Below are positions 1-64,000 of a stretch of 64,000 nucleotides of DNA, piece after piece. The notes below the pieces were generated by a model, which saw nothing but the letters and a program-made list of their open reading frames with translations, was not told the DNA's origin and ran no database searches. This DNA is from Gemmatimonadaceae bacterium (lineage in GTDB: Bacteria; Gemmatimonadota; Gemmatimonadetes; Gemmatimonadales; Gemmatimonadaceae). Positions within the stretch are counted from its first letter, which is position 1. Every line of letters starts with the position of its first letter. Position numbers and translations under genes: made by a program. The stretch spans positions 186,001-250,000 of the forward strand of contig JBBEBQ010000018.1 of NCBI GenBank assembly GCA_040882285.1, given 5' to 3'.

Positions 1-694
1 CTCCCAGCGCGGAGGGAAAATCCATCCGCGCGGTCACGCGCCGCTCCAGCTCGCGGACCTTCTTGTGGTCGCCGTCGAAGATCTCGAGGAAGGACGCTTG
101 CGTGCCGGTGGTGCCTTTCACTCCCCGGAACGGGAGCGTGTCGCGACGATGATCCAGGTCTCTCAGGTCGAGCACCAGGTCCTGCAGCCAGAGCGTCGCG
201 CGCTTGCCGACGGTCGTAAGCTGCGCCGGCTGGAGATGGGTGTAGCCGAGCGCGGGCTCGTCGCGCCACTCGCGCGCGAACGCCGCGAGCGAGCGGATGA
301 TCTGGAGCAGCTTGCCGCGCAGCAGGTCGAGCCCGCGCCGCATCAGAATCAGGTCGGCGTTGTCGGTGACGTAAGCGCTGGTCGCGCCGAGATGGATGAA
401 CGGCTTCGCCGCGGGCGCTGCGTCGCCGAAGGCGTGGATGTGCGCGACCACGTCGTGCCGGAAGCGCCGCTCGTACGCCTGCACCGCGTAGAAATCGATG
501 TCGTCCAGCCGGTCGCGCATCTGCGTGATGGCCTCGGCCGGAATCGCCACGCCCAGCTCCTGCTCCGACTCCGCGAGCGCGAGCCAGAGCCGGCGCCACA
601 TCCCGTAGCGCGTGCGCGGCGACCATAGCTCCAGCATGGCCGACGAGGCATACCGGTCGGCCAGCGGAGAGGAGTAGCGATCGTACTCGGTCAT
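1..694 (-). CDS. purB: Adenylosuccinate lyase, N-terminal part (runs off the left edge)
   Basis: Cytoplasmic purine enzyme that releases fumarate from SAICAR and from adenylosuccinate. The visible 231 residues start MTEYDRYSSPLA and carry family hallmarks: FIHLGATSAYVTDNADL, then LGYTHLQPAQLTTVGKR with the conserved His, then FRGVKGTTGTQASF. The rest of the helical core and the C-terminal signature loop lie outside the window. The ATG overlaps the stop of the upstream htrA (ATGA), so translation is probably coupled. It is the last visible gene of the minus-strand run truA > transaldolase-like > htrA > purB. Identity is secure from the motifs; only the 3' end is unknown. Confidence 0.95.
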   Translation of the reverse strand, partial: MTEYDRYSSPLADRYASSAMLELWSPRTRYGMWRRLWLALAESEQELGVAIPAEAITQMRDRLDDIDFYAVQAYERRFRHDVVAHIHAFGDAAPAAKPFIHLGATSAYVTDNADLILMRRGLDLLRGKLLQIIRSLAAFAREWRDEPALGYTHLQPAQLTTVGKRATLWLQDLVLDLRDLDHRRDTLPFRGVKGTTGTQASFLEIFDGDHKKVRELERRVTARMDFPSALG

Positions 695-2079
695 CTCACC
701 CGGAAATAAGTGTGGCCCAGCTGGCCGTTGCGCTCGAACCAGACCTCGATCACGCTGCGCCCGGCGAAGTAGTTGATCGCTCTCGCCGCATCCTCCGCCG
801 AAGCGATCCGCGCGTTGTTGATCTGGAGCAGGACGTCGTCGCGCTCGATCCCGATCTCGGCGGAGACGCGCTCGCTGACGTTCACCACGAGGGCTCCGCT
901 CGTGCTGCGGATCCGGCGGCTCTCGCGGATCTGCGGGGACAGCGTGACGAGCTGAATCTCCCGCAGCACCTCGACGCGCGGCGCGGTCAGCTCCGGCAGG
1001 TCCGTGATCCGCATCGAGACGGTCAGATCGTGGCCGCCGCGGCGCACCACCAGCGGCACCGCGTCGCCCACGCGGAAGTCGAGCCGCGCCGCCTGCCAGT
1101 CGTAGGGATTCCGCAGCGGGCGGTCGCCCGCGCGGAGAATCCGGTCGCCGGCCCTCACTCCCGCGCCGTCGGCCGGCGATCCCGGCACGACGCTGCGCAC
1201 CACGACGCCGGCGCTGAGCATCTCGCGCGGGTTCGCGCCTGGCGAGACGACGCGGACGTTGATCCCGTCCCACGGCTGCCGGATCACGCCGTGCGCCAGC
1301 AGGTCTTCCATGACGCGCCTGGCCCGGTCGATCGGAATCGCGAAGCCTAGGCCGACGGAGCCGCCGGACGGCGAGAAGATCGAGCTGTTCACGCCGATCA
1401 CGTCGCCCGACGCGTTGATCAGCGGGCCGCCGGAGTTCCCGGGATTGATGGACGCGTCGGTCTGGATCATGTCCACGTACACCCCGGAACCTTCGCCCGC
1501 GCCGGCAGCGATGTTCCTGCCCACGCCGCTCACCACGCCCGCCGTCACGCTCGGCTCCGTGTTCCCGAGCAGGAAGCCGAACGGATTGCCGATCGCGATC
1601 GCCCACTCGCCGATGAGCAGGTCGCGCGAGCTGCCGAGGGGCGCGACCGGCAGCGTCTGCCCGTCCACCTTGATCACGGCGAGATCGTTGGTCTCGTCGG
1701 CGCCGATGAGCCGGGCCGGGTACGTTCCCCCGCCCGGTAGCGCCACGGAGATGCGCGACGCGCCGGCGACCACGTGCGCGTTGGTGAGGATCGTTCCGTC
1801 GTCCTTCACGATGAAGCCGGAGCCGAGTCCCGGCCGGGTGCGCTCGAACGTCCTGCCGAACCAGAAGTCGGTGACGCGCTCGACAGCCTCCGTCTGCACG
1901 GTGACCACGGCGGGGGCCACGCGCGCTACGGCAGCGGTGATCGCCGTGCGCCGCGACGCCTCGACCTGCGCCGGGCTCGCCGCCGTTGCCGCGGACTGCG
2001 CCGACGACGCGATGGGCGAAGCTCCCTCGCAGCCGGCGAGGGCCAGCGTAACCAGGAGAAATGCCGGCGTGCGCCTCAC
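691..2079 (-). CDS. htrA: DegP/HtrA-family periplasmic serine protease, predicted lipoprotein
   Basis: Envelope quality-control protease of family S1C. The catalytic triad is visible: His102 in TNAHVV, Asp132 in ETNDLAVIKV and Ser216 in NPGNSGGPL. Two PDZ-type regions follow (about residues 290-360, GAGVRAGDRILRAGD, and 390-462). The N-terminus has a hydrophobic stretch ending LALAGC, a lipobox with Cys17, so the protein is likely lipid-anchored. I chose the GTG at 2079 because it overlaps the stop of the upstream gene as GTGA and leaves a proper signal peptide; the frame stays open far upstream but that is antisense-like sequence. The length of 462 aa is typical of DegP/DegQ. Confidence 0.95.
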   Translation of the reverse strand: MRRTPAFLLVTLALAGCEGASPIASSAQSAATAASPAQVEASRRTAITAAVARVAPAVVTVQTEAVERVTDFWFGRTFERTRPGLGSGFIVKDDGTILTNAHVVAGASRISVALPGGGTYPARLIGADETNDLAVIKVDGQTLPVAPLGSSRDLLIGEWAIAIGNPFGFLLGNTEPSVTAGVVSGVGRNIAAGAGEGSGVYVDMIQTDASINPGNSGGPLINASGDVIGVNSSIFSPSGGSVGLGFAIPIDRARRVMEDLLAHGVIRQPWDGINVRVVSPGANPREMLSAGVVVRSVVPGSPADGAGVRAGDRILRAGDRPLRNPYDWQAARLDFRVGDAVPLVVRRGGHDLTVSMRITDLPELTAPRVEVLREIQLVTLSPQIRESRRIRSTSGALVVNVSERVSAEIGIERDDVLLQINNARIASAEDAARAINYFAGRSVIEVWFERNGQLGHTYFRVR

Positions 2080-2726
2080 GTGAGGCTCCGTTGTTTCCCG
2101 CGTCTTCCGGCCTCGCTGAGGAATCTGTCGAGCGCGCGGTCGGTCGACGGATGAAGTATCAGCGTCCGCAGCAGCATCGGCGTGATGCAGATGATGTCGG
2201 CTCCGGCGAGAATGCAGGATGTGAACTCGGCGGCGCTTCTCGGCCCCGCCGCCATGAGGTCGCACTCGGCGTGCGTGCGGTCGAACACCGCCCGAATCTC
2301 GCCGAGTACCTCGTCCACCGACTGCCCCTGCGCGTCGAGGTCGGGCACCGAGACCAGAACCTTGCCCGCGCCCGCCCTCGCCGCGATCGCTGCCTGCGCG
2401 GCGTTGAAGATGTAGTTGGCGCAGACGTCCACGCCGTCCACCGTCAGGCGCCGAATGACCGGCACCGCGTCTTCCACGAGCGGCACCTGCACGATGATGC
2501 GATCGGACAGGCGCGCCAGCTCGCGCGCCTCGCGGTACATGTCGGCCGTGGTCGTCGCGCCGATCGCGACGCACACCGGGAGCGCGAACTCTGCCACGAT
2601 CGCCGACAGCTCGGTGGGATCGTGCTGCTCGTCGCCGGAGCCGGCGAACAGAATGCCGTCGGCCAGCCCCGCTTCCGCCGCGGTGCTTATCTCGGCAAGG
2701 CTGTCACTCCGGACGTAAATGTTCAT
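2076..2726 (-). CDS. Transaldolase-like (fructose-6-phosphate aldolase family) protein lacking the Schiff-base lysine
   Basis: A 216-aa TIM-barrel protein related to small transaldolases/FSA. Aligned by eye with E. coli FSA, the segments DRIIVQVPL, NYIFNAAQAAIAA and DLDAQGQSVDEV correspond to IVVKVPV, TAVYGAAQGLLSA and RIDAQGGSGIQTV. The lysine that forms the Schiff base in FSA (Lys85) is Gln80 here, and the N-terminal TTNPS substrate motif is also gone. Classical aldolase or transaldolase chemistry is therefore doubtful. It sits 16 nt after truA and overlaps htrA by GTGA, so it is cotranscribed with them. It may be a scaffold, a binding protein or an enzyme of different mechanism; function unknown. 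Confidence 0.7.
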   Translation of the reverse strand: MNIYVRSDSLAEISTAAEAGLADGILFAGSGDEQHDPTELSAIVAEFALPVCVAIGATTTADMYREARELARLSDRIIVQVPLVEDAVPVIRRLTVDGVDVCANYIFNAAQAAIAARAGAGKVLVSVPDLDAQGQSVDEVLGEIRAVFDRTHAECDLMAAGPRSAAEFTSCILAGADIICITPMLLRTLILHPSTDRALDRFLSEAGRRGKQRSLT

Positions 2727-2742
2727 GCGGGAAGGTTGCGGG

Positions 2743-3498
2743 TCACAAATAAAGATCGCTCGGATACCGCACTTGCTCCAGGAACAACGCATGTGCCGGC
2801 GCGGGCGGCGACACGTCGCGATTGTCCGTTTCGGACAGCAGCCGCGCGACGGAATCCGGCGAGCGTCTGCCGCTGGCGGCCTGCACCATCGTGCCGACCA
2901 GGTACCGCACCATGTGATGCAGGAACCGGTTAGCCTCGATCTCGAACGTCAGCCCGCCCGGCCGCTCCCGCCAGCCCGCCGAGTGAACTGTACACCGGTG
3001 ATCGTCGCTCGCGGGAGCCGTTCCCTTGACCGCGAACGCGAGGAACGCGTGCTCTCCGACGACGGCCTCCGCGGAAGCGGCGAGCACGGCGAGGTCGATC
3101 CCGCGGTCCATCGCCCACTCGTATCGCCTGCGGAACGGCGACCACGCTTCCTCGTCGAGCCCGACGCGATACGAGTAGCGGCGGGCCACCGCGCTGTACC
3201 GGGCGTGAAAGGCGTCCGACATCTCGTGCGCGGCGGCGACCCAGATCGACTCCGGTAGAGTCGCGTTCAGCGCTCTGCGCAATTCGGACGCTTGCCACTT
3301 TTCCGGCACGCGCACGCCGGCGGCCTGGCCGCGCGCGTGCACCCCGGCATCCGTCCGCCCGGCGCCTGTCACGGTGACCCTTTGCTGTGTGAGCTTGAAG
3401 AGGGTGTCCTCCAGCGCGCCCTGAACGGTCGGCTCATCCAGCTGTCGCTGCCAGCCGGCGAAGCCCGAGCCGTCGTAGTGCAGGATTAGCTGAATCAT
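2743..3498 (-). CDS. truA: tRNA pseudouridine(38-40) synthase
   Basis: Modifies uridines 38-40 in the anticodon arm of many tRNAs. The catalytic aspartate is Asp50 in GAGRTDAGVHA, and the C-terminal half has FLHHMVRYLVGTMV, the usual second signature. I chose the ATG at 3498 (MIQLILHYDG) because AGGA lies about 9 nt upstream and the protein then begins as homologues do. An in-frame start at 3546 would only add a Pro-rich MTPPPPPPG leader. The 251-aa length fits the family. First gene of the minus-strand run leading to purB; it faces the divergent gene at 3596. Confidence 0.95.
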   Translation of the reverse strand: MIQLILHYDGSGFAGWQRQLDEPTVQGALEDTLFKLTQQRVTVTGAGRTDAGVHARGQAAGVRVPEKWQASELRRALNATLPESIWVAAAHEMSDAFHARYSAVARRYSYRVGLDEEAWSPFRRRYEWAMDRGIDLAVLAASAEAVVGEHAFLAFAVKGTAPASDDHRCTVHSAGWRERPGGLTFEIEANRFLHHMVRYLVGTMVQAASGRRSPDSVARLLSETDNRDVSPPAPAHALFLEQVRYPSDLYL

Positions 3499-3595
3499 CC
3501 GCGTCGTTCCTGCCTCTGGCCCCGGGGGCGGCGGGGGCGGCGTCATTGAGCGGAAGCTATTCGGGAAGCGCTTCCGGCGCTAATCTTCAGCGAAC

Positions 3596-4498
3596 ATGTC
3601 CCCGCAGCCGCTCCCGGTATTCTGCCAGACTCTCTCCGCCGCGCCCGATCTTCGCGGCGCGCTGGCAGTGCTGTACGCGGAGATGGCGGGGAACGACCCC
3701 GGGCTCGAGCTGGCGTTGTTCACGTACGATCCGCGAAGAGGACTGCTCACGTCGCGGCTCGTGGCGGGACCGACGGGAATCTCGACCATCCCGATGGAGC
3801 TCTCGCCGGATCACCTCCCCGCGAAGCTGAAGAAGGACGTGCTCGGCGGCGCGAAGCTCGTGGACTTCGGCGACCTGTCGAACGATTTCATGAAGTTCCT
3901 GTCGTTCGGAGCACCGCCGCCGAGCGGGGCATATCTGCTGCTGCAGGGGCTGCGGTTCGACGGCGAGCTGTACGCGTTGATCGCGGTGATCGAGCCGAAG
4001 CGACGGTTCGGCGGCCGGGCGACCGACCGCATGCTGCCGCTCATGGCCTTGTTCATGAACGCGGCTGCGCGCTTCGCTGAGGGCGACGCGCGCGCCGAAG
4101 CGGTTCGCGCGCTCGAGGAAGTGTCCGAGTCGCTGCACGCGAAGTACAGCAAGGCGATCGAGGAGCTGGAAGCGCAGCTGTCCGACGCGCGCAGGGCGGC
4201 TCAGGGGAAGGGAGGCGGAGACTCCGCCCGCGTGGCCCAGCTTGAGCGCGCCGCGAGAGACGCCGCCGCGCAGGCGCAGACGGCGGGCGAGCGGCTGTGG
4301 GCCGTGGAGCAGCAGGTATCGGCCGCCGTGGCCCAGCTCGAGAAAGCGCACCTGGACATGAGCAACCAGACGCTGCAGCTGCGGACGCAGGCGAAGGTTC
4401 TCTACCGGATCGAGCGCCTGCTCGAGCACCGCGACAAGGCGGAAGATCCGCGCAAGCTGCTGGACGAGGTGGTCGCGGCCGTCGCCGCTCGCGGGTGA
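3596..4498 (+). CDS. GAF-like domain plus coiled-coil protein, unknown function
   Basis: 300 aa. Residues 1 to about 155 look like an alpha/beta sensor fold of the GAF type (PLPVFCQTLSAAPDLRGALAV start, AYLLLQGLRFDGELYALIAV strand pair), though I see no ligand motif. Residues about 160-300 are rich in Ala, Glu, Gln and Arg with heptad character and should form a long coiled coil (EELEAQLSDARRA, AVAQLEKAHLDMSNQTLQLR). No signal peptide. The stop overlaps the GTG start of trpD (GTGA), so it heads the trpD transcript. Could be a signalling or structural adaptor; the domain name is inferred from pattern only. Confidence 0.75.
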   Translation: MSPQPLPVFCQTLSAAPDLRGALAVLYAEMAGNDPGLELALFTYDPRRGLLTSRLVAGPTGISTIPMELSPDHLPAKLKKDVLGGAKLVDFGDLSNDFMKFLSFGAPPPSGAYLLLQGLRFDGELYALIAVIEPKRRFGGRATDRMLPLMALFMNAAARFAEGDARAEAVRALEEVSESLHAKYSKAIEELEAQLSDARRAAQGKGGGDSARVAQLERAARDAAAQAQTAGERLWAVEQQVSAAVAQLEKAHLDMSNQTLQLRTQAKVLYRIERLLEHRDKAEDPRKLLDEVVAAVAARG

Positions 4499-5523
4499 GC
4501 CAGCTCAACGCCCTTCAGCACGCGATAAAGGACCTCGCCTTCCATCGTCCGCTCGACGCGGACGGGGTGGGCGCGGCGTTCGACGTGATCATGCGCGGCG
4601 AGGCGACCGGCGTGCAGATCTCGTCGTTCCTCACTGGACTTAGGGTCGCCGGCGAGACCGCCGACACGATGACGGGCGCCGCGCGCGCGCTACGGCGGGC
4701 GATGATCCAGCTGCCCGCGAGCGAGCCGGACGAGCTGGTGGACACGTGCGGCACCGGCGGCGGCGCGGTCACCACGTTCAACATCTCCACGGCCGCCGCG
4801 TTCGTGGCGGCCGGCGCCGGCGTCCGGATCGCGAAGCACGGCAACCGCTCGTTCACCTCCGCCTGCGGGAGCGCGGACGTGCTGGAGGCGCTGGGCGTCC
4901 GCATCGACGCGCCGGTTGAGGTGATGACGCGGTCGCTCGAGCAAGCGGGCATGGTGTTCATGTTCGCGCCCGCGATGCATCCGGCCATGAAACACGTCGG
5001 CCCCATCCGCCGCGAGCTGGCGATTCCGACGGTGATGAACATCGTCGGTCCGCTGGCGAATCCCGCCGGCGTCGGCCGCCAGCTCGTCGGCGTGGCGGAC
5101 CGCGATCGCATGGGGATTCTGTCGGCGGCGCTGGCGAAGCTCGGCGCCATTCACGCGATGGTCGTGTACGGGGAGCCGGGGCTGGACGAGATCTCTCCGC
5201 TGGGACCGACGCACGTCGCCGAGATCAAGGACGGCTCGGTGACGGAGTGGACGATCGATCCCGCCAAGCACGGGATCGGGCGGGTCAGCCCGGACGATCT
5301 CGCCGGCGGCTCACCGGCGGACAACGCGCACGTGATCCTGGATCTGCTCGGCGGCGGCGGCACGCCCGGAGCTAAAGCCGCGGTCGAGTTGAACGCGGCG
5401 GCGGCGATCTACTTAAGCGGGAAGGCGGGCAGCTACCACGAGGGAGTCACGCGCGCGCGGGACGCGCTCAAAGCCGGGTCCGGGCTGACGGCGCTGGAGC
5501 GGCTTCGGGAGGTGTACTCTTAG
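4495..5523 (+). CDS. trpD: Anthranilate phosphoribosyltransferase
   Basis: Second step of tryptophan synthesis: anthranilate plus PRPP to phosphoribosylanthranilate. Motifs are complete: VDTCGTGGGAVTTFNIST (PRPP/Mg site), AKHGNRSFTSACGSADVLEALG, and the distal FAPAMHPAMKHVGPIRREL. The length of 342 aa is normal. The start is GTG at 4495, overlapping the previous stop; the frame is open upstream but unrelated. The 3' end overlaps a convergent minus-strand gene by 56 nt. No trpE or trpG lies next to it, and the rest of the pathway resumes at 6.9 kb on the other side of lexA. Confidence 0.96.
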   Translation: MSQLNALQHAIKDLAFHRPLDADGVGAAFDVIMRGEATGVQISSFLTGLRVAGETADTMTGAARALRRAMIQLPASEPDELVDTCGTGGGAVTTFNISTAAAFVAAGAGVRIAKHGNRSFTSACGSADVLEALGVRIDAPVEVMTRSLEQAGMVFMFAPAMHPAMKHVGPIRRELAIPTVMNIVGPLANPAGVGRQLVGVADRDRMGILSAALAKLGAIHAMVVYGEPGLDEISPLGPTHVAEIKDGSVTEWTIDPAKHGIGRVSPDDLAGGSPADNAHVILDLLGGGGTPGAKAAVELNAAAAIYLSGKAGSYHEGVTRARDALKAGSGLTALERLREVYS

Positions 5524-6046
5524 CGCGCGGTACCTGGGGCCAGAGAGCGCCGAGCGTTCGGGTGGCTTCCGAGTGAACCGCGCTCTCACCCGAGGTCGTG
5601 AAGAGGACCCACCGCTCGTCGGTCCGGCGGCGCCAGAGGGAAAAGCTGGACTGCTTGCGCGGGTTCATGGGATCCTGCCGTCCTATGCCCGGCTGGAGCG
5701 TGACCGTGAGGCAGCGGCGCTTGGCCGGCTCTCGCGCCGCTTCCGCGCGAAACGCGCGGAACAACGCGTCGGCGAGCAGCACTATCGAGTCAGGGTCGGC
5801 TGAGCGCGACTGCGCCGCGACACCGAGCCCCGGACAATGGCACCAGGTCTCGCTGCGGTGGACGACGACCTCGATCGACTCGCCGCCGGCGATCCGTACG
5901 ATGCGACGCTCGCCGCCCTCAGCCTCGACCAGCTCGGTGAGCGACAGGCTGCTCATGTAGAGAGCGTGAAGCTTGGGGGTGATGAACAGCGTGAGAACGA
6001 AGGCGAGCGTGACGAGAAGCCAACGAGTCATCGGACGCACGGACAC
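5468..6046 (-). CDS. Hypothetical membrane-anchored or secreted protein
   Basis: 192 aa beginning MSVRPMTRWLLVTLAFVLTLFITP, a strong N-terminal hydrophobic segment after basic residues (signal anchor or uncleaved signal). The middle has SETWCHCPGLGVAAQS, where two cysteines and a histidine could bind metal or form a disulfide. The tail is Pro/Ala-rich and low in complexity. The C-terminal 56 nt overlap the end of trpD on the opposite strand. I recognise no family. It lies downstream of lexA on the same strand but is separated by 213 nt containing an inverted repeat. Confidence 0.6.
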   Translation of the reverse strand: MSVRPMTRWLLVTLAFVLTLFITPKLHALYMSSLSLTELVEAEGGERRIVRIAGGESIEVVVHRSETWCHCPGLGVAAQSRSADPDSIVLLADALFRAFRAEAAREPAKRRCLTVTLQPGIGRQDPMNPRKQSSFSLWRRRTDERWVLFTTSGESAVHSEATRTLGALWPQVPRAKSTPPEAAPAPSARTRL

Positions 6047-6132
6047 TCCACGGATAAAACTCCGTGTGAATGACTCGGATGCTGACTCCGTGGCAACAAG
6101 CTCCGCGCAGAGTCGCGGGAGAACGGCGGGGC

Positions 6133-6239
6133 GCGTTGTGCGTTACCCGTTTTTGCGTTTTGCGTCGGGCCGCAAACTGCGGCGGGCGTTTCGCGGTTAC
6201 GCCCTAACGGGCCAACGGTTGAACGGTTAACTCACAACG
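6133..6239. repeat. Imperfect inverted repeat between lexA and the gene at 5468
   Basis: Arms at about 6133-6151 and 6221-6239 read GCGTTGTGCGTTACCCGTT and, on the other strand, GCGTTGTGAGTTAACCGTT. The right side also carries a short tandem AACGGTTG/AACGGTTA. It fills most of the 213-nt gap and could act as a terminator-like structure for lexA or be a dispersed intergenic element. No other copy of these arms was noticed in the window. Confidence 0.5.
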
Positions 6240-6259
6240 CTCGCAGTTATTGAGCGCGC

Positions 6260-6868
6260 CTAATACCGCCGTATAACTCCTACAACTACTCCTTGAATCG
6301 TGACGTCGTTCTCATGCACATAGATCGGCTGTAGAGCTTCGTTTGCCGGTTGGAGTCGAATCCGCCCGTCTTTTTCCCTGTAAAACTTCTTGAATGTGGC
6401 GGACGAGTTGTCGATAAGAGCGATCACCATCTCGCCATTGTCTGCCGTCGGCTTCTCGTTGACGATGACGTAGTCGCCGTCGCGGATCTGCTCGTCCACC
6501 ATGGAGTTGCCGCGCACGCGCAGCACGAAGTGGTTGCCGTTCTTCCGGACCAGATCGTCGGGGACCGGGAACGTCTCCGGGACGGAGATGGCCTCGATCG
6601 GCATGCCGGCCGCGACGGTGCCCATCAGCGGCAGGTGCACGGCGCGGCCGTACACGTCGGAGGAAGGGATCTCGATCCCGCGGCTCTCGTTGTAGTGCCG
6701 CTTGATGTAGCCCTTCCGCTCCAGGTTCGTGAGGTGCTCGTGTACCGTCGCCAACGAGCTGTAATCGAAGCGCTCGGCGATCTCCTCGAAGCTGGGCGCG
6801 TACCCGTTGGCCTCCGAGTAGTCGGCCAGATATGTGAGGATTTCGCGCTGCCGTTTCGTGAGCGACAT
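6260..6868 (-). CDS. lexA: LexA repressor, SOS regulator with self-cleaving peptidase domain
   Basis: 202 aa, the standard LexA length. N-terminal winged helix (MSLTKRQREILTYLADY, then APSFEEIAERFDYSSLATVHEHL as recognition region). The S24 domain has the Ala87-Gly88 cleavage bond in GTVAAGMPIE, nucleophile Ser122 in RVRGNSMVDEQ and general base Lys160 in SSATFKKF. Cleavage on RecA filaments would derepress SOS genes. The ATG at 6868 gives the exact family N-terminus, although the frame is open further upstream. It is transcribed divergently from trpC over a 58-nt gap, so any LexA operator here could also touch trpC. Confidence 0.97.
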   Translation of the reverse strand: MSLTKRQREILTYLADYSEANGYAPSFEEIAERFDYSSLATVHEHLTNLERKGYIKRHYNESRGIEIPSSDVYGRAVHLPLMGTVAAGMPIEAISVPETFPVPDDLVRKNGNHFVLRVRGNSMVDEQIRDGDYVIVNEKPTADNGEMVIALIDNSSATFKKFYREKDGRIRLQPANEALQPIYVHENDVTIQGVVVGVIRRY

Positions 6869-6882
6869 ATCTTGTTCGAGCC

Positions 6883-6897
6883 CCGTAATCCCGTAAT
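6883..6897. promoter_or_regulatory. Tandem CCGTAAT repeat in the lexA-trpC gap (possible operator)
   Basis: The 58-nt divergent gap contains CCGTAAT at 6883-6889 and again at 6891-6897, one base apart; on the lexA strand this reads ATTACGG twice. LexA usually represses its own gene, so a repeated word placed 15-29 nt upstream of the lexA start is a reasonable operator candidate. It does not resemble the E. coli or B. subtilis SOS box, and LexA operators differ between phyla. Functional assignment is inference. Confidence 0.3.
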
Positions 6898-6926
6898 AAG
6901 GTTGTGACCTCTGCCGCACCGAAGAT

Positions 6927-7778
6927 TTGCCGAACTCACACATTAGCCGAACAGCCCCCGAAGCGCAACAGGAATCTTTCTGGAGCGCGCCGGGAGGCAC
7001 TCTGGGCGAGTTGCTGGAGCTGACGGGGGCCCGGGTCGGGCAACTCCTGCCGAAAAGGCGTGAGCTCGAGCGGGCGGCGGTGGACACGCCGGCCGCGCCC
7101 GCGCTCCTCGACGTGCTCGGCGGCGATTCGGTGTCGATCATCGCGGAGGTCAAGCGCCGGTCGCCGTCCAGGGGCGACCTGGATCCGACGCTGCGCGCAG
7201 GCGAGCGCGCGGCGGCCTACGTGCGTGGCGGTGCCGCGGCGATCTCGGTCCTCACCGAGCCTTCGCGCTTCGGCGGGTCGCCGAACGACCTCCGCGAGGT
7301 CGTCGAGGCCACCGGCGTCCCCGTGCTGCGGAAGGACTTCATCGTGCAGGAGGTGCAGATCCTCGAGACACGGGCGCTGGGCGCGTCCGCGGTGTTGCTG
7401 ATCGCGCGGGCGCTGCCGCCGGCGGCGCTCGACGCGCTCGTCCGCGTGGCGCGCGAGTACGGGATCGAGCCGCTCGTGGAGGTCCGTTCGCGCGCGGAGC
7501 TCGAGCGCGCCGTCGATTCCGGCGCGACCCTTATCGGCGTCAACGCGCGCGATCTCGAGACATTGGTGATCGACGAAGCCGTCCCCCTCGAGCTGCTCCG
7601 CCGCGTGCCGCGCCAGGCCACGGCGGTCGCCGAGAGCGGGATTCGCGACCGCGCGTCCGTGGAGGCGCTCGCGCGCGCTGGAGCGGACGCCGTGCTCGTC
7701 GGCAGCGCTCTCTCCGTCGCGGAGGATCCCGAGCAGGCAGTGCGCGACCTATCCGGCGTTCCGCGAGCGCGCCGATGA
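6927..7778 (+). CDS. trpC: Indole-3-glycerol-phosphate synthase
   Basis: Closes the indole ring in tryptophan synthesis. Barrel motifs are all present: SIIAEVKRRSPSRGDL (catalytic Lys), VLRKDFIVQEVQI, LIGVNARDLETL and AVAESGIRDRASV (Glu and Ser of the phosphate site). The start is uncertain: the frame opens with TTG at 6927, but homologues begin around TLGELLELTGARV, so a non-ATG start near 7000-7015 behind GGGAGG is also possible. The stop overlaps the trpF ATG (ATGA). Monofunctional, not fused to trpF. Confidence 0.94.
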   Translation: MPNSHISRTAPEAQQESFWSAPGGTLGELLELTGARVGQLLPKRRELERAAVDTPAAPALLDVLGGDSVSIIAEVKRRSPSRGDLDPTLRAGERAAAYVRGGAAAISVLTEPSRFGGSPNDLREVVEATGVPVLRKDFIVQEVQILETRALGASAVLLIARALPPAALDALVRVAREYGIEPLVEVRSRAELERAVDSGATLIGVNARDLETLVIDEAVPLELLRRVPRQATAVAESGIRDRASVEALARAGADAVLVGSALSVAEDPEQAVRDLSGVPRARR

Positions 7779-8419
7779 AGACGGCGATGAAGTTCTGCGG
7801 GATCACCCGCGCCCGCGACGCGGGCTTCGCCGCGGAGCTGGGCGCGGCGTATGTCGGATCGATATTCACCGACAGCCCTCGCCGCGTGGATCCCGCCGAC
7901 GCCACCGACATCTGGACCGCCGCCCCCGGCCTGGGAAAGGTCGGCGTGTTCGGCGATGCATCGGTGGACGAGATTCTCGCGGCCGCCGACGCGTCGGGGC
8001 TGGACGTGATTCAGCTCCACGGCGGAGCCCCTGACGGCGTGATCGAGCGGCTGCGGGCGAGCTTTCGCGGCGAGATCTGGTCGGTCATCCGCATCGGTGA
8101 GGCAGGCGCGCTGACCGTGGCCGGCGAATCGGCCGACGCGGACGCGGTGCTCGTGGACAGCTACTCCGAAGCCGGACTGGGCGGAACCGGACGCACCTTC
8201 GACTGGGAGCGCGAGGCCGCGGCCATTCGCCGGCTGGTCGGCGACAAGCGCCTGATCGTCGCGGGCGGCCTCGACCCCGACAACGTGGCTGGCGCGATCC
8301 GCGCGCTGAACCCCGACGTCGTGGACGTCTCTTCCGGCGTCGAGTCGTCACCCGGCGTGAAGGATCACGCCCGCATGCGCGCCTTTGCGGACGCTGTAGC
8401 TCAGGCCGATGCCGAGTAG
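7775..8419 (+). CDS. trpF: Phosphoribosylanthranilate isomerase
   Basis: Amadori rearrangement step between TrpD and TrpC. 214 aa. The catalytic Cys lies in MKFCGIT at the N-terminus and the general acid Asp in [13 protein letters not shown]; the phosphate-binding end [12 protein letters not shown] and [13 protein letters not shown] is intact. Start ATG at 7775 overlaps trpC by 4 nt and the 3' end overlaps trpB by 11 nt, so the three genes form one tightly coupled unit. Confidence 0.96.
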
Positions 8420-9638
8420 GAAGACCGCAAAGGCTGTTACCAAAAGCCAGGAGCCAATAGCCAATAGCTCTCTCGACCGTTTCGGCGAATTCGGCGGTCG
8501 CTACGTCCCGGAGACCCTCATCCCGGCGCTCGACGAGCTGACCGTCGCGTACGCCGACGCGATGTCGGACCCGGCGTTCAAGCGCGAGCTGGACGAGATG
8601 CTGCGCGATTACGTCGGACGGCCGTCGCCGCTGACCGTCGCTCCGCGGCTGTCGGAGCATGTGGGCGCGCGCGTGTTCCTCAAGCGCGAGGACCTCAATC
8701 ACACCGGGGCGCACAAGATCAACAACACCGTCGGCCAGGCGCTGCTCGCGCGCCGCATGGGCAAGCGCCGCATCATAGCGGAGACCGGCGCGGGGCAGCA
8801 CGGCGTCGCGACGGCAACCGTGTGCGCCCGGTTCGGGCTGGACTGCGTGGTGTACATGGGCGAGGAGGACATGCGCCGGCAGGAGCTGAATGTCTTCCGC
8901 ATGCGGCTGCTGGGCGCGACCGTCGTGCCGGTCTCCTCCGGAACGCGCACGCTCAAGGACGCGACGAGCGAAGCGATCAGGGACTGGGTCGGCAGCGTGA
9001 ACGACAGTCACTACATCATCGGATCGGTCGTGGGTCCGGCGCCGTACCCGCGGATCGTGCGCGACCTGCAGTCGGTCATCGGCCGCGAATCGCGCGCGCA
9101 GATGCTGGAGAAGACCGGCGCGCTGCCGAAGCTGGTGGTGGCATGTGTCGGCGGTGGCTCCAACGCCATGGGGATCTTCCACGCGTTCATCGACGACTCG
9201 GACGTCGAGCTGGTGGGCGTGGAGGCCGCAGGTCATGGACTCGATACCGCGGAGCACTCGGCGTCGCTGGCGCGCGGCTCGCCGGGAGTGCTGCACGGGT
9301 CGCTGAGCTACCTGCTGCAGGATGAGAGCGGCCAGGTCCGGCCCGCGCACTCGATTTCCGCGGGGCTCGATTATCCTGGCGTCGGGCCCGAGCACGCCTA
9401 TCTTATGGAACTTCATCGGGCTACATATGTCTCCGTTACGGATTCGGAGGCGCTGCGAGGGTTCGTTCTCCTCAGCCGATTGGAGGGAATCATCCCGGCT
9501 CTGGAATCCGCGCACGCCATTGCCTGGATAGCGAAAAATCGCGGCCGCTGGTCGGACAGTGACTCGCTTCTGGTCTGCATCAGTGGGCGCGGCGACAAGG
9601 ATGTGGCGCAGGTAAGCGAGATGGATCTCTTGAGCTGA
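8409..9638 (+). CDS. trpB: Tryptophan synthase beta chain with a heptad-repeat insertion near the N-terminus
   Basis: PLP enzyme that joins indole to serine. The PLP lysine is in [16 protein letters not shown], followed by [15 protein letters not shown], the Gly-rich phosphate loop [13 protein letters not shown] and the end motif CISGRGDKD. Residues about 10-20 ([12 protein letters not shown]) are encoded by the 7-bp-phased repeat at 8435-8469, just before the conserved [13 protein letters not shown], so the repeat was absorbed in frame into the variable N-terminal tail without harming the fold. The stop overlaps the next ATG (TGATG). trpA is not adjacent: two other genes intervene. Confidence 0.96.
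8435..8469. repeat. AGCCAAY heptad repeat inside trpB
   Basis: After CTGTTAC, four 7-bp units follow: AAAAGCC, AGGAGCC, AATAGCC, AATAGCT. The element closely matches the copy inside meaB (22408-22445), which also begins CTGTTA and AAAAGCC, showing a shared dispersed sequence rather than chance codon use. Translated as part of the TrpB leader. Confidence 0.8.
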
Positions 9639-11365
9639 TGACTTCACCAACAAGCGCACCAGTGCAGGCGCCCGATTCCGTCGAGCCGCCGCCGTTCGCG
9701 GCGGCGATCGTGACGGACGTGCTGAAGACTTTCTCCAAGGCCGTGCGCGCGCACGCGCTGTATCTGCCGAACAACCCGATGCACGCGCGCTCGATGGAAG
9801 CCGCGCGCGCGGCGTTCCAGGGGCTCTGGCAGCAGACGGATGAGCTCGTCCTGCAGGTTTCCGAGACGCAGTTCCTCTGGGAGGAGCTCCTGGTGTACGA
9901 GGACACCGAGAAGTCCACGGACAATCTCGCGTGGGTGTTCTTCAAGGACGGCCTCCGCGAGATCAAGATCTGCAAGGGCTTCGAGATGACGGACATGGAC
10001 GCGATCATGGAGATCATCCAGCGCGTCCGGTCGGCCACCGCGGACGACGACGACATGCTCACGATTCTCTGGGAGCAGGAGTTCTCGACGTTCGAGTACA
10101 AGTACGTCGGCGCCGGCGGCGGCACGGGAGACACGCCGTACGATCCGATGGAACCGGGGGCCGCGCCCGAGCGGCTGCCGCCTCCCGGCGAGGTCGAGCG
10201 CGGCGGCAGCGAGCAGCTGGTGTCGTCGGCGAAGCCGGCCGGCGTAGTCAGCATGGAGGGCTTCGATTCGACGCTCTACTTCCTCGACGAGCGCGAGATC
10301 GAGTACATCCACAACGAGATCGCCAAGGACTACTCGGCCGATCTCAGGCCGCTGGTGATCGCGTCGCTGCTCGACACCTTCGAGACGCAGGAGGACGTGG
10401 GCGTGCGCGAGGAGATCGCGCGCATTCTCGACGGAATCCTGATCAACCTGCTGTCCACCAACCAGGTCCGCACGGTGGCGTATCTGCTGCGCGAGGTCGC
10501 GCTCACCGCGCAGCGCGCCAGGGAGATGACCGAGGTTCAGAAGCAGCGGTTCTCGGATCTGCCCGAGCGGTTGTCCGACGGCGCGGTGCTCGGCCAGCTG
10601 CTGGAGACGCTGGAGGAGGCGCCGCTCTCGCTCCCGCAGGGCGACATCTCCGAGCTGTTCCTCCAGCTGCGACCGGCCGCGCTCGAGACCGTGTTCGCGT
10701 TCACGCCGCGCTCGCAGAACCGCGAGCTGTGCGAGCTGCTGGAGAACGCGGCCGACCGTCTCGCCGCGTTGCACACGTCCGAGCTGGTGCGGCTGATCAC
10801 CGTCGGCGATCCCGTCGTGGTGCAGGAAGCGATTCAGCGCGCCGCCGTAATGAAGGCGGCCGCGGCGGTGCCGGCGCTGGGCCAGGTGATCAACACCGGC
10901 GCCGATCCGGGCATGCGGCTCGCGGCCGTGCTCGCGCTCGCCGACATCGGCTCGCCCGGCGCGCTGCAGGTGCTGGAGAAATGCGTGGAGGATTCCGAGC
11001 GGGACGTCCGGGTCGCGTCCGTCCGCGCGCTCGGCGGGCGGTCGTACCGGGCGGCGCTGCCGCGGGTGGAGAAGGCGCTCAAGGGCAAACCGCTGCGGGA
11101 GACCAACCTCACTGAGAAGATGGCGTTCTTCGAGGCGTACGGCGTGCTCGCGGGCGACGCCGGCGTGGACTTCCTCGACTCGGTGCTGAACGGCAAGGGC
11201 ACCTTCGGCAAGCGCGAGGAGCCCGAGTTCCGCGCATGCGCGGCAATGGCCCTCGGCAAGATCAACACGCGGCGCGCGCGGGAATCGCTGGAGAAGGCCG
11301 CCGGCGACAAGGACGCCGTGGTAAAGAACGCGGTGACCAGAGCCATCCGCGGGGTAGCCGCATGA
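9638..11365 (+). CDS. HEAT-repeat-like protein encoded inside the trp cluster
   Basis: 575 aa, cytoplasmic (no signal or membrane segment). The N-terminal 160 residues (FSKAVRAHALYLPNNPMH, ILWEQEFSTFEYKYVG) form a conserved-looking alpha/beta region; a Pro/Gly linker follows at about 165-200. From about 370 onward the sequence shows repeating helical pairs of HEAT type (ALGQVINTGADPGMRLAAVL, LEKCVEDSERDVRVASVRAL, EFRACAAMALGKINTRRARE). It starts in the trpB stop and ends in the start of the HD-GYP gene, so it is cotranslated with both. Its N-terminal words (YLPNNPMH; compare LYPPEHTS in the next protein) suggest the pair share a domain. Likely a signalling or scaffold partner of the HD-GYP protein. 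Confidence 0.8.
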   Translation: MTSPTSAPVQAPDSVEPPPFAAAIVTDVLKTFSKAVRAHALYLPNNPMHARSMEAARAAFQGLWQQTDELVLQVSETQFLWEELLVYEDTEKSTDNLAWVFFKDGLREIKICKGFEMTDMDAIMEIIQRVRSATADDDDMLTILWEQEFSTFEYKYVGAGGGTGDTPYDPMEPGAAPERLPPPGEVERGGSEQLVSSAKPAGVVSMEGFDSTLYFLDEREIEYIHNEIAKDYSADLRPLVIASLLDTFETQEDVGVREEIARILDGILINLLSTNQVRTVAYLLREVALTAQRAREMTEVQKQRFSDLPERLSDGAVLGQLLETLEEAPLSLPQGDISELFLQLRPAALETVFAFTPRSQNRELCELLENAADRLAALHTSELVRLITVGDPVVVQEAIQRAAVMKAAAAVPALGQVINTGADPGMRLAAVLALADIGSPGALQVLEKCVEDSERDVRVASVRALGGRSYRAALPRVEKALKGKPLRETNLTEKMAFFEAYGVLAGDAGVDFLDSVLNGKGTFGKREEPEFRACAAMALGKINTRRARESLEKAAGDKDAVVKNAVTRAIRGVAA

Positions 11366-12846
11366 CGTCGCAGCAGGTTACGACTCCGTCGTCGGGCGCC
11401 TGGCCCCTCTCCGAGCACGGCAATCCGGCGTACGTCCGCAAGATCGGGCGCACGCTGATCATCGGCATGTACAGCGCGATGCGGTCCATCAAGCTGTATC
11501 CGCCGGAGCACACGTCGGTGCAGCGCGCGCTCGAGGACGTGGCGAACGTCGCGCGCGAGATCCGCGAGCACGAGCACGAGCACGAGCTCGAGTTCCGGGT
11601 GTCCGGCGAGTTCATCTTCCTGAACGAGACGCGGCTCCGTCTCGACCTCACGAACTACGCCAGCTTCGGCCAGGTGCTCACCATCTGCAAGGCGAGCGGC
11701 GTGGGCGCGATCCGCGTGCCCGACGTCGCCACGCCCAACGACTGGCTGGTGTTCCTGAACGCGCTCGACACGCCGCTCAAGGGCGATCCTGAGGGGAGCC
11801 TCGAGCGGCTGATGGAGCGGCTGCGCGGCGCCGGCGTCGCCGCCTTCGAGCTGGAGCCGCCGTCGGAATCCGCGACCGACCGCGAGGCCAGCGAGCAGGT
11901 GCATGCGGCCGCCGTGCGCACGTACGCCCAGTCCGTCACGGTCACCAAGGACGTGATGAACTCGGTGCGCCTCGGGAAGTCGCCGAGCCTGAAGAAGATC
12001 AAGCGGCTGGTGCAGACCATCGTGGACCAGATCCTGAACGACGAGGTCTCGCTCGTCGGGCTCACGACCATCCGCGACTACGACGAGTACACGTTCACGC
12101 ACTCCGTCAACGTCTGCATCTTCTCGGTCGCGCTCGGCAGGCGACTCGGCTTCACCAAGCGGCAGCTGTACGACCTGGGAATGGCCGCGCTGTTCCACGA
12201 CATCGGCAAGTCGCGCATCCCGATCGACATACTGCAGAAGACCGAGGGGCTGACCGACGAGGAATGGCGGCTCATCGTGGGCCACCCGTGGCTCGGCGTG
12301 CTCGGCCTGTGCCAGATGCGCGGGCAGGCGGAGCTGCCGTACCGCGCGATGGTCGTGGCGTACGAGCACCACATGAAGTCCGATCTCAGCGGCTATCCCA
12401 AGCCGATCCGGGCACGGCAGATCTGCATGACGGCGAGGATCGTCGCCGTCACGGACAGCTACGACGCGGCCACTTCGCGCCGCAGCTACCAGACCGAGCC
12501 GCTGCCGCCGCCCGCGGTGCTCGAAGAGATGCGCGACAACCCGCGCCGCGGCCTGGACCCGGTGGTGGTGAAGGCGTTCATCAACCTGCTGGGCATCTAT
12601 CCGGTGGGGACGCTGGTCGTTCTCGACACCTTCGAGCTGGCGATCGCGAAGACGGCCAACGTCAATCCGGAGCTGCTCGCGCGCCCGGTGGTCATGATCG
12701 TCAGCGATCCGCTGGGAAATCTCATCACGCCGCCGGTCGAAGCGGATCTCGCCGAGCAGAGCCCCGACGGAAGCTACGCGCGGACCATCATCAAGACCGC
12801 GGACCCGGAGCGTTATGGCATCCGCGTCGGCGATTATTTCCTCTGA
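11362..12846 (+). CDS. HD-GYP domain phosphodiesterase (predicted cyclic-di-GMP hydrolase)
   Basis: 494 aa. The N-terminal about 200 residues match the style of the preceding HEAT protein (IGMYSAMRSIKLYPPEHTSV). The HD-GYP domain occupies about 220-440: THSVNVCIFSVALGRRLG, ALFHDIGKSRIP with the HD metal pair, VAYEHHMKSDLSGYPKP containing the GYP signature, and ARIVAVTDSYDAATSRRSY. No membrane segment. The ATG at 11362 overlaps the previous stop (ATGA) and the 3' end overlaps trpA by 32 nt. Family knowledge says such proteins degrade c-di-GMP; whether it is active is not provable here. Confidence 0.88.
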   Translation: MTSQQVTTPSSGAWPLSEHGNPAYVRKIGRTLIIGMYSAMRSIKLYPPEHTSVQRALEDVANVAREIREHEHEHELEFRVSGEFIFLNETRLRLDLTNYASFGQVLTICKASGVGAIRVPDVATPNDWLVFLNALDTPLKGDPEGSLERLMERLRGAGVAAFELEPPSESATDREASEQVHAAAVRTYAQSVTVTKDVMNSVRLGKSPSLKKIKRLVQTIVDQILNDEVSLVGLTTIRDYDEYTFTHSVNVCIFSVALGRRLGFTKRQLYDLGMAALFHDIGKSRIPIDILQKTEGLTDEEWRLIVGHPWLGVLGLCQMRGQAELPYRAMVVAYEHHMKSDLSGYPKPIRARQICMTARIVAVTDSYDAATSRRSYQTEPLPPPAVLEEMRDNPRRGLDPVVVKAFINLLGIYPVGTLVVLDTFELAIAKTANVNPELLARPVVMIVSDPLGNLITPPVEADLAEQSPDGSYARTIIKTADPERYGIRVGDYFL

Positions 12847-13612
12847 GTCGATAGCGGAGCGGTTCGAGGCGCTGCGCGCGGATTCGCGCCGCGCGCTCGT
12901 GTGCTACGTCACGGCCGGGCACCCGTCGCCGGCCGCAACGGTGGAGCTGCTGGAAGGGCTGGAAGCGGCTGGCGCGGACGTGATCGAGCTCGGCGTCCCT
13001 TTCTCCGACCCGGTCGCGGACGGCCCGGTGATCCAGCACAGCTCGTCCGTCGCCCTCGCCAATGGCGTTACGCTCGACGGCTCTCTGGAGCTGCTCGAGA
13101 AGGCGCGGCCGGCCGTGCCCGTCGTGCTGTTCACCTACCTCAATCCGCTGCTCGCGGCGGGGCCGGACGTGCTGCGCCGGGCGCGGGACGCCGGCATCGC
13201 GGGTATACTCGTCACGGATCTGCCGCTCGGCGCGGATCCGCGGCGCGAAGCCTGGCTGGCGGAAAGCGGGCTCGACTTCATCCGGCTCGTCGCGCCGACG
13301 ACGCCGCCCGGGAGACTGGCCGGAATCTGCCAGCACGGGAGCGGCTTCGTGTACCTCATCAGCCGCATGGGCGTCACCGGCGCCCGCGACGACGCCCCGC
13401 CCGACGTGGCGCCGATGGTCGCGAGATTGCGTGCGGTGACCGATCTCCCCGTGTGCGTGGGCTTCGGAATCTCGACTCCCGCGCAGGCGCGCGCCGTCGC
13501 GCGGCTGGCGGACGGAGTCGTGGTCGGAAGCGCTGTCGTGCGGGCCGCCGGCGAGTCGACCGGCGCGGCGCTGAATCTCGTACGCTCCATGCGGGAGGCG
13601 ATGGATGGCTGA
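12815..13612 (+). CDS. trpA: Tryptophan synthase alpha chain
   Basis: Cleaves indole-3-glycerol phosphate and passes indole to TrpB. Catalytic Glu58 in DVIELGVPFSDP and Asp69 in VADGPVIQ keep the canonical 11-residue spacing; CVGFGISTPAQARAV and DGVVVGSAVV form the phosphate site. 265 aa. The start lies 32 nt inside the HD-GYP gene, an unusually long overlap for this window, and the stop overlaps folB by 8 nt. Separated from trpB by 3.2 kb of coupled, non-trp genes. Confidence 0.96.
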   Translation: MASASAIISSESIAERFEALRADSRRALVCYVTAGHPSPAATVELLEGLEAAGADVIELGVPFSDPVADGPVIQHSSSVALANGVTLDGSLELLEKARPAVPVVLFTYLNPLLAAGPDVLRRARDAGIAGILVTDLPLGADPRREAWLAESGLDFIRLVAPTTPPGRLAGICQHGSGFVYLISRMGVTGARDDAPPDVAPMVARLRAVTDLPVCVGFGISTPAQARAVARLADGVVVGSAVVRAAGESTGAALNLVRSMREAMDG

Positions 13613-13964
13613 AGACGTAGTGACGCTGAAGGGGATGCGCTTCCACACGCACATCGGGGTCCTGCCGCACGAGGCGGAGGTAGCCCAGTCGATCGAGGTG
13701 GACGTATCGGTCTGGGTGCAGCGGCCCGCGGGGGGCGACGGCGCGGCGACGGTTGCGGACTACCGCGACCTGTACGACCGCGCGGCGGGCGTGCTCGCGC
13801 ACGGACACATGAAGTACCTGGAGGACGTGGCCGAGCGCATCGCCGAGCAGTCGCTGGAGGTGCGGCTGGTCACACGGGTCTCGGTGTCGGTGCGCAAGCC
13901 GCACGTCGCGCTGCCGGGGCCGTTGGCGTATGCGGAGGTGACTGTGGAACGGAAGAAAAAGTGA
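13605..13964 (+). CDS. folB: Dihydroneopterin aldolase
   Basis: Folate pathway enzyme that makes 6-hydroxymethyl-dihydropterin. 119 aa with the family opening VTLKGMRFHTHIGVLPHE, the central TVADYRDLYD and YLEDVAERIAE (catalytic and substrate residues) and the C-terminal VRKPHVALPGPLAYAEVTVER with the conserved Lys-Pro. Overlaps trpA by 8 nt and is followed by folK, the next enzyme of the pathway. The stop codon TGA is the first part of a GTGACTA repeat. Confidence 0.93.
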   Translation: MAEDVVTLKGMRFHTHIGVLPHEAEVAQSIEVDVSVWVQRPAGGDGAATVADYRDLYDRAAGVLAHGHMKYLEDVAERIAEQSLEVRLVTRVSVSVRKPHVALPGPLAYAEVTVERKKK

Positions 13965-13988
13965 CTAGTGACTCGTGACTAGTCACCA
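13962..13988. repeat. GTGACTA heptad repeat between folB and folK
   Basis: Reads GTGACTA, GTGACTC, GTGACTA and then GTCAC, beginning at the folB stop codon and ending just before the folK start. It belongs to the same family as the copies near 45568, 50514 and 53495. It occupies the position where a folK ribosome site would be expected. Confidence 0.75.
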
Positions 13989-13992
13989 GCTT

Positions 13993-14400
13993 ATGGACCT
14001 GGTTTTTATTGCCCTCGGATCAAATGTTGGGGACCGCCACAAACACCTCAGCGCCGCTCGCAGTGCAATCGCCGCCCTGCCGGATACATTCATTGTCGCC
14101 GCCTCGGACGTCGAGGAAACCGAGCCGCTCGGTGGACTCCAACAGGAGAAGTATCTGAATCAGATGCTCGCCGTGAAAACCGCGCTGGAGCCGATGCAGC
14201 TGCTGAGCGAGCTGCAGGGCATCGAGAGGGCGAACGGCCGCACGCGGGGCGAGCGGTGGGCGCCGCGCACGCTCGACGTCGACATCGTCGCGTGCGGCAA
14301 CGCCACTGTTGCCACGGCGCAGCTGACGCTGCCGCACCCGGGCCTGCCGGAGCGCGACTTCTGGCGGCGCCAGATCGCGCAGATCGAGGAGCGGCTGTGA
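13993..14400 (+). CDS. folK: 6-hydroxymethyl-7,8-dihydropterin pyrophosphokinase
   Basis: Transfers pyrophosphate from ATP to the FolB product. Motifs: FIALGSNVGDRHKHL at the N-terminus, ETEPLGGLQQEKYLNQ (pterin site) and RWAPRTLDVDIVACG (Mg/ATP site, DVDI). I chose ATG at 13993 (MDLVFIALGS); an in-frame GTG at 13975 exists but lies within the GTGACTA repeat and would add only repeat-encoded residues. 135 aa, slightly short for the family. The stop overlaps panB (GTGA). Confidence 0.92.
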   Translation: MDLVFIALGSNVGDRHKHLSAARSAIAALPDTFIVAASDVEETEPLGGLQQEKYLNQMLAVKTALEPMQLLSELQGIERANGRTRGERWAPRTLDVDIVACGNATVATAQLTLPHPGLPERDFWRRQIAQIEERL

Positions 14401-15221
14401 GCAGCGGAACGGGGGACGCCGTGCGCGCGCTGTCGATCCGCGAGTACGTGCAACGCAAGGAAAAGGGGGAGAAGATCGTCATGGTCACCGCCTACGACGC
14501 GCTCTTCGGCCGTCTCGTGGACGAAGCCGGCGTGGACGCGGTCCTCGTCGGCGATTCGCTCGGCAACGTGATCGCCGGCCTGGACACCACGCTCCCGGTG
14601 ACGCTCGACCAGATGATCTACCACGCGACCATGGTGCGGCGCGGCGTGAAGCGCGCGCTGCTGTTCGTGGACATGCCGTTCCTCACGTACCAGGCGAGCG
14701 TCGAGCAGGCCATCATGAGCTGCGGCCGCGTGCTGCAGCAGACGGGCGCGAGCGCGGTGAAGATGGAGGGCGCGGGCGAGGAGATGGCCGAGACCGTGCG
14801 GCGCGTGGTTGGCGCCGGCATTCCCGTCGTCGGTCACATCGGCTTCACCCCGCAGTCGGTGCACACGCTCGGCGGGGCGCGCGTGCAGGGGCGGGGCGCG
14901 GAAGACGCGTCGCGGATGATGGACGAGGCCCGGCGGCTCGAGGACGCCGGCGCGTTCTCCATCGTGCTCGAGCTGGTCCCGGCCGAGCTCGCGGCGCGGA
15001 TAACCGAGGCCGTGGCGGTCCCCACGATCGGCATCGGGGCCGGCGCGGGCTGCGACGGCCAGGTGCTGGTGCTCCCCGACCTGCTCGGCCTCAACGACCG
15101 GTTCGCGCCCAAGTTTCTCAAGCGGTACGCCGAGCTGGCAACGGACGTCCGCAGCGCCGTCGAGCGCTTCGCGAGCGACGTCCGCGGCGGCAAGTATCCC
15201 GGCTCAGAGCACAGCTTCTGA
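14397..15221 (+). CDS. panB: 3-methyl-2-oxobutanoate hydroxymethyltransferase
   Basis: First committed step of pantothenate synthesis: transfers a hydroxymethyl group from methylene-THF to ketoisovalerate. Signature stretches: VMVTAYDALFGRLVDEAGVD, VLVGDSLGNVIAGLD (Mg ligand Asp), AVKMEGAGEE, GHIGFTPQSVHTLGG and PTIGIGAGAGCDGQVLV. 274 aa from the GTG at 14397, which overlaps the folK stop as GTGA. Followed one base later by panC. Its THF need fits the neighbouring folate genes. Confidence 0.96.
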   Translation: MSSGTGDAVRALSIREYVQRKEKGEKIVMVTAYDALFGRLVDEAGVDAVLVGDSLGNVIAGLDTTLPVTLDQMIYHATMVRRGVKRALLFVDMPFLTYQASVEQAIMSCGRVLQQTGASAVKMEGAGEEMAETVRRVVGAGIPVVGHIGFTPQSVHTLGGARVQGRGAEDASRMMDEARRLEDAGAFSIVLELVPAELAARITEAVAVPTIGIGAGAGCDGQVLVLPDLLGLNDRFAPKFLKRYAELATDVRSAVERFASDVRGGKYPGSEHSF

Positions 15222-15222
15222 C

Positions 15223-16068
15223 ATGAACGTCGTGACGACGATCGCCGACGTTCGCGCGGCGGTCGCGGGGGCGCGCGCCCGCGGGGAGACGATCTCGTTC
15301 GTTCCCACGATGGGAGCGCTGCACGAGGGCCATCTGAGCCTCGTGGATGCCGCACTCCGCGTCGGCGGCTACGTGGTGATGAGCATCTTCGTGAACCCGC
15401 TGCAGTTCGGGCCGAACGAGGATCTCGCCCGCTACCCGCGCGATCTCGAGAGCGACACTCGGCGCGCGGTCGAGCGGGGCACATCGCTCGTGTTCGCGCC
15501 GTCGGTGGACGAGATCTACCGGCGCGAGCGCACGATCGAGGTGCACGCGATCAGGCTCGGCAAGGAGTGGGAGGGCGCGTCACGCCCCGGCCACTTCACC
15601 GGCGTGCTCACCGTGGTCGCGAAGCTGTTTAATATCGTGCAGCCGGACTTCGCGGTGTTCGGGCAGAAGGACCTCCAGCAGGCGTGTCTCGTCCAGGCGC
15701 TGGCGCGCGAGCTCGACTTTTCGCTGGAGGTGATCATCGAGCCGACGGTGCGCGACGCCGACGGGCTCGCGCTGTCGAGCCGGAACCAGTTCCTCAGCCC
15801 GACGGAGCGGGCTGCGGCGCGGGCGCTGCCGCGCGCGCTCATGAAGATCTGCGCGGCGCACAAGTCCGGCGTGCAGAGCGGCGCCGAGCTGGAGCGCGTC
15901 GCCGAGGAGGTTCTGGCGGCGGAACCGGGGATCGAGCTGGACTATCTCGCCGTAGTTGACCCTCGCACCTTCAAGCGCGTCAAGAACGTGGACACGCGCG
16001 CCGCGGCGATCGCCGCCGTACGCGTCGGCGGCACGCGACTCATAGACAACGAGCTTCTGGAACCGTGA
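15223..16068 (+). CDS. panC: Pantothenate synthetase (pantoate--beta-alanine ligase)
   Basis: ATP-dependent condensation of pantoate with beta-alanine. Class I nucleotidyltransferase motifs: FVPTMGALHEGHLSLV (HxGH), SIFVNPLQFGPNEDL, VFGQKDLQQ and DGLALSSRNQFLSP (KMSKS-like region SSRN). 281 aa, normal length. Starts one base after the panB stop; its own stop overlaps the following GTG as GTGA. panD is not in the window. Confidence 0.96.
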   Translation: MNVVTTIADVRAAVAGARARGETISFVPTMGALHEGHLSLVDAALRVGGYVVMSIFVNPLQFGPNEDLARYPRDLESDTRRAVERGTSLVFAPSVDEIYRRERTIEVHAIRLGKEWEGASRPGHFTGVLTVVAKLFNIVQPDFAVFGQKDLQQACLVQALARELDFSLEVIIEPTVRDADGLALSSRNQFLSPTERAAARALPRALMKICAAHKSGVQSGAELERVAEEVLAAEPGIELDYLAVVDPRTFKRVKNVDTRAAAIAAVRVGGTRLIDNELLEP

Positions 16069-16637
16069 AAGAAACCCTGACTGATTCGGATTCATTCACC
16101 TCGCCGTACGTGGAGCTGCCGTCGTGGGCGCAAGTCGGGCCGAAGCGGCGCGCGCACATCGCGCGCGTCACCGCGCTGCTGTCGGCCTGGGCGGCCGGGA
16201 TGCGCCTGGATCCGGCCAAGGCGAACGAGTGGATAGACGCGGGTCGGCTGCACGACGCGCTGCGGGAAGCTCCGGAGGAGGAGCTGCGCCGGCTCACCGG
16301 CGACAAGAGCTCGCCGGTGGGGCTGCTGCACGGGCCCGCGGCCGCGGTACGTCTCGCGCAGGAAGGGGAGAAGCGGTCCAGCCTGCTGGACGCCATCCGC
16401 TATCACACGATGGGCTCGCCCAACTGGGATTCGACCGGAAAGGCGCTGTACATGGCGGACTACCTCGAGCCCGGCCGCAAGTTTCTGCACGAGGACCGTG
16501 AGTTTCTCGCCAGCCAGGTGCCGCACGCTTTCGAAGGCGTGTTCCGCCAGGTGGTGCGCTTCCGGCTGGAGTGGTCGATTCGCGAAGGGGATTACATCTA
16601 TCCGGAAACCGTGGCGCTGTGGAACGAGCTGAGGTGA
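16065..16637 (+). CDS. yqeK: YqeK-like HD-domain phosphohydrolase
   Basis: 190 aa. HD metal motifs in family order: HIARVTALLSAWA, DAGRLHDALRE (HD), LLHGPAAAVRLA, AIRYHTMGSPNW and MADYLEPGRKF. These match YqeK, which family knowledge links to symmetrical Ap4A hydrolysis. Start GTG at 16065 overlaps panC. In many bacteria yqeK precedes a LytR gene and rsfS; here a LytR_C-domain gene follows, but no rsfS. Cytoplasmic. Function assigned by motif similarity, not tested. Confidence 0.85.
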   Translation: MKETLTDSDSFTSPYVELPSWAQVGPKRRAHIARVTALLSAWAAGMRLDPAKANEWIDAGRLHDALREAPEEELRRLTGDKSSPVGLLHGPAAAVRLAQEGEKRSSLLDAIRYHTMGSPNWDSTGKALYMADYLEPGRKFLHEDREFLASQVPHAFEGVFRQVVRFRLEWSIREGDYIYPETVALWNELR

Positions 16638-16640
16638 AGA

Positions 16641-16677
16641 CTCAGCTATTGGCTGTTGGCTATTGGCTGTTGGCTGA
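16641..16677. repeat. AGCCAAY heptad repeat between yqeK and the LytR_C gene (reverse orientation)
   Basis: On the minus strand this reads AGCCAAC, AGCCAAT, AGCCAAC, AGCCAAT, AGCTGAG: alternating 7-bp units, the same alternation as at 20061-20106. It fills the whole 43-nt gap, including where a ribosome site for the next gene would lie. Confidence 0.85.
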
Positions 16678-16680
16678 GCG

Positions 16681-17169
16681 GTGACGGATCCCGGACAATT
16701 CGAAGAGTTCGGGGCGCCGAGGCCCCGGCGAAAGATCGGGCGGTGGGTGCTGCTTCTGCTGTTGCTGGCGGCGGGTGGGTGGTTTGGGTGGAATTACTAC
16801 CGGGGCGCCGTGGCGCCTGCGGCCGGCGCGCCGGGAAGCTTCGACGACGAGGCGTACAACGTCGTCGCGCCCGCGGGAGTGCGCATCAAGGTCGAGGTGC
16901 AGAATGCCACCGCCACGCGCGGTCTCGCCCGGCAGGCGACGCTCTATTTGCGGGACCGCGGGTTCGACGTCGTGTCGTTTGGCAACGCGTCGGAGCGCCG
17001 CGACTCGACGCTCGTGCTCGACCGCTCGGGCCACGGCGACTGGGCCGCGCTCGTCGCTACGGCGATGAAAGCGAGAGCGGAGAGCCGCCCGGATTCCTCA
17101 CGCTACCTGGACGTGACGGTCCTTGTCGGCGGCGACTGGCGCCCGCCGGCGCTGCCGTTCTACCCGTAG
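16681..17169 (+). CDS. LytR C-terminal-domain membrane protein
   Basis: 162 aa starting at GTG. A basic stretch (PRPRRKIGR) precedes one transmembrane helix at about 20-40 (WVLLLLLLAAGGWFGW), then a periplasmic LytR_C-type domain: IKVEVQNATATRGLARQ, LYLRDRGFDVVSFGNASERRDSTLVLD and VTVLVGGDWRPPALPF. Such small domains follow yqeK in many genomes and are thought to act at the cell wall, but the role is unknown. The last 72 nt overlap rlmN on the other strand. Confidence 0.78.
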   Translation: MTDPGQFEEFGAPRPRRKIGRWVLLLLLLAAGGWFGWNYYRGAVAPAAGAPGSFDDEAYNVVAPAGVRIKVEVQNATATRGLARQATLYLRDRGFDVVSFGNASERRDSTLVLDRSGHGDWAALVATAMKARAESRPDSSRYLDVTVLVGGDWRPPALPFYP

Positions 17170-18180
17170 CTGGCCGCATGCGGCGGCGATGTCCATCCCG
17201 CGACTCTTTCTGATCGCCGTTTGAATTCGCATCCCGCGCAGCCTGCGCGCGAAGATCGAGATGTCGCGCGCGGACGTCGGCCTGAACTCGCCGGCTCCGC
17301 CCGGATGCAGCGGAATCAGGTTCACGAACGCCTTGCACTCGAGCGCGAGCTCGCCGAGCTGGCGCGCGTGCTCGGGCGAATCGTTGACGCCGCCGAGCAT
17401 GACGTACTCGAACGTGACGCGCCGGTCGAATTTCCTGGCGGCTTCGATGACTTCGGCCAGCGGATACTTCGTGTTGATCGGCATGAGCGATTGCCGCAGC
17501 TCGTCGGTCGGCGCATGAATCGAGAGCGCGAGCCGGAACTGCTCGGGGCGCTCGCTCAGCGCGACGATCCCGGGGAGCACGCCGACAGTGGAGACCGTGA
17601 TGTGCCGTGCTCCGATCCCGATCCCGTCGGGCGCGTTCAGGATCGTGAGCGTCGGATCCACGGCCTTCCAGTTCAGCATCGGCTCGCCCATCCCCATGAA
17701 CACGATGTTGGTCGCGCGCAGCGGCGGGTCGAGCAGCGCCAGCTCCCGCACCTGGCCCGCGATCTCGAACGTCTCGAGGTTGCGCGCGAAGCCCATCGCC
17801 CCGGTCGCGCAGAAGGAGCACTTGAGCGCGCACCCGGCCTGCGAGGAGATGCACAGCGTCAGCCGGTTGTCCTCGGGGATCGCGACGGTCTCGATCATCT
17901 CGCCGTCGGCGAGCCGGAAGAGAAATTTCTGCGTGCTGTCCGCGGAGAGCTGGCGCGTGGCGAGCTCGAGCCGCGGGACGTCGAAGCGCGCGGCCAGCTG
18001 CTGGCGGAAGGCGAGGGGTATGTTCGTCATCGCCTCGAACCCCGGGAGCGGCACCTGCCAGAGATGCCTGGCCACCTGCGACGCGCGGTACGCGGGCTGC
18101 CCCATCTCGACGGCAAACAAGCGCAGACGCTCGGCCGCCTCGGAGGGGGTGAGGTTGAGGAGATTTTCCTTCTGATTCAT
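17098..18180 (-). CDS. rlmN: Dual-specificity 23S rRNA/tRNA adenine-C2 methyltransferase (radical SAM)
   Basis: Methylates C2 of A2503 in 23S rRNA and A37 of some tRNAs. The radical SAM cluster motif CxxxCxxC is in CALKCSFCATG, SAM contacts in FMGMGEPMLNW, and the methyl-carrying Cys near the C-terminus in KSRGMDIAAACGQL. 360 aa. Convergent with the LytR_C gene, with a 72-nt overlap, and divergent from aspS across a 74-nt AT-richer gap that probably holds both promoters. Confidence 0.96.
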   Translation of the reverse strand: MNQKENLLNLTPSEAAERLRLFAVEMGQPAYRASQVARHLWQVPLPGFEAMTNIPLAFRQQLAARFDVPRLELATRQLSADSTQKFLFRLADGEMIETVAIPEDNRLTLCISSQAGCALKCSFCATGAMGFARNLETFEIAGQVRELALLDPPLRATNIVFMGMGEPMLNWKAVDPTLTILNAPDGIGIGARHITVSTVGVLPGIVALSERPEQFRLALSIHAPTDELRQSLMPINTKYPLAEVIEAARKFDRRVTFEYVMLGGVNDSPEHARQLGELALECKAFVNLIPLHPGGAGEFRPTSARDISIFARRLRGMRIQTAIRKSRGMDIAAACGQLRVERQRRRAPVAADKDRHVQVA

Positions 18181-18254
18181 CTTTAAGTATTCACAATAAA
18201 GCGTTGTAGGCCTTAAATTTAACTCATCCTGATGACGTTCTCAGTCCGGTCGAA

Positions 18255-20054
18255 TTGACCGCCCAGACCCCTCCGGCCCAGCCGGGCACCCGGAGCACAG
18301 CGCTTCGGTCGCACATGTGCGGCGGTTTCCGTGCTGCGGACGCCGGCACCCGCGTCCGACTCGGCGGCTGGATCCATCGCACCCGCGACCTCGGCGGACT
18401 CCTTTTTCTGGATCTCCGCGACCGCTCGGGGCTGATCCAGGTCTCGTTCGACCCCCGCTGGGCGTCTCCCGAAGCGATCGCCGCGGCCGCGGGCGCGGGC
18501 GTCGAGAGCGTCGTGCTGCTCGAGGGCGAGATCGCGCTGCGTCCGCCGGAAGGGCGCAACCCGGAGATGGCGACCGGAGAGGTGGAAGTCCGCGCGGCAA
18601 AGATCAGCGTCGTCGGGCCCGCGGAGACTCCCGCGATTCCGGTCTCGCTGGGCAAGGGCGAGAAGCTCGCGTCGGAGGAGCTTCGGCTGCGCTACCGGCA
18701 TCTCGACCTGCGCCGGGCGGAGCTGCGCGACAACATGATCCTGCGCCACGAGCTGCAGCAGGCGACGCGCAGATATCTCGACGAGCACGGCTTCCTCGAG
18801 ATCGAGACGCCGATCCTCACGAAGCCCACGCCGGAAGGCGCGCGCGATTACCTCGTGCCGAGCCGGGTGCACAAGGGCGAGTTCTACGCGCTGCCGCAGT
18901 CGCCGCAGATCTACAAGCAGCTGCTGATGGTATCCGGCTTCGACCGGTACTTCCAGATCGCGCGGTGCTTCCGCGACGAGGACCTGCGGGCCGACCGGCA
19001 GCCGGAGTTCACGCAGATCGACATCGAGGCGTCGTTCATCGCGCCGGAAGACATTTACCAGCTGACGGAAGGGCTAATCGCGGCGCTGTTCCGGGTCGCC
19101 GGGTTGAGGGTGCCGGAGAGATTCGACCGGATGACGTACGCGGACGCGGTGGAGAATTACGGCACCGACCGTCCCGACCTGCGGTACGGGCTGAAGATCT
19201 TCGACGCGACGGACATCGTGCGCAACGCCGATTTCGGTATCACGCGGTCGGCGATCGAAGCGGGCGGACGCGTGCGCGGGCTGCGCGTCCCCGGTGGCGC
19301 GTCGTTCTCGCGCAAGCAGGTGGACGAGCTGGAGACCATCGCGAAATCGGCGGGCGTCGCGGGATTGCTGCGCACGAAGCGCGTGAGCGGCGCGCTCGAC
19401 GGACCGCTGGCCAAGCACCTGCCGGAGGGCGCCGCGGACAAGCTTGCGATCGAGGAAGGGGACCTGTGCCTGCTGGCGGCCGCGCCCGACGCGACCGCGA
19501 ACCCCGCGCTCGACCGCGTGCGGCAGGAGATCGCAAGCCGCCTCGGACTCGGCAACGGCTCCAACGCGTTCGTGTGGGTCACCGACTTCCCGCTGTTCAG
19601 CCGTGACGCCGCCACGGGCGCGCTCGGCTCGGTGCATCATCCCTTCACGTCGCCACACCCGGACGATCTCGCCAAGGTGGAGAGCGATCCCGAGCACGTC
19701 CGCGCCCTCGCCTACGATCTCGTGCTCAACGGCACCGAGCTGGGCGGCGGGAGCATGAGAATCAGCGACCCCCGCATTCAGTCGCGCGTCTTCACCGCGC
19801 TGGGAATCAGCGAGGCGGATGCGCAGGCCCGCTTCGGCTTCCTGCTCGAAGCTCTCCGCTCCGGCGCCCCCCCTCACGGCGGCATCGCCTTCGGCTTCGA
19901 CCGCATCGCCATGATGCTCGCCGGCGCCCAATCGCTAAGAGATGTAATCGCCTTCCCGAAAACCACCGCCGCAAGAGCGTTGTTCGAGGGCGCCCCGTCC
20001 CCCGTAGCGGACGCAGATTTGCAGGAGCTGCACATCAGGAAAAGTGATCACTGA
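18255..20054 (+). CDS. aspS: Aspartyl-tRNA synthetase
   Basis: Class IIb synthetase, 599 aa. An OB-fold anticodon domain (GWIHRTRDLGGLLFLDLRDR), motif 1 region (EIETPILTKPTPEGARDYLV), motif 2 (ARCFRDEDLRADRQPEFTQ), the bacterial GAD insertion (about 290-430) and motif 3 (HGGIAFGFDRIAMML) appear in order. The frame begins with TTG at 18255 and I see no better ATG. Whether it is discriminating cannot be decided here, since gatCAB genes are not in view. Followed directly by a heptad repeat block. Confidence 0.96.
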   Translation: MTAQTPPAQPGTRSTALRSHMCGGFRAADAGTRVRLGGWIHRTRDLGGLLFLDLRDRSGLIQVSFDPRWASPEAIAAAAGAGVESVVLLEGEIALRPPEGRNPEMATGEVEVRAAKISVVGPAETPAIPVSLGKGEKLASEELRLRYRHLDLRRAELRDNMILRHELQQATRRYLDEHGFLEIETPILTKPTPEGARDYLVPSRVHKGEFYALPQSPQIYKQLLMVSGFDRYFQIARCFRDEDLRADRQPEFTQIDIEASFIAPEDIYQLTEGLIAALFRVAGLRVPERFDRMTYADAVENYGTDRPDLRYGLKIFDATDIVRNADFGITRSAIEAGGRVRGLRVPGGASFSRKQVDELETIAKSAGVAGLLRTKRVSGALDGPLAKHLPEGAADKLAIEEGDLCLLAAAPDATANPALDRVRQEIASRLGLGNGSNAFVWVTDFPLFSRDAATGALGSVHHPFTSPHPDDLAKVESDPEHVRALAYDLVLNGTELGGGSMRISDPRIQSRVFTALGISEADAQARFGFLLEALRSGAPPHGGIAFGFDRIAMMLAGAQSLRDVIAFPKTTAARALFEGAPSPVADADLQELHIRKSDH

Positions 20055-20106
20055 TCAGTAAGCCAATAGCCAACAGCCAATAGCCAACAGCCAATAGCCA
20101 ACAGCT
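20044..20106. repeat. Heptad repeat block between aspS and phoH
   Basis: Starts with a GTGATCA/CTGATCA pair overlapping the aspS stop (20044-20057), then six strictly alternating units AGCCAAT/AGCCAAC from 20061, then AGCTC. This is the longest and most regular copy in the window and fills the 58-nt gap up to the phoH start at 20113, leaving no obvious ribosome site. Confidence 0.9.
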
Positions 20107-20112
20107 CATTTA

Positions 20113-21081
20113 ATGCCTGACGATTTCCAGACCAACAAGCTCTCCACCGAAGGCGCGGACATGCTGACGCTCGCGGGCGTCAACGACGAGAACCTGATCG
20201 AGCTGCAGAAGCAGAGCGGTGCCAAGGTCGCGCTGCGCGGCGACACGCTCACCGTGAGCGGGTCGAACGAATCAGTGGAGCGCGCTACGCCGATCGCGCA
20301 GCGCATGATCGACGCGGCCAAGCAGCGCGTGCCGTTGACCGCCGACGACGTGCTGCGGATGACCTTGGAGGACGTGTCGGACACCGGCGGGAACGGCTCC
20401 GGCCTGGACGACGGCGAGACGCGGATCGTGCTCCCCGGCATCCGCAAGGTCATCCGCCCCAAGACGCGCGGGCAGAACGAGTACCTGCGGCTGATCATGG
20501 ACAACGATATCGTGATCGGGATCGGCCCGGCCGGTACCGGCAAGACTTATCTCGCGGTGGCCGCCGCCGTGGACGCGCTCAGCAAGAAGCGGGTGCGCCG
20601 GATCGTGCTCGCGCGTCCCGCCGTCGAAGCGGGCGAATCACTCGGCTTCCTCCCGGGCGACATGCAGGCGAAAGTCGATCCGTACCTGCGCCCGCTGTAC
20701 GACGCGCTCGAGGACATGATGCCGCAGGAGCGCGTGGTGAAGGCGCTCGAGACGCGGACGATCGAGATCGCGCCGCTGGCGTACATGCGCGGCCGCACCC
20801 TGTCCGACGCGTTCGTGATCCTGGACGAAGCGCAGAACGCCACCAACGCCCAGATGAAGATGTTCCTCACGCGGCTCGGCGTGAACTCCAAGACGGTGAT
20901 CACCGGCGACAAGACGCAGATAGACTTGCAGCGGCGGGAGGAATCGGGACTGCTCCAGGTCGAGCGCATCCTGCCGGGCATCGAGGGGATCGGCTTCCAT
21001 TACCTCGACGACGCGGACGTGGTGCGCCACCGGCTCGTGCGCGAGATCATCAAGGCGTACGCCGACGACTCGGGCGGTTGA
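20113..21081 (+). CDS. phoH: PhoH-family ATPase
   Basis: 322 aa. A KH-like N-terminal region (about 15-75) is followed by the PhoH ATPase domain with Walker A GPAGTGKTYLAVAAAV, ARPAVEAGESLGFLPGD, Walker B FVILDEAQNAT and the sensor-like TGDKTQIDL. PhoH proteins are predicted RNA-linked ATPases and are commonly next to ybeY, an rRNA-maturation endonuclease, as here. The stop TGA at 21079 overlaps a TTG that may have been the original ybeY start. Confidence 0.93.
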   Translation: MPDDFQTNKLSTEGADMLTLAGVNDENLIELQKQSGAKVALRGDTLTVSGSNESVERATPIAQRMIDAAKQRVPLTADDVLRMTLEDVSDTGGNGSGLDDGETRIVLPGIRKVIRPKTRGQNEYLRLIMDNDIVIGIGPAGTGKTYLAVAAAVDALSKKRVRRIVLARPAVEAGESLGFLPGDMQAKVDPYLRPLYDALEDMMPQERVVKALETRTIEIAPLAYMRGRTLSDAFVILDEAQNATNAQMKMFLTRLGVNSKTVITGDKTQIDLQRREESGLLQVERILPGIEGIGFHYLDDADVVRHRLVREIIKAYADDSGG

Positions 21082-21151
21082 CACGCCCCCGTCGCGGCTC
21101 GCTGTCGACGTCTCGCTCGGCGGCCAGCGCATCCCGCTGTCGGCCGACCGC

Positions 21152-21640
21152 GTGCGCGACCTGGTCCGCCGGACGCTGCTCGCCGAACGCGTGAAGGAGG
21201 CGATGATCTCGGTCGCTTTCGTCTCCAGCCGCGAGATCGCGAAGCTCAACCGCGAGCACCTCGATCACGCGGGGCCAACCGATGTGATCTCGTTCGCGCT
21301 CGGCGACGCGCCAGGCGCCGCGCCCGGGGCTGGCCGCGACACCGGACGTGTATCCCCTGCGGGCGCTACGGCCTTCGGCCTAAGACGCGCCCTTCGGGGA
21401 CACGCGTCCGGTTCTGCGGCCAGCCCCTTCGAACATTCCGTCCTGGGCGACATTTACATCTGTCCGGACATCGTGCGGAAAAATGCGGCCCATTACGGGG
21501 CCGGCATGCGTGAAGAGCTCGCGCGAGTCATCGTCCACGGGACGCTGCACGTTCTCGGTTACGATCATGAGCCCGGTGAGGACCGCGTGAGCTCGGACAT
21601 GTGGCGCAAACAGGAGAGGATTCTCGCTGATGCCTTCTAG
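21152..21640 (+). CDS. ybeY: YbeY endoribonuclease with an in-frame palindromic insertion and damaged 5' end
   Basis: Metal-dependent rRNA maturation endonuclease. Core motifs are intact: TDVISFALGD, VLGDIYICPDIV and the zinc site HGTLHVLGYDHEPGED. Two oddities. First, residues about 59-92 come from a 102-bp nested palindrome inserted between the two core strands. Second, the first possible start in frame is GTG at 21152, but good YbeY-like sequence (SRLAVDVSLGGQRIPLSA) continues upstream without a start codon; a TTG overlapping the phoH stop would fit if one more C stood in the CCCCC run at 21085-21089. The 3' end overlaps meaB by 11 nt. Confidence 0.85.
   Translation: MRDLVRRTLLAERVKEAMISVAFVSSREIAKLNREHLDHAGPTDVISFALGDAPGAAPGAGRDTGRVSPAGATAFGLRRALRGHASGSAASPFEHSVLGDIYICPDIVRKNAAHYGAGMREELARVIVHGTLHVLGYDHEPGEDRVSSDMWRKQERILADAF
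21326..21427. repeat. 102-bp nested palindrome inserted in frame in ybeY
   Basis: Arms 21326-21357 and 21396-21427 (32 nt each) match as inverted repeats at 27 of 32 positions by eye; they begin GGGGCTGGCCGC and end GCGGCCAGCCCC. Inside lies a second stem, GGGCGC (21361-21366) with GCGCCC (21387-21392), and inside that GGCCTTCGGCC. The length is exactly 34 codons with no stop, so the reading frame is kept. It resembles in concept the protein-coding palindromic elements known from Rickettsia; no relationship is claimed. Confidence 0.85.
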
Positions 21641-22771
21641 CATCGCGCCGGCGCGCGCGGCGGCGTTCGATCAGCTACTCGCGGACTTCGACGCCGGCAA
21701 GTCGGCCGCGCTCGCGCGCGTCGTCAGCATCGTGGAGAACCACCGGGCCGGCTTCGACGAGATACTCGGCCGGCTGCACACCAAGCTCGGCCGCGCGCGG
21801 CGCATCGGGATCACCGGACCACCGGGAGCGGGGAAGAGCACGCTCGGCACTCTGCTCGTGCGCGAGCTGCGGAACGCCGGACACCGCGTGGGAGTCGTCG
21901 CGGTGGATCCTACCTCGCCGTTCACGGGCGGCGCGCTGCTCGGCGACCGCGTGCGCATGGAGAGCGTGGCGCTCGACTCCGGGGTGTTCATTCGGTCGAT
22001 GGCCACGCGCGGCTCGCTCGGCGGGCTCGCCGCCGCCACGCGCGAGGTCGCCGACGTGCTCGACGCGTTCGGCTTCGAGCGGATCATCGTCGAGACCGTG
22101 GGCGTCGGGCAGTCCGAGCTGGACATCGCGCGCATCGCCGACAGCAGCGTCGTCGTGCTCGTCCCGGAGTCGGGCGATTCGATTCAGACGCTCAAGGCCG
22201 GCCTGATGGAGATCGCCGACATCTTCGTGGTGAACAAGGCCGACCGCCCCGGCGCCGACCGCCTCCGCATGGACATCGAGCTGATGCTCGGCCTCCGCTC
22301 CGGCGCGACGATGAAGAACATGCCCGCGCACCACGGCGTGGACATGAAAGCCATCAATCCGGCCCGCCTGGCACGTCAGGCAGCGAAGGCCCAACTCGCA
22401 ACTGATGCTGTTAGCCAAAAGCCAATAGCCAATAGCCAACAGCTTCCCTGGCTTCCGCCGGTGCTGAGCACCATCGCGACAAAGGCCGAGGGAGTAGTCG
22501 AGCTCCTCACCGCCATCGATGCGCACTTTACATATCTTGAAGCCAGTGGTGAGTTGCGGACCCGCCGTCGTCGCCGCCTTCGTGACCGCGTTGTCGACGT
22601 GGTCGAGCAACGCGTGCGCAATCGCTTGTGGAGTGATTCCGGCACGCAGCAGTGGCTGGACGGGCGGGTGGAGGAGATGGAAAGCGGATCGGCGACGCCG
22701 TTCACGGTCGCCGACGAGCTGCTGGAGAAGAGCGGCGAGCTGATCGCCCACCGAGACAAGCGAGCGAGCAA

Positions 22772-22775
<4 letters not shown>
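21630..22775 (+). CDS. meaB: MeaB/ArgK-type G3E GTPase, methylmalonyl-CoA mutase chaperone
   Basis: 381 aa. GTPase motifs: Walker A GITGPPGAGKSTL, VVAVDPTSPFTGGALLGDR (switch region), FERIIVETVGVGQSE and the base-specificity NKADRPGADR. Family knowledge: MeaB guards B12 loading and reactivation of methylmalonyl-CoA mutase, and mcmA follows at once with an ATGA overlap at 22772. Around residue 260-272 the protein carries AVSQKPIANSQQLPW, encoded by a heptad repeat in a variable linker before the C-terminal dimerisation arm. Confidence 0.94.
22408..22445. repeat. AGCCAAY heptad repeat inside meaB
   Basis: CTGTTAGCC is followed by AAAAGCC, AATAGCC, AATAGCC, AACAGCT. It is translated in frame as SQKPIANSQQL. 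The same lead-in (CTGTTA, then AAAAGCC) occurs in the trpB copy, which encodes SQEPIANSS, so the two genes carry the same element in the same reading frame. Confidence 0.85.
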
Positions 22776-24478
<1,703 letters not shown>

Positions 24479-24526
24479 CTATCTGGAGCGCTCTTTCCCC
24501 GTAGAAAGGGATAGCTGGCGACGGTT

Positions 24527-25492
24527 CTAGGCGGGACGTGAGCCGACGAGAAGGATTCCTGCGGGTATCGGTCTGCGCCGAATCGACGGTGCCCAAGCTT
24601 CGAACATGGACCGCGCGTCCCACTGGAGCCTCAGCCGCTGGATGACCTCTTCGGGGATCGCACGAAAACACAATGCCGTGACAATGCGATCGGGATAGTT
24701 CGCGGGATCGTCTAGATCGTCCGAGAGGTGGCATCCTGAGTATGGACGCCTGGATCCACAGCCAGCACAAAGTTCCGATGGCGACTGAAAGAACAGGCGC
24801 GCTGCTGGTTCATGAATTACTTGTGGGCCGGGCCATCGGCCGAACGCTTCTGCGTACGCTTGCCGTGCGACCCACAGCGAGATCGCTCCCATGCGGTCCA
24901 ACAACGATGGGTCCTCCCACCCCTCGTCGGCCTGGTCAAACGCGCATATGCTACCATCGAAGTAGCTGTGCCGGGGCCCGATCCAGCGACCGAACTGGAC
25001 ATCGGAATCCCACCGCGCCCAAGACGCTATCCTCCCGGGGATAAACGTCGGTATCAGCGTAAGAACTGTGGCAGACATCCAGAGTCTGGGGATCGGCCTC
25101 ACGTTGATCGTCAGCCAGATGCCCGACGAGGCGACCTCAGTTCGAGCTTGCGGATAAGCTGAAGCCACCTCGTCGAGCTCCCTCACCATCCGGTCACTCA
25201 GCTGCCTGAAGATCGGTGCGGCTTGATCGGGCGAACTGGGTCTTTCGGTGGTACAACGTCCGGCGGGCCCTTCCCGTGATCGGGTTGAGGATCCCTCGGA
25301 CCGTCTCGCTGGTCCGGCGCCATCTGCGCTCACCTCCTTGGCGCTTCCCGCCACGTTCGCGACGGTCGACTGAGCGGGTACCAGTCGACCACCTGAGGCA
25401 ACTCCTGGCCAGACATCATTGTCTAGCCCCTCACCAATCACGCGAAGGATGTCTCGCCCGGTTGGCGCGTCTGAACCCACTAAGGCTGCCAC
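24527..25492 (-). CDS. Predicted E2-like (ubiquitin-conjugating fold) protein with C-terminal Cys cluster
   Basis: 321 aa. Residues about 90-230 read like a bacterial E2: helix IFRQLSDRMVRELDEVASAY, a strand region, then HSYFDGSICAF with candidate His175 and catalytic Cys183, GWEDPSLLDRMGAISLW and FGRWPG. The motif order (His, a few residues, G-x-I-C, then W about 9 later, then helix) matches E2 enzymes. Behind it lies CAGC...SGCH (Cys242, 245, 254, His255), a possible zinc knuckle. The N-terminal 90 residues are low in complexity. GTG at 25492 is supported by a promoter placed for leaderless transcription. Divergent from the XRE gene. Family assignment is from motif reading only. Confidence 0.5.
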   Translation of the reverse strand: MAALVGSDAPTGRDILRVIGEGLDNDVWPGVASGGRLVPAQSTVANVAGSAKEVSADGAGPARRSEGSSTRSREGPAGRCTTERPSSPDQAAPIFRQLSDRMVRELDEVASAYPQARTEVASSGIWLTINVRPIPRLWMSATVLTLIPTFIPGRIASWARWDSDVQFGRWIGPRHSYFDGSICAFDQADEGWEDPSLLDRMGAISLWVARQAYAEAFGRWPGPQVIHEPAARLFFQSPSELCAGCGSRRPYSGCHLSDDLDDPANYPDRIVTALCFRAIPEEVIQRLRLQWDARSMFEAWAPSIRRRPIPAGILLVGSRPA

Positions 25493-25592
25493 TCGTCAAT
25501 AGTACCTCTAATCCAGCGATAACGCAAGCAAGTACTACTTGTCAGTATTTTTGGCATTGACGAAGTCCTTTTGCCATGTATACTGTCCGACG
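25492..25592. promoter_or_regulatory. Divergent leaderless promoters around a central palindrome
   Basis: Plus strand: -35 TTGACG (25557-25562), 16-bp spacer, -10 TATACT (25579-25584); predicted start about 25591, at the GTG of the XRE gene (25592). Minus strand: -35 TTGCGT (25527-25522), 17-bp spacer, -10 TACTAT (25504-25499); predicted start 25492, the first base of the E2-like GTG. Between them is the 13-nt palindrome CAAGTACTACTTG (25529-25541), a likely operator for the XRE protein. Both transcripts would lack a leader. Confidence 0.55.
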
Positions 25593-25945
25593 TGAGTTCA
25601 TCGAAGCCGCAGCCCTTGCTCAGAGTTTTCGGCCAAAAACTGGCAAAGGCGCGTCACCGAGCCGGCCTATCTCAGGAAGAGCTGGCTCGACGCCTCAAAT
25701 TGGCCCGGTCTTCAGTTAGCAATCTCGAGCTTGGGCGACAGAGGCCCAACCTGGAACTTCTGTACGCTGCCGCCGCCGTATTGGGAATTCGGCCAGCGGC
25801 ACTCCTTCCAGATCCCAAAACGGTTTTTGTCCCTTGGAGCGATAGCGTGGAGTTGCACGTCGCGCCGGATGAGAGACGTATTACGGAATCCGATCGAAGA
25901 CAACTTGTGAGCTTAGTTGCCGAAGTGACGGGACGAGACGCGTAG
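25592..25945 (+). CDS. XRE-family HTH transcriptional regulator
   Basis: 117 aa. The helix-turn-helix is clear: LAKARHRAGLSQEELARRLKLARSSVSNLELGRQRPN-like segment at about 15-55 (SQEELARRLK turn, then SVSNLELGR recognition helix). A short C-terminal region (ELHVAPDERRITESDRRQLV) follows. An in-frame TTG at 25571 lies upstream of the predicted transcription start, so I prefer GTG at 25592. Two bases separate it from the ImmA-like gene; XRE plus ImmA/IrrE pairs regulate mobile or defence genes in many bacteria. Probably controls the divergent promoters. Confidence 0.88.
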   Translation: MSSSKPQPLLRVFGQKLAKARHRAGLSQEELARRLKLARSSVSNLELGRQRPNLELLYAAAAVLGIRPAALLPDPKTVFVPWSDSVELHVAPDERRITESDRRQLVSLVAEVTGRDA

Positions 25946-25947
25946 CG

Positions 25948-26493
25948 GTGGCGCGAATTCGGAAAGCGCGTGCTGCAGCGCGATCGGTGCTAAGCAAATC
26001 TCCAAAGGGAATCCCGACCGATTTGGATGCCATCGCCGCGAACCTTGGCGCGAGTGTAGAGTCCCGCGACGACCTCGGACCAAACGTGGCGGGTGTTCTT
26101 ATTCCGCTTCCCGAGCGCGGACGCTGGGTAATCGCCGTTAACGCGAATGACCCGGAAAGTCGCCGTAGGTTCACAATCGCTCACGAAATCGCGCACATCA
26201 TTCTGCACGGATACACCGCTCCGCATGCCGATGGGTCATTCCAGCTACGTATGCGCAATGAGGAGTCCGCCACTGGAACGGTTGACGAGGAAATCGAAGC
26301 GAATCAATTTGCCGCTGAATTGTTACTGCCCGCTGATCTCCTCCTAAAGGACGTGTCAAGCGTTGTCCTAGAGCACGAGTCCAAGGCGTCGTCGAGTGCA
26401 GGTTTTGACGATACACTGGCGAAACTTGCGGCCAAATACGGAGTTAGCCGTCAAGCGCTCGCGCTTCGCCTGTCTGCGCTGGGGGTGCTATAA
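25948..26493 (+). CDS. ImmA/IrrE-family metalloprotease (M78)
   Basis: 181 aa. Zinc site HEIAHIILHG gives the HExxH ligands His79, Glu80 and His83; the downstream EEIEANQFAAELLLP supplies the third ligand and the family's hallmark helix. Starts with GTG right after the XRE gene. In ICEBs1, ImmA cleaves the repressor ImmR after DNA damage, so this pair may form a damage- or infection-triggered switch for the island. That role is inferred from the family; the target repressor would be the preceding XRE protein. Confidence 0.88.
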   Translation: MARIRKARAAARSVLSKSPKGIPTDLDAIAANLGASVESRDDLGPNVAGVLIPLPERGRWVIAVNANDPESRRRFTIAHEIAHIILHGYTAPHADGSFQLRMRNEESATGTVDEEIEANQFAAELLLPADLLLKDVSSVVLEHESKASSSAGFDDTLAKLAAKYGVSRQALALRLSALGVL

Positions 26494-27501
26494 GTGGCAG
26501 GCCAACGGACCGTGACCGCTGGGGCCACGGACGCGGCTCCACCATACGTACATCGCGACTATCCGGAGTTCAGCTGGTCGAGCAGTAGAGAATTGCTGTT
26601 CGAAAGATGTCGGCGCCGTTATTTCTGGCACTATTACGGTTCGTCGAACGGGTGGGAACGGACATCCAGCGACGTAGCCAAAACGGCATGGCGGCTGAAG
26701 AATCTCACATCATTCGATGTTCAGGTCGGGACCGAGGTCCACGAACGCGCTAAGGATTATGTCGCGTCGGTTCTGGATGGCCGACCCATACCGGTCGCCT
26801 CGCTCATTGAAACGACGATGAAAGCCCTAGACGAGTTGTATGCGCGCTCCCAAGACCTAGAGTCGTTTCAGGCGCGTCCAAAACGCCATCCCGTCGCGTA
26901 CGGAGCCTATTACAAGCGCGGGGTCCTTGAGAATCAGCTCCTACGGGCTCGGGCTCGGGCCGTGAAATGTATCGACAATCTCGTTTCGTCCGCTATTTGG
27001 GACGAGGTAGGCAGGGCTGGGAAAGAAGGAACAGTAATGGTTGAACCGCTATCCACGTTCCAAGTTGGCGGCATTACCGTGTACGCCGTACCAGATCTCG
27101 TGTATCTGACCAATAACGAATGGACTATCGTCGATTGGAAAACTGGTGTTGCGGATGAGGGAAGCGATCAGCTCGCGGTTTACGGTCTCTATATCCGCGA
27201 GGCGTTGAGTTTGACGAATCCAACCAGCCATTATCCCACGAAGCTCGTTCACCTTCAAAGCGGGAAGGTTGACGTTGTCCGGTTCACGGATTCTGAGATA
27301 CTCGCCGTTCGAACGAGGATAGAGTGCAGTGCGGCCGACATGCGCGACATGTTAGTAGATATACTCACAAATCGGCCTAAGGCCATGAGTGGCTTTCAGC
27401 TCACCGACGACCCCAGTGAGTGCCGGATTTGTCCTTTCTTCCAGCTTTGCGAGCCTGAGCTCGTTTTGCTGGGCCGCGCAGGGGTCCGACTAAAGTTCTA
27501 A
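26494..27501 (+). CDS. Cas4/AddB-like PD-(D/E)XK nuclease with Fe-S cysteines
   Basis: 335 aa. All motifs of the RecB-nuclease/Cas4 class are visible: His83 in VGTEVHERA, Asp201 in YAVPDLVYL, Asp214 and Lys216 in TIVDWKTG, and Gln226/Tyr230 in DQLAVYGLY. Four cysteines are placed for an iron-sulfur cluster: Cys39 (FERCRRRYFW) and Cys310, 313, 319 in ECRICPFFQLC. No helicase domain. GTG start lies directly at the end of the ImmA gene (no gap), so it is coupled to the XRE-ImmA transcript. There are no CRISPR or cas genes here, so it is more likely a stand-alone defence or repair nuclease. Confidence 0.85.
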   Translation: MAGQRTVTAGATDAAPPYVHRDYPEFSWSSSRELLFERCRRRYFWHYYGSSNGWERTSSDVAKTAWRLKNLTSFDVQVGTEVHERAKDYVASVLDGRPIPVASLIETTMKALDELYARSQDLESFQARPKRHPVAYGAYYKRGVLENQLLRARARAVKCIDNLVSSAIWDEVGRAGKEGTVMVEPLSTFQVGGITVYAVPDLVYLTNNEWTIVDWKTGVADEGSDQLAVYGLYIREALSLTNPTSHYPTKLVHLQSGKVDVVRFTDSEILAVRTRIECSAADMRDMLVDILTNRPKAMSGFQLTDDPSECRICPFFQLCEPELVLLGRAGVRLKF

Positions 27502-27693
27502 CCATCCGAAGATTCGGTCCATGTGAAACCGGCCAATGGCGGCCGCTGCCACATATGTGGATGGCGCCTGAGATGCGCGGGCCCGCAGCTCAGACGAACC
27601 CTTTCTTGAGGGTTCACCGATCCATCGGCATTCTTTCGCTATGGATTGCACCGTTTTGGCTCGGACACTTGGGGCGCGCGCCGTAAATTGTAG
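27502..27693. other. Gap of 192 nt inside the island
   Basis: Separates the Cas4-like gene from the methyltransferase-nuclease gene. It contains short inverted segments (CTTGAGGGTTC region near 27605) but no convincing gene, tRNA or clear sigma-70 promoter. AT content rises before the downstream GTG, so a separate promoter for the restriction-modification gene is possible. Confidence 0.4.
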
Positions 27694-30216
27694 GTGACTA
27701 TGACGTTTGCATCTACGGCCGCATTTACCGCGTCGCACGACGCTGTCAGTGTTGCGGAATCCATACAAGCCGAAATCGTGCGGGCGACGCGGCGGTCCGC
27801 GCGCGCAACTCTTGGTCAGTTCTTCACGCCGGCCGGGGTTGCCGAGGTACTCGCTTCTCTTAGCGAAAAGAGAGGAGCCCAACTTCGCATGCTGGACCCC
27901 GGCGCCGGCGTAGGAATGTTGATCGCCGCCTGGGTTTCGCACGTGATACGCGGCGACACGGCGCCAGAAGCGATAGATGTAACTGCGTTCGAAGTCGACC
28001 AGCACCTCCAGGGAAGTCTGAATCGAGTCCTCGAAACGTGTCACAGGGCGTGTAACGACGCGGGGATAAGGTTTTCATATTCGATCCGACTCGAGGATTT
28101 CGTCTCAGCCGCCGTCGAGGCCTTGTCGGGGGGATTGTTCGCCTCGGAGATCGTGCCATTCGATTGTGCCCTCTTGAATCCGCCGTACAAGAAAATCAGG
28201 AGTGACTCCGTCGAACGTACTCTCTTGAGCGGCGCAGGAATTGAGACAAGTAATCTCTACACGGCTTTCGTCGCCCTCAGCATGAGGCTCCTAGCTGAGC
28301 GCGGCGAGTTGATGGCAATCACTCCGCGGTCATTCTGTAATGGCCCTTACTTCCGCACGTTTCGAGGAGACCTCCTTGGCTCAAACAACCTGACTCATCT
28401 CCACGTTCTTGATTCCAGATCCGCTGCATTCGGACAAGATGGCGTTCTGCAAGAGAACGTCATCTTCCGCGTGGAGCGCGGAACTCCGCAGAGGTCACAG
28501 GTTTCGGTTGAATGGAGCGCCGGCGGAACGTCAGAAGAAATCCACCGCCGAAACGTGGCATTCGACCAAGTTATCCAGCCTACTGATCCAGACAATGTGA
28601 TCCACATTACTCCCGACGAATGGGACACCACCGTGAGTCGCGTAGTTGAAAAGCTCTCGAGTTCTCTCGCTCAACTCGGGCTCGAGGTTTCAACCGGGCG
28701 CGTAGTTGAGTTTCGGGCTCGTGAGCACTTGCGTTCCGTTCTGGGCCCGGAAAGCATTCCTCTCATTTATCCGCGGCACATATACGGACAGTCCGTTCGG
28801 TGGCCCCATCCGCGCGCCAACAAGCCCAATGCCTTGGCGCTGTCACCTGCATCAGCGGAATTGACGAATCCGGGTGGTGTCTACGTAGTCGTCAAACGTT
28901 TCACGGCAAAGGAAGAGAACCGACGATTGGTCGCAGCAGTTGTGACACCGGATTCCGTACCCGGCGACAGAGTAGCTTTCGAGAATCACGTGAACTACTT
29001 CCACCGAGCTGGGAGAGGGATTCCCAAGACGCTGGCAGTGGGTCTCGCTGCATTTCTAAATTCGACTATCGCGGATCGTTATTTTCGCCAGTTCAGCGGC
29101 CACACGCAGGTGAACGCTACAGATCTTAGGAAGTTGCCGTATCCGAGCGCCGCGCAGTTGGACAGCATCGCAACGCAGATGCCAATTCCGTCAACGACGC
29201 AAGAGCAGCTTGACGATATAGTCGAAGAGGTAATCATCGCCGTGAAGAAGCCGCGAAAACGTGGGTCCAAAGCGATCAAGGCGCGCCTTGTGGAAGCGTC
29301 CGCCGCCCTTAAGGCGCTGGGGCTACCCAAGGACCAACAGAACGAGCGTGCGGCACTAACCCTTCTGGCCCTTCTGGGGATGCGATCGGGAGATCAATGG
29401 ACGGCAGCAAAGAATCCGGTACGCGGCGTGACGCCGATTATGGGCTTTGTGGCTGAACATTACGACAAGCACTGGAAGCCGAACACACGCGAAACTATCC
29501 GGCGTTTCACGCTTCATCAGTTCGAGGCGGCCGGCGTTGTCGTGGCGAATCCAGATAAGCCCGATCGCGCGACGAATAGTCCGGCGTACTGTTATCAAGT
29601 TCCGCCAGTTGTCCTACGCCTTCTAAAGACCTTAGGAACGTCGCGGTGGGACGCGAATCTTCGGAAGTATTTAGCAGCCTCGGACACCCTTGTTGCGAGA
29701 TATGCTAGAGAGCGTGATATGCGTCGCTTGCCGCTGACTCTCCGCGACGGCCTGGAGATATCACTATCGCCGGGGGGACAGAACGAGCTGATACGGCAGA
29801 TCGTCGAGGATTTCTGCCCCCGCTTCACGCCGGGTGGCCGCGCACTCTACGTGGGCGACGCTGACAAAAAATGGGGCTACTTCGATCGCGATCGCCTTGC
29901 AGAGCTCGGCGTTGCCGTCAAGGCCCACGGGAAGATGCCGGATGTGGTCGTTCACTTCGAAAAAATGAACTGGTTAGTACTGGTGGAGGCAGTTACCAGT
30001 CACGGTCCCGTCAATCCGAAACGACGGGCAGAGCTGAAGAAGCTGTTTGCCACTTCAAAAGCGCCGCTCGTGTTCGTGACGGCGTTTATGACTCGGCAGG
30101 CACTGAAGAAATTCCTCGGCGACATTGCATGGGAAACCGAGGTATGGGCGGCGGATGCGCCCACTCATCTCATTCATTTCAACGGCGAACGGTTCCTGGG
30201 GCCGTACGACAGTTGA
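27694..30216 (+). CDS. Single-chain adenine methyltransferase fused to BsuBI/PstI-type restriction endonuclease
   Basis: 840 aa. The N-terminal part is an N6-adenine methyltransferase: LGQFFTPAGVAEVLASL, motif I MLDPGAGVGML (68-74) and motif IV NPPY (162-165), then a target-recognition-like region to about 450. The C-terminal 125-250 residues match BsuBI/PstI endonucleases: ALYVGDADKKWGYFD (from 717), HGKMPDVVVHFE and NWLVLVEAVTSHGPV, with the acidic residues of the PD-(D/E)XK core. In the named enzymes M and R are separate genes; here they are one polypeptide. GTG at 27694 or ATG at 27700 may be the start. Codon use is less GC-rich than neighbours outside the island. Confidence 0.85.
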   Translation: MTMTFASTAAFTASHDAVSVAESIQAEIVRATRRSARATLGQFFTPAGVAEVLASLSEKRGAQLRMLDPGAGVGMLIAAWVSHVIRGDTAPEAIDVTAFEVDQHLQGSLNRVLETCHRACNDAGIRFSYSIRLEDFVSAAVEALSGGLFASEIVPFDCALLNPPYKKIRSDSVERTLLSGAGIETSNLYTAFVALSMRLLAERGELMAITPRSFCNGPYFRTFRGDLLGSNNLTHLHVLDSRSAAFGQDGVLQENVIFRVERGTPQRSQVSVEWSAGGTSEEIHRRNVAFDQVIQPTDPDNVIHITPDEWDTTVSRVVEKLSSSLAQLGLEVSTGRVVEFRAREHLRSVLGPESIPLIYPRHIYGQSVRWPHPRANKPNALALSPASAELTNPGGVYVVVKRFTAKEENRRLVAAVVTPDSVPGDRVAFENHVNYFHRAGRGIPKTLAVGLAAFLNSTIADRYFRQFSGHTQVNATDLRKLPYPSAAQLDSIATQMPIPSTTQEQLDDIVEEVIIAVKKPRKRGSKAIKARLVEASAALKALGLPKDQQNERAALTLLALLGMRSGDQWTAAKNPVRGVTPIMGFVAEHYDKHWKPNTRETIRRFTLHQFEAAGVVVANPDKPDRATNSPAYCYQVPPVVLRLLKTLGTSRWDANLRKYLAASDTLVARYARERDMRRLPLTLRDGLEISLSPGGQNELIRQIVEDFCPRFTPGGRALYVGDADKKWGYFDRDRLAELGVAVKAHGKMPDVVVHFEKMNWLVLVEAVTSHGPVNPKRRAELKKLFATSKAPLVFVTAFMTRQALKKFLGDIAWETEVWAADAPTHLIHFNGERFLGPYDS

Positions 30217-30278
30217 GCGTCGCTCTGGATTCGCAAGCGTGCGAATAAACCGGCCCGCGGGATGGTTTTCCTGAGGCG

Positions 30279-30393
30279 CTAGTCCAGGGTTAGCACGTAC
30301 TGCCCGGTCTCACCCGCCTCGAACGACGACGCCGCGATAACGTACCTCCCCCGCGGCAGCATTCCCGACAGCCGCGCGTCGGTGCGAAGCGGC
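30279..30393 (-). pseudogene. 3' remnant of the lipoprotein gene found intact at 31716
   Basis: Translates as TDARLSGMLPRGRYVIAASS and continues to a natural stop TAG at 30281, nearly identical to the last 36 residues of the gene at 31716-32159. It breaks off at about 30393, where the mcmA remnant begins. Differences from the intact copy are largely at third codon positions. Confidence 0.85.
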
Positions 30394-30519
30394 GCGGACG
30401 GATGCTAATCGGATGCCACTCATTCTCGATTGCCCGCGCGCGTACTGCACGCTGTATGAGATCAGGGCTGCGTTGGAGGACGTGTTCGGGGGCGTGCCGA
30501 GAGCCCGTTTTTTCTAGCG
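30394..30519 (+). pseudogene. 3' remnant of mcmA
   Basis: About 125 nt homologous to 24354-24478: MPLILDCPRAYCTLYEIRAA and then LEDVFG, compare MPLILDCARAYCTLYEIRAA in mcmA. One extra G after the VFG codons shifts the last residues. Most other changes are synonymous. It is joined head-on to the lipoprotein remnant, so the order is flank-right then flank-left, the reverse of the normal order around the island. Confidence 0.85.
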
Positions 30520-31545
30520 ATGCAAGGAATACGAAGTTTCTTCAGGGTCCGCGGCCGAGAGTGTGTCAGCCCATTTCATAAGTGTTCTAGCGGCGCCGAG
30601 CACCGCAGCAACTTGTTCTCTCTCGAGGCTAGATTTAGATGAGCCCACTGCCCGCTGGTTCAGGTTACCGTGGGCAAGCCTTCCTCGTTCCTTCCAGAGT
30701 CGCGTGATCCATTCCCCAGAATCCGGTTCCTCTTGAAAAAAGTCCCGTCGCAACTGCAGCGGCGCAACCACTCGGAGGTTTCGAAGCAGGTCGCTAGAAC
30801 TGATGAGTCGTATTACCCGCCGCCGCGGATTTCCGGACCGGCTCAAAGCTCGCGAGAGGCCTTCCCTAACCGCGAGCTCACACGCCATGGCTACTAACAA
30901 GACGGCGAGCTCGTCCTGCTGGTCGGATATCGAGGTAAAAACTGCATCAAAGTATAAGTCGAGAGAGAGGGGTGAGTCGCAACCCTCCCCGGCGTTACGA
31001 GCAAGAGCAGCGAACAACTCCGAACTAAGCAATGTGTCTTCGACGCCCATCGTCGCTTCGATCCTCATCGACAAGGCCATCGACTGATTCGTCTGGATTC
31101 GCTCGCCGCGTCCGTTGATATCCATTGTGTTCCGTGGGTTGGATTCATATTCGGCGTGCGGTCGAGTGATCCACCACTGATTCGTGGCAGCGCGAATGAG
31201 CCTTAGGAATCGGCCAACAAACGCGTCGGCCGCGTTCCGGCCGGCCACTTCATCCCCGTAGACGTCAACTCGTACTGCGTCTGCGCGAATTCGGTCCGCG
31301 GGAACCTGCGGGGTGATCGTGACCGAAGGACCGCCCTGAGGTTGGGTTGTAAACGGCCTTCGGGGGACTCTAGACAGGTCAACCTGCGCGATTGGGGGCA
31401 CTTCAGTTTTCCGGTTCTGAAACGGACCGTAGACTGTCCCGCGGTGGCCATCCAACACGAGCGGAATTGGCGGAAACTCCTCCTTGGTACGATGGATGTC
31501 GAACGGAAACAAATAGAAATGCGCCTTGCCCGCAGGTGTTGCCAC
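30514..31545 (-). CDS. HEPN-like domain protein, cargo B of the island
   Basis: 343 aa, GTG start. The N-terminal part (HFYLFPFDIHRTKEEFPPIP) is unrecognised. The C-terminal half is helical (ELAVLLVAMACELAVREGL) and carries Arg287-x4-His292 in KERGRLAHGNLN, the Rx4H motif of HEPN RNases often seen in abortive-infection proteins. The stop lies within the mcmA remnant, so the gene abuts the junction. It stands alone and convergent to mcmA like the E2-like gene of cargo A. HEPN assignment rests on one motif plus helix pattern. Confidence 0.5.
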   Translation of the reverse strand: MATPAGKAHFYLFPFDIHRTKEEFPPIPLVLDGHRGTVYGPFQNRKTEVPPIAQVDLSRVPRRPFTTQPQGGPSVTITPQVPADRIRADAVRVDVYGDEVAGRNAADAFVGRFLRLIRAATNQWWITRPHAEYESNPRNTMDINGRGERIQTNQSMALSMRIEATMGVEDTLLSSELFAALARNAGEGCDSPLSLDLYFDAVFTSISDQQDELAVLLVAMACELAVREGLSRALSRSGNPRRRVIRLISSSDLLRNLRVVAPLQLRRDFFQEEPDSGEWITRLWKERGRLAHGNLNQRAVGSSKSSLEREQVAAVLGAARTLMKWADTLSAADPEETSYSLHR

Positions 31546-31715
31546 TCGATGTTCATCCGCGTGTTCGGGGGAGTTTCAATATAGACGAGGAGATGCGCAC
31601 TGAAATCATGGAGCGCCTCGGTATTTGCAACTCTCCATCCTTACGTAAAGTCCAAGGGTTACACGCCGAAATGGGCCAATCGTTTAACGCTATATGCTCT
31701 ATGCCATCTTTCGCC

Positions 31716-32159
31716 TCAATCAACCGTCAGCACGTACTGCCCCGTCTCTCCCGCCTCGAATGACGACGCCGCGATGACGTACCGGCCCCGCGGCAGGGTC
31801 CCCGACAGCCGCGCGTCGGTATCGAAGTCGTTGAAGTCGTCGTTCTCGTACAGCAGCTCGCGTGTGTCCCAATCGTAGATCGCCAGGTACGCGTCGAAAT
31901 CGAACGACTCGAGATCGATGATCAGAAAGTCCTGATCGTTGCGATGGTCGAAGAAGTACATGTCGGTGTACGCGCCCTGCACCCGGCAGTCGCCGCTCGA
32001 CAATGTGCCGGCGCGCGCGTCGCCCGCGAAGATGTCGCGCAAGTCGCAACCCATGAACGTCCGATAGCGGGGATCGGTGGCGTAGTCGCCGCACGCCAGG
32101 AGCAGCGCGACGGGACCGGCCAGCAACGCTCCCCTGAGGGACCGCTGAATGTTCTTCAT
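31716..32159 (-). CDS. Small lipoprotein with PPC-like beta-sandwich domain
   Basis: 147 aa. The signal peptide ends in LLLACGDY, a lipobox. The C-terminal about 90 residues resemble pre-peptidase C-terminal (PPC) domains: DFLIIDLESFDFDAYLAIYD, LPRGRYVIAASSFEAGETG, ending in YVLTVD. Function unknown; such domains sit on secreted hydrolases. It is the right-hand flank of the island, between cargo B and mcmB, and its 3' end is repeated as a remnant at 30279. Confidence 0.75.
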   Translation of the reverse strand: MKNIQRSLRGALLAGPVALLLACGDYATDPRYRTFMGCDLRDIFAGDARAGTLSSGDCRVQGAYTDMYFFDHRNDQDFLIIDLESFDFDAYLAIYDWDTRELLYENDDFNDFDTDARLSGTLPRGRYVIAASSFEAGETGQYVLTVD

Positions 32160-32216
32160 GTCGGCCGGTACACGGCCTTACTGGTTCAGTTCCGTTGTTC
32201 CCAGTAAGTTGACCCC

Positions 32217-32630
32217 ATGACCCGCCCTATCCGCATCCTCGTAGCCAAGCCGGGCCTCGACGGCCACGACCGCGGCGCCAAGGTCGTCGCCGCGGCGCTC
32301 CGCGACGCCGGCATGGAAGTCATCTACACGGGCCTGCACCAGACACCCGAGATGATCGCCACCGCGGCGGTCCAGGAAGACGTGGACGTCGTGGGCCTCT
32401 CCATCCTGAGCGGCGCGCACATGACGCTCTTCCCGCGCGTGGTGGAGCTCCTCCGCGAGCAGGGGCGCGACGACATCCTCATCACCGGCGGCGGGATCCT
32501 CCCCAAGGAAGACATGGAGGCGCTCCAGGCCATGGGGATCGGGAAGCTGTTCGGCCCTGGCACGCACACCAGCGAGCTGATCGCCTACATAAAGGATTGG
32601 TTCGCCCAGCGGCAGGAGCAGGAAGCCTAG
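32217..32630 (+). CDS. mcmB: Methylmalonyl-CoA mutase, B12-binding small subunit
   Basis: 137 aa, only the cobalamin domain. The DxHxxG motif that supplies the lower axial His is in [21 protein letters not shown] and [12 protein letters not shown] are the remaining corrin-pocket motifs. It completes the mutase whose catalytic subunit is mcmA at 22772. In related genomes I would expect the genes closer together; here the island lies between. Own promoter probably in the 57 nt after the lipoprotein gene. Confidence 0.94.
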
Positions 32631-32688
32631 CCCGCCAGTCGCGGCGGCCGCCCGCCGTCGCGGCCCGAAGTTCGCATGTCGCGAGGGT

Positions 32689-34209
32689 GTGACTCGCACA
32701 CGCACACCCCTAAAGCCCGGTCGATTCGCGCTGCTCGTCCTCCTGACTGGAATCTTCGGCTGCGGGGAGATGCCGTTCCTCTCCCAGGCGATCTACAAAG
32801 CGCAGCGCAGGGCGAAGATGGGTCCCTCGATCCAGCGCGACCTCCCGGCCATCGCGCAGCGCGACACGCTGGTGGTCATCGCTCCGTACAACTCGACCAC
32901 TTACTTCCTGTACCGTGCCGAGCCGATGGGCTACGAGTACGAGCTGCTGAAGAAGTTCGCGGAAGATCTGGACGTGAAGCTGCGGATGCTGGTGGTGACG
33001 GAGCGCGACAGCATGTTCAAGCTCCTGCGCGCGGGGAAGGGCGACATCGTCGCGGCGCGCCTCGTTGCCGCGCCGGAAGATTCGGGAGTGGTGGCGTACA
33101 CCCGCGCGCTATACGCCACGAACCCGGTACTGGTGCAGATATCCACCAGCCCGCCGGCGGTCGTCGTCGCGGACACTGCTCCGGCGCTTGGCGGCGCGGC
33201 GAAGCCCGCCACGCCTCCCCCCATCACGCCGGCGCGCGTGCGGCAGGTCCAGCGGCCGTCGCAGCTCCAGGGGCAGCGCGTGGACGTCCCCGAGCAGTCA
33301 CCCTATACGCGTACGCTGATCGAGCTGGCCGATACGCTGACCGGCGACATTTACGTGGTCGAGGTAGATGCAACCTCCGAAGCGCTGATCCGCGCGGTCT
33401 CCGAGGGCACCATCCGGTACACGGTCGCGCAGGGGAACCTCGCCGACATATCCAGCGACCACTACACGAACATCGCGGTCCGCCCCGCCCTCGGCGAAGC
33501 CGCGCCCATCGCGTGGGCGGTGCGCCCGAACGCGCCGCAGCTGCTCGCGCGGCTCAACCAGTGGCTGGACGACGAGCAGAACGCGGCGACGCTCAAGAAC
33601 CTGTACACCAAGTACTTCGTGCACAGCGCGGGTTATCACCAGCGGCTCGAAAGCCCGTTCCTCGCGTCCGAGACCGGAACCCTGTCGGAGTACGACACGC
33701 TGTTCAAGGAAGGAGCGAAGAAGATCGGCTGGGACTGGCGGCTGCTGGCGTCGCAGGCGTACCAGGAATCCAAGTTCCAGCCGCGCGCCCGGTCGTGGGC
33801 GGGCGCTACCGGCCTGCTCCAGCTCATGCCGAGGACGGCCGCGGAGTTCAAGGTGCGCAACGCCACCGATCCCGAGGAGAACGTCGCCGGCGCCGTGCGC
33901 TTCCTCGACTGGCTGACGAACTACTGGACCAAGCGGATCGAGGACCCGGACGAGCGGCTCAAGTTCATCCTCGCGTCGTACAACACCGGCTCCGGCCACG
34001 TGGAGGACGCGCAGCGGCTCGCTAGGCAGGCCGGCGACGACCCGACGAAATGGGCGGACGTCTCCTACTGGCTGCTGCAGAAGTCCAAGCGCGAGGTGTA
34101 CACCAATCCCGTCGTGAAATACGGCTACTCCCGTGGCATCGAGCCGGTGAACTACGTCGCGATCATCCTCGAGCGTTTTCAGCACTACCGACAGGCCGGG
34201 AACGACTAG
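32689..34209 (+). CDS. mltF: MltF-like membrane-bound lytic transglycosylase
   Basis: 506 aa, GTG start. Lipoprotein signal with LLTGIFGCGE. Residues about 55-310 form a periplasmic solute-binding (SBP_bac_3) domain: TLVVIAPYNSTTYFLYRAEP and YEYELLKKFAEDLDV, with a Pro-rich insertion at about 160-200. Residues about 340-490 are the SLT domain, with catalytic Glu in ASQAYQESKFQPRARSWAGA and then TGLLQLMPRTA. Cleaves peptidoglycan glycan strands in the periplasm. The order matches MltF (substrate-binding module before catalytic module). Confidence 0.9.
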   Translation: MTRTRTPLKPGRFALLVLLTGIFGCGEMPFLSQAIYKAQRRAKMGPSIQRDLPAIAQRDTLVVIAPYNSTTYFLYRAEPMGYEYELLKKFAEDLDVKLRMLVVTERDSMFKLLRAGKGDIVAARLVAAPEDSGVVAYTRALYATNPVLVQISTSPPAVVVADTAPALGGAAKPATPPPITPARVRQVQRPSQLQGQRVDVPEQSPYTRTLIELADTLTGDIYVVEVDATSEALIRAVSEGTIRYTVAQGNLADISSDHYTNIAVRPALGEAAPIAWAVRPNAPQLLARLNQWLDDEQNAATLKNLYTKYFVHSAGYHQRLESPFLASETGTLSEYDTLFKEGAKKIGWDWRLLASQAYQESKFQPRARSWAGATGLLQLMPRTAAEFKVRNATDPEENVAGAVRFLDWLTNYWTKRIEDPDERLKFILASYNTGSGHVEDAQRLARQAGDDPTKWADVSYWLLQKSKREVYTNPVVKYGYSRGIEPVNYVAIILERFQHYRQAGND

Positions 34210-34304
34210 CCGCTGCGGGACTGGCGCGAGCGTTCGCGCCTCCCTTCATTTCGGAATCGTTGTCGCATCGCTTCTCTTCCTCCCAGCCGACGGATTGATC
34301 GCTC

Positions 34305-35546
34305 TTGCCCGGTGACTCCCTTCACACGCTGGCCTCCGAGGTCGCCAACCTGCTGCGCGGCTCGAAGGACGAGCTCGTTTCCCGTTGGCTGGAGCGGATC
34401 AGCGCGAGAGTGTCGCTGGCCCCGAACAAGATCTTTCCGACCGACGACCTGCTGAATCACGTTCCGCTGCTCATCGAGGGGATCGCCGACTTCCTGGAGC
34501 GGCCCGACGACCCCGACGACGGCACGGCGATGTCGGCCAAGGCCATGGAGCTGGGCGCGCTGCGCCACGCGCAGGGGTTCGACGCCTACCAGATCCTCAA
34601 GGAGTACGAGATCCTCGGCGGCGTCGTCTTCTCCTTCCTGTACGAGGCGGTCGAAGAAGCGCGCCTGGAAGCACCGCGCCGTGATTTTCTGCGCTGCTGG
34701 CAGCGCGTAGGACAGGCGATCGAAGTGATCCGCCAGGCCACGATGACGCACTTCCTCCGGCTCTCGGCGGAGAAGGTGAAGGAGCGCGAGGAGCAGCTCC
34801 GCAAATTCAACCGAACCGTGTCGCACGAGCTGAAGAATCGCGTGGGCGCGATCCGCGGCGCGGCGCACCTGCTCCAGGAGGACTGGCTCGAGCCGCCGCA
34901 GCGGCAGCGCTTTCAGCGCATGCTGCTGGAGAACTCCGATTCGCTGCAGCGGGCCTTCCTGAACCTGGTCTCGCTGTCGCAGATCGAGACCGACTCCCGC
35001 CAGCGGCGGAACGTGCTGCTCCCTCAGGCCGCGGCCGAAGTGGTGCGGCAGCTGCGCGACGCGGCCCGGGCGGCGTCGGTTCAGGTGGAGCTGGCCGACG
35101 ATCTTCCCCCGGTCGAGGTGGACGCCGGCGCGGTCGAGCTGTGCCTGATGAACTACATCTCGAACTCGATCAAGTACAGCGACAAGCAGGCCGAGCGGCG
35201 GTGGGTGCGGATCGAGGGGGGTTTCCGCTTCGAGGACACGAGCGTGACCGGCGGGCTGAGCGGCGAGCTGACCGTCCGCGTCCGCGACAACGGTATCGGC
35301 GTGCCGGAGAAGGCGCGCTCCGAGCTGTTCGGGGAATTTTTTCGGGCGCACGCGGCAACCGTCACCGGTATCGAAGGCTCCGGGCTCGGCTTGAGCATCG
35401 TGCGCGAGACGGTCGAGTCGCTCGGCGGATGCGCCTGGGCGGAGTTTCCCGCCGAGGGCGGGTCGGTGTTCGCGTTCGCGCTCCCGTCGCGGCGGGAGGA
35501 GGACGCGGCCGCCGCGGGTACGCGCCGGCCGGAGGGAGGGAAGTGA
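34305..35546 (+). CDS. Sensor histidine kinase with RsbRD-like N-terminal domain
   Basis: 413 aa, TTG start. The N-terminal about 150 residues are all-helical and resemble the RsbR/RsbD co-antagonist N domain (ISARVSLAPNKIFPTDDLLN, GALRHAQGFDAYQILKEYEI). Then a HisKA dimerisation helix with phosphoacceptor His in NRTVSHELKNRVGAIRG, and an ATPase domain: N box LMNYISNSIKYSD, G1 VRDNGIGVPEK and G2 EGSGLGLSIVRE. No membrane segment, so it senses a cytoplasmic signal. No response regulator is adjacent. Overlaps the carboxyltransferase gene by GTGA. Confidence 0.87.
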   Translation: MPGDSLHTLASEVANLLRGSKDELVSRWLERISARVSLAPNKIFPTDDLLNHVPLLIEGIADFLERPDDPDDGTAMSAKAMELGALRHAQGFDAYQILKEYEILGGVVFSFLYEAVEEARLEAPRRDFLRCWQRVGQAIEVIRQATMTHFLRLSAEKVKEREEQLRKFNRTVSHELKNRVGAIRGAAHLLQEDWLEPPQRQRFQRMLLENSDSLQRAFLNLVSLSQIETDSRQRRNVLLPQAAAEVVRQLRDAARAASVQVELADDLPPVEVDAGAVELCLMNYISNSIKYSDKQAERRWVRIEGGFRFEDTSVTGGLSGELTVRVRDNGIGVPEKARSELFGEFFRAHAATVTGIEGSGLGLSIVRETVESLGGCAWAEFPAEGGSVFAFALPSRREEDAAAAGTRRPEGGK

Positions 35547-37150
35547 GCGCGCGGCTCCGCGAGCTGAGCGCGGCCGTCCGCAAGCTCGAGGGTCAGATCG
35601 CGAAGGGCGGCGGTGCCGAGCGCACGTTGAAGGTGCACAAGCAGGGGAAACTCACCGCGCGCGAGCGGATCGAGGGGCTGCGGGACGAGGGCACGCGCTT
35701 TCTCGAGATCGGAATGCTGGTCGCGCACGACAAGTACGACGGCCAGGCGCCGGCGGCGGGCGTGGTGACGGGAATCGGCGCCGTGCAAGGCCGGCTGTGC
35801 GTGATGGTCGCCAACGATCCGACGGTGAAAGCGGGCTCGTGGTGGCCCGAGACGATCCCCAAGATTCTCCGCGCCCAGGAGATCGCGATGCGGTGCCGCA
35901 TCCCGATCATCTACCTGGTGGATTCCGCCGGCGTGAACCTGCCGTACCAGGGCGGCGTGTTTCCCGGGCAGTACGGCGCGGCGCGGATTTTCTACTACAA
36001 CTCGATCATGCGCCGCTACCTGCGCGTGCCGCAGCTCGCCGCCGTGATGGGCCAGTGCGTGGCTGGGGGTGCGTACCTCCCCGCGCTGTCCGACGTGATC
36101 CTGATGGTGAAAGGGACGTCGTTCATGGGGCTTGCCGGCCCCAATCTGGTCAAGGGCGCGACGGGCGAGGTCGTCGATTCGGAAACGCTGGGCGGCGCAG
36201 TAATGCATACGCAAGTGAGCGGTGTGGCTCACTATGCAGTAGAGAGCGATGCCGAGTGTCTCGAGCGTTTGCGGGAGCTGGTCGGCCAACTGCCATTGCA
36301 GCTACCCGTGAGTGCAGACGACGAGGACGCATCGACGACAGATGCGTCCTCGTCATCCACCAATGCTGAGGCATTGTACGACCTGCTGCCCGCGGACCAC
36401 CGGATGTCGTACGACATGCACGCGCTCCTGCGCGCGATCGTGGATGACGGCGCTCTCACGGAGTTTCAGCCGGAGCTGGCCAAGGAGATGATCTGCGCGG
36501 ACGCGCGGATCGGCGGGATTCCGGTCGGAATCATCGCGAACTTGCGCGAGCTGGTGAAGCGGCCGGGGGAAAAGCCGAGGATCGGCGGAATCATCTACAC
36601 CGACAGCGCGGAGAAGACCGCGTTCTTCATAGAGCGGTGCGACAAGCAGAGGCTGCCGATCCTGTTCGTGCAGGACGTATCGGGGTTCATGGTGGGCCCG
36701 GAGGCGGAGCAGAGCGGGATCATCCGCGCGGGCGCGCGGTTCGTCGAAGCGATGGCCTGCGCGAGATCACCGAAGATCGTGCTCACCATCAACCACGCGT
36801 CGGGCGCGGGCTACTACGCCATGGCCGGGCAGGGGTTCGATCCGGATTTCATCTTCACCTGGCCGACCGGGCGAATGGGCGTGATGGAGGGCGAGTCGGC
36901 AATCCAGGCGGTGCACGGGCGAGCGCTGGAGACGGCGAAGACGAAAGGGAGCAAGCTCCCGCCTGAGGTCGAGAAGTCGGTGGACGAGATGCGCGAGGAT
37001 TACGAGCACCAGCTCGACGCGAAGTACGCGGCGGCGCGCGGGTTCGTGGACGCGATCGTGCATCCGGAAGACACGCGCGAAGTGCTGGTGATGGCGTTGA
37101 CGGCCGCTCTCCAGAACGCCGGTCCACACCTTGGAGCCTTCGTTCTGTGA
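35543..37150 (+). CDS. Acyl-CoA carboxylase carboxyltransferase (beta) subunit, methylcrotonyl-CoA type
   Basis: 535 aa with two crotonase-like halves. N-terminal half: [58 protein letters not shown]-terminal half: [38 protein letters not shown] and [15 protein letters not shown]. It resembles the beta subunits of methylcrotonyl/geranyl-CoA carboxylase. A surface-loop segment [14 protein letters not shown] near residue 265 is encoded by a perfect hairpin. No biotin-bearing alpha subunit is in the window. Heads a run with AtuA-like and enoyl-CoA hydratase genes. Confidence 0.88.
36320..36354. repeat. Perfect 14-bp hairpin within the carboxyltransferase gene
   Basis: GACGAGGACGCATC (36320-36333) and GATGCGTCCTCGTC (36341-36354) are exact inverted repeats around the 7-nt loop GACGACA. 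It encodes [12 protein letters not shown] in a region where homologues vary in length, suggesting an inserted or expanded element. Confidence 0.8.
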
Positions 37151-38508
37151 AGCAGATCGTTCGCGTCGCGGCGGGGCAGGGTTTCTGGGGCGACGATTTG
37201 GACGCGCCGCGCAGGCAGGCGGATGGCGGGGAGATCGACTACCTCATGCTCGACTACCTCGCCGAAGTCACCATGAGCATCCTGCAGAAGCAGAAGGAGC
37301 GCGATCCCGCGATGGGCTACGCCCGCGATTTCGTGGGCGCGATCGAGAGCGTGCTGCCCGCGATCACGGAGCGCGGCGTGCGCGTCATCGCGAACGCCGG
37401 GGGCGTGAATCCGCCGGCGTGCGCCGCGGCGGTGCTGGAGATGGCGCAGGCGCGCGGCGCGGCGGGCAAGCTGAAGGTCGGCGTCGTCACGGGCGACGAC
37501 CTCCTGCCGCGCATCGATGAGCTGATCTCCGCGGGGCACGAGCTGGCGAACATGGACACCGGCGAGCCGCTCAGCCAGGTGCGGGGCGACGTGATCGCTG
37601 CCAACGCGTACATCGGGTCGGAGCCGATCGTGGAAGCGCTGGCACGCGGCGCGAGCGTCGTCATCACCGGCCGCTCAACCGATACCGCGCTGACGATGGC
37701 GCCGCTGCGGCACGAGTTCGGCTGGGCCGCCGATGACTGGGACAAGCTCGCCGCCGGCATCGTCGCGGGGCACATCATCGAGTGCGGCGCGCAGTGCTCG
37801 GGCGGCAACTGCATGCACGACTGGCGCAACATTCCCGATCTCGCGAACGTCGGCTACCCGATCGCCGAGGCGGCGGCCGACGGGACGTTCACCATCACGA
37901 AGCACGCGGGCACCGGCGGCCGGGTGAGCGTACCGACGGTCACGGAGCAGCTCGTGTACGAGATGGGCGATCCCACGTCGTACATCACTCCCGACGTCGT
38001 CGCCGACTTCACGACGATCCAGCTCGAGCAGGCGGGCGAGAATCGCGTCCGCGTGCACGGGATCAAAGGCCGTCCCCCGACGGACAAGCTCAAGGTGTCG
38101 ATCGCGTATCGCGCGGGCTTCAAGGCGGTCGGCACGCTGGTGTACGTCTGGCCCGACGCCGTCGACAAGGCGCGCGCGGCCGAGCGCATTCTGCGCGAGC
38201 GGCTCGACCGGCTGGGGCTGCGGTTCGACCACATTCTCGCGGAGCTGGTGGGGCATTCGTCCACGCACGGTCCTCTGGCGGGCGCGGCCGGCGAGGTGCC
38301 GGAGGTGCAGCTCCGCTTCGGCGTGCGCGGGCCCGACAGGAAGGCGGTCGAGCGGTTCACCCGCGAGATCGCGCCGCTGGTGCTGAACGGGCCGCCGAGC
38401 GTCACGGGGTTCGCCGGCGGCCGGCCGAAGGTCGAGGAGATCGTGGCGTACTGGCCCGCGCTGATCGACAAGACGCAGGTTCGCACGCAGGTGGAGGTCA
38501 TCGCGTGA
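37147..38508 (+). CDS. AtuA-family (DUF1446) protein
   Basis: 453 aa. Recognised by [58 protein letters not shown] and [20 protein letters not shown]. Family members belong to acyclic terpene utilisation (Atu) and related acyl-CoA degradation operons; the biochemical step is not established. GTG start at 37147 overlaps the carboxylase stop. The next small gene is its usual C-terminal partner. Confidence 0.87.
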
Positions 38509-38861
38509 AGCTGCGGCTCCTCGACGTCGCGCACGCGCGCTCGGGCGACAAGGGCGATACCGCCAACGTCGGCGTCATAGCGCTGGACCCCGCGTGGTAC
38601 CCGCTGCTCGCGCGTGAATTGACGGCGGAGCGCGTGGCGCATCACTTTGAGGGAATGATAACCGGACCAGTGGAGCGATTCGAGCTGCCGAATCTCCGCG
38701 CGCTCAACTTCCTGCTGCACGGCGCGCTCGACGGCGGGGGAACGATCTCGCTCAAGACGGACGCGCAGGGCAAGGTTTTCTCGACCGCTCTGCTGCGCAT
38801 GATCCTCGACGTGCCGGACGCCGAGGCGAAGACGCTAAAGCTCCCGGGAGTGCGGGCATGA
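38505..38861 (+). CDS. Small AtuA-partner protein (AtuA C-terminal-like domain)
   Basis: 118 aa, GTG start overlapping the previous stop. Opens [20 protein letters not shown], the hallmark of the small domain that is fused to AtuA in some bacteria and free in others, followed by [19 protein letters not shown]. Likely forms a complex with the preceding protein. Overlaps the hydratase gene by ATGA. Confidence 0.82.
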
Positions 38862-39625
38862 AGCGCGTGCTGTGCGAGGAAGGCGGCGGCGTGGCGAACA
38901 TCATCCTCGCGCGCCCCGAGAAGAAGAACGCGCTGGACCGCGTCGCCGCGGACGAGCTCAGGCTCTGCCTCGAGCACATCCGCGAGTCGCCGACGGTGCG
39001 CGTGGTTCTGATAACCGGGCAAGGCAACGACTTCTGCGCCGGCGCCGACCTGGACGCGCTGTCCGCGATGCGCGACGCCACGTCCGAGCAGCACCGCGCG
39101 GACGCGCAGGCGCTGGGCGACGTCTTCGTGGCGATCCGGAGCCTGCCGCAGCCGGTCGTCGCCGGGGTGCAGGGACACGCTCTCGCCGGCGGGTGCGGGC
39201 TCGCGAACGCGTGCGACATCGCGCTCGCGCACGAGAACGCGCGCTTCGGCTACCCCGAGGTGCGCGTGGGGTTCGTGCCGGCGATGGTGATGACGATGCT
39301 CCGCCGCAGCGCGGGGGAGAAGCAGGCGTTCGAGCTGGTTGCGACCGGCCGGCTGATCGACGCGCACGAGGCCGAGCGGATCGGACTGATCACGCGCGTG
39401 ATCGCGGCTGAGAAGTTCAAGGACGAGATCGAGCAGTGCGCCGCGCAGCTGGCGGAGCTGCCGGCCGAGGCGGTGCGGCTGACCAAGCGGCTCTTCTATG
39501 AATCGGAGGGGAAGAGCTTCGCGGAGAGTCTCGCGGCCGGCGTCGCGGGGAACGCGGAGGCGCGCGCTACCGCCGCGTTCCGCGAAGGTGTGGCGCGGTT
39601 CTCCCGCAGGGGCAAAAAGCAGTAG
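38858..39625 (+). CDS. Enoyl-CoA hydratase/isomerase family protein (methylglutaconyl-CoA hydratase-like)
   Basis: 255 aa crotonase fold. ARPEKKNALDRVAADELRL, oxyanion-hole residues in NDFCAGADLDALSAM and VQGHALAGGCGLANACDIAL, with the acid in FGYPEVRVGFVPAMV. The neighbouring carboxylase and AtuA proteins suggest it acts in leucine or isoprenoid acyl-CoA breakdown, hydrating methylglutaconyl-CoA or a close analogue. Exact substrate is inference. Its stop TAG overlaps the start of the tiny membrane gene. Confidence 0.88.
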   Translation: MKRVLCEEGGGVANIILARPEKKNALDRVAADELRLCLEHIRESPTVRVVLITGQGNDFCAGADLDALSAMRDATSEQHRADAQALGDVFVAIRSLPQPVVAGVQGHALAGGCGLANACDIALAHENARFGYPEVRVGFVPAMVMTMLRRSAGEKQAFELVATGRLIDAHEAERIGLITRVIAAEKFKDEIEQCAAQLAELPAEAVRLTKRLFYESEGKSFAESLAAGVAGNAEARATAAFREGVARFSRRGKKQ

Positions 39626-39789
39626 TGCCGCGGCTGCTGGCGATCCGCCTGTCGCTGGCGCTCACCGCCCTGGTCCTGTTCGCGCTGGGAATCCGGAATG
39701 ACTCCACCTACCTCCGGATGGCCGGGATCGTCCTGCTGGGCGCGGCCCTTATCCTTCGATTCGTGGGGGGGAGAACGCCCAGGCTCTGA
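39625..39789 (+). CDS. Small two-helix membrane protein
   Basis: 54 aa starting at a GTG that shares its first base with the previous stop (TAGTG). Two hydrophobic helices, LSLALTALVLFALGI and AGIVLLGAALILRFVG, separated by RNDSTYLRM and followed by a basic tail GGRTPRL. The tight coupling and good hydrophobic pattern argue that it is real. No family recognised. Confidence 0.6.
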   Translation: MPRLLAIRLSLALTALVLFALGIRNDSTYLRMAGIVLLGAALILRFVGGRTPRL

Positions 39790-39904
39790 ATCCGGGGGCT
39801 GCCGGTTACGACCGGAATGGACCGATTCGACGCAGGGCGGTTCGTGGCTTATGGTTCGGGGTAGCCGCGCCCCAGCCCACCTCCCACCGGTTCGCCCCAG
39901 CTCG

Positions 39905-41647
39905 ATGACAAGCGTTGCAGCAACCCGGACCCGCAGGACGAAAAGGGGCGCGGGTCCCCGCACGGCGACCGACGTACTGCGCGACATGTTCGGCTACACG
40001 GAGTTCCGCGCCGGACAACTTGCCGCGGTCGAGTCGGTGCTCGCGGGACGCGACACGCTGGTTGTGCTCCCCACGGGCGGCGGGAAGTCGCTGGCGTATC
40101 AGGTCCCGGCGATGGTGCTCCCGGGACTGACCGTCGTGGTCTCGCCGCTCATATCATTGATGAAGGACCAGGTGGACGTCCTCACGCAGAAGGGCGTGGG
40201 GGCGGCGTTCCTCAACAGCACGCTGTCGCTGAACGATTCGCTCGACCGGCTCGCGCGCGCGACCACGGGCGACATCAAGCTGCTGTACGTCGCGCCCGAG
40301 CGGCTGGAGTCGGAGCGTCTCGTCGAGCGGCTGCGGTCGATCGGCGTGTCGCTGCTGGCGGTGGACGAAGCGCACTGCGTGAGCCAGTGGGGCCACGATT
40401 TCCGGCCCAGCTATCTGCGGCTGCGCGCGATGCGCGAGGGGCTGGGCTCGCCGCCGTGCATCGCGCTGACCGCGACGGCCACGCCGCACGTGCGCAGCGA
40501 CATCATCACGCACCTCGGCCTGCGCGAGCCGGAAGTCGTCATCACCGGCTTCGACAGGACCAACCTGTCGTACGCGGTGCAGGCCGTGCGGCGCGACAAG
40601 GAAAAGGACCAGGTGCTGGTGAACGAGCTGCTCGAGAACCAGGGCACGACCGTGGTGTACGCACCCACCCGCAAGGCGGTGGACCGGATCACGGGCGTTC
40701 TGACTCGCGCGGACATCGGCGCCGCGGCGTACCACGCCGGGCTCGCGGGCGACCGCCGGCGGAAGGTGCAGGACGATTTCATGAGCGGGAGAGTGCGCGT
40801 GATCGTCGCGACCAACGCGTTCGGAATGGGGATCGACAAGCCGGACGTGCGGCTCGTGATCCACTACGCGATGCCGGGAACTCTCGAGGCCTACTACCAG
40901 GAAGCCGGGCGCGCGGGACGCGACGGCGACCACTCCGACGTGCTGCTGCTGCACGCCTATCAGGACAGGTTCACGCACGAGTTCTTCATCAAGGCGGCGC
41001 ACCCCGAGCGCCGGACGATCGAGCGCGTGTTCGGTGCGCTGCTCCGCGCGACCAGCGGTAAGGGGATCACCGCCGACGATCCCGAGGCGCTGGCGGCGAT
41101 GGCCGGCACGGGGATCGGCGCGCGCGACGTCGAAGCGGCGATCCGGGTGCTCACTTTCGCCGGCGCGGTCGGAACCGTCGGGGCGTCGTCGTCGCTCGTG
41201 ACCGTGCGGCTGCTGGCGACGCACGCGCGGATCAAGCGGGAGCTGAGCGAGGGGGCGGAGCTGGAGATCGGGCTGCTGCGCGCGCTGTGGACCGTGGCGC
41301 GGGACAACCTCTACGCCGGCGCGACGATCGACTTGAACGGACTTCCTCCGGGGTTCGGCGGGGCGGCGGGGGCGACGCCGATCCTCGAGACGCTGGCCGC
41401 GAAGCAGTTCGTCGCCTGGGAGCGGAGCGGCGGCGGGCTGGCTCTGACCGGGGCGCGGAACGTGAAGGATCTGGACGTGGACTGGGACGGGCTCGACACC
41501 CGGCGCCGCGCGGAGATGGCGAAGCTGGACATGATGCAAAAATACGCTCAAACCAGGAACTGTCGGCGGACGTTCGTGCTGCGCTATTTCGGGGACAAGT
41601 CCGCCGCGCGCATCAGAAATTGCAGGAGTTGCGATAACTGCTTGTAG
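39905..41647 (+). CDS. recQ: RecQ-family ATP-dependent DNA helicase, short form
   Basis: 580 aa. Opens MTSVAATRTR, then the Q-motif region FGYTEFRAGQ, Walker A LPTGGGKSLAYQ, DEAH box LAVDEAHCVSQWGHDFRP, motif III ALTATATPH and motif VI YYQEAGRAGRDGDHS. After the helicase core comes a winged-helix-like segment, and the zinc cysteines stand at the very C-terminus (NCRRTFVLRYFG, then CRSCDNCL). There is no HRDC domain. I chose ATG at 39905; the open frame upstream is unrelated. Acts in recombination and fork repair. Confidence 0.92.
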   Translation: MTSVAATRTRRTKRGAGPRTATDVLRDMFGYTEFRAGQLAAVESVLAGRDTLVVLPTGGGKSLAYQVPAMVLPGLTVVVSPLISLMKDQVDVLTQKGVGAAFLNSTLSLNDSLDRLARATTGDIKLLYVAPERLESERLVERLRSIGVSLLAVDEAHCVSQWGHDFRPSYLRLRAMREGLGSPPCIALTATATPHVRSDIITHLGLREPEVVITGFDRTNLSYAVQAVRRDKEKDQVLVNELLENQGTTVVYAPTRKAVDRITGVLTRADIGAAAYHAGLAGDRRRKVQDDFMSGRVRVIVATNAFGMGIDKPDVRLVIHYAMPGTLEAYYQEAGRAGRDGDHSDVLLLHAYQDRFTHEFFIKAAHPERRTIERVFGALLRATSGKGITADDPEALAAMAGTGIGARDVEAAIRVLTFAGAVGTVGASSSLVTVRLLATHARIKRELSEGAELEIGLLRALWTVARDNLYAGATIDLNGLPPGFGGAAGATPILETLAAKQFVAWERSGGGLALTGARNVKDLDVDWDGLDTRRRAEMAKLDMMQKYAQTRNCRRTFVLRYFGDKSAARIRNCRSCDNCL

Positions 41648-41753
41648 CACAGGCATCGCCGCAACTTCTGCCTGAGCGTGATGCGTTTCGCACAACGCTC
41701 TGATCGCATCGGAGCATGGCTCGTCCAGCACACCGTGAATAGACTTATCCCCA

Positions 41754-42971
41754 ATGGATGACGCTCTTTATTTCGGCGAACAGCATCTCACCGTCCGCAA
41801 CATGGTCCGCGAATTCGCCCGCGAGGAGATCGCGCCGACCGCCGCGAAGTACGACGAATCCGGCGAGTTCCCCTGGGACAACGTCCGCAAGATGATCGAC
41901 CTCGGGCTCCTCGGGATTCCGTGGCCCGAAGAGTTGGGCGGTTCCGGCCTGGACCTGCTCGCCTACGTCAGCGTCATCCACGAGATGGCGAAGGTGGACG
42001 CGTCGCACGCGATCACCATCTCGGCGCACACCACGCTCGGCACCTCGCCGATCTTCCACTTCGGCAGCGGCGCGCAGCGCGAGCGGTATGTCCCGCTGCT
42101 GGCCGGCGGGAAAGTTCTCGCGGGGTTCGGGCTGACGGAGCCGAGCGCGGGGAGCGACGCGGGAGGAACGAAGACGACGGCCGTGAAGAAGGACGGGCGC
42201 TACGTCCTCAACGGCTCGAAGGTGTTCATCACGCACGGCGGCGTGGGCGAGGTTTTCGTCGTGACGGCGGTGACGACGCCCGGCATCGGCACGAAGGGGA
42301 TCAGCTCCTTCATCATCACCAAGGAAACGTGCGACCGCGCGAAGGCGGACGCAGCCGGCTTCGGCCACGACGAATCACTGCCGAACACGCCGGGATTTAC
42401 TTCCGGCAAGAAGGAGGACAAGCTGGGCTGGCGCGCGTCGGACACGCGGTCGCTCAACTTCGAGGACGCTGAAGTGCCGGAAGAGAACCTGCTCGGCGAG
42501 GAGGGGCAGGGCTTTCTCAACTTCATGCAGACGCTCGACGCCGGCCGGATCGGGATGGCGGCGCTGGCCCTCGGCATCGCCGAGGGCGCGTACGAGGAAG
42601 CGTTGCGCTACGCGTCGGAGCGGCGGCAGTTCGGGCAGCCCATATCCAACTTTCAGGGCGTCAGCTTTCCGCTGGCCGACATGGCGACGGAGATCGAGGC
42701 GGGCAAACACCTCGTGTATCACGCGGCGTGGCTGGCCGAGCACAAGAAGCCATTCACCAAGCAGGCCGCGATCGCGAAGCTGTTCTGTTCGGAGCTGGCG
42801 ATGAGAACTACGATAAAGGCGGTCCAGGTCCACGGCGGATACGGGTACACGAAGGACTATCCGGTGGAGCGGATGATGCGGGATGCCAAGATCTGTGAGA
42901 TCGGAGAGGGGACGTCGGAGGTTCAGCGGATGGTGATAGCGCGGCAGATTTTGCGGGAGATAAGAGATTGA
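41754..42971 (+). CDS. Acyl-CoA dehydrogenase
   Basis: 405 aa FAD enzyme. N-terminal helices, then GFGLTEPSAGSDAGGTKTTA (FAD contact), QTLDAGRIGMAALALGIAEG, and the C-terminal VQVHGGYGYTKDYPVERMMRD and CEIGEGTSEVQRMVIARQIL, with the catalytic base Glu in IGEGTSE. It lies behind recQ with a 106-nt gap and probably serves the same branched-chain or fatty acyl-CoA catabolism as the 35-39 kb operon. Substrate chain length cannot be read from the sequence. Confidence 0.93.
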   Translation: MDDALYFGEQHLTVRNMVREFAREEIAPTAAKYDESGEFPWDNVRKMIDLGLLGIPWPEELGGSGLDLLAYVSVIHEMAKVDASHAITISAHTTLGTSPIFHFGSGAQRERYVPLLAGGKVLAGFGLTEPSAGSDAGGTKTTAVKKDGRYVLNGSKVFITHGGVGEVFVVTAVTTPGIGTKGISSFIITKETCDRAKADAAGFGHDESLPNTPGFTSGKKEDKLGWRASDTRSLNFEDAEVPEENLLGEEGQGFLNFMQTLDAGRIGMAALALGIAEGAYEEALRYASERRQFGQPISNFQGVSFPLADMATEIEAGKHLVYHAAWLAEHKKPFTKQAAIAKLFCSELAMRTTIKAVQVHGGYGYTKDYPVERMMRDAKICEIGEGTSEVQRMVIARQILREIRD

Positions 42972-43005
42972 ACAGGGGAACTACGCAGCACGCAGCGTTT
43001 TTCCC

Positions 43006-43554
43006 ATGAGCTATCAGGATCTCGCCAAGGCGCTCCGAATGCCGCTCGGCTTCGTGCTGGGCGCGCTGTACCTCGCGTTCGCCCAGCCCGAGCCCTTACC
43101 GCTCGCGGTCGGCGGCTCCATCGCGCTCATCGGCGTGCTTGTCCGCGGCTGGGCGAGCGGTCACATCCGCAAGAACGAGCAGCTCGCCATCACCGGCCCG
43201 TACGCGTACACGCGGAACCCGCTGTACTTCGGCAGCTTCCTGATCGCGGCCGGGTTCGCGATCGCGGCGCACTGGTCGCTGCTGTTGCTGGTGATCGCGT
43301 TCTTCGTGCTGGTGTACGCGCCGAAGATCGAGGCCGAGCGGGTCAACATCCTGGGCCGGTTTCCGACGGAGTATCCGAACTACGCGCGGAGCGTCCCTGC
43401 CTTTTTCCCGCGGCGCACGGCCTGGACGCTGGAGAGCGGCGAGGACGACCGGTTCAGCTTCGACCTGTACATGAAGCACGGCGAGTGGAAGGCCGCGCTG
43501 GTCTTCGTGGCCGCGCTGATCTGGCTGGGGCTGAGGGCTTCCCAGGGCTTATAA
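43006..43554 (+). CDS. Isoprenylcysteine carboxyl methyltransferase-like membrane methyltransferase
   Basis: 182 aa with four hydrophobic helices (about 12-27, 33-48, 75-105, 160-178). The SAM-binding signature is in GPYAYTRNPLYFGSFLIAAG and EAERVNILGRFPTEYPNYAR, as in ICMT and phospholipid methyltransferases. The substrate is unknown; in bacteria these often methylate lipids or small isoprenoids. Starts 34 nt after the dehydrogenase. Confidence 0.8.
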   Translation: MSYQDLAKALRMPLGFVLGALYLAFAQPEPLPLAVGGSIALIGVLVRGWASGHIRKNEQLAITGPYAYTRNPLYFGSFLIAAGFAIAAHWSLLLLVIAFFVLVYAPKIEAERVNILGRFPTEYPNYARSVPAFFPRRTAWTLESGEDDRFSFDLYMKHGEWKAALVFVAALIWLGLRASQGL

Positions 43555-43590
43555 ACCGATTTTATGGCGGCCGCTAAGTCGTTGTCGCTA

Positions 43591-43620
43591 TTGACCGAAC
43601 GATCGCCCCGGCGCTAAGTT
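43591..43620 (+). promoter_or_regulatory. Candidate promoter of rng
   Basis: TTGACC (43591-43596), 18-bp spacer, TAAGTT (43615-43620). It lies in an AT-richer patch just after the ICMT-like gene and would produce a leader of about 325 nt before rng. The assignment is by consensus matching only. Confidence 0.35.
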
Positions 43621-43951
43621 TCCCCGCGTACATCCAGTGTTTTTCGGGCCGGCAGATTTGTGCGACTCGCATATCAGCCGGCTGGTGGGACGAGCAGCCG
43701 ATGCACGTTCGATTGCTCCCATCCCGCAGCCCGTCGTCTGCGTGCCGCCCCGAAGGGGGCAATCGCGCGGGAGCCCGGGGTCCGGCAAACCGCTCCACGA
43801 GCGGTCCAGCCGGCGGGTATCCCGCGGACGATCACACGCGAAGCGGCAGGATCCCAAGGCGAAAGCCGGCGGTTGCCGGTGTCGCACAACAGTCAACACG
43901 GGCCTTGGCCCGCGCGGGTGTCGAGTCGCCGCCGGCGGACCCAAGGCTTAT
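43621..43951 (+). other. Long structured leader upstream of rng
   Basis: About 330 nt without a supported gene. Several strong short hairpins: GCCCCGAAGGGGGC near 43747, CCGCTC-CAC-GAGCGG near 43790, GCGGG-TAT-CCCGC near 43814 and CGGGCC-TT-GGCCCG near 43899. RNase E mRNA in enterobacteria has a structured leader that feeds back on its own level; this could be an analogue. It matches none of the common riboswitch or housekeeping RNA cores that I checked by eye. Confidence 0.4.
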
Positions 43952-45553
43952 ATGAAAAGAGAAATTCTCATAAACGCGGCGCAGCGTGAGACGCGCGTCG
44001 CGATCATCGAAGACGACCAGCTCGTCGAGCTGCTCGTGGACAGGCCCGAGACGCGCCGGATGGTCGGCGACATCTACTTCGGGAAAGTCGAAGCGGTCCT
44101 CCCCGGCATCCAGGCCGCATTCGTCAACATCGGCACCGAGAAGAGCGCGTTCCTGCACGCGTCCGACGCAGCCGACGAGGAAGTCGAGGACGAAGAGGAC
44201 GACCCCGGCAACGGCGACGTCCCGGAGCCGGAGACGGACAACGAGAAGCCCGAGAAGGGCGCGAGGGGCGCCGACGGCTCCAATGGCAAACGGAACGGCT
44301 CGAAGGGCGAGCCGCAGATCCAGGATCTGCTCAAGCGCGGCCAGGAGATCCTGGTGCAGGTCTCCAAGGAGCCGATCTCGACCAAGGGTCCGCGCGTCAC
44401 GGCGCAGATCTCCCTGGCCGGGCGCTTCCTGGTCTACATCCCCGGAGCGTCGAAGGTAGGCGTCAGCCGGAAGATCGGCCCCGGCCCGGAGCGGCAGCGG
44501 CTGCGCGAGATGGTCGCGGCGGCGCTCCCCGAGAAGTCGGGCGGCGTGATCGTGCGCACCGTCGGCGAGGACGTGACCGCCGAGATGCTGCAGCGGGAGC
44601 TGCAGTCGCTCATGGCGCAGTGGAAGAAGATCAAGCGCAAGACGCACTTCACGCGCGCGCCGGCGCTGATCCATCGGGAGACGGGGCTGACGCGCGGGCT
44701 GGTGCGGGACGTGTTCAGCGCGAAGGTGGACAGCCTGACGGTTGACTCGCGGCAGGTGTACAACGAGATCGTCGAGTACCTGAAGGGGATGTCGCCGGAG
44801 CTGGTCGAGCGCGTGAAGCTGTACGAGGACAAGGTGCCGCTGTTCGATCAGATGAAGATCGAGGCTGAGATCCGGAACCTGTTCAAGCGGCGGTGCGACC
44901 TGAAGTCGGGGGGCTACATCATCATCGAGCCCACCGAGGCGCTGGTCTCGATCGACGTGAATTCGGGGCGCTACACCGGGAAGAAGGACCCGGAGAAGAC
45001 GATCCTGAAGACGAATACCGAGGCCGCGCGGGAGATCGCGCGGCAGATCCGGCTGCGGGACGTGGGCGGGATCATCGTGTGCGACTTCATCGACATGGAG
45101 ACGAAGTCGAACCGCGAGCGCGTGCTGCAGGAGCTGCGGCAGCAGCTTGCGCGGGATCGCGCGCGCACCAAGGCGTTCGCGGTCAGTGACCTCGGCTTGA
45201 TCGAGATGACGCGGCAGCGGGTGCGGCAATCACACTATCAGAGCATGACCGAGGCGTGTCCCACCTGTGACGGTACGGGCCGCGTGTTCACGCCCGAGAC
45301 GATCGTGCGGCGGATGGAGCGCTCGGTGAAGCGGATGGTGCTGGAAGGGAAGCGCGAGAACGTGGTGGTGAAGCTGCACCCCGACGTCGCGCTGTACGTG
45401 CTGAAGGAGGAGAAGGACCTGCTCAAGAAGATGGAGAAGAACGCGCGGTTCGCCCTCGAGCTGCGGGACGATCCGCTGCTCAAGCCGGATGAGTTCAAGA
45501 TCGTGATGAAGGCGCAGGGGCGGGATGTGACGGAGCTGTACGCGCTGGCGTAG
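43952..45553 (+). CDS. rng: Ribonuclease E/G family endoribonuclease
   Basis: 533 aa. N-terminal start MKREILINAAQRETRVAIIE, an S1 domain (GDIYFGKVEAVLPGIQAAFV) interrupted by an acidic low-complexity insertion at about 73-115 (EEVEDEEDD...), the RNase H-like part, the DNase I-like catalytic core with VSIDVNSGRYTG and IIVCDFIDMETKSNR (Mg aspartates), and the zinc-link CPTCDGTGRV. It lacks the long RNase E scaffold tail, hence RNase G-like. ATG at 43952 gives the family N-terminus. Processes rRNA and turns over mRNA. Confidence 0.92.
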   Translation: MKREILINAAQRETRVAIIEDDQLVELLVDRPETRRMVGDIYFGKVEAVLPGIQAAFVNIGTEKSAFLHASDAADEEVEDEEDDPGNGDVPEPETDNEKPEKGARGADGSNGKRNGSKGEPQIQDLLKRGQEILVQVSKEPISTKGPRVTAQISLAGRFLVYIPGASKVGVSRKIGPGPERQRLREMVAAALPEKSGGVIVRTVGEDVTAEMLQRELQSLMAQWKKIKRKTHFTRAPALIHRETGLTRGLVRDVFSAKVDSLTVDSRQVYNEIVEYLKGMSPELVERVKLYEDKVPLFDQMKIEAEIRNLFKRRCDLKSGGYIIIEPTEALVSIDVNSGRYTGKKDPEKTILKTNTEAAREIARQIRLRDVGGIIVCDFIDMETKSNRERVLQELRQQLARDRARTKAFAVSDLGLIEMTRQRVRQSHYQSMTEACPTCDGTGRVFTPETIVRRMERSVKRMVLEGKRENVVVKLHPDVALYVLKEEKDLLKKMEKNARFALELRDDPLLKPDEFKIVMKAQGRDVTELYALA

Positions 45554-45567
45554 AGCTCGACTGGCTG

Positions 45568-45610
45568 GTGACTAGTGACTAGTGACTAGTGACGAGTCAC
45601 TAGTGACCAG
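45568..45610. repeat. GTGACTA heptad repeat between rng and the amidohydrolase gene
   Basis: Units GTGACTA, GTGACTA, GTGACTA, GTGACGA, GTCACTA, GTGACCA in strict 7-bp phase. Because GTGAC and GTCAC are reverse complements, the block can fold on itself. Longest member of this family in the window. Confidence 0.85.
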
Positions 45611-45677
45611 GGCCTGAAGTTGCCGGGCGGGCCGCGCTTGACGATCTTTGGCGCTCACTCAATCCAGCGAATTCCTG

Positions 45678-46955
45678 ATGCCCTCGTTCAGCAAAATCGC
45701 CGCTCTTGCTGCCTGCCTGGCGGTAACCGCCGCCGGCGTGGATGCCCAAGCCTTCCGGGACTCGGTGACGGTCATCCGGGCCGCCCGCATGCTCGACGTA
45801 GGCACCGGCAACATCGTCCAGAACCCGGTCATCACGGTCACCGGCGACCGGATCAGCTCCGTGACCAACTCGGCCGTTCCCGTCGGCGCGCGCGTGATCG
45901 ACCTCGGCGACGTGACTCTGCTGCCCGGGCTGATCGACGCGCACACGCACCTGACGAGCAACCTCGAGGCGGGCTCGTACGTGCGGCCCGCGCGCGAGAC
46001 CGACGCCGACGTCACCGTGCGCGGCGTCAGGAACGCGCGGCTCATGCTTCAGTCCGGGTTCACCACGGTACGAGACGTCGGATCAGCGGGCTTCGCCGAC
46101 GTCGCGCTCATGCGGGCGTCGGACGCCGGGTGGATCGACGCGCCGCGGATCGTTCCCGCCGGACACTCGCTCGGGATTACCGGCGGACATTGCGACCATA
46201 CCGGATGGAAGCCCGGCGTGCTCGAGGGCTCGACCGTGACGGGAATCGCCGACGGCCCGGACGAAGCCGTGGAAGCGGTACGCCAGCAGCTCAAGTACGG
46301 CGCCAAGGTCATCAAGATCTGCGCGACAGCCGGAGTCCTGTCCTTCGAGGAGAGCGTCGGGGCGCAGCAGTTCTCCGACGCGGAGATGCGCGCGATCGTC
46401 GAGGAAGCCGCCCGCCACGGCGTGAAGGTCGCGGCGCACGCGCACGGGACGCAGGGAATCATCGCCGCGGTGCGTGCCGGCGTAGCGTCGATCGAGCACG
46501 GCTCGATGCTCGACGACGAAGCGATCAGCCTGATGAAGCAGCGCGGGACCTACCTGGTGCCGACGACCTACCTGGCGGATTCGATTGATCTGCGAATTCT
46601 TCCGCCGCTGCTCCGATCGAAGGCGGAGTCGATCCTGCCGATTGCGCGGGCGAACGTCACGCGCGCGATCAGGGCGGGAGTCAAGATCGCCTTTGGCACG
46701 GACGCTGCCGTCATCCCGCACGAGCATGCCATCCGGGAGTTCAAGACGCTCGTTGACCGCGGGATGACCCCGCTCGGCGCTATCCAGGCAGGAACTATCA
46801 ACGCGGCCGATCTGCTCGGCACGACCGACCGCGGCAGACTCACGCCCGGACTCCTGGCCGACATAATCGCGGTCCCCGGCAACCCGCTGGCGGACATTCA
46901 GGCGCTGGAGCGCGTGACATTCGTGATGAAGGGAGGGCGGATTTACAAACGGTGA
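45678..46955 (+). CDS. Secreted metal-dependent amidohydrolase (Xaa-Pro dipeptidase/imidazolonepropionase-like)
   Basis: 425 aa from ATG at 45678, which begins a signal peptide MPSFSKIAALAACLAVTAAG ending near VDA-QAF. Metal ligands: HxH in LLPGLIDAHTHLTSNLEAG, the bridging Lys in KYGAKVIKICATAG, His in KVAAHAHGTQG and IEHGSM, and Asp in IAFGTDAAVIPH. Likely periplasmic; substrates of this subgroup are dipeptides or N-acyl amino acids, not decidable here. An upstream in-frame TTG (45648) would spoil the signal. Confidence 0.87.
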   Translation: MPSFSKIAALAACLAVTAAGVDAQAFRDSVTVIRAARMLDVGTGNIVQNPVITVTGDRISSVTNSAVPVGARVIDLGDVTLLPGLIDAHTHLTSNLEAGSYVRPARETDADVTVRGVRNARLMLQSGFTTVRDVGSAGFADVALMRASDAGWIDAPRIVPAGHSLGITGGHCDHTGWKPGVLEGSTVTGIADGPDEAVEAVRQQLKYGAKVIKICATAGVLSFEESVGAQQFSDAEMRAIVEEAARHGVKVAAHAHGTQGIIAAVRAGVASIEHGSMLDDEAISLMKQRGTYLVPTTYLADSIDLRILPPLLRSKAESILPIARANVTRAIRAGVKIAFGTDAAVIPHEHAIREFKTLVDRGMTPLGAIQAGTINAADLLGTTDRGRLTPGLLADIIAVPGNPLADIQALERVTFVMKGGRIYKR

Positions 46956-46969
46956 CTGCCGGCACCACA

Positions 46970-47108
46970 GGGGATGGTGACTGGTCTTAGGTCGTACGTG
47001 ATAGTTAACAACCCTGTGATCGGTGAAGGGTTTCGGGTAACCAACAACCGGTCACCCGTTGCCCGTCGTTGACCAGAACCCATCACCTACAACCAGTCAC
47101 CCATCCCC
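46970..47108. repeat. 139-bp inverted-repeat element upstream of rplU
   Basis: GGGGATGGTGACTGGT at 46970-46985 pairs with ACCAGTCACCCATCCCC at 47092-47108 (one bulged base). The interior holds further GTCACC/GGTGA words and GTTAACAACC/GGTAACC segments, so it is related in style to the GTGACTA repeats. It takes up most of the 219-nt gap between the amidohydrolase gene and rplU. Confidence 0.65.
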
Positions 47109-47174
47109 GTTGTGCAAAACCCAAAACCTCACTATTTTTAAAGGCTGCACGATTTCCTAACCGCAACTGGCCTC

Positions 47175-47492
47175 ATGTCTTACGCAATCATCCGCACCGG
47201 CGGCAAGCAGTTCCGTGCCGAGCCGGGCAAGAGCATTCGCATCCCGACCGTCGAAGGCGAGCCGGGAAGCAAGATAAAGTTCGATGACGTGATCCTCGGC
47301 ACCGACGGCGACACCGTCAAGCTCGGCACGCCGGCGCTCAAGGGCGCGGCCGTCACGGGCGAGATCGTCAAGCACGGTCGCGCCGACAAGATCGTCGTCT
47401 TCAAGTTCAAGCGCCGGAAGAACTACGCGCGCAAGCAGGGACACAGGCAGGGCTTCACCGAAGTCCGCATCAACGACATCAAACTCGGCTGA
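47175..47492 (+). CDS. rplU: 50S ribosomal protein L21
   Basis: 105 aa. [20 protein letters not shown], the Lys/Arg-rich [20 protein letters not shown] and the family end [19 protein letters not shown]. First gene of the usual rplU-rpmA pair, 12 nt ahead of rpmA. The 60 nt before it are AT-rich (CTCACTATTTTTAAAGG) and probably hold its promoter. obgE, often next, is absent. Confidence 0.97.
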
Positions 47493-47504
47493 TCGAGCGA
47501 ACAT

Positions 47505-47774
47505 ATGGCACATAAAAAGGGCGTAGGCTCGTCCCGCAACGGACGCGACAGCAATCCGCAGTACCGCGGGATCAAGAAGTTCGGCGGCGAGCGCGTCGTC
47601 GCGGGGAACATCATCGTGCGCCAGTGCGGCACGAAGTGGCACCCGGGACGCAACGTCGGCCTAGGCACCGACTTCACGATTTACTCGCTGATCGACGGCG
47701 TGGTGAAGTTCGAGCACAAGAACAAGACGCGCTTCAAGGTGAGCGTGTACCCCGAGAAAGAGACCGCCGCGTAA
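47505..47774 (+). CDS. rpmA: 50S ribosomal protein L27
   Basis: 89 aa. Starts [20 protein letters not shown], the flexible N-terminal arm that reaches the peptidyl transferase centre, followed by [20 protein letters not shown] and [16 protein letters not shown]. No N-terminal extension of the type cleaved in Firmicutes. Followed 15-20 nt later by a strong terminator. Confidence 0.97.
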
Positions 47775-47789
47775 AAGCGAGCGAACAAA

Positions 47790-47821
47790 AAAGCCCCCGC
47801 CGGCATCGGCGGGGGCTTTTT
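47790..47821. terminator. Bidirectional intrinsic terminator between rpmA and the symporter gene
   Basis: Perfect 10-bp stem GCCCCCGCCG / CGGCGGGGGC (47793-47802 with 47807-47816) around loop GCAT, flanked by A-run on the left and T-run on the right, so it can serve both convergent genes. Confidence 0.95.
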
Positions 47822-47840
47822 GTTGACTGCTATCCGGCGG

Positions 47841-49484
47841 TTACCTGTATCGGGCGAGCTCCCCCCGCTTGTACTTGCCCCAGTACACATCCAGCTCGTC
47901 CTTCACCTTGCCGTGCAGGAAGTACACACCCAGCAGGTTGGGAAACGCCATTCCCAGAATCATCAGGTCGCCGAAGTTCAGGACCTGGGTGGACGTTATG
48001 ATCGAGCCGAGGAAGACGAAGATGCAGAACAGGATGCGGTAGATCTGCGACGTCCCGTCGCCGAACATCCACGCCCAGCACCGCTCCCCGTAGTACGACC
48101 AGGAGATCATCGTCGAGTACGCGAACATCATGACCGACGCGGAGAGGATGTACGGGAACCAGCTCAGGTGCTCGCCCATGGCGCGTGATGTCAGCGCCGC
48201 GCCCTTGCTGTTGGCGACGAGATCGGCGTAGGCGGGATTGTTGTAGGCGCCCGTGATGACGATGACCAGGGCGGTCATGGTGCAGACGACCACCGTGTCG
48301 ATGAACGGCTCGAGCAGCGAGACGATTCCTTCCCGTACCGGGTACTCGGTCTTCGCCGCCGAGTGCGCGATCGCGGCCGAACCGGCGCCTGCTTCGTTGG
48401 AGAATGCCGCTCTCTGGAACCCCACCACGAGCGTTCCGATGATTCCGCCATACGCCGCATCGGGCGAGAACGCCTGCTGCACGATCGCGCCGAACGCCGC
48501 CGGAATTGCCCCGGCATTCACGATCAGAATGTAGATCGAGGCGAGTACGTAGATGCCGATCATGAACGGAACGAGCTTCTCGGTCACATGGGCGATGCGC
48601 CGGATGCCGCCGATGATCACGATCCCGACCAGCACGGCCATGAACAGCCCGTATATCCACGGGTTCGCCGCGAGGAACGGCGCCTGCTCCTGGATCGCGT
48701 TCAGCGACTGGTTGACCTGGAACGCGTTGCCGCCGCCGAATGAGCCGCCGATGCAGAGGATCGCGAACATGACGGCCAGCACCTTGCCGAACTTCGCCAT
48801 GCCTTTTTCCGCGAGGCCCTTCGACAGATAGAACATCGCGCCGCCCATGATCCGGCCGTCGGGGCGGACTTCACGATATTGCTGGCCGAGCGTGACCTCC
48901 GTGAACTTCGAGGTCATGCCGATCAGCCCCGCGATGATCATCCAGAACGTGGCGCCCGGACCGCCGATGCTGATGGCGATCGCGACGCCGGCGATGTTTC
49001 CGAGGCCGACGGTAGCGGACAGCGCCGTGGTCAGCGCCTGAAAGTGCGAGACCTCGCCGGTCTGCCGTGGATCGGTGTATTTCCCGGCGGTCACGGTCAG
49101 CGCGTGCCCGAACGCGCGGAAGTTGATGAACCCCATCCGGAACGTGAGGAACACCGCCGCGACCACCAGCCAGAACACGACCAGCGGCAGCGTGTGCGTG
49201 TCGTCCCAGAACAGGATGTCGTAGAAGAACACGGCGCCGATGACGGAGTTCACCCGGCCCATGGCGCGGTCCGCCGCTGCCATGAAGCCTGTCGCCGGCT
49301 CGGTGGCCGCTTCCGGTTGCTGACCCTCGATGGGGAGCGGGGCGGGCAGCGAGCCTGCGTCGACCGCGGTGGTCTCCTGGGCCGACAGCGAGCTCCAACT
49401 TCCCGCCGTCGCGGGCGCGATGGCGGTGAGCGCCAACAGGGCGGACAGGACCAACAGTACACGTGCCTTCGAGCGAAGCATCAT
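47841..49484 (-). CDS. Sodium:alanine (amino acid) symporter, AGCS family
   Basis: 547 aa inner-membrane carrier. An N-terminal signal-like helix (LRSKARVLLVLSALLALTA) precedes a linker, then about ten transmembrane helices. Family signatures: TALSATVGLGNIAGVAIAIS, GPGATFWMIIAGLIGMTSKF, GGAMFYLSKGL and AAFSNEAGAGSAAIAHSAAK. The start ATG at 49484 is followed by a second Met; the open frame further upstream is leader sequence. The cleavable-looking N-terminal extension is longer than in the best-known AGCS members. Confidence 0.93.
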   Translation of the reverse strand: MMLRSKARVLLVLSALLALTAIAPATAGSWSSLSAQETTAVDAGSLPAPLPIEGQQPEAATEPATGFMAAADRAMGRVNSVIGAVFFYDILFWDDTHTLPLVVFWLVVAAVFLTFRMGFINFRAFGHALTVTAGKYTDPRQTGEVSHFQALTTALSATVGLGNIAGVAIAISIGGPGATFWMIIAGLIGMTSKFTEVTLGQQYREVRPDGRIMGGAMFYLSKGLAEKGMAKFGKVLAVMFAILCIGGSFGGGNAFQVNQSLNAIQEQAPFLAANPWIYGLFMAVLVGIVIIGGIRRIAHVTEKLVPFMIGIYVLASIYILIVNAGAIPAAFGAIVQQAFSPDAAYGGIIGTLVVGFQRAAFSNEAGAGSAAIAHSAAKTEYPVREGIVSLLEPFIDTVVVCTMTALVIVITGAYNNPAYADLVANSKGAALTSRAMGEHLSWFPYILSASVMMFAYSTMISWSYYGERCWAWMFGDGTSQIYRILFCIFVFLGSIITSTQVLNFGDLMILGMAFPNLLGVYFLHGKVKDELDVYWGKYKRGELARYR

Positions 49485-49603
49485 GATCGGGAAGGTGTGT
49501 GTCGCCGGAGCGATCGGTGAGCGAATCAGTGATAGCGGCGGAGCGCCGCTTCCACCGGGGTTTTCGATTGACACAAAGTCGGCCCCGTACCTCGATTTAG
49601 GTA

Positions 49604-49627
49604 GCACCCCGGGGGGCTTTTTTTTCA
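49604..49627 (+). terminator. Possible terminator in the symporter-tonB gap
   Basis: AGCACCCCGGGGGGCT can form a short stem with one mismatch and a CCGG loop, followed by eight T. No plus-strand gene ends just before it, so it may act on an antisense or leader transcript. The rest of the 228-nt gap holds a hairpin AGCGGCG/CGCCGCT near 49531 and no gene. Confidence 0.3.
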
Positions 49628-49712
49628 GCCGATTTTGGCACCGATAGTGCGTTATGAGGGGGTGCTCACTGGATCGTATTGCAGGGTGACCCGGGGGCCC
49701 AAAGGGGGGGGA

Positions 49713-50525
49713 ATGTTCACCACTCTGCTCGAATCGAAGCCAAAAAAGCAGCGAAAAACCGCGGGGACCGCCGTGAGTGTGACGCTGCATCTCGCATTGC
49801 TGTTTTTTGCCGTCGTAGCCACCGCCAACGCGCGCTCCGACGCGATGGAGAAGGCGCGCGAGGAGAAGCTGAATTACGTCGAGGTGAAGAAGGAGGAGCC
49901 GAAGCCGGAGGAGCCCAAGCCGAAGCCGGAGGAGCCCAAGCCGAAGGCGCCGGAGCCCGTGAAGGCTGCTTCGCCAAAGGCCCCTGCGGCGGCGCGCGTC
50001 GAAGCGCCCGCCCCGCCCAAGGGGTTTCAGATCGTCCAGGCGCCGGTGAACATCCCCATCTCCATACCGAAGGTCGATCTCTCCGCGGCCGTGACCAACG
50101 AGGCTGACTTCAGCGGCAAGGGCGTGGCCGGCGGCAGCTCCAGGGGCGTCGCGGGCGGAACCGGCGACGCTGACAGCAAGGGCACGGTCGGCGGACTAAG
50201 CAACCAGCCGTATTTCGAATTCCAGGTCGAGCAGGCGGCGTCGCCGTCGGGCGGAAACCCCACGCCGGAATATCCCAATTCGATGCGCGCGTTGGGGATG
50301 ACCGGGCGCGTAGTGGTGCAGTTCGTCGTCGGCGCGAACGGCCGCGTCGAGCCGGGCAGCATCAAGATCATGGAATCGACCAACTCGGCATTCGCGGCAG
50401 CCGTTCGCGAGGTGCTTCCGCGTCACCGGTTCTCGCCCGCGAAGATCGGCGGGAAGGCGGTGCGGCAGATCGTGCAGCAGCCGTTTGTGTTCAGGCTGGA
50501 TTCGTCGGCAAGTGGTGACCAGTGA
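49713..50525 (+). CDS. tonB: TonB-family energy transducer
   Basis: 270 aa. Basic N-terminus (ESKPKKQRKTAG), one transmembrane helix (VSVTLHLALLFFAVVATANA), the periplasmic Lys-Pro/Glu-Pro spacer (EEPKPEEPKPKPEEPKPKAP), a Gly-rich linker and the C-terminal TonB domain: TPEYPNSMRALGMTGRVVVQ, VRQIVQQPFVFRL. Transfers proton-motive energy to outer-membrane receptors such as the protein at 62545; exbBD are not nearby. The final residues GDQ and the stop come from a GTGACTA-type repeat. ATG at 49713 follows a G-rich ribosome site. Confidence 0.93.
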   Translation: MFTTLLESKPKKQRKTAGTAVSVTLHLALLFFAVVATANARSDAMEKAREEKLNYVEVKKEEPKPEEPKPKPEEPKPKAPEPVKAASPKAPAAARVEAPAPPKGFQIVQAPVNIPISIPKVDLSAAVTNEADFSGKGVAGGSSRGVAGGTGDADSKGTVGGLSNQPYFEFQVEQAASPSGGNPTPEYPNSMRALGMTGRVVVQFVVGANGRVEPGSIKIMESTNSAFAAAVREVLPRHRFSPAKIGGKAVRQIVQQPFVFRLDSSASGDQ

Positions 50526-50548
50526 CTAGTCACTGGTCACTAGTCACC
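50514..50548. repeat. GTGACTA-type heptad repeat overlapping the end of tonB
   Basis: Units GGTGACC, AGTGACT, AGTCACT, GGTCACT, AGTCACC in 7-bp phase. The first two units supply the last codons and the TGA stop of tonB. The mixture of GTGAC and GTCAC words makes it self-complementary. Confidence 0.85.
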
Positions 50549-50610
50549 ACTCTGTAACTTTCCCCGGTGTTTCAGCGTACTCCCCTCATCTCCCCACAGA
50601 GGATCCATCC

Positions 50611-50952
50611 ATGGCAGTCTGGGATAACCTGAAGCGTGAGCTCGACAGCGCCGGCAAGGCGATGCAGGACGTGCTCGAGAAGGCCGGAAAGGCGACGCAG
50701 GGCGCGCTCGAGGAAGGGAAGGTCCGCGTGGACGCGTTTCGCGAGCGGCAGCTGGCCGACCGCGCGGCGCAGGCGCTCGGCTACGCCATCTTCCGCGCCG
50801 AGCAGAGCGGCTCGCAGCTCGACGCCGACACGAAGGCGCGCCTGACCGCGACGCTGGCCGAGCGCGAGGCCGAGGCCGCGCGACTCGAAGCGCAGCTGTC
50901 CAGAACGGCGACGCCGCCGGCCGACAGCGCGGAGCCACCTCCGGCGGTCTAG
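50611..50952 (+). CDS. Small charged coiled-coil protein, unknown function
   Basis: 113 aa. Starts MAVWDNLKRELDSAGKAMQD and stays helical and charged (KAGKATQGALEEGKVRVDAF, AEREAEAARLEAQL) with a Pro-rich tail. No signal peptide or membrane segment. GAGG stands close upstream of the ATG. No family recognised; resembles small envelope- or stress-associated helical proteins only in general composition. Confidence 0.65.
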   Translation: MAVWDNLKRELDSAGKAMQDVLEKAGKATQGALEEGKVRVDAFRERQLADRAAQALGYAIFRAEQSGSQLDADTKARLTATLAEREAEAARLEAQLSRTATPPADSAEPPPAV

Positions 50953-51032
50953 TGGCTTGAGTCGGTCGAAGTAGTCTTGGCTTCACAGCGATTCGTCGCC
51001 TACACTTAAGCGACACCCACGGAGCCGAGAGC

Positions 51033-53447
51033 CTGCCGCAAGATCTAAAGGAACAACTTCAGACCACGCTCGGCGACTCCTACCGCATAGACCGCGAGCT
51101 GTCGGGCGCGGGGATGTCCCGCGTGTTCGTGGCCCACGACCTGTCGCTCGGGCGCGACGTCGTGGTGAAGGTCCTTCCGCCGGACATGGCCGCGGCCGTC
51201 AGCGTGCAGCGCTTCAACCGCGAGATCCAGCTCGCCGCGCGGCTGCAGCACCCGCACATCGTTCCGCTGCACGCCACCGGCGAGATATCCGGACTCCCGT
51301 TCTTCACGATGCCGTTCGTGGACGGGGAATCGCTGCGCGAGTATCTCACGAAGAAGGGCGAGCTGCCGCTGGCGGAATGCATCCGCATTCTGCGCGACGT
51401 AGCGACCGCGCTGGCGTACGCCCACCGGCAGGGCGTAGTGCACCGGGACATCAAGCCCGAGAACGTGCTGCTCACGAGCGGCTCGGCCGTCGTCACCGAC
51501 TTCGGCGTGGCCAAGGCGTTGAGCGCATCGACCACCCAGCCGGGGGCCGAGAATCTCACAACGCGCGGCATGGCCGTGGGGACGCCCGCGTACATGTCTC
51601 CGGAGCAGGCCGCCGCGGATCCGGGCATCGACGCGCGGACCGACATCTACTCCTGGGGCATCCTGGCGTACGAGATGATCGCGGGGCAGCCCCCGTTCGT
51701 AGGTCGTGGGGCGGGCGCGCTCATCGCCGCCCAGATCGCGGAGACGCCCGAGCCCATCGAGCGCAGGCGTCCGACGACTCCGCACACCCTCGCCGCGCTG
51801 GTCACCTGCTGTCTGGCCAAGCGGCCGGCGGACCGGCCGCAGACGGCGGAGGAGCTGGTGAACACGCTCGACGCGCTGCTCGCTTCCGGCCTCACCAGCG
51901 GAGCGGACATTCCGGCAGGCAGGAAGACGCAGTGGCGCAAGGCGCAGCCGTGGGTCGCCACCGTCGCCGTGATCTCCGCGGTGCTTCTCGGCGCGGCGCT
52001 GCTGTTGGCGCCGCAGCTCGATTTTGGCTTCGGCGCGAGCGAGCCGCAGGCCGTGCGGTCCATCGCCGTGCTTCCATTCCTCAACGCCGGTGGCGACCAG
52101 CAGGATGAATACTTCTCCGACGGGATGAGCGACGAGCTGAGCACCGCTCTCGGCAAGATACCCGGTCTGCAGGTCGCGTCCCGCACGTCGACGTTCACGT
52201 TCAAGGGCGCCGAGAGCACCGACGTGCGAGCGATCGGCGACAAGCTGAAGGTGGACGCCGTGCTCGAGGGCCGGGTGCGCCGCTCGGGCAACCGGCTCAG
52301 GCTGTTCGTGCAGCTGACCAACGTCGCGGACGGGCTCAGTCTCTGGTCGGAGAGCTACGAGCGTGAGGTCAAGGACGTATTCGCGGTGCAGGAGGACGTC
52401 GCTCGCGCGATCGCGACTGCGTTGCGCGTGCGGTTGGGCGGTGGGGGATCGACTCCCGTCGTGGCGGACGCGGGAACGCAGGACCTGCTGGCGTACGACC
52501 TGTATCTGCGCGGCAGGTATCAGTGGCACCGGCGTAATCTCCCGGCCGCGGGCGAGCTGTTCGAGCAGGCCGCGGCCAAGGACCCGACCTTCGCCCGGGC
52601 GTACGCCGGAATCGCGATCACCTACGCCCTGCTGCCGGAGTACGTGGACTTTCCTCTGGACGAGGCGCGCCGCCGGACCGAGCAGGCCGCGAGCCGCGCC
52701 CTCGCGCTCGACAGCACCATTGCCGAAGCGTATTCGGCGCTGGGGCTGTCCCGGGTGCATTCGTGGCGCTGGGCGGAAGCCGAGGAGGCATATCGGCGCG
52801 CGACGATACTCGACCCGCGCAACTCGACCGCGCATCAGTGGTACGGCGAGTACCTGTATCACACGGGCCGGATGGACGAATCACTCGCGCAGATGCGCGC
52901 GGCGACGGCGTTGGATCCGCTCGCGCCGATTCCGGCGATCGCCTACGCATACGCGCTGTACGCGGCCGGCCGCACGACCGAGTCGCTGACCGAAAGCAGG
53001 AGGGCGCTGGAGCTCGGGTCGGATCTCTCGATCGTTCACCGCGTCATCGCGGTGTCCGCGCAATCACTCGGCGATTGCGCTACGGCGCTGCGTCATTCCG
53101 ATGCCGCCGTGGCCAACGACAGCTCCAACCCGACGAACATCGGGGAGAGAGCGCGGATCTACGCGTTGTGCGGCAGGGGACAGGCGGCGCGCGCCGACGT
53201 GGCCTCGCTGCGCAGCCGCATAGACGACGACCGCGTGCTGTTTCCTCTGGCTGTCGCTTACGCCGGCCTGGGCGAGATCGACAACGCCCTCGCGTTCCTC
53301 GATCGCGCCGTGAAAAAGCGCGTCATCGGCCTTACCGCAACCACAGTTGCGAGCGACCCGATATTCGAAGCGGCTCGGAAGGACCCGCGTTTCAGAGAGA
53401 TACTGCGACCGATGAACATGCCAGCGTCGGCCTTCGACGGCAGGTAA
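51033..53447 (+). CDS. Ser/Thr protein kinase with transmembrane helix, TolB-like domain and TPR repeats
   Basis: About 804 aa. Kinase: YRIDRELSGAGMSRVFVA (Gly loop), VVVKVLPP (Lys), HRDIKPENVLL, DFGVAKALS, TPAYMSPEQ. Transmembrane helix at about 305 (WVATVAVISAVLLGAALLL). Then a TolB/FlgO-like region (RSIAVLPFLNAGGDQQDEYF, VDAVLEGRVRRSGNRL) and TPR-like repeats (AIAYAYALYAAGRTTESLTE). The only standard start is ATG at 51114, but that cuts off the first strand of the Gly loop; sequence LPQDLKEQLQTTLGDS before it fits the family, so I place the start at CTG 51033, which has GGAG about 9 nt upstream. Confidence 0.88.
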   Translation: MPQDLKEQLQTTLGDSYRIDRELSGAGMSRVFVAHDLSLGRDVVVKVLPPDMAAAVSVQRFNREIQLAARLQHPHIVPLHATGEISGLPFFTMPFVDGESLREYLTKKGELPLAECIRILRDVATALAYAHRQGVVHRDIKPENVLLTSGSAVVTDFGVAKALSASTTQPGAENLTTRGMAVGTPAYMSPEQAAADPGIDARTDIYSWGILAYEMIAGQPPFVGRGAGALIAAQIAETPEPIERRRPTTPHTLAALVTCCLAKRPADRPQTAEELVNTLDALLASGLTSGADIPAGRKTQWRKAQPWVATVAVISAVLLGAALLLAPQLDFGFGASEPQAVRSIAVLPFLNAGGDQQDEYFSDGMSDELSTALGKIPGLQVASRTSTFTFKGAESTDVRAIGDKLKVDAVLEGRVRRSGNRLRLFVQLTNVADGLSLWSESYEREVKDVFAVQEDVARAIATALRVRLGGGGSTPVVADAGTQDLLAYDLYLRGRYQWHRRNLPAAGELFEQAAAKDPTFARAYAGIAITYALLPEYVDFPLDEARRRTEQAASRALALDSTIAEAYSALGLSRVHSWRWAEAEEAYRRATILDPRNSTAHQWYGEYLYHTGRMDESLAQMRAATALDPLAPIPAIAYAYALYAAGRTTESLTESRRALELGSDLSIVHRVIAVSAQSLGDCATALRHSDAAVANDSSNPTNIGERARIYALCGRGQAARADVASLRSRIDDDRVLFPLAVAYAGLGEIDNALAFLDRAVKKRVIGLTATTVASDPIFEAARKDPRFREILRPMNMPASAFDGR

Positions 53448-53450
53448 GAA

Positions 53451-53478
53451 AAACGGCGCGTCCGAAGACGCGCCGTTT
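53451..53478. terminator. Terminator after the kinase gene
   Basis: Perfect 12-bp inverted repeat AAACGGCGCGTC / GACGCGCCGTTT with loop CGAA, starting a few bases after the kinase stop. The T-run is short (TTT), but the stem is very strong and symmetrical, so it may also end the convergent amidohydrolase transcript. Confidence 0.8.
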
Positions 53479-53494
53479 CAACCCAGGGTCCTGC

Positions 53495-53516
53495 GGTTAC
53501 TAGTCACTAGTCACCC
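53495..53516. repeat. Short GTGACTA-type repeat before the convergent amidohydrolase gene
   Basis: Reads GGTTACT, AGTCACT, AGTCACC in 7-bp phase, ending three bases from the stop codon of the minus-strand gene. Confidence 0.7.
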
Positions 53517-53518
53517 CC

Positions 53519-54820
53519 CTACGGCTCCCACCTCGCCGGCGGCAGCGTCTTGTACCGCTCCGTCAACAGCTCCTGCCTCGTCCTGACGTCGTGCTCCACG
53601 CCGCGCACGAACACGTGCTCCGCACGTGTCGTGAACTCGAACGGGTCGCCGCTCCAGACAACGACGTCGGCGTCGCGGCCGGCCTGCAGCGATCCGGTCC
53701 GCTCTGCCACGCCGAACACCTGCGCGGGCGCCAACGTCACAGCGCGCAGGGCATCGTCCCACGACATGCCGTACGCGACTGCGTTGCCCGCCTCCTGCTT
53801 GATGTTGCGGACGTTGAACGGCTCGTCGGCGCCACCGCCGCCCGCATTGCCGATCAACAGCACTTCGACGCCGGCGCGCCGGAGCAGCGCGGCGTTGTCC
53901 TGCCGTCTCCCCAGCGAGGAAAAGCTGCCGGGAATGTTGTTCATCGCGCCGGTGAACACCGGCACGCCCGCGGCCGCGATCTGGCTCGCGACCTTCCAAC
54001 CCTCGTCCGCGCCGGCCAGCATCAGCCGCAGGCCGTACTCGCGGCCGAGCCGGAGCGTGGCCTCGATGTCGCTGGCTTTGTGCGTCGCCACTATCAGAGG
54101 GAGACGCCCTTCGAGGACGGGGATCATCGCTTCCAGATCCTTCCTGCTCGCCGCGAACTCCCGCGTCTCCGCCCGATCGTACGCGCGGCGGTTGTCGCGA
54201 TAAGCGCGCACATCCTCGAACAGCTCGCGCAGCCGCAGGAGGTGCTGCGCTCTCGCGCCGGTTCCCGCCTGACCGGCGTTCCCGATCTGTGCTAACATCG
54301 CCACCGGCGCGCGGGTGATGTGATCGGTGAGGGAGCCGCCGGTCAGAGTCACGAAAGCGCCCTGGCCCCAGATGAGGCCACCGGTGGGGAACACCATCAC
54401 GCTGGTAATGCCTTCGTCACGCGCGGGGGCGAGCAGCACCGATTGCGGGTCGAATCCTTCCCACGCGGTGAACGCGGCGGCGATCTGGTTCTCGGAGCGC
54501 GCCGAAGCGTCGCGCGTGGCCTGCACTGAGCCGATCTCGCTCAGACCGAGCTGGCTCGCGGAATTGATGAGTCCCGGCGTCACCCACTTGCCGGTGGCGT
54601 CGATGACGCGCGCGCCCGCGGGGACCGCGACTCCGGCTCCGACCGCGACGATCTTTCCGTCACGAATCACTACCGTTCCGTTTTCGATCACCGGGCCGCT
54701 GACAGGGAAGACCCTGCCGCCTGTGATCGCAATGGTCTGCGCGCCCGCCATGCCGGCGGCCGTAAGCAATGCCGCCGCGGCGACGCCGCGCGCCAATCTC
54801 GCAATGTTGGTGCTGGTCAT
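53519..54820 (-). CDS. Amidohydrolase-fold secreted protein lacking the HxH metal motif
   Basis: 433 aa with a signal peptide (AAAALLTAAGMAGA). The fold is amidohydrolase-like: composite beta-sandwich start IAITGGRVFPVSGPVIENGT, ending VRNIKQEAGNAVAYGMSWDD and LQAGRDADVVVWSGDPFEF. Where the metal-binding DxHxH should stand, the sequence is LINSASQLGLSEIG, so the first two histidines are missing; VATHKASD keeps one His. It may be a non-catalytic partner of the next protein. ATG at 54820 overlaps that gene's stop (ATGA). Confidence 0.82.
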   Translation of the reverse strand: MTSTNIARLARGVAAAALLTAAGMAGAQTIAITGGRVFPVSGPVIENGTVVIRDGKIVAVGAGVAVPAGARVIDATGKWVTPGLINSASQLGLSEIGSVQATRDASARSENQIAAAFTAWEGFDPQSVLLAPARDEGITSVMVFPTGGLIWGQGAFVTLTGGSLTDHITRAPVAMLAQIGNAGQAGTGARAQHLLRLRELFEDVRAYRDNRRAYDRAETREFAASRKDLEAMIPVLEGRLPLIVATHKASDIEATLRLGREYGLRLMLAGADEGWKVASQIAAAGVPVFTGAMNNIPGSFSSLGRRQDNAALLRRAGVEVLLIGNAGGGGADEPFNVRNIKQEAGNAVAYGMSWDDALRAVTLAPAQVFGVAERTGSLQAGRDADVVVWSGDPFEFTTRAEHVFVRGVEHDVRTRQELLTERYKTLPPARWEP

Positions 54821-56250
54821 CGCAGTTCCCTCCGCGGCACGTACCCGAGCTCGAAATCGGTGCGCCATTGCTGGTTCGGATCGAGCCGGTCGAACAGCAT
54901 CGCGCCGTCGATCCACACTTTCTCCGGCCTCGAGTACACGCTGAACGGATTTCCGGACCACAGGACTACGTCCGCGTTCTTGCCCTGCTCGAGGGAGCCG
55001 ACGCGGTCCTCGAGCCCGAGCGCCCAGGCGGCGTTGATCGTGACCCACTTGATTGCCTGGTCCTCGGTGACGGGGATGCCCGCCTGGTTGCCGGCGGCCA
55101 TCGCCTTCGCCGCTTCCTGATTGAGCCGCTGCGACCCGGACGCGTCGTCCGAGTGCACGATCGCCCGCGCGCCCGCGCGGTCCACCAGCGCGATGTTGGC
55201 CTTCACCGCATCCATCGCCTCTACCTTGAACAGGCCCCAGTCGGCCCAGAGCGAGGCCGCGATCCCTTCGCGCGCCAGGATGTCGGCGATCTTGTACGCC
55301 TCCACGCCGTGGTGGAAGGAGCGGATGCTGTAGCCGAACTCCTTCGCGATGTCGATCATCTGCGCCATCTCGTCCGCGCGGTAACAGTGGTTGTGCACCA
55401 GGATGTTGCCGCGCAGCACTTCGGCGAGCGTCTCGTTGCCGAGATCGCGATTGGGCGCGTCGCCCGTGCGTTTGGCAAGCCAGTTGTCCCACGTGCGGCG
55501 ATACCGCTCCGCGCCGATCCACGCCGCGCGATACCCGGCGACGTTCCCCATTCGCGTAGAGGGCCCGCGCGACGCATACACGCGCTTCGGGTTTTCACCG
55601 CACGCCATCTTGAGCCCGTACTTCGCGCCCGGGAACTTCATCCCCTGGACCGTGCGCGATGGCACGAGCTTGATCACGGCGCTCCGTCCGCCGATCAGGT
55701 TGGCCGAGCCCGGCAGCACCTGAATCGTCGTGACTCCGCCCTCGAGCACGCGCGGCAGCTGTGGATCCTGCGGCCAGATGCTGTGCTCGATCCAGACGTG
55801 CGCCGTCACCGGCGACGTGGCTTCGTTGACGTCGTTGAGCAGAACACCCTGTCCGCCGGGAGCGCCGCCCGCGCCGATGTGCGAGTGCGTGTCTATGAGC
55901 CCGGGCGTGACGTACTTGCCCGAGCCGTCGATCACCACGGCGTCGGCGGGCGCGTTCACGGTGGCTCCAACCTCGACGATCTTGCCGTCCCGCAGCAGGA
56001 TCGAGCCGTTGCGGATGGTCGGTCCCGCAGCCGTCATGATGGTCGCGTTCCGGATCACGGTCGGGCGTGAGGGGAACGGCACGTACGTGCTGGGGAACGG
56101 ATTCGCGTTCGGCGCGGACAGCGTGGTCGCCACGCTGCGCTGGCCGGTGTCGCCCGCCGTACGCGTCCCCGGCGTCGTCGCGGGGGGCGGAGTGCGCCCC
56201 GCGCATGCCAACGTCAGCGCGGCGCACGCGCCAAGAAGTAATTGCCTCAC
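54817..56250 (-). CDS. Amidohydrolase, predicted lipoprotein, catalytically complete partner
   Basis: 477 aa, GTG at 56250 behind AGGAG. Signal peptide with lipobox LTLACAG. Metal motif HxH in LIDTHSHIGAGG; further His in LVHNHCYRADE and RSFHHGVEAYK, and Asp in AIVHSDDASGS. Ends LEQGKNADVVLWSGNPFSVY. Paired with the metal-site-degenerate paralogue at 53519, so the two may form a heteromeric enzyme on the periplasmic side. Substrate unknown. Confidence 0.88.
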   Translation of the reverse strand: MRQLLLGACAALTLACAGRTPPPATTPGTRTAGDTGQRSVATTLSAPNANPFPSTYVPFPSRPTVIRNATIMTAAGPTIRNGSILLRDGKIVEVGATVNAPADAVVIDGSGKYVTPGLIDTHSHIGAGGAPGGQGVLLNDVNEATSPVTAHVWIEHSIWPQDPQLPRVLEGGVTTIQVLPGSANLIGGRSAVIKLVPSRTVQGMKFPGAKYGLKMACGENPKRVYASRGPSTRMGNVAGYRAAWIGAERYRRTWDNWLAKRTGDAPNRDLGNETLAEVLRGNILVHNHCYRADEMAQMIDIAKEFGYSIRSFHHGVEAYKIADILAREGIAASLWADWGLFKVEAMDAVKANIALVDRAGARAIVHSDDASGSQRLNQEAAKAMAAGNQAGIPVTEDQAIKWVTINAAWALGLEDRVGSLEQGKNADVVLWSGNPFSVYSRPEKVWIDGAMLFDRLDPNQQWRTDFELGYVPRRELR

Positions 56251-56338
56251 TAAGACGTCTCCTGGAGGTTGGACGGTGGCGCGGCCGCAGACGGGCGACC
56301 GCACTGGGATAATACGCAGGGGTGCGGGGCGGTGCGAG

Positions 56339-57046
56339 CTAGGACCGGCCGCGATCGCGCCAGCGCACCAAGCGCGCGACGTGGTCGGTGCAGATGGCGT
56401 CCACGCCCGCCTCGGCGAGCCGCTCCCAATCCCGCTCCTCGTTGGCCGTCCAGGCGATCACGCGCCCGCCGCAGCCGTGCACCTCTCCCACGAGCCCCGC
56501 ATCGATCAGCTCGAAGTGCTGCCAGAGATCGGTAGCCGAGGCCGACCGGAGGCCGACACAGTTGTCCACCATGTAGCTCCCCTGGAGCACGCCGCGCCTG
56601 ATCGACGGAGCGAGCTCCGCCATGCGGGAGACCGCCCGGTGATCGAAGCTGTGGACCGCCGCGTTGGAATCCACGGAAAGGATGGCCGCGAGCAGCTCCT
56701 CGCAGCCGCGGCCCTTGATCTCGACGTACAGTCGCGCCCGCCCGGCCAGCGCCTCGAGGAGACCCTGCAGCGAAGGAATGCGCTCGCCGCCGCCGAGATC
56801 GAACGTCTGGAGCTCAGCGAAGGAGAGATCCGCGATCGGCCGGGACGCGAGCCGCCGGTCGCCGCTCCTGCCCCGCGGAAAGAAATCGTGGTGCACGCTT
56901 ACGACCCCGTCGCGCGTCGCGTGCACGTCTATCTCCACGCCGTCGGCGCCCTCATCCACGGCCGCCAGCACGGCGCCGATGGTGTTTTCCGGGTGTACAG
57001 AGTGAGATCCGCGGTGGGCAATGGCCTCGATCATACGGCCGAACAT
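56339..57046 (-). CDS. Glycerophosphodiester phosphodiesterase
   Basis: 235 aa, no signal peptide, so cytoplasmic UgpQ-like. Active-site motifs: IAHRGSHSVHPENTIGAVLA (HRG and PENT), GADGVEIDVHATRDGVVSVH (metal Glu/Asp and catalytic His), YVEIKG, and the C-terminal VIAWTANEERDWERLAEAGV. Hydrolyses glycerophosphodiesters to glycerol-3-phosphate and alcohol, a phospholipid recycling step. Two possible starts, 57046 and 57034. Confidence 0.92.
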   Translation of the reverse strand: MFGRMIEAIAHRGSHSVHPENTIGAVLAAVDEGADGVEIDVHATRDGVVSVHHDFFPRGRSGDRRLASRPIADLSFAELQTFDLGGGERIPSLQGLLEALAGRARLYVEIKGRGCEELLAAILSVDSNAAVHSFDHRAVSRMAELAPSIRRGVLQGSYMVDNCVGLRSASATDLWQHFELIDAGLVGEVHGCGGRVIAWTANEERDWERLAEAGVDAICTDHVARLVRWRDRGRS

Positions 57047-57100
57047 ACTTACGCGCGCAGACCCTTAACAATCACGGGACACCAGCGTCCCATGGGACAC

Positions 57101-57131
57101 AGCTAATAGCCAACAGCCAATAGCCAATAGC
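57101..57131. repeat. AGCCAAY heptad repeat upstream of the sigma-factor gene
   Basis: Units AGCTAAT, AGCCAAC, AGCCAAT, AGCCAAT, then AGCTCGC, in 7-bp phase, between the divergent phosphodiesterase and ECF sigma genes. Confidence 0.85.
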
Positions 57132-57181
57132 TCGCTCCGCCTAACACCGACCAAATGGCTCCGTCTATAAGTTGTCCGCTA

Positions 57182-57736
57182 ATGAGCGAGGCATACCTGC
57201 CGGCGGAGGCTGGCGATCGCGACCTCATCGACAGGTGGAAGCGCGGCGATCCGACGGCGGCCACGGCCATCGTCAGCCGCCACAGCGATGCCCTCGCCCG
57301 TTTCGCGGTAAACCTCGGCGAGAGCGACGACGTCGAGGAGCTGGTGCAGGACACGTTCGTGCGCGCGTTCGGATCGCTGCACTCGTTTCGCGGCGACAGC
57401 GCGCTGCGCACCTGGCTGTTCACGATCGAGCGGCGGCTGGTGCTGGATCGCCGGCGCGCCGCTAGGCGGGCGCCCGCGTCGGTGCCGGTCACGGATTCGA
57501 GCGCGGCGACCGAGTTCACGGCCTTGGACACGATGGTTGCGGCCGAGACCGAGCAGCAAGTGAGGGAAGCGATTGAGCGACTGTCTCCGACTCAGCGCGA
57601 GGTTTTCACCCTGCGCGTCTCGGAGGGGCTGACGTACAGGGAGATTGCGGAGGTCGTCGGAACTACCGAGGGCGCCGCGCGGGTGCATTACCACAACGCG
57701 ATGCGTGCGGTAAAGGAGTACTTGAGCGATGAATGA
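57182..57736 (+). CDS. ECF-type RNA polymerase sigma factor
   Basis: 184 aa from ATG at 57182. Region 2: VSRHSDALARFAVNLGESDD, EELVQDTFVRAFGSLHSFRG and RTWLFTIERRLVLDRRR. Region 4: LSPTQREVFTLRVSEGLTYR and EIAEVVGTTEGAARVHYHNA. Lacks region 3, as ECF factors do. An in-frame ATG at 57155 exists, but TATAAG at 57166-57171 looks like a -10 box that would start the message near 57178. Overlaps its anti-sigma gene by 8 nt. Confidence 0.93.
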   Translation: MSEAYLPAEAGDRDLIDRWKRGDPTAATAIVSRHSDALARFAVNLGESDDVEELVQDTFVRAFGSLHSFRGDSALRTWLFTIERRLVLDRRRAARRAPASVPVTDSSAATEFTALDTMVAAETEQQVREAIERLSPTQREVFTLRVSEGLTYREIAEVVGTTEGAARVHYHNAMRAVKEYLSDE

Positions 57737-58319
57737 CTGCGTGAACGGCGAGATCAGAGACGTGCTGCCCGAGCTGGTGAGCGGGACGCTCCCGGCCGGC
57801 GAGGTCGCGCGCGTGCAGGAGCACGTGCGTGCATGCGCCGAGTGCGCCGCCGAGGTGGAGCTTTTGCGCACCGCGCGGGCGGCGATGCGGCTGGCGCCGG
57901 CGATGGACACGGCGCGCATCGCCGCCGCGGTGCAGGCATCCACCGCGCAGCGGCTCGCCGCGCGCAGGGCGCCGGCGACGCGGGTTGCCAGGATCGGAAG
58001 TCTGTCGCTGGTGGCTGTGATCGGTGCGCTCGGCATCTGGTCGCTGCGAGGGTCATCGCCGGCCACGACCGAAGCGCCCGCGGCGGTCGCCGTCACGGCC
58101 CCCGATCAGGCCGGCGCGATCGCGCCGGCTCGGGCCGTCGAATCGCGGGGAGTGGGGGCTCCGGTGCAGCTCGCGCTCGGCGGCGACATGAGCCAGCTCG
58201 GGGACGACGACCTGCTGGCGCTCCTGAGCGAAGTCTCCGCGCTCGAGGCCATGCCCGGCGAGGAGCCGGCGTCTTTGGCGATCGAGCCTATACTGCCTGT
58301 CGAGCAGGAGGACCTGTGA
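57729..58319 (+). CDS. Zinc-binding anti-sigma factor (ZAS type), membrane-anchored
   Basis: 196 aa. The ZAS zinc motif is visible: His32-x3-Cys36-x2-Cys39 in EHVRACAEC. A transmembrane helix at about 85-102 (IGSLSLVAVIGALGIWSL) places the C-terminal 90 residues outside the cytoplasm. Family knowledge: the cytoplasmic ZAS domain holds the ECF sigma until a redox or envelope signal. Coupled upstream to the sigma gene and downstream (TGATG) to a periplasmic Spy-like gene. Confidence 0.88.
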   Translation: MNDCVNGEIRDVLPELVSGTLPAGEVARVQEHVRACAECAAEVELLRTARAAMRLAPAMDTARIAAAVQASTAQRLAARRAPATRVARIGSLSLVAVIGALGIWSLRGSSPATTEAPAAVAVTAPDQAGAIAPARAVESRGVGAPVQLALGGDMSQLGDDDLLALLSEVSALEAMPGEEPASLAIEPILPVEQEDL

Positions 58320-58876
58320 TGTCGTCGAAGCTTGGAGCAATCGTTTTCGCCGGCCTGCTCTCCGCGGCTTCCGCCGCGAGCGCGCAGGTCCCGCGGCAGC
58401 GTCCGGCGGGAGACAGCGTCGCCGCGCAGCGCCGCGCGGCGCTCGAGAGTCAGGTTCGCCAGCGGATTGCCGCCGTCGTGAAGGAGCGGCTGCAGCTGAG
58501 CGACGCGCAGGCGCAGCAGCTACAGGAAACCGAAGGCCGGTTCGAGCTGCGCCGGCGGGATCTGCTGCAGCGCGAGATGCGCCTGCGGCGCGATCTGCGG
58601 CAACAGCTCTCGCCCGGTGCCGCGGCGGACCAGCAGCGCGTGGCGTCGCTGCTCGACCAGATCATGGCCGTGCACCGCGAGCGCGTGGCCATAACCGAGC
58701 AGGAGCAGCGGGATCTCGCGCGATTCCTGACGCCGGTGCAGCGCGCGAAGTACCTCGGGCTGCAGGGGGAGCTGCGCAGCCGGATCGAGGGGATGCGCCA
58801 GCGCGGCGAGGCGATGCGGCAGCGCGGCGTCGTGCGCCCGCCGCAGCGCCGACCCGGGCGTCCACCGCAGCCGTAA
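58319..58876 (+). CDS. Spy/CpxP-like periplasmic helical protein
   Basis: 185 aa. Signal peptide LGAIVFAGLLSAASAASA-Q. The mature part is Arg/Gln-rich and helical with the LTxxQ-type motif FLTPVQRAKYLGLQGELR and an earlier LQLSDAQAQQLQETEG. Spy and CpxP are ATP-independent periplasmic chaperones and stress sensors; here the gene is in the same transcript as an ECF sigma and its anti-sigma, so it could act as sensor or effector. Confidence 0.82.
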   Translation: MSSKLGAIVFAGLLSAASAASAQVPRQRPAGDSVAAQRRAALESQVRQRIAAVVKERLQLSDAQAQQLQETEGRFELRRRDLLQREMRLRRDLRQQLSPGAAADQQRVASLLDQIMAVHRERVAITEQEQRDLARFLTPVQRAKYLGLQGELRSRIEGMRQRGEAMRQRGVVRPPQRRPGRPPQP

Positions 58877-58887
58877 CTGGTAGTTCG

Positions 58888-58909
58888 CTGCTAGCTGCTA
58901 GCTGGCTGT
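58888..58909. repeat. CTGCTAG heptad repeat before tRNA-Leu
   Basis: CTGCTAG, CTGCTAG, CTGGCTG in 7-bp phase, in the 50-nt gap between the Spy-like gene and the tRNA. Another sequence family with the same 7-bp period. Confidence 0.65.
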
Positions 58910-58927
58910 TGTAGATTGCAGTACGTC

Positions 58928-59011
58928 GCCCGGGTGGCGGAACTGGCAGACGCACGGGACTCAAAATCCCGCGGCCCTTGGGCCTTACGAGTTCGATTCT
59001 CGTCCCGGGTA
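58928..59011 (+). tRNA. tRNA-Leu (anticodon CAA)
   Basis: 84 nt. Acceptor arm GCCCGGG pairs with CCCGGGT (one G-U), D arm contains GGCGGAACTGGCAGACGC, the anticodon stem CGGGA/TCCCG encloses loop CTCAAAA giving anticodon CAA, a long class II variable arm (GCGGCCCTTGGGCC) follows, and the T arm is ACGAG-TTCGATT-CTCGT. Discriminator A73; CCA is not encoded. Reads UUG codons. Confidence 0.95.
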
Positions 59012-59066
59012 CTTCAACAATCGCGGGCCTCGCCTGCGTAGCACGCAGCCTGGGAAAGCGCGGCGA

Positions 59067-59624
59067 TTACTCTCCGGCCGACGCGAACAATTCCTGGACT
59101 TCCAGGACGAACGGGTCAACGGCTCCCGACGGATGCCATTCCAGCCGACCGGTGATGACCTCAGGCCGCTCGTCGCCGGGGAGCCAGCGCTCGATCAGCC
59201 GCGCGTCGCCGTCCACGATCCAGTATTCCGCGACGTTCTCGCGTTGATAGAGCAATCGCTTCACCCCGCGGTCGCGTCTCGCTGTCCCCGGCGACAACAC
59301 TTCGGCCGCAACAAGGAGCCGGCCGGCGTCCTGATAATCGCGCGGCGGCCGCCCTTCGACGAGCGGCACCACGAGAATGTCGGGCTGTACCAGCGTGCGC
59401 GGTCCGAACACGACGTCAGCCGGTGCCGTCAGAACCTTCCCGATTCGGTGCCGCCGCAGATAATCGTGAAGCGAGCGCGCCAAGTCGTCCGCGATGTACT
59501 GGTGCGACCAGGCCGGCGACGGGCTCACGAAAAGCTCGCCGTCGATGATCTCCCGGCGTTCGCCGTCGTCGGGAATCTTCCATAGCTCCTCGACAGTCCA
59601 TCCAGCGGTTGCTGGCATGCCCAT
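59067..59624 (-). CDS. Uma2-family (DUF820) PD-(D/E)XK nuclease-like protein
   Basis: 185 aa. [20 protein letters not shown], then [20 protein letters not shown], the acidic residue in [11 protein letters not shown] and [20 protein letters not shown], which form the PD...ExxS-type active site of Uma2 proteins; [16 protein letters not shown] follows. Very common multicopy family of unknown role, abundant in cyanobacteria and GC-rich phyla. Stands alone behind tRNA-Leu. Confidence 0.85.
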
Positions 59625-59817
59625 AGTATCACCCTCCTCGGCTCATCGTGGCAACTCGGCATGCCCGACCGTAGCGCAGCGCAGCTTCCCTGGACTCATC
59701 GTTCGCCGACGCGCATACACGCCCAGTTGCCGTGACCCGCGTGGCGTGAGTTGCATTCCGCGGCTAGCTTTGGCGCCACGGATCAGTCCCGCAAATCGTC
59801 CCATCAGCACACGGATC

Positions 59818-61059
59818 ATGGCCACGTACAAGCTCTCGACCGTCCCCACCGGCGGCGAAAAGATCGGCTGGCGCGACGGCAAGCTTTCCGTCCCGTCCAA
59901 CCCCATCATCCCCTTCATCGAGGGCGATGGCACGGGCCCCGACATCTGGCGGGCGTCGCAGCGCGTGTTCGACGCCGCGATCGAGAGGGCCTACGGCGGG
60001 GAGCGGAAGATCGCCTGGATGGAAGTGTTCGCCGGCGAGAAAGCGTTCACGCAACACAAAGACTGGCTGCCGCAGGAAACGGTGGACGCTCTCCAGGAAT
60101 TCCGTGTTTCAATAAAGGGACCGCTGACAACGCCGGTCGGCGGCGGCATCCGCTCCCTCAACGTCACACTCCGGCAGGTGCTCGACCTGTACGCCTGCAT
60201 TCGGCCGGTGCGCTACTTCGAGGGCGTGGGCGCGCCGGTGAAAGAGCCGGAGAAGATCAACATCGTGATCTTCCGGGAGAACACGGAGGACGTGTATGCC
60301 GGCATCGAGTGGAAGGCGGGCAGCGACGAGGCGAACAAGCTGCGCGATTTCATCAAGAAGGAATTGAAGAAGGACATGCGCGAGAATTCCGCGATTGGCA
60401 TCAAGCCGATGTCGGAGTTCGGCTCCAAGCGCCTCATCCGCATGGCCATCCGGTACGCCATCGAGAAAGCCCGCGAGTCAGTGACGCTCGTGCACAAGGG
60501 CAACATCATGAAGTTCACCGAGGGCGCGTTCCGCGATTGGGGTTACGAGCTCGCGAAGGACGAGTTCGCCGGACTGGCGTGCGCCGAGGCGGACCTGAAG
60601 GGCGACGCTACGCGGGCGGACTGCGTGATCGTCAAGGACCGGATCGCCGACTCGATGTTTCAGCAGCTGCTGCTCAGGCCGTCGGAGTACGCGGTGCTCG
60701 CGACGCCCAATCTCAACGGCGATTACATCTCCGACGCCGCGGCCGCGCAGGTGGGCGGACTGGGAATCGCGCCGGGCGGCAACGTCGGCGACGGGCTGGC
60801 CGTCTTCGAGGCGACCCACGGCACGGCGCCCAAGTACGCCAACAAGAACAAGATCAACCCCGGCTCGGTGATCCTCTCGGGTGTGATGATGTTCGACTAC
60901 ATGGGATGGAACGAAGCGGCGGCGCTGATCGTCAGCGGAGTGGAGAACGCCATCAAGCGGAAGCGCGTTACGTACGACCTCGCGCGGCAGATGCCGGGCT
61001 CGACCGAAGTCTCGACCTCCGACTTCGGTGAGGCGATCGTCGCGGGGATGAAAGCTTGA
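59818..61059 (+). CDS. icd: NADP-dependent isocitrate dehydrogenase
   Basis: 413 aa. TCA-cycle enzyme. [40 protein letters not shown] (substrate Ser loop), [29 protein letters not shown] and [20 protein letters not shown] follow E. coli Icd closely. [17 protein letters not shown] has the Lys-Tyr pair that prefers NADP over NAD. I chose ATG at 59818 (MATYKLS). Overlaps pepA by TTGA. Confidence 0.96.
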
Positions 61060-62534
61060 TTCCCGCGATCTCCCTCGCCGGCGGGGGCCTCGCCTCCCAC
61101 AAGGCGCCGCTGCTGGCGCTCGCGCTCGACGACACCACCGAGCTCACGGAGCAGGCCAGGGAGCTGGACGGCGCGCTCGGCGGCGCGATCGCGCGCGCGA
61201 CGGGCAACCGCGACTTCCGCGGCGCGCGGGACGAGACGATGCTGCTCTCCGGCGGAGCGACGGGCCCGCGCATGGTCCTCCTCGTCGGTCTGGGCGCCGT
61301 GTCCGACCGAACGGGCGCGCTCCGCCGGGCCGCCGCGATCGCCGCGAGACAGGCCAACAAGCTCGGCATTCCGGAGCTGACGTGGTACGGCGGGGAGCTG
61401 AGCGAGCGCGAGGTAGAAGCCGTCGCTCTCGGCCTGGCGGCCGGTGCGTGGGATTACACCGAGACCCGGACGCAGCCGCCTGAGAACGAGCGGCGCGCGC
61501 AACTGGCAACCGCCGCGATCGCCACGGCGGACTCCGCCGCGACCCAGCGAGGGCTCGCCAACGGACTCGCCCTCGGCGAAGGACATTCGCTCGCGCGGCG
61601 CCTGGCGATGATGCCCGGCAACCTGTGCACACCGGACTATCTCGCCGAAACGGCGGGTGAGATCGCAGGCCGGCACGGGATGGAAATCACCGTGTGGGGC
61701 AGAACGGAGATGCAGGAGGAAGGAATGGGCTCCTTCCTCGCCGTCGCGCAGGGCACGCCGCAGGACCCGAAGCTGATCGTGCTGAAGTACAACGGCGGGA
61801 AGAGCGGTGCCGCTCCGATCGCGCTCGTAGGGAAAGGGCTCTGCTTCGATACCGGCGGAATATCGATCAAGCCGCCGCAGAACATGGAGTTGATGAAGTT
61901 CGACATGTGCGGCGCGGCCGGTGTGCTCGGCGCGCTCGAGGCGATCGGCCGGATGAAGCTGGAGGTGAACGTCGTCGGTGTCATCGGCGCGACGACGAAC
62001 ATGCCTTCGGGCACCGCGTTCAAGCCCGGCGACGTCGTGCGCAGCCACCTCGGCAAGTACATCGAGGTCGTGAACACCGACGCCGAGGGTCGCATGGTGC
62101 TCGCCGACCTGTTGTCGTACGTGCGGCGATTCAACCCCGCCGTCACGGTGGATGCCGCCACGCTCACGGGCGCCGTGGTGATCGCGCTCGGGCACACCGC
62201 GACGGGCGTGTTCAGCAGCGACGACGCGCTTGCCACCGAGGTGATCGACGCGGGCAAACGCGCGGGCGAGCCCGGCTGGCCGCTGCCGCTGTGGGACGAG
62301 TACAAGGAACTGATCAAGTCGGACGTGGCCGACATGAAGAACGCGGGCGGGCGCGCGGCGGGCTCGACCTCTGCCGCGCTCTTCCTCCAGGAGTTCACGG
62401 AAGGAATGCCGTGGATCCACCTCGACATCGCCGGCACCGCGTACTCCGAGACAGACCTGGTCGCCCTGCCGAAGGGTCCCACGGGCGTTCCGGTTGGAAC
62501 GTTCGTCGAGTTCGTCCGGGGCCGGGCGAGCTGA
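61056..62534 (+). CDS. pepA: Leucyl aminopeptidase (M17)
   Basis: 492 aa, TTG start overlapping the icd stop. The N-terminal domain is divergent. The catalytic domain has [20 protein letters not shown] (two-metal site Lys/Asp), [35 protein letters not shown] (Asp, Glu, Arg of the active site) and the end [15 protein letters not shown]. Cytoplasmic hexameric exopeptidase for peptide turnover. Confidence 0.94.
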
Positions 62535-62544
62535 AGCGCAAAGC

Positions 62545-64000
62545 ATGACGCCTGTTCGCCTCGGCGCGCTCGCCGGGGCCCTCATGCTCGTTTTGACAGC
62601 CCTCGCGCCCGGACAGCTGCGCGCGCAGGTGGTGCCGCCGCCCGCGAGCGAGCAGCCGATCCCGCCCAAGGAGCTGCCGGACACCATGCCGCCGGACACG
62701 GTGAAGCGCGACACGATCAAGGCGGGGATCGGCCGGCTGCGAACGCCGGCTACATACGACATCGGCCCGCAGTACCGCTGGGACAGGGAGGAGCTGTTCG
62801 CCAGCGGCGCGCTCACCGTGACCGATCTCCTGGCGCGAATCCCCGAGCTCACCGTCTTCCGGTCGGGATGGATCGCGACGCCGCAGTCCGTGGCGCACAA
62901 CGGCAGCTTCGAGCGGATCCGCTTTTTCTACGACGGCGTGGAGCTCGATCCCATGGATCCGCGGCACCCGGGTCTGCACGACCTCGCGGCGATCCAGATC
63001 TGGACGCTGGAGGAGCTGGCCATCGAGCGCGCGGCCGGGGAGATACGCGTGCACATGCGCAGCTGGCGCGTAGACCGCACGACGCCGTACACCCGCACCG
63101 ACGTGGTCACCGGCAGCGAAGAGACCGACATCTATCGCGGGTTCTACGGCAAGCGATACAACGGCGGCCAGGCTCTCCAGCTCGCGGCGCAACAGTCGAG
63201 CACGCAGAATCAGCGCTTCGGCGGCGGCGGCGGCGGGCTGTCGCTGTTCGGGCGTGTGGGCATCGGCCGCCGGCTCTGGAGCGTGGACGCCACGGCCAAC
63301 CGGACCCATTTTGGACGCGACCCGCAGGACGCGTTCGTGCCCGGCCAGGGGATCCCGCCCTACGACGCCATGCACACCGTCGCGTACCTGCGCGGTTCGT
63401 TCGGCGCCGTGGGCTCGGGACCGTGGATCGAGCTGATCGCGGCGTCGCACGAGATCAAGGAATCCAGCCCGGCTCCGACAGCGCAGCAGATCGCATCGCG
63501 CGGCTTCGTGGCCGACACCGCCGACACCACGCGGTCGCGGACGCAGCTCGTCGCGACCGCGGGGTTCAACCGCTGGGGCGCGTCGATCACGCTGACCGAG
63601 CGGCTGCGACGGTACGAGGGGGAAGCGTTCAACGCCTTCAGCGGGAGAGCGGAGATCAACACCAGGCTGCTCGCCGCGGGAGTCTTCGCCGAATACGACG
63701 ACGAGCGCGACGTGCGGCGGACGGACGGCAATCTGCGCTTCACGCCGCTGCCCTTCATCGCCTTCGCCGGAGGTGTATCGGAGCAGACGGCCGAAGGACC
63801 CCGCGCGGCCGTGCCCGACTCACGCTCGGCGCGGGGCGAGGCCGCGCTGCGGCTCCTCGGCCCGTGGGTGTACGCGGGGCTGGTGCGATCCGACACGGTC
63901 CACACCCGTCCGCCATCCGTGTACGACACCGCGTACGTGGCTTCCGGAGCGCGGTCGAGAACCGCTACGTACGGCGGGGTCCGCGGTGCCATCTGGCGCG
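62545..64000 (+). CDS. TonB-receptor plug-like outer-membrane protein, N-terminal part (runs off the right edge)
   Basis: 485 residues visible. Signal peptide (LGALAGALMLVLTALAPGQLRA), a Pro-rich stretch (ELPDTMPPDTVKRDT), then a plug-like domain: GALTVTDLLARIPELTVFRS, ERIRFFYDGVELDPMDPRHP and LEELAIERAAGEIRVHMRSW, followed by alternating beta-strand sequence of barrel type (LIELIAASHEIKE, TLTERLRRYEGEAFN). Not a classical siderophore receptor; possibly a divergent TonB-dependent transporter. The 3' end is outside the window. Confidence 0.8.
   Translation, partial: MTPVRLGALAGALMLVLTALAPGQLRAQVVPPPASEQPIPPKELPDTMPPDTVKRDTIKAGIGRLRTPATYDIGPQYRWDREELFASGALTVTDLLARIPELTVFRSGWIATPQSVAHNGSFERIRFFYDGVELDPMDPRHPGLHDLAAIQIWTLEELAIERAAGEIRVHMRSWRVDRTTPYTRTDVVTGSEETDIYRGFYGKRYNGGQALQLAAQQSSTQNQRFGGGGGGLSLFGRVGIGRRLWSVDATANRTHFGRDPQDAFVPGQGIPPYDAMHTVAYLRGSFGAVGSGPWIELIAASHEIKESSPAPTAQQIASRGFVADTADTTRSRTQLVATAGFNRWGASITLTERLRRYEGEAFNAFSGRAEINTRLLAAGVFAEYDDERDVRRTDGNLRFTPLPFIAFAGGVSEQTAEGPRAAVPDSRSARGEAALRLLGPWVYAGLVRSDTVHTRPPSVYDTAYVASGARSRTATYGGVRGAIWR

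Follow-up and report, generated by a model that had tools for sequence, protein, structure and literature searches.

Gene content and genomic setting

The window, the whole 64,000-nucleotide stretch of contig JBBEBQ010000018.1 (Gemmatimonadaceae bacterium) that was analysed, contains a low-GC island with two cargo units. The first unit carries an E2-like gene on the minus strand, with a second ORF nested in its +1 frame, and four plus-strand genes encoding an XRE-family repressor, an ImmA/IrrE metallopeptidase, a nuclease and a methylase-nuclease fusion (Table 1). All five genes of the original prediction were present at the positions given, and their lower GC content was confirmed, at 56-61% in the island region versus 65-70% outside.

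Table 1. Features of the island, in window coordinates.
Feature	Position	Strand	Details and basis
E2-like protein, main frame	24527..25492	-	321 aa from GTG; ORF, homologue alignment, AF2, PDB matches
N-terminal motif of E2-like protein	about 25453-25376		followed by disordered linker, E2-fold domain, Cys cluster and C-tail
Nested +1-frame ORF in E2-like gene	25198..25323	-	41 aa, MAPDQRDGPRDPQPDHGKGPPDVVPPKDPVRPIKPHRSSGS
Shine-Dalgarno AGGAGG of nested ORF	25333..25338	-	9 nt ahead of ATG
Shared divergent control region	25493..25570	.	pattern matches only
Perfect palindrome CAAGTACTACTTG	25529-25541		within control region; candidate operator, pattern match
Promoter-like TTGACG-16-TATACT	25557-25584	+	sigma-70-like; pattern match
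XRE-family repressor, CapH-like	25571..25945	+	Pfam HTH_3 5e-13; PADLOC capH 2.7e-12
ImmA/IrrE (M78) metallopeptidase, CapP-like	25948..26493	+	Pfam M78 1.3e-22; PADLOC capP 1.2e-29
Cas4/AddB-like PD-(D/E)XK nuclease	26494..27501	+	PDDEXK_1 1.7e-13
Fused N6-adenine methyltransferase and BsuBI/PstI-type endonuclease	27694..30216	+	Pfam, PADLOC
Scar between cargo units	30280..30511	.	degenerate 3'-end copies
Second-cargo protein	30514..31545	-	343 aa; no family match; outside conserved module

The second cargo occupies 30512-31719, where the island ends. Within the scar between the units, 30280-30383 is a degenerate copy of the 3' end of a lipoprotein gene (86%, of 24345-24452), and 30384-30511 is one of the 3' end of mcmA (89%, of 31726-31820). 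The site beside mcmA was empty in two congeners. The five genes entered the genome together, as one cargo unit beside mcmA. As originally predicted, no E1, cyclase, BREX or DISARM gene was found in the island. The Ubl and peptidase genes of Bub/Bil type were likewise absent from it, and its six proteins included no match to a CD-NTase and no CRISPR-Cas or Argonaute protein.

The XRE/ImmA genes and their control region

The repressor and peptidase genes matched both the Pfam families and the PADLOC models expected of the proposed switch. The HEIAH motif of the peptidase was intact, and the protein matched the CapP structure in the PDB (7t5t, 4.9e-4). CapH and CapP are a repressor and a protease that work as an ssDNA-activated pair in CBASS, Bub and other immune operons, and both this pair and CapW/BrxR are ssDNA-responsive controllers of such operons (PMC13373217). 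Here too, genes for an XRE HTH protein and an ImmA-type HExxH peptidase adjoin the controlled promoter. From this homology, the pair is expected to sense ssDNA and to act by repressor cleavage.

The promoter-like element in the control region overlaps the TTG-start form of the XRE gene, so that XRE may start at GTG 25592. No common operator was found across loci; palindromes differed from locus to locus or were absent. The divergent control region that had been proposed for all five genes does exist, but the methylase-nuclease fusion is preceded by a 192-nt leader of its own and need not be part of the XRE operon.

Fold and conserved residues of the E2-like protein

The AF2 model of the E2-like protein had a pLDDT of 81.5. 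When it was compared with the PDB by VIA-align, nearly all of the top 50 rows were E2, UEV or RWD folds, with Z values up to 8.6. The best matches were Tsg101 UEV domains (Z 8.6), and the closest bacterial matches were the CBASS proteins CdnG-E2 (Z 8.5) and Cap2 (Z 7.5). Foldseek alone returned nothing below E 0.001, the best hit being UbcH8 (0.05). At the sequence level the protein weakly resembled an RWD protein, and it had no family match in Pfam, NCBIfam, PADLOC or PHROGs. No relatives were found in the viral contigs searched, and a literature search on the combination of an E2-like protein with XRE/ImmA or SEC-C gave nothing relevant.

The active-site residues H175 and C183 were invariant in the alignment of 35-38 homologues. 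In domain numbering these are H79 and C87, unchanged in 35 homologues, with the T and N after the His conserved in at least 90%. The pattern H...G-S-(I/V)-C had invariant His, Gly and Cys in these 35 homologues, in which the HTN motif was nearly invariant and the W and the Cys-cluster residues fully so. The cluster, C242/C245/C254, is SEC-C-like; its pattern is invariant, yet the Pfam SEC-C model did not match. Structure prediction and residue conservation together indicate that the protein has the E2 fold and that its His/Cys active site is intact, in agreement with the original call.

UEV and RWD domains, which have the E2 fold, can bind non-catalytically, and the E2-like protein might be such a binder, for example a regulator of XRE-ImmA or an adaptor acting through its Cys cluster. 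The Tsg101 domains that matched best lack the catalytic Cys, and the RWD match and the lack of a recurrent E1 nearby point the same way. The invariance of the His, Gly and Cys, with a nearly invariant HTN, argues against a purely binding role, which we consider unlikely.

Recurrence of the E2-like gene with its regulator

The genome collection was scanned for E2-like loci with a narrower alignment as the query, the first alignment being too diverse. One candidate (G038, locus L004), a weak match with two internal stops, was dropped as a chance hit. The neighbour was XRE+ImmA or a WYL regulator in 48 of the 50 loci with usable flanks, which span several phyla but are not independent, since about half come from two clades (Rhodobacterales and Rhizobiales). 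XRE and ImmA were encoded by two genes or one fusion, at a distance from the E2-like gene in one locus (L097), and were replaced in six loci by a CapW/BrxR-like regulator (Pfam WYL). The exceptions were a locus with a response regulator (L019) and one with no recognised regulator (L054). The regulator was divergent from the E2-like gene in all but one of the 48 loci.

No other gene family recurred across diverse E2-like loci. E1, Ubl or JAB genes were not recurrent near 41 loci, and one CBASS E1-E2 was present among 117 neighbour proteins of 200-620 aa. The neighbours included integrases, conjugation genes and R-M, CBASS, Fic and AbiH genes; because the defence neighbours varied, the module could also work in a general response to stress or on behalf of a mobile element. 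These comparisons indicate that the conserved unit is the E2-like gene divergent from XRE+ImmA, which recurs as a bacterial module. The expected co-occurrence of at least three of the five families thus held for E2-like, XRE and ImmA in most known loci but did not extend to the nuclease and the fusion.

Such a compact unit of two or three genes, seen with plasmid and integrase genes, might also be a toxin-antitoxin system. XRE-ImmA would then be the repressor or antitoxin, the toxin would be the E2-like protein or else the peptide nested in its gene, and the peptide may be an antidote built in so that it is always made together with the toxin. ImmA and XRE-ImmA hit models of antitoxins and of RmrA, and in E. 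coli the PD-lambda-2 system, an Xre-peptidase fusion beside a toxin-like gene, provides phage defence (PMC9519451). The genes are, however, divergent and not in one operon, and the replacement of XRE-ImmA by WYL is more in keeping with an exchangeable transcriptional switch than with a protein antitoxin. A toxin-antitoxin function has a rather small chance of being correct.

The nuclease and the methylase-nuclease fusion

In the nuclease, D201, D214 and K216 were invariant in five homologues, as were C39, C310, C313 and C319, which are predicted to hold an Fe-S cluster; the call of a Cas4-like Fe-S nuclease was sound to this extent. Its best PADLOC match was Aga_Cas4-like_Nuc (3e-19). The family was found in 19 of 395 genomes of the phylum, and among 15 of its neighbourhoods none contained an E2-like or R-M gene and one contained ImmA. 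No relatives were found in viral contigs or on plasmids.

The fusion, also recognised correctly, combines the methylase with a complete BsuBI/PstI endonuclease. It has an NPPY motif and Pfam matches to the endonuclease (PF06616, 3.9e-60), HTH (PF17728, 2e-45) and Eco57I (3.7e-9) families, and the full-length PADLOC model PDLC03359 matched it at 3.9e-249. Fused BsuBI/PstI proteins occurred without the other four genes in three relatives, and two-gene BsuBI/PstI R-M pairs are common on plasmids. A blastp search with the nuclease and the fusion found neither beside the E2 module in 45 genome-contig loci. The two are separate modules, mostly found alone elsewhere.

The claim that the five genes form one system did not survive this locus survey, and a five-gene unit as a general rule was rejected on the survey and on the R-M and nuclease neighbourhoods elsewhere. 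The five could still act as a composite defence system, with R-M and nuclease directed at DNA and the E2-like gene switched on by damage as a back-up. The GTG start of the nuclease abuts the ImmA stop codon, a single insertion unit holds all five genes, and in one other genome (G269) a PstI-type R-M pair again adjoins the E2/XRE/ImmA module. Because of the insertion unit and G269 this reading is kept at low weight; with both families mostly found without the other members, we judge it improbable.

The nested gene

The original prediction did not mention a frame nested inside the E2-like gene. Homologues of the nested ORF were present in every intact E2-like locus examined. In a set of 32 loci, from which only near-copies had been removed, a Shine-Dalgarno sequence was found upstream of the nested ORF in 31, and in 31 an ATG followed the SD-like sequence, mostly at 7-9 nt. 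A 5-mer SD preceded the nested start in 27 of the 32 homologues versus 3.4% of random windows.

Codon-position analysis indicated that the wobble pattern changes frame exactly at the nested ORF. Outside the overlap, differences in three locus sets sat at the main-frame wobble position, and inside it they sat at the nested wobble position (0.73, 0.57 and 0.56). Identity across the overlap was 0.61 for the nested peptide versus 0.32 for the main frame. The main frame had no stops across the overlap in the 32 loci, versus 50-114 expected; the strictest shuffle gave 50 (minimum 35). With the same shuffle, the third frame had 42 stops versus 34 expected.

The nested ORF lies over the linker of the E2-like protein. 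Its peptide is P/G/D/R/H-rich and disordered, and in the AF2 model of the main-frame protein the overlap region was disordered and the N-terminal motif ordered. An HMM of the peptide matched its own genome at 3.3e-14. Pfam and NCBIfam contained no family for it, and among 35 genomes searched for a stand-alone copy, significant matches fell at one place per genome and the others were at chance level. In an R. etli record, a separate gene is annotated in the nested frame. Taken together, these patterns strongly support dual coding of the E2-like gene, with a nested small gene that has long been conserved.

Programmed frameshifting within the E2-like mRNA, which SD-like sequences can stimulate and which the end of the N-motif shortly ahead of the overlap would suit, is a very improbable source of the +1-frame signal, since a single product would not need both the regularly spaced ATG and a main frame open across the whole overlap, and since the R. 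etli record gives the nested frame a gene entry of its own.

Proposed function

We consider it fairly probable that the island is acquired defence-type cargo whose core is a DNA-damage-switched E2-like module with two overlapping products. The conservation of the module, the E2 fold, the dual coding and the acquisition as one unit are read from the sequences, and we infer the effector chemistry, the role of the peptide and protection against phage as follows. The CapH-like XRE repressor would hold the divergent promoter off. Phage infection or damage would generate single-stranded DNA, upon which the CapP-like ImmA would cut the repressor. The one overlapping gene would then yield the E2-fold protein and the small nested peptide. 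The E2-like protein would most likely be the effector, using its invariant cysteine to act on a target of host or phage origin with no E1 of its own encoded alongside, and the peptide may be its partner, substrate or inhibitor.

A catalytic E2 role without E1 or Ubl would be unusual; to our knowledge, bacterial E2-based systems have so far mostly been accompanied by an E1 or a cyclase. More tentatively, and as a possibility that we would place somewhat below even, the E1-less E2-fold enzyme and its overprinted partner peptide, serving as substrate, modifier or antidote, could form a self-contained pair under interchangeable ssDNA-responsive regulators, carried in defence islands from Gemmatimonadota to Proteobacteria.

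Comparison with known systems

Two of the island's genes have well-known relatives. The fusion has the complete methylase and endonuclease domains of BsuBI/PstI type II R-M systems, in one chain here whereas they are usually two genes on plasmids; PADLOC already includes a model of the fused form. The nuclease shares its invariant D/D/K and four Cys with the AddB/Cas4-like PD-(D/E)XK Fe-S nucleases (PADLOC Aga_Cas4-like_Nuc), but it lies directly behind XRE-ImmA and is not accompanied in the island by CRISPR-Cas or Argonaute.

The module would share with type II CBASS the use of an E2 for defence, and the E2 proteins of CBASS (CdnG-E2 of Serratia marcescens, 8yjy, and Cap2) are its closest bacterial folds. 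CdnG-E2 acts without an E1. In contrast to type II CBASS, the module has no CD-NTase or cyclic-nucleotide effector. As in the bacterial Bub/Bil operons, a protein with the E2 fold is encoded in an immune-type setting; the module differs in that no E1, Ubl or JAB gene was found beside it, in its SEC-C-like Cys cluster and nested peptide, and in belonging to a family that is not in Pfam or NCBIfam.

The control genes are of the CapH+CapP kind, placed at the promoter of the controlled gene and matched by the capH and capP models, and the WYL alternative at the same position extends this likeness to CapW. XRE and ImmA are often fused in the E2-like loci. CapW or CapH+CapP control 219 of 544 Bub operons (PMC13373217). 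The genes under control differ, however: here a lone E2-like gene, with an ORF nested inside it, takes the place of CBASS, Bub or BREX.

Support is strong for the nested gene as a bacterial example of long-conserved dual coding. It predicts a hidden small protein, which annotation mostly overlooks or on whose account it shortens the E2-like gene. The E2-like gene itself, lone, conserved across phyla, absent from the family libraries searched and under DNA-damage controllers of the same kinds as those of CBASS, BREX and Bub operons, makes a good candidate for an immune or stress effector that has so far escaped recognition.

The conserved E2-like and regulator module

The five predicted genes were confirmed (see the table), and the local GC is below that of the backbone. 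Another GC dip, to about 0.61 to 0.63, lies farther along the window, in the backbone. The XRE, ImmA, PD-(D/E)XK nuclease and fused methylase-BsuBI/PstI endonuclease genes gave clear matches (Pfam, PADLOC), and the minus-strand E2-like gene had no family match in Pfam, NCBIfam, PADLOC or PHROGs. The original prediction, one new composite defence system of five genes, holds for three of them: the E2-like, XRE and ImmA genes are a recurring module, and the nuclease and fused restriction-modification (R-M) genes are its companions. The surprising parts are a hidden overlapping gene and a lone E2 under damage-type control.

Features of the window and of other loci
Feature	Sequence	Position	Strand	Remark
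E2-like gene	window	24527-25492	-	unit 1
Nested ORF	window	25198-25323	-	+1 frame, 41 aa
XRE	window	25571-25945		unit 1
ImmA	window	25948-26493		unit 1
Cas4/AddB-like nuclease	window	26494-27501		unit 1
Fused methylase-endonuclease	window	27694-30216		unit 1
Lipoprotein 3' end copy, degenerate	window	30280-30383		89% identical to 31726-31820
mcmA 3' end copy, degenerate	window	30384-30511		86% identical to 24345-24452
P0006	window	30514-31545	-	unit 2, 343 aa
Whole island	window	24479-31719		7.24 kb
Second GC dip	window	46000-49000		
Two-gene BsuBI/PstI R-M and module	L098 (G269)	7078-9712		
Nuclease relative and neighbours	L064	8087-12618		
E2-like gene, response regulator-like neighbour and 754-aa ORF	L019	279-4589		
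Small ORF 3' of E2-like gene	L008	8882-9097		

The E2-like profile search of genome_contigs yielded 45 loci; with three plasmids, the window, G053, G403, G352 and G269 added, and with L005 and L012 (one contig) counted once, there were 53 distinct places, spread over Gemmatimonadota, Flavobacteriales and alpha-, beta-, gamma- and deltaproteobacteria. Three of these were set aside, L006 and L034 because they stop at a contig edge and L055 because it is a remnant, which leaves 50 genes with sequence upstream. By manual reading of neighbourhood and domain results, the E2-like gene had an XRE/ImmA-type or WYL neighbour in 48 of these 50 loci, which are not 50 independent events because many are close relatives (Mesorhizobium, Rhodobacterales). 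The neighbour was a two-gene XRE and ImmA pair (21), a fused XRE-ImmA protein (20), a WYL protein of about 300 aa (6) or, at L097, an XRE with an HExxH protein farther away, and the regulator was divergent everywhere except L020. The exceptions were L054, where no regulator was recognised, and L019, whose divergent neighbour looks by eye like an OmpR-type response regulator, possibly another kind of regulator, with a 754-aa ORF beyond.

No further gene family besides the E2-like and regulator genes recurred across diverse loci; one Rhodobacterales group had additional downstream genes in common. Immediately 3' of the E2-like gene, twelve Rhodobacterales-type loci, L008 among them, have a small conserved ORF, which in Sulfitobacter is about 72 aa long. 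The 117 neighbours scanned included integrases, conjugation genes, type I/II R-M, Fic, AbiH and one CBASS set; the module context is mobile and defence-rich.

Companion genes and the insertion site

Within the phylum, 19 of 395 genomes have the nuclease family, in which D, D, K and four Cys residues are invariant. In 15 of its neighbourhoods, ImmA was nearby once, and no E2-like or R-M relative adjoined the nuclease. At L064, a relative stands beside a second ORF and a 571-aa protein that by eye looks like DrmB/DUF1998, possibly another defence context of the family. Fused BsuBI/PstI proteins occurred without the other genes in three relatives, and two-gene forms are on many plasmids. In G269, from another Gemmatimonadota family, a two-gene BsuBI/PstI R-M and the E2-like gene of an E2/XRE/ImmA module converge; this second case of adjacency may reflect defence-island clustering.

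In the congeners G001 and G002, mcmA is followed directly by a small lipoprotein gene and the B12-binding subunit, and in the window the island separates them. The simplest reading of the degenerate copies of both flanking 3' ends is an insertion hotspot with two tandem cargo units, each bordered by pieces of both flanking genes, the first holding the five genes and the second one gene, P0006. The five genes thus arrived together in this genome, irrespective of what they do. The genes of the island include no recognised integrase. P0006 had no family match; its C-terminal LAHGNL may be reminiscent of HEPN proteins.

A probable gene nested in the E2-like gene

The linker of the E2-like protein resembled an out-of-frame translation, and a conserved ORF was then found in the +1 frame. 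It is 41 to 63 aa long across loci (consensus MxxxxRxDPQPDHGKGPPDGKGRPxDxGRPVxPHRSSAQ; His-rich variants exist) and is absent only from the remnant L055. In three sets of loci, most nucleotide differences on either side of the overlap fell at the third codon position of the main frame, and most of those inside it at the third position of the nested frame. Identity was 0.61 for the nested peptide, compared with 0.32 for the main frame in the overlap and 0.46 for the E2 domain. Nearly all loci have an SD-like sequence ahead of the nested ATG, usually 7 to 9 nt away (4-mer in 31 of 32 loci; 5-mer in 27 of 32, versus 3.4% of random windows). The 32 overlaps contained no main-frame stop, a count to be read with the bias of ORF calling toward an open main frame; three synonymous-codon models predicted 114, 68 or 50 (the strictest never fewer than 35). 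The third frame had 42 stops versus 34 expected. Stop-bearing loci would appear as E2 ORFs without the N-motif, and the sole such case was L051, where the E2 frame is disrupted and the nested ORF is intact. The wobble switch, peptide conservation, SD sequences and absent main-frame stops together indicate that both frames are very likely coding.

In an R. etli plasmid record, the nested frame is annotated as a 47-aa hypothetical protein, with the E2-like start placed downstream. A nested peptide search of 35 genomes gave significant matches at one place per genome. The variable C-terminus of the predicted peptide argues against a classical Ubl.

The E2-like protein and its predicted control

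In an alignment of 35 homologues, the domain's H, G, C, W and Cys-cluster residues were invariant and the HTN...DGS(I/V)C stretch nearly so; the invariant Cys is the putative E2 active-site cysteine. The C-terminal Cys cluster is like SEC-C, although the Pfam SEC-C model did not match it. The AlphaFold2 model was confident (pLDDT 81.5). Foldseek taken alone was weak (best match UbcH8, E 0.05); with VIA-align, E2/UEV/RWD folds filled nearly all top rows (Z 8.6 for Tsg101 UEV, 8.5 for Serratia CdnG-E2, 7.5 for Cap2). In a relative's full-length model, the N-motif is ordered, and residues 37-81 form a disordered linker between it and the E2 part. The protein could serve in E1-less conjugation, as a toxin or as a non-catalytic binder; a CBASS E2 conjugates without an E1.

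In the window control region, one perfect palindrome lies between the two divergent starts, and XRE has a good promoter match; comparison across loci found no common operator. The regulators and context suggest a defence role for the module. CapH with CapP, and CapW/BrxR, are ssDNA-responsive controllers of immune operons (PMC13373217; PMC9122588). The module's XRE and ImmA are the same kind of controller as CapH and CapP, by homology with which ssDNA would lead ImmA to cleave the repressor, and the WYL proteins beside other E2-like genes are of the CapW/BrxR kind.
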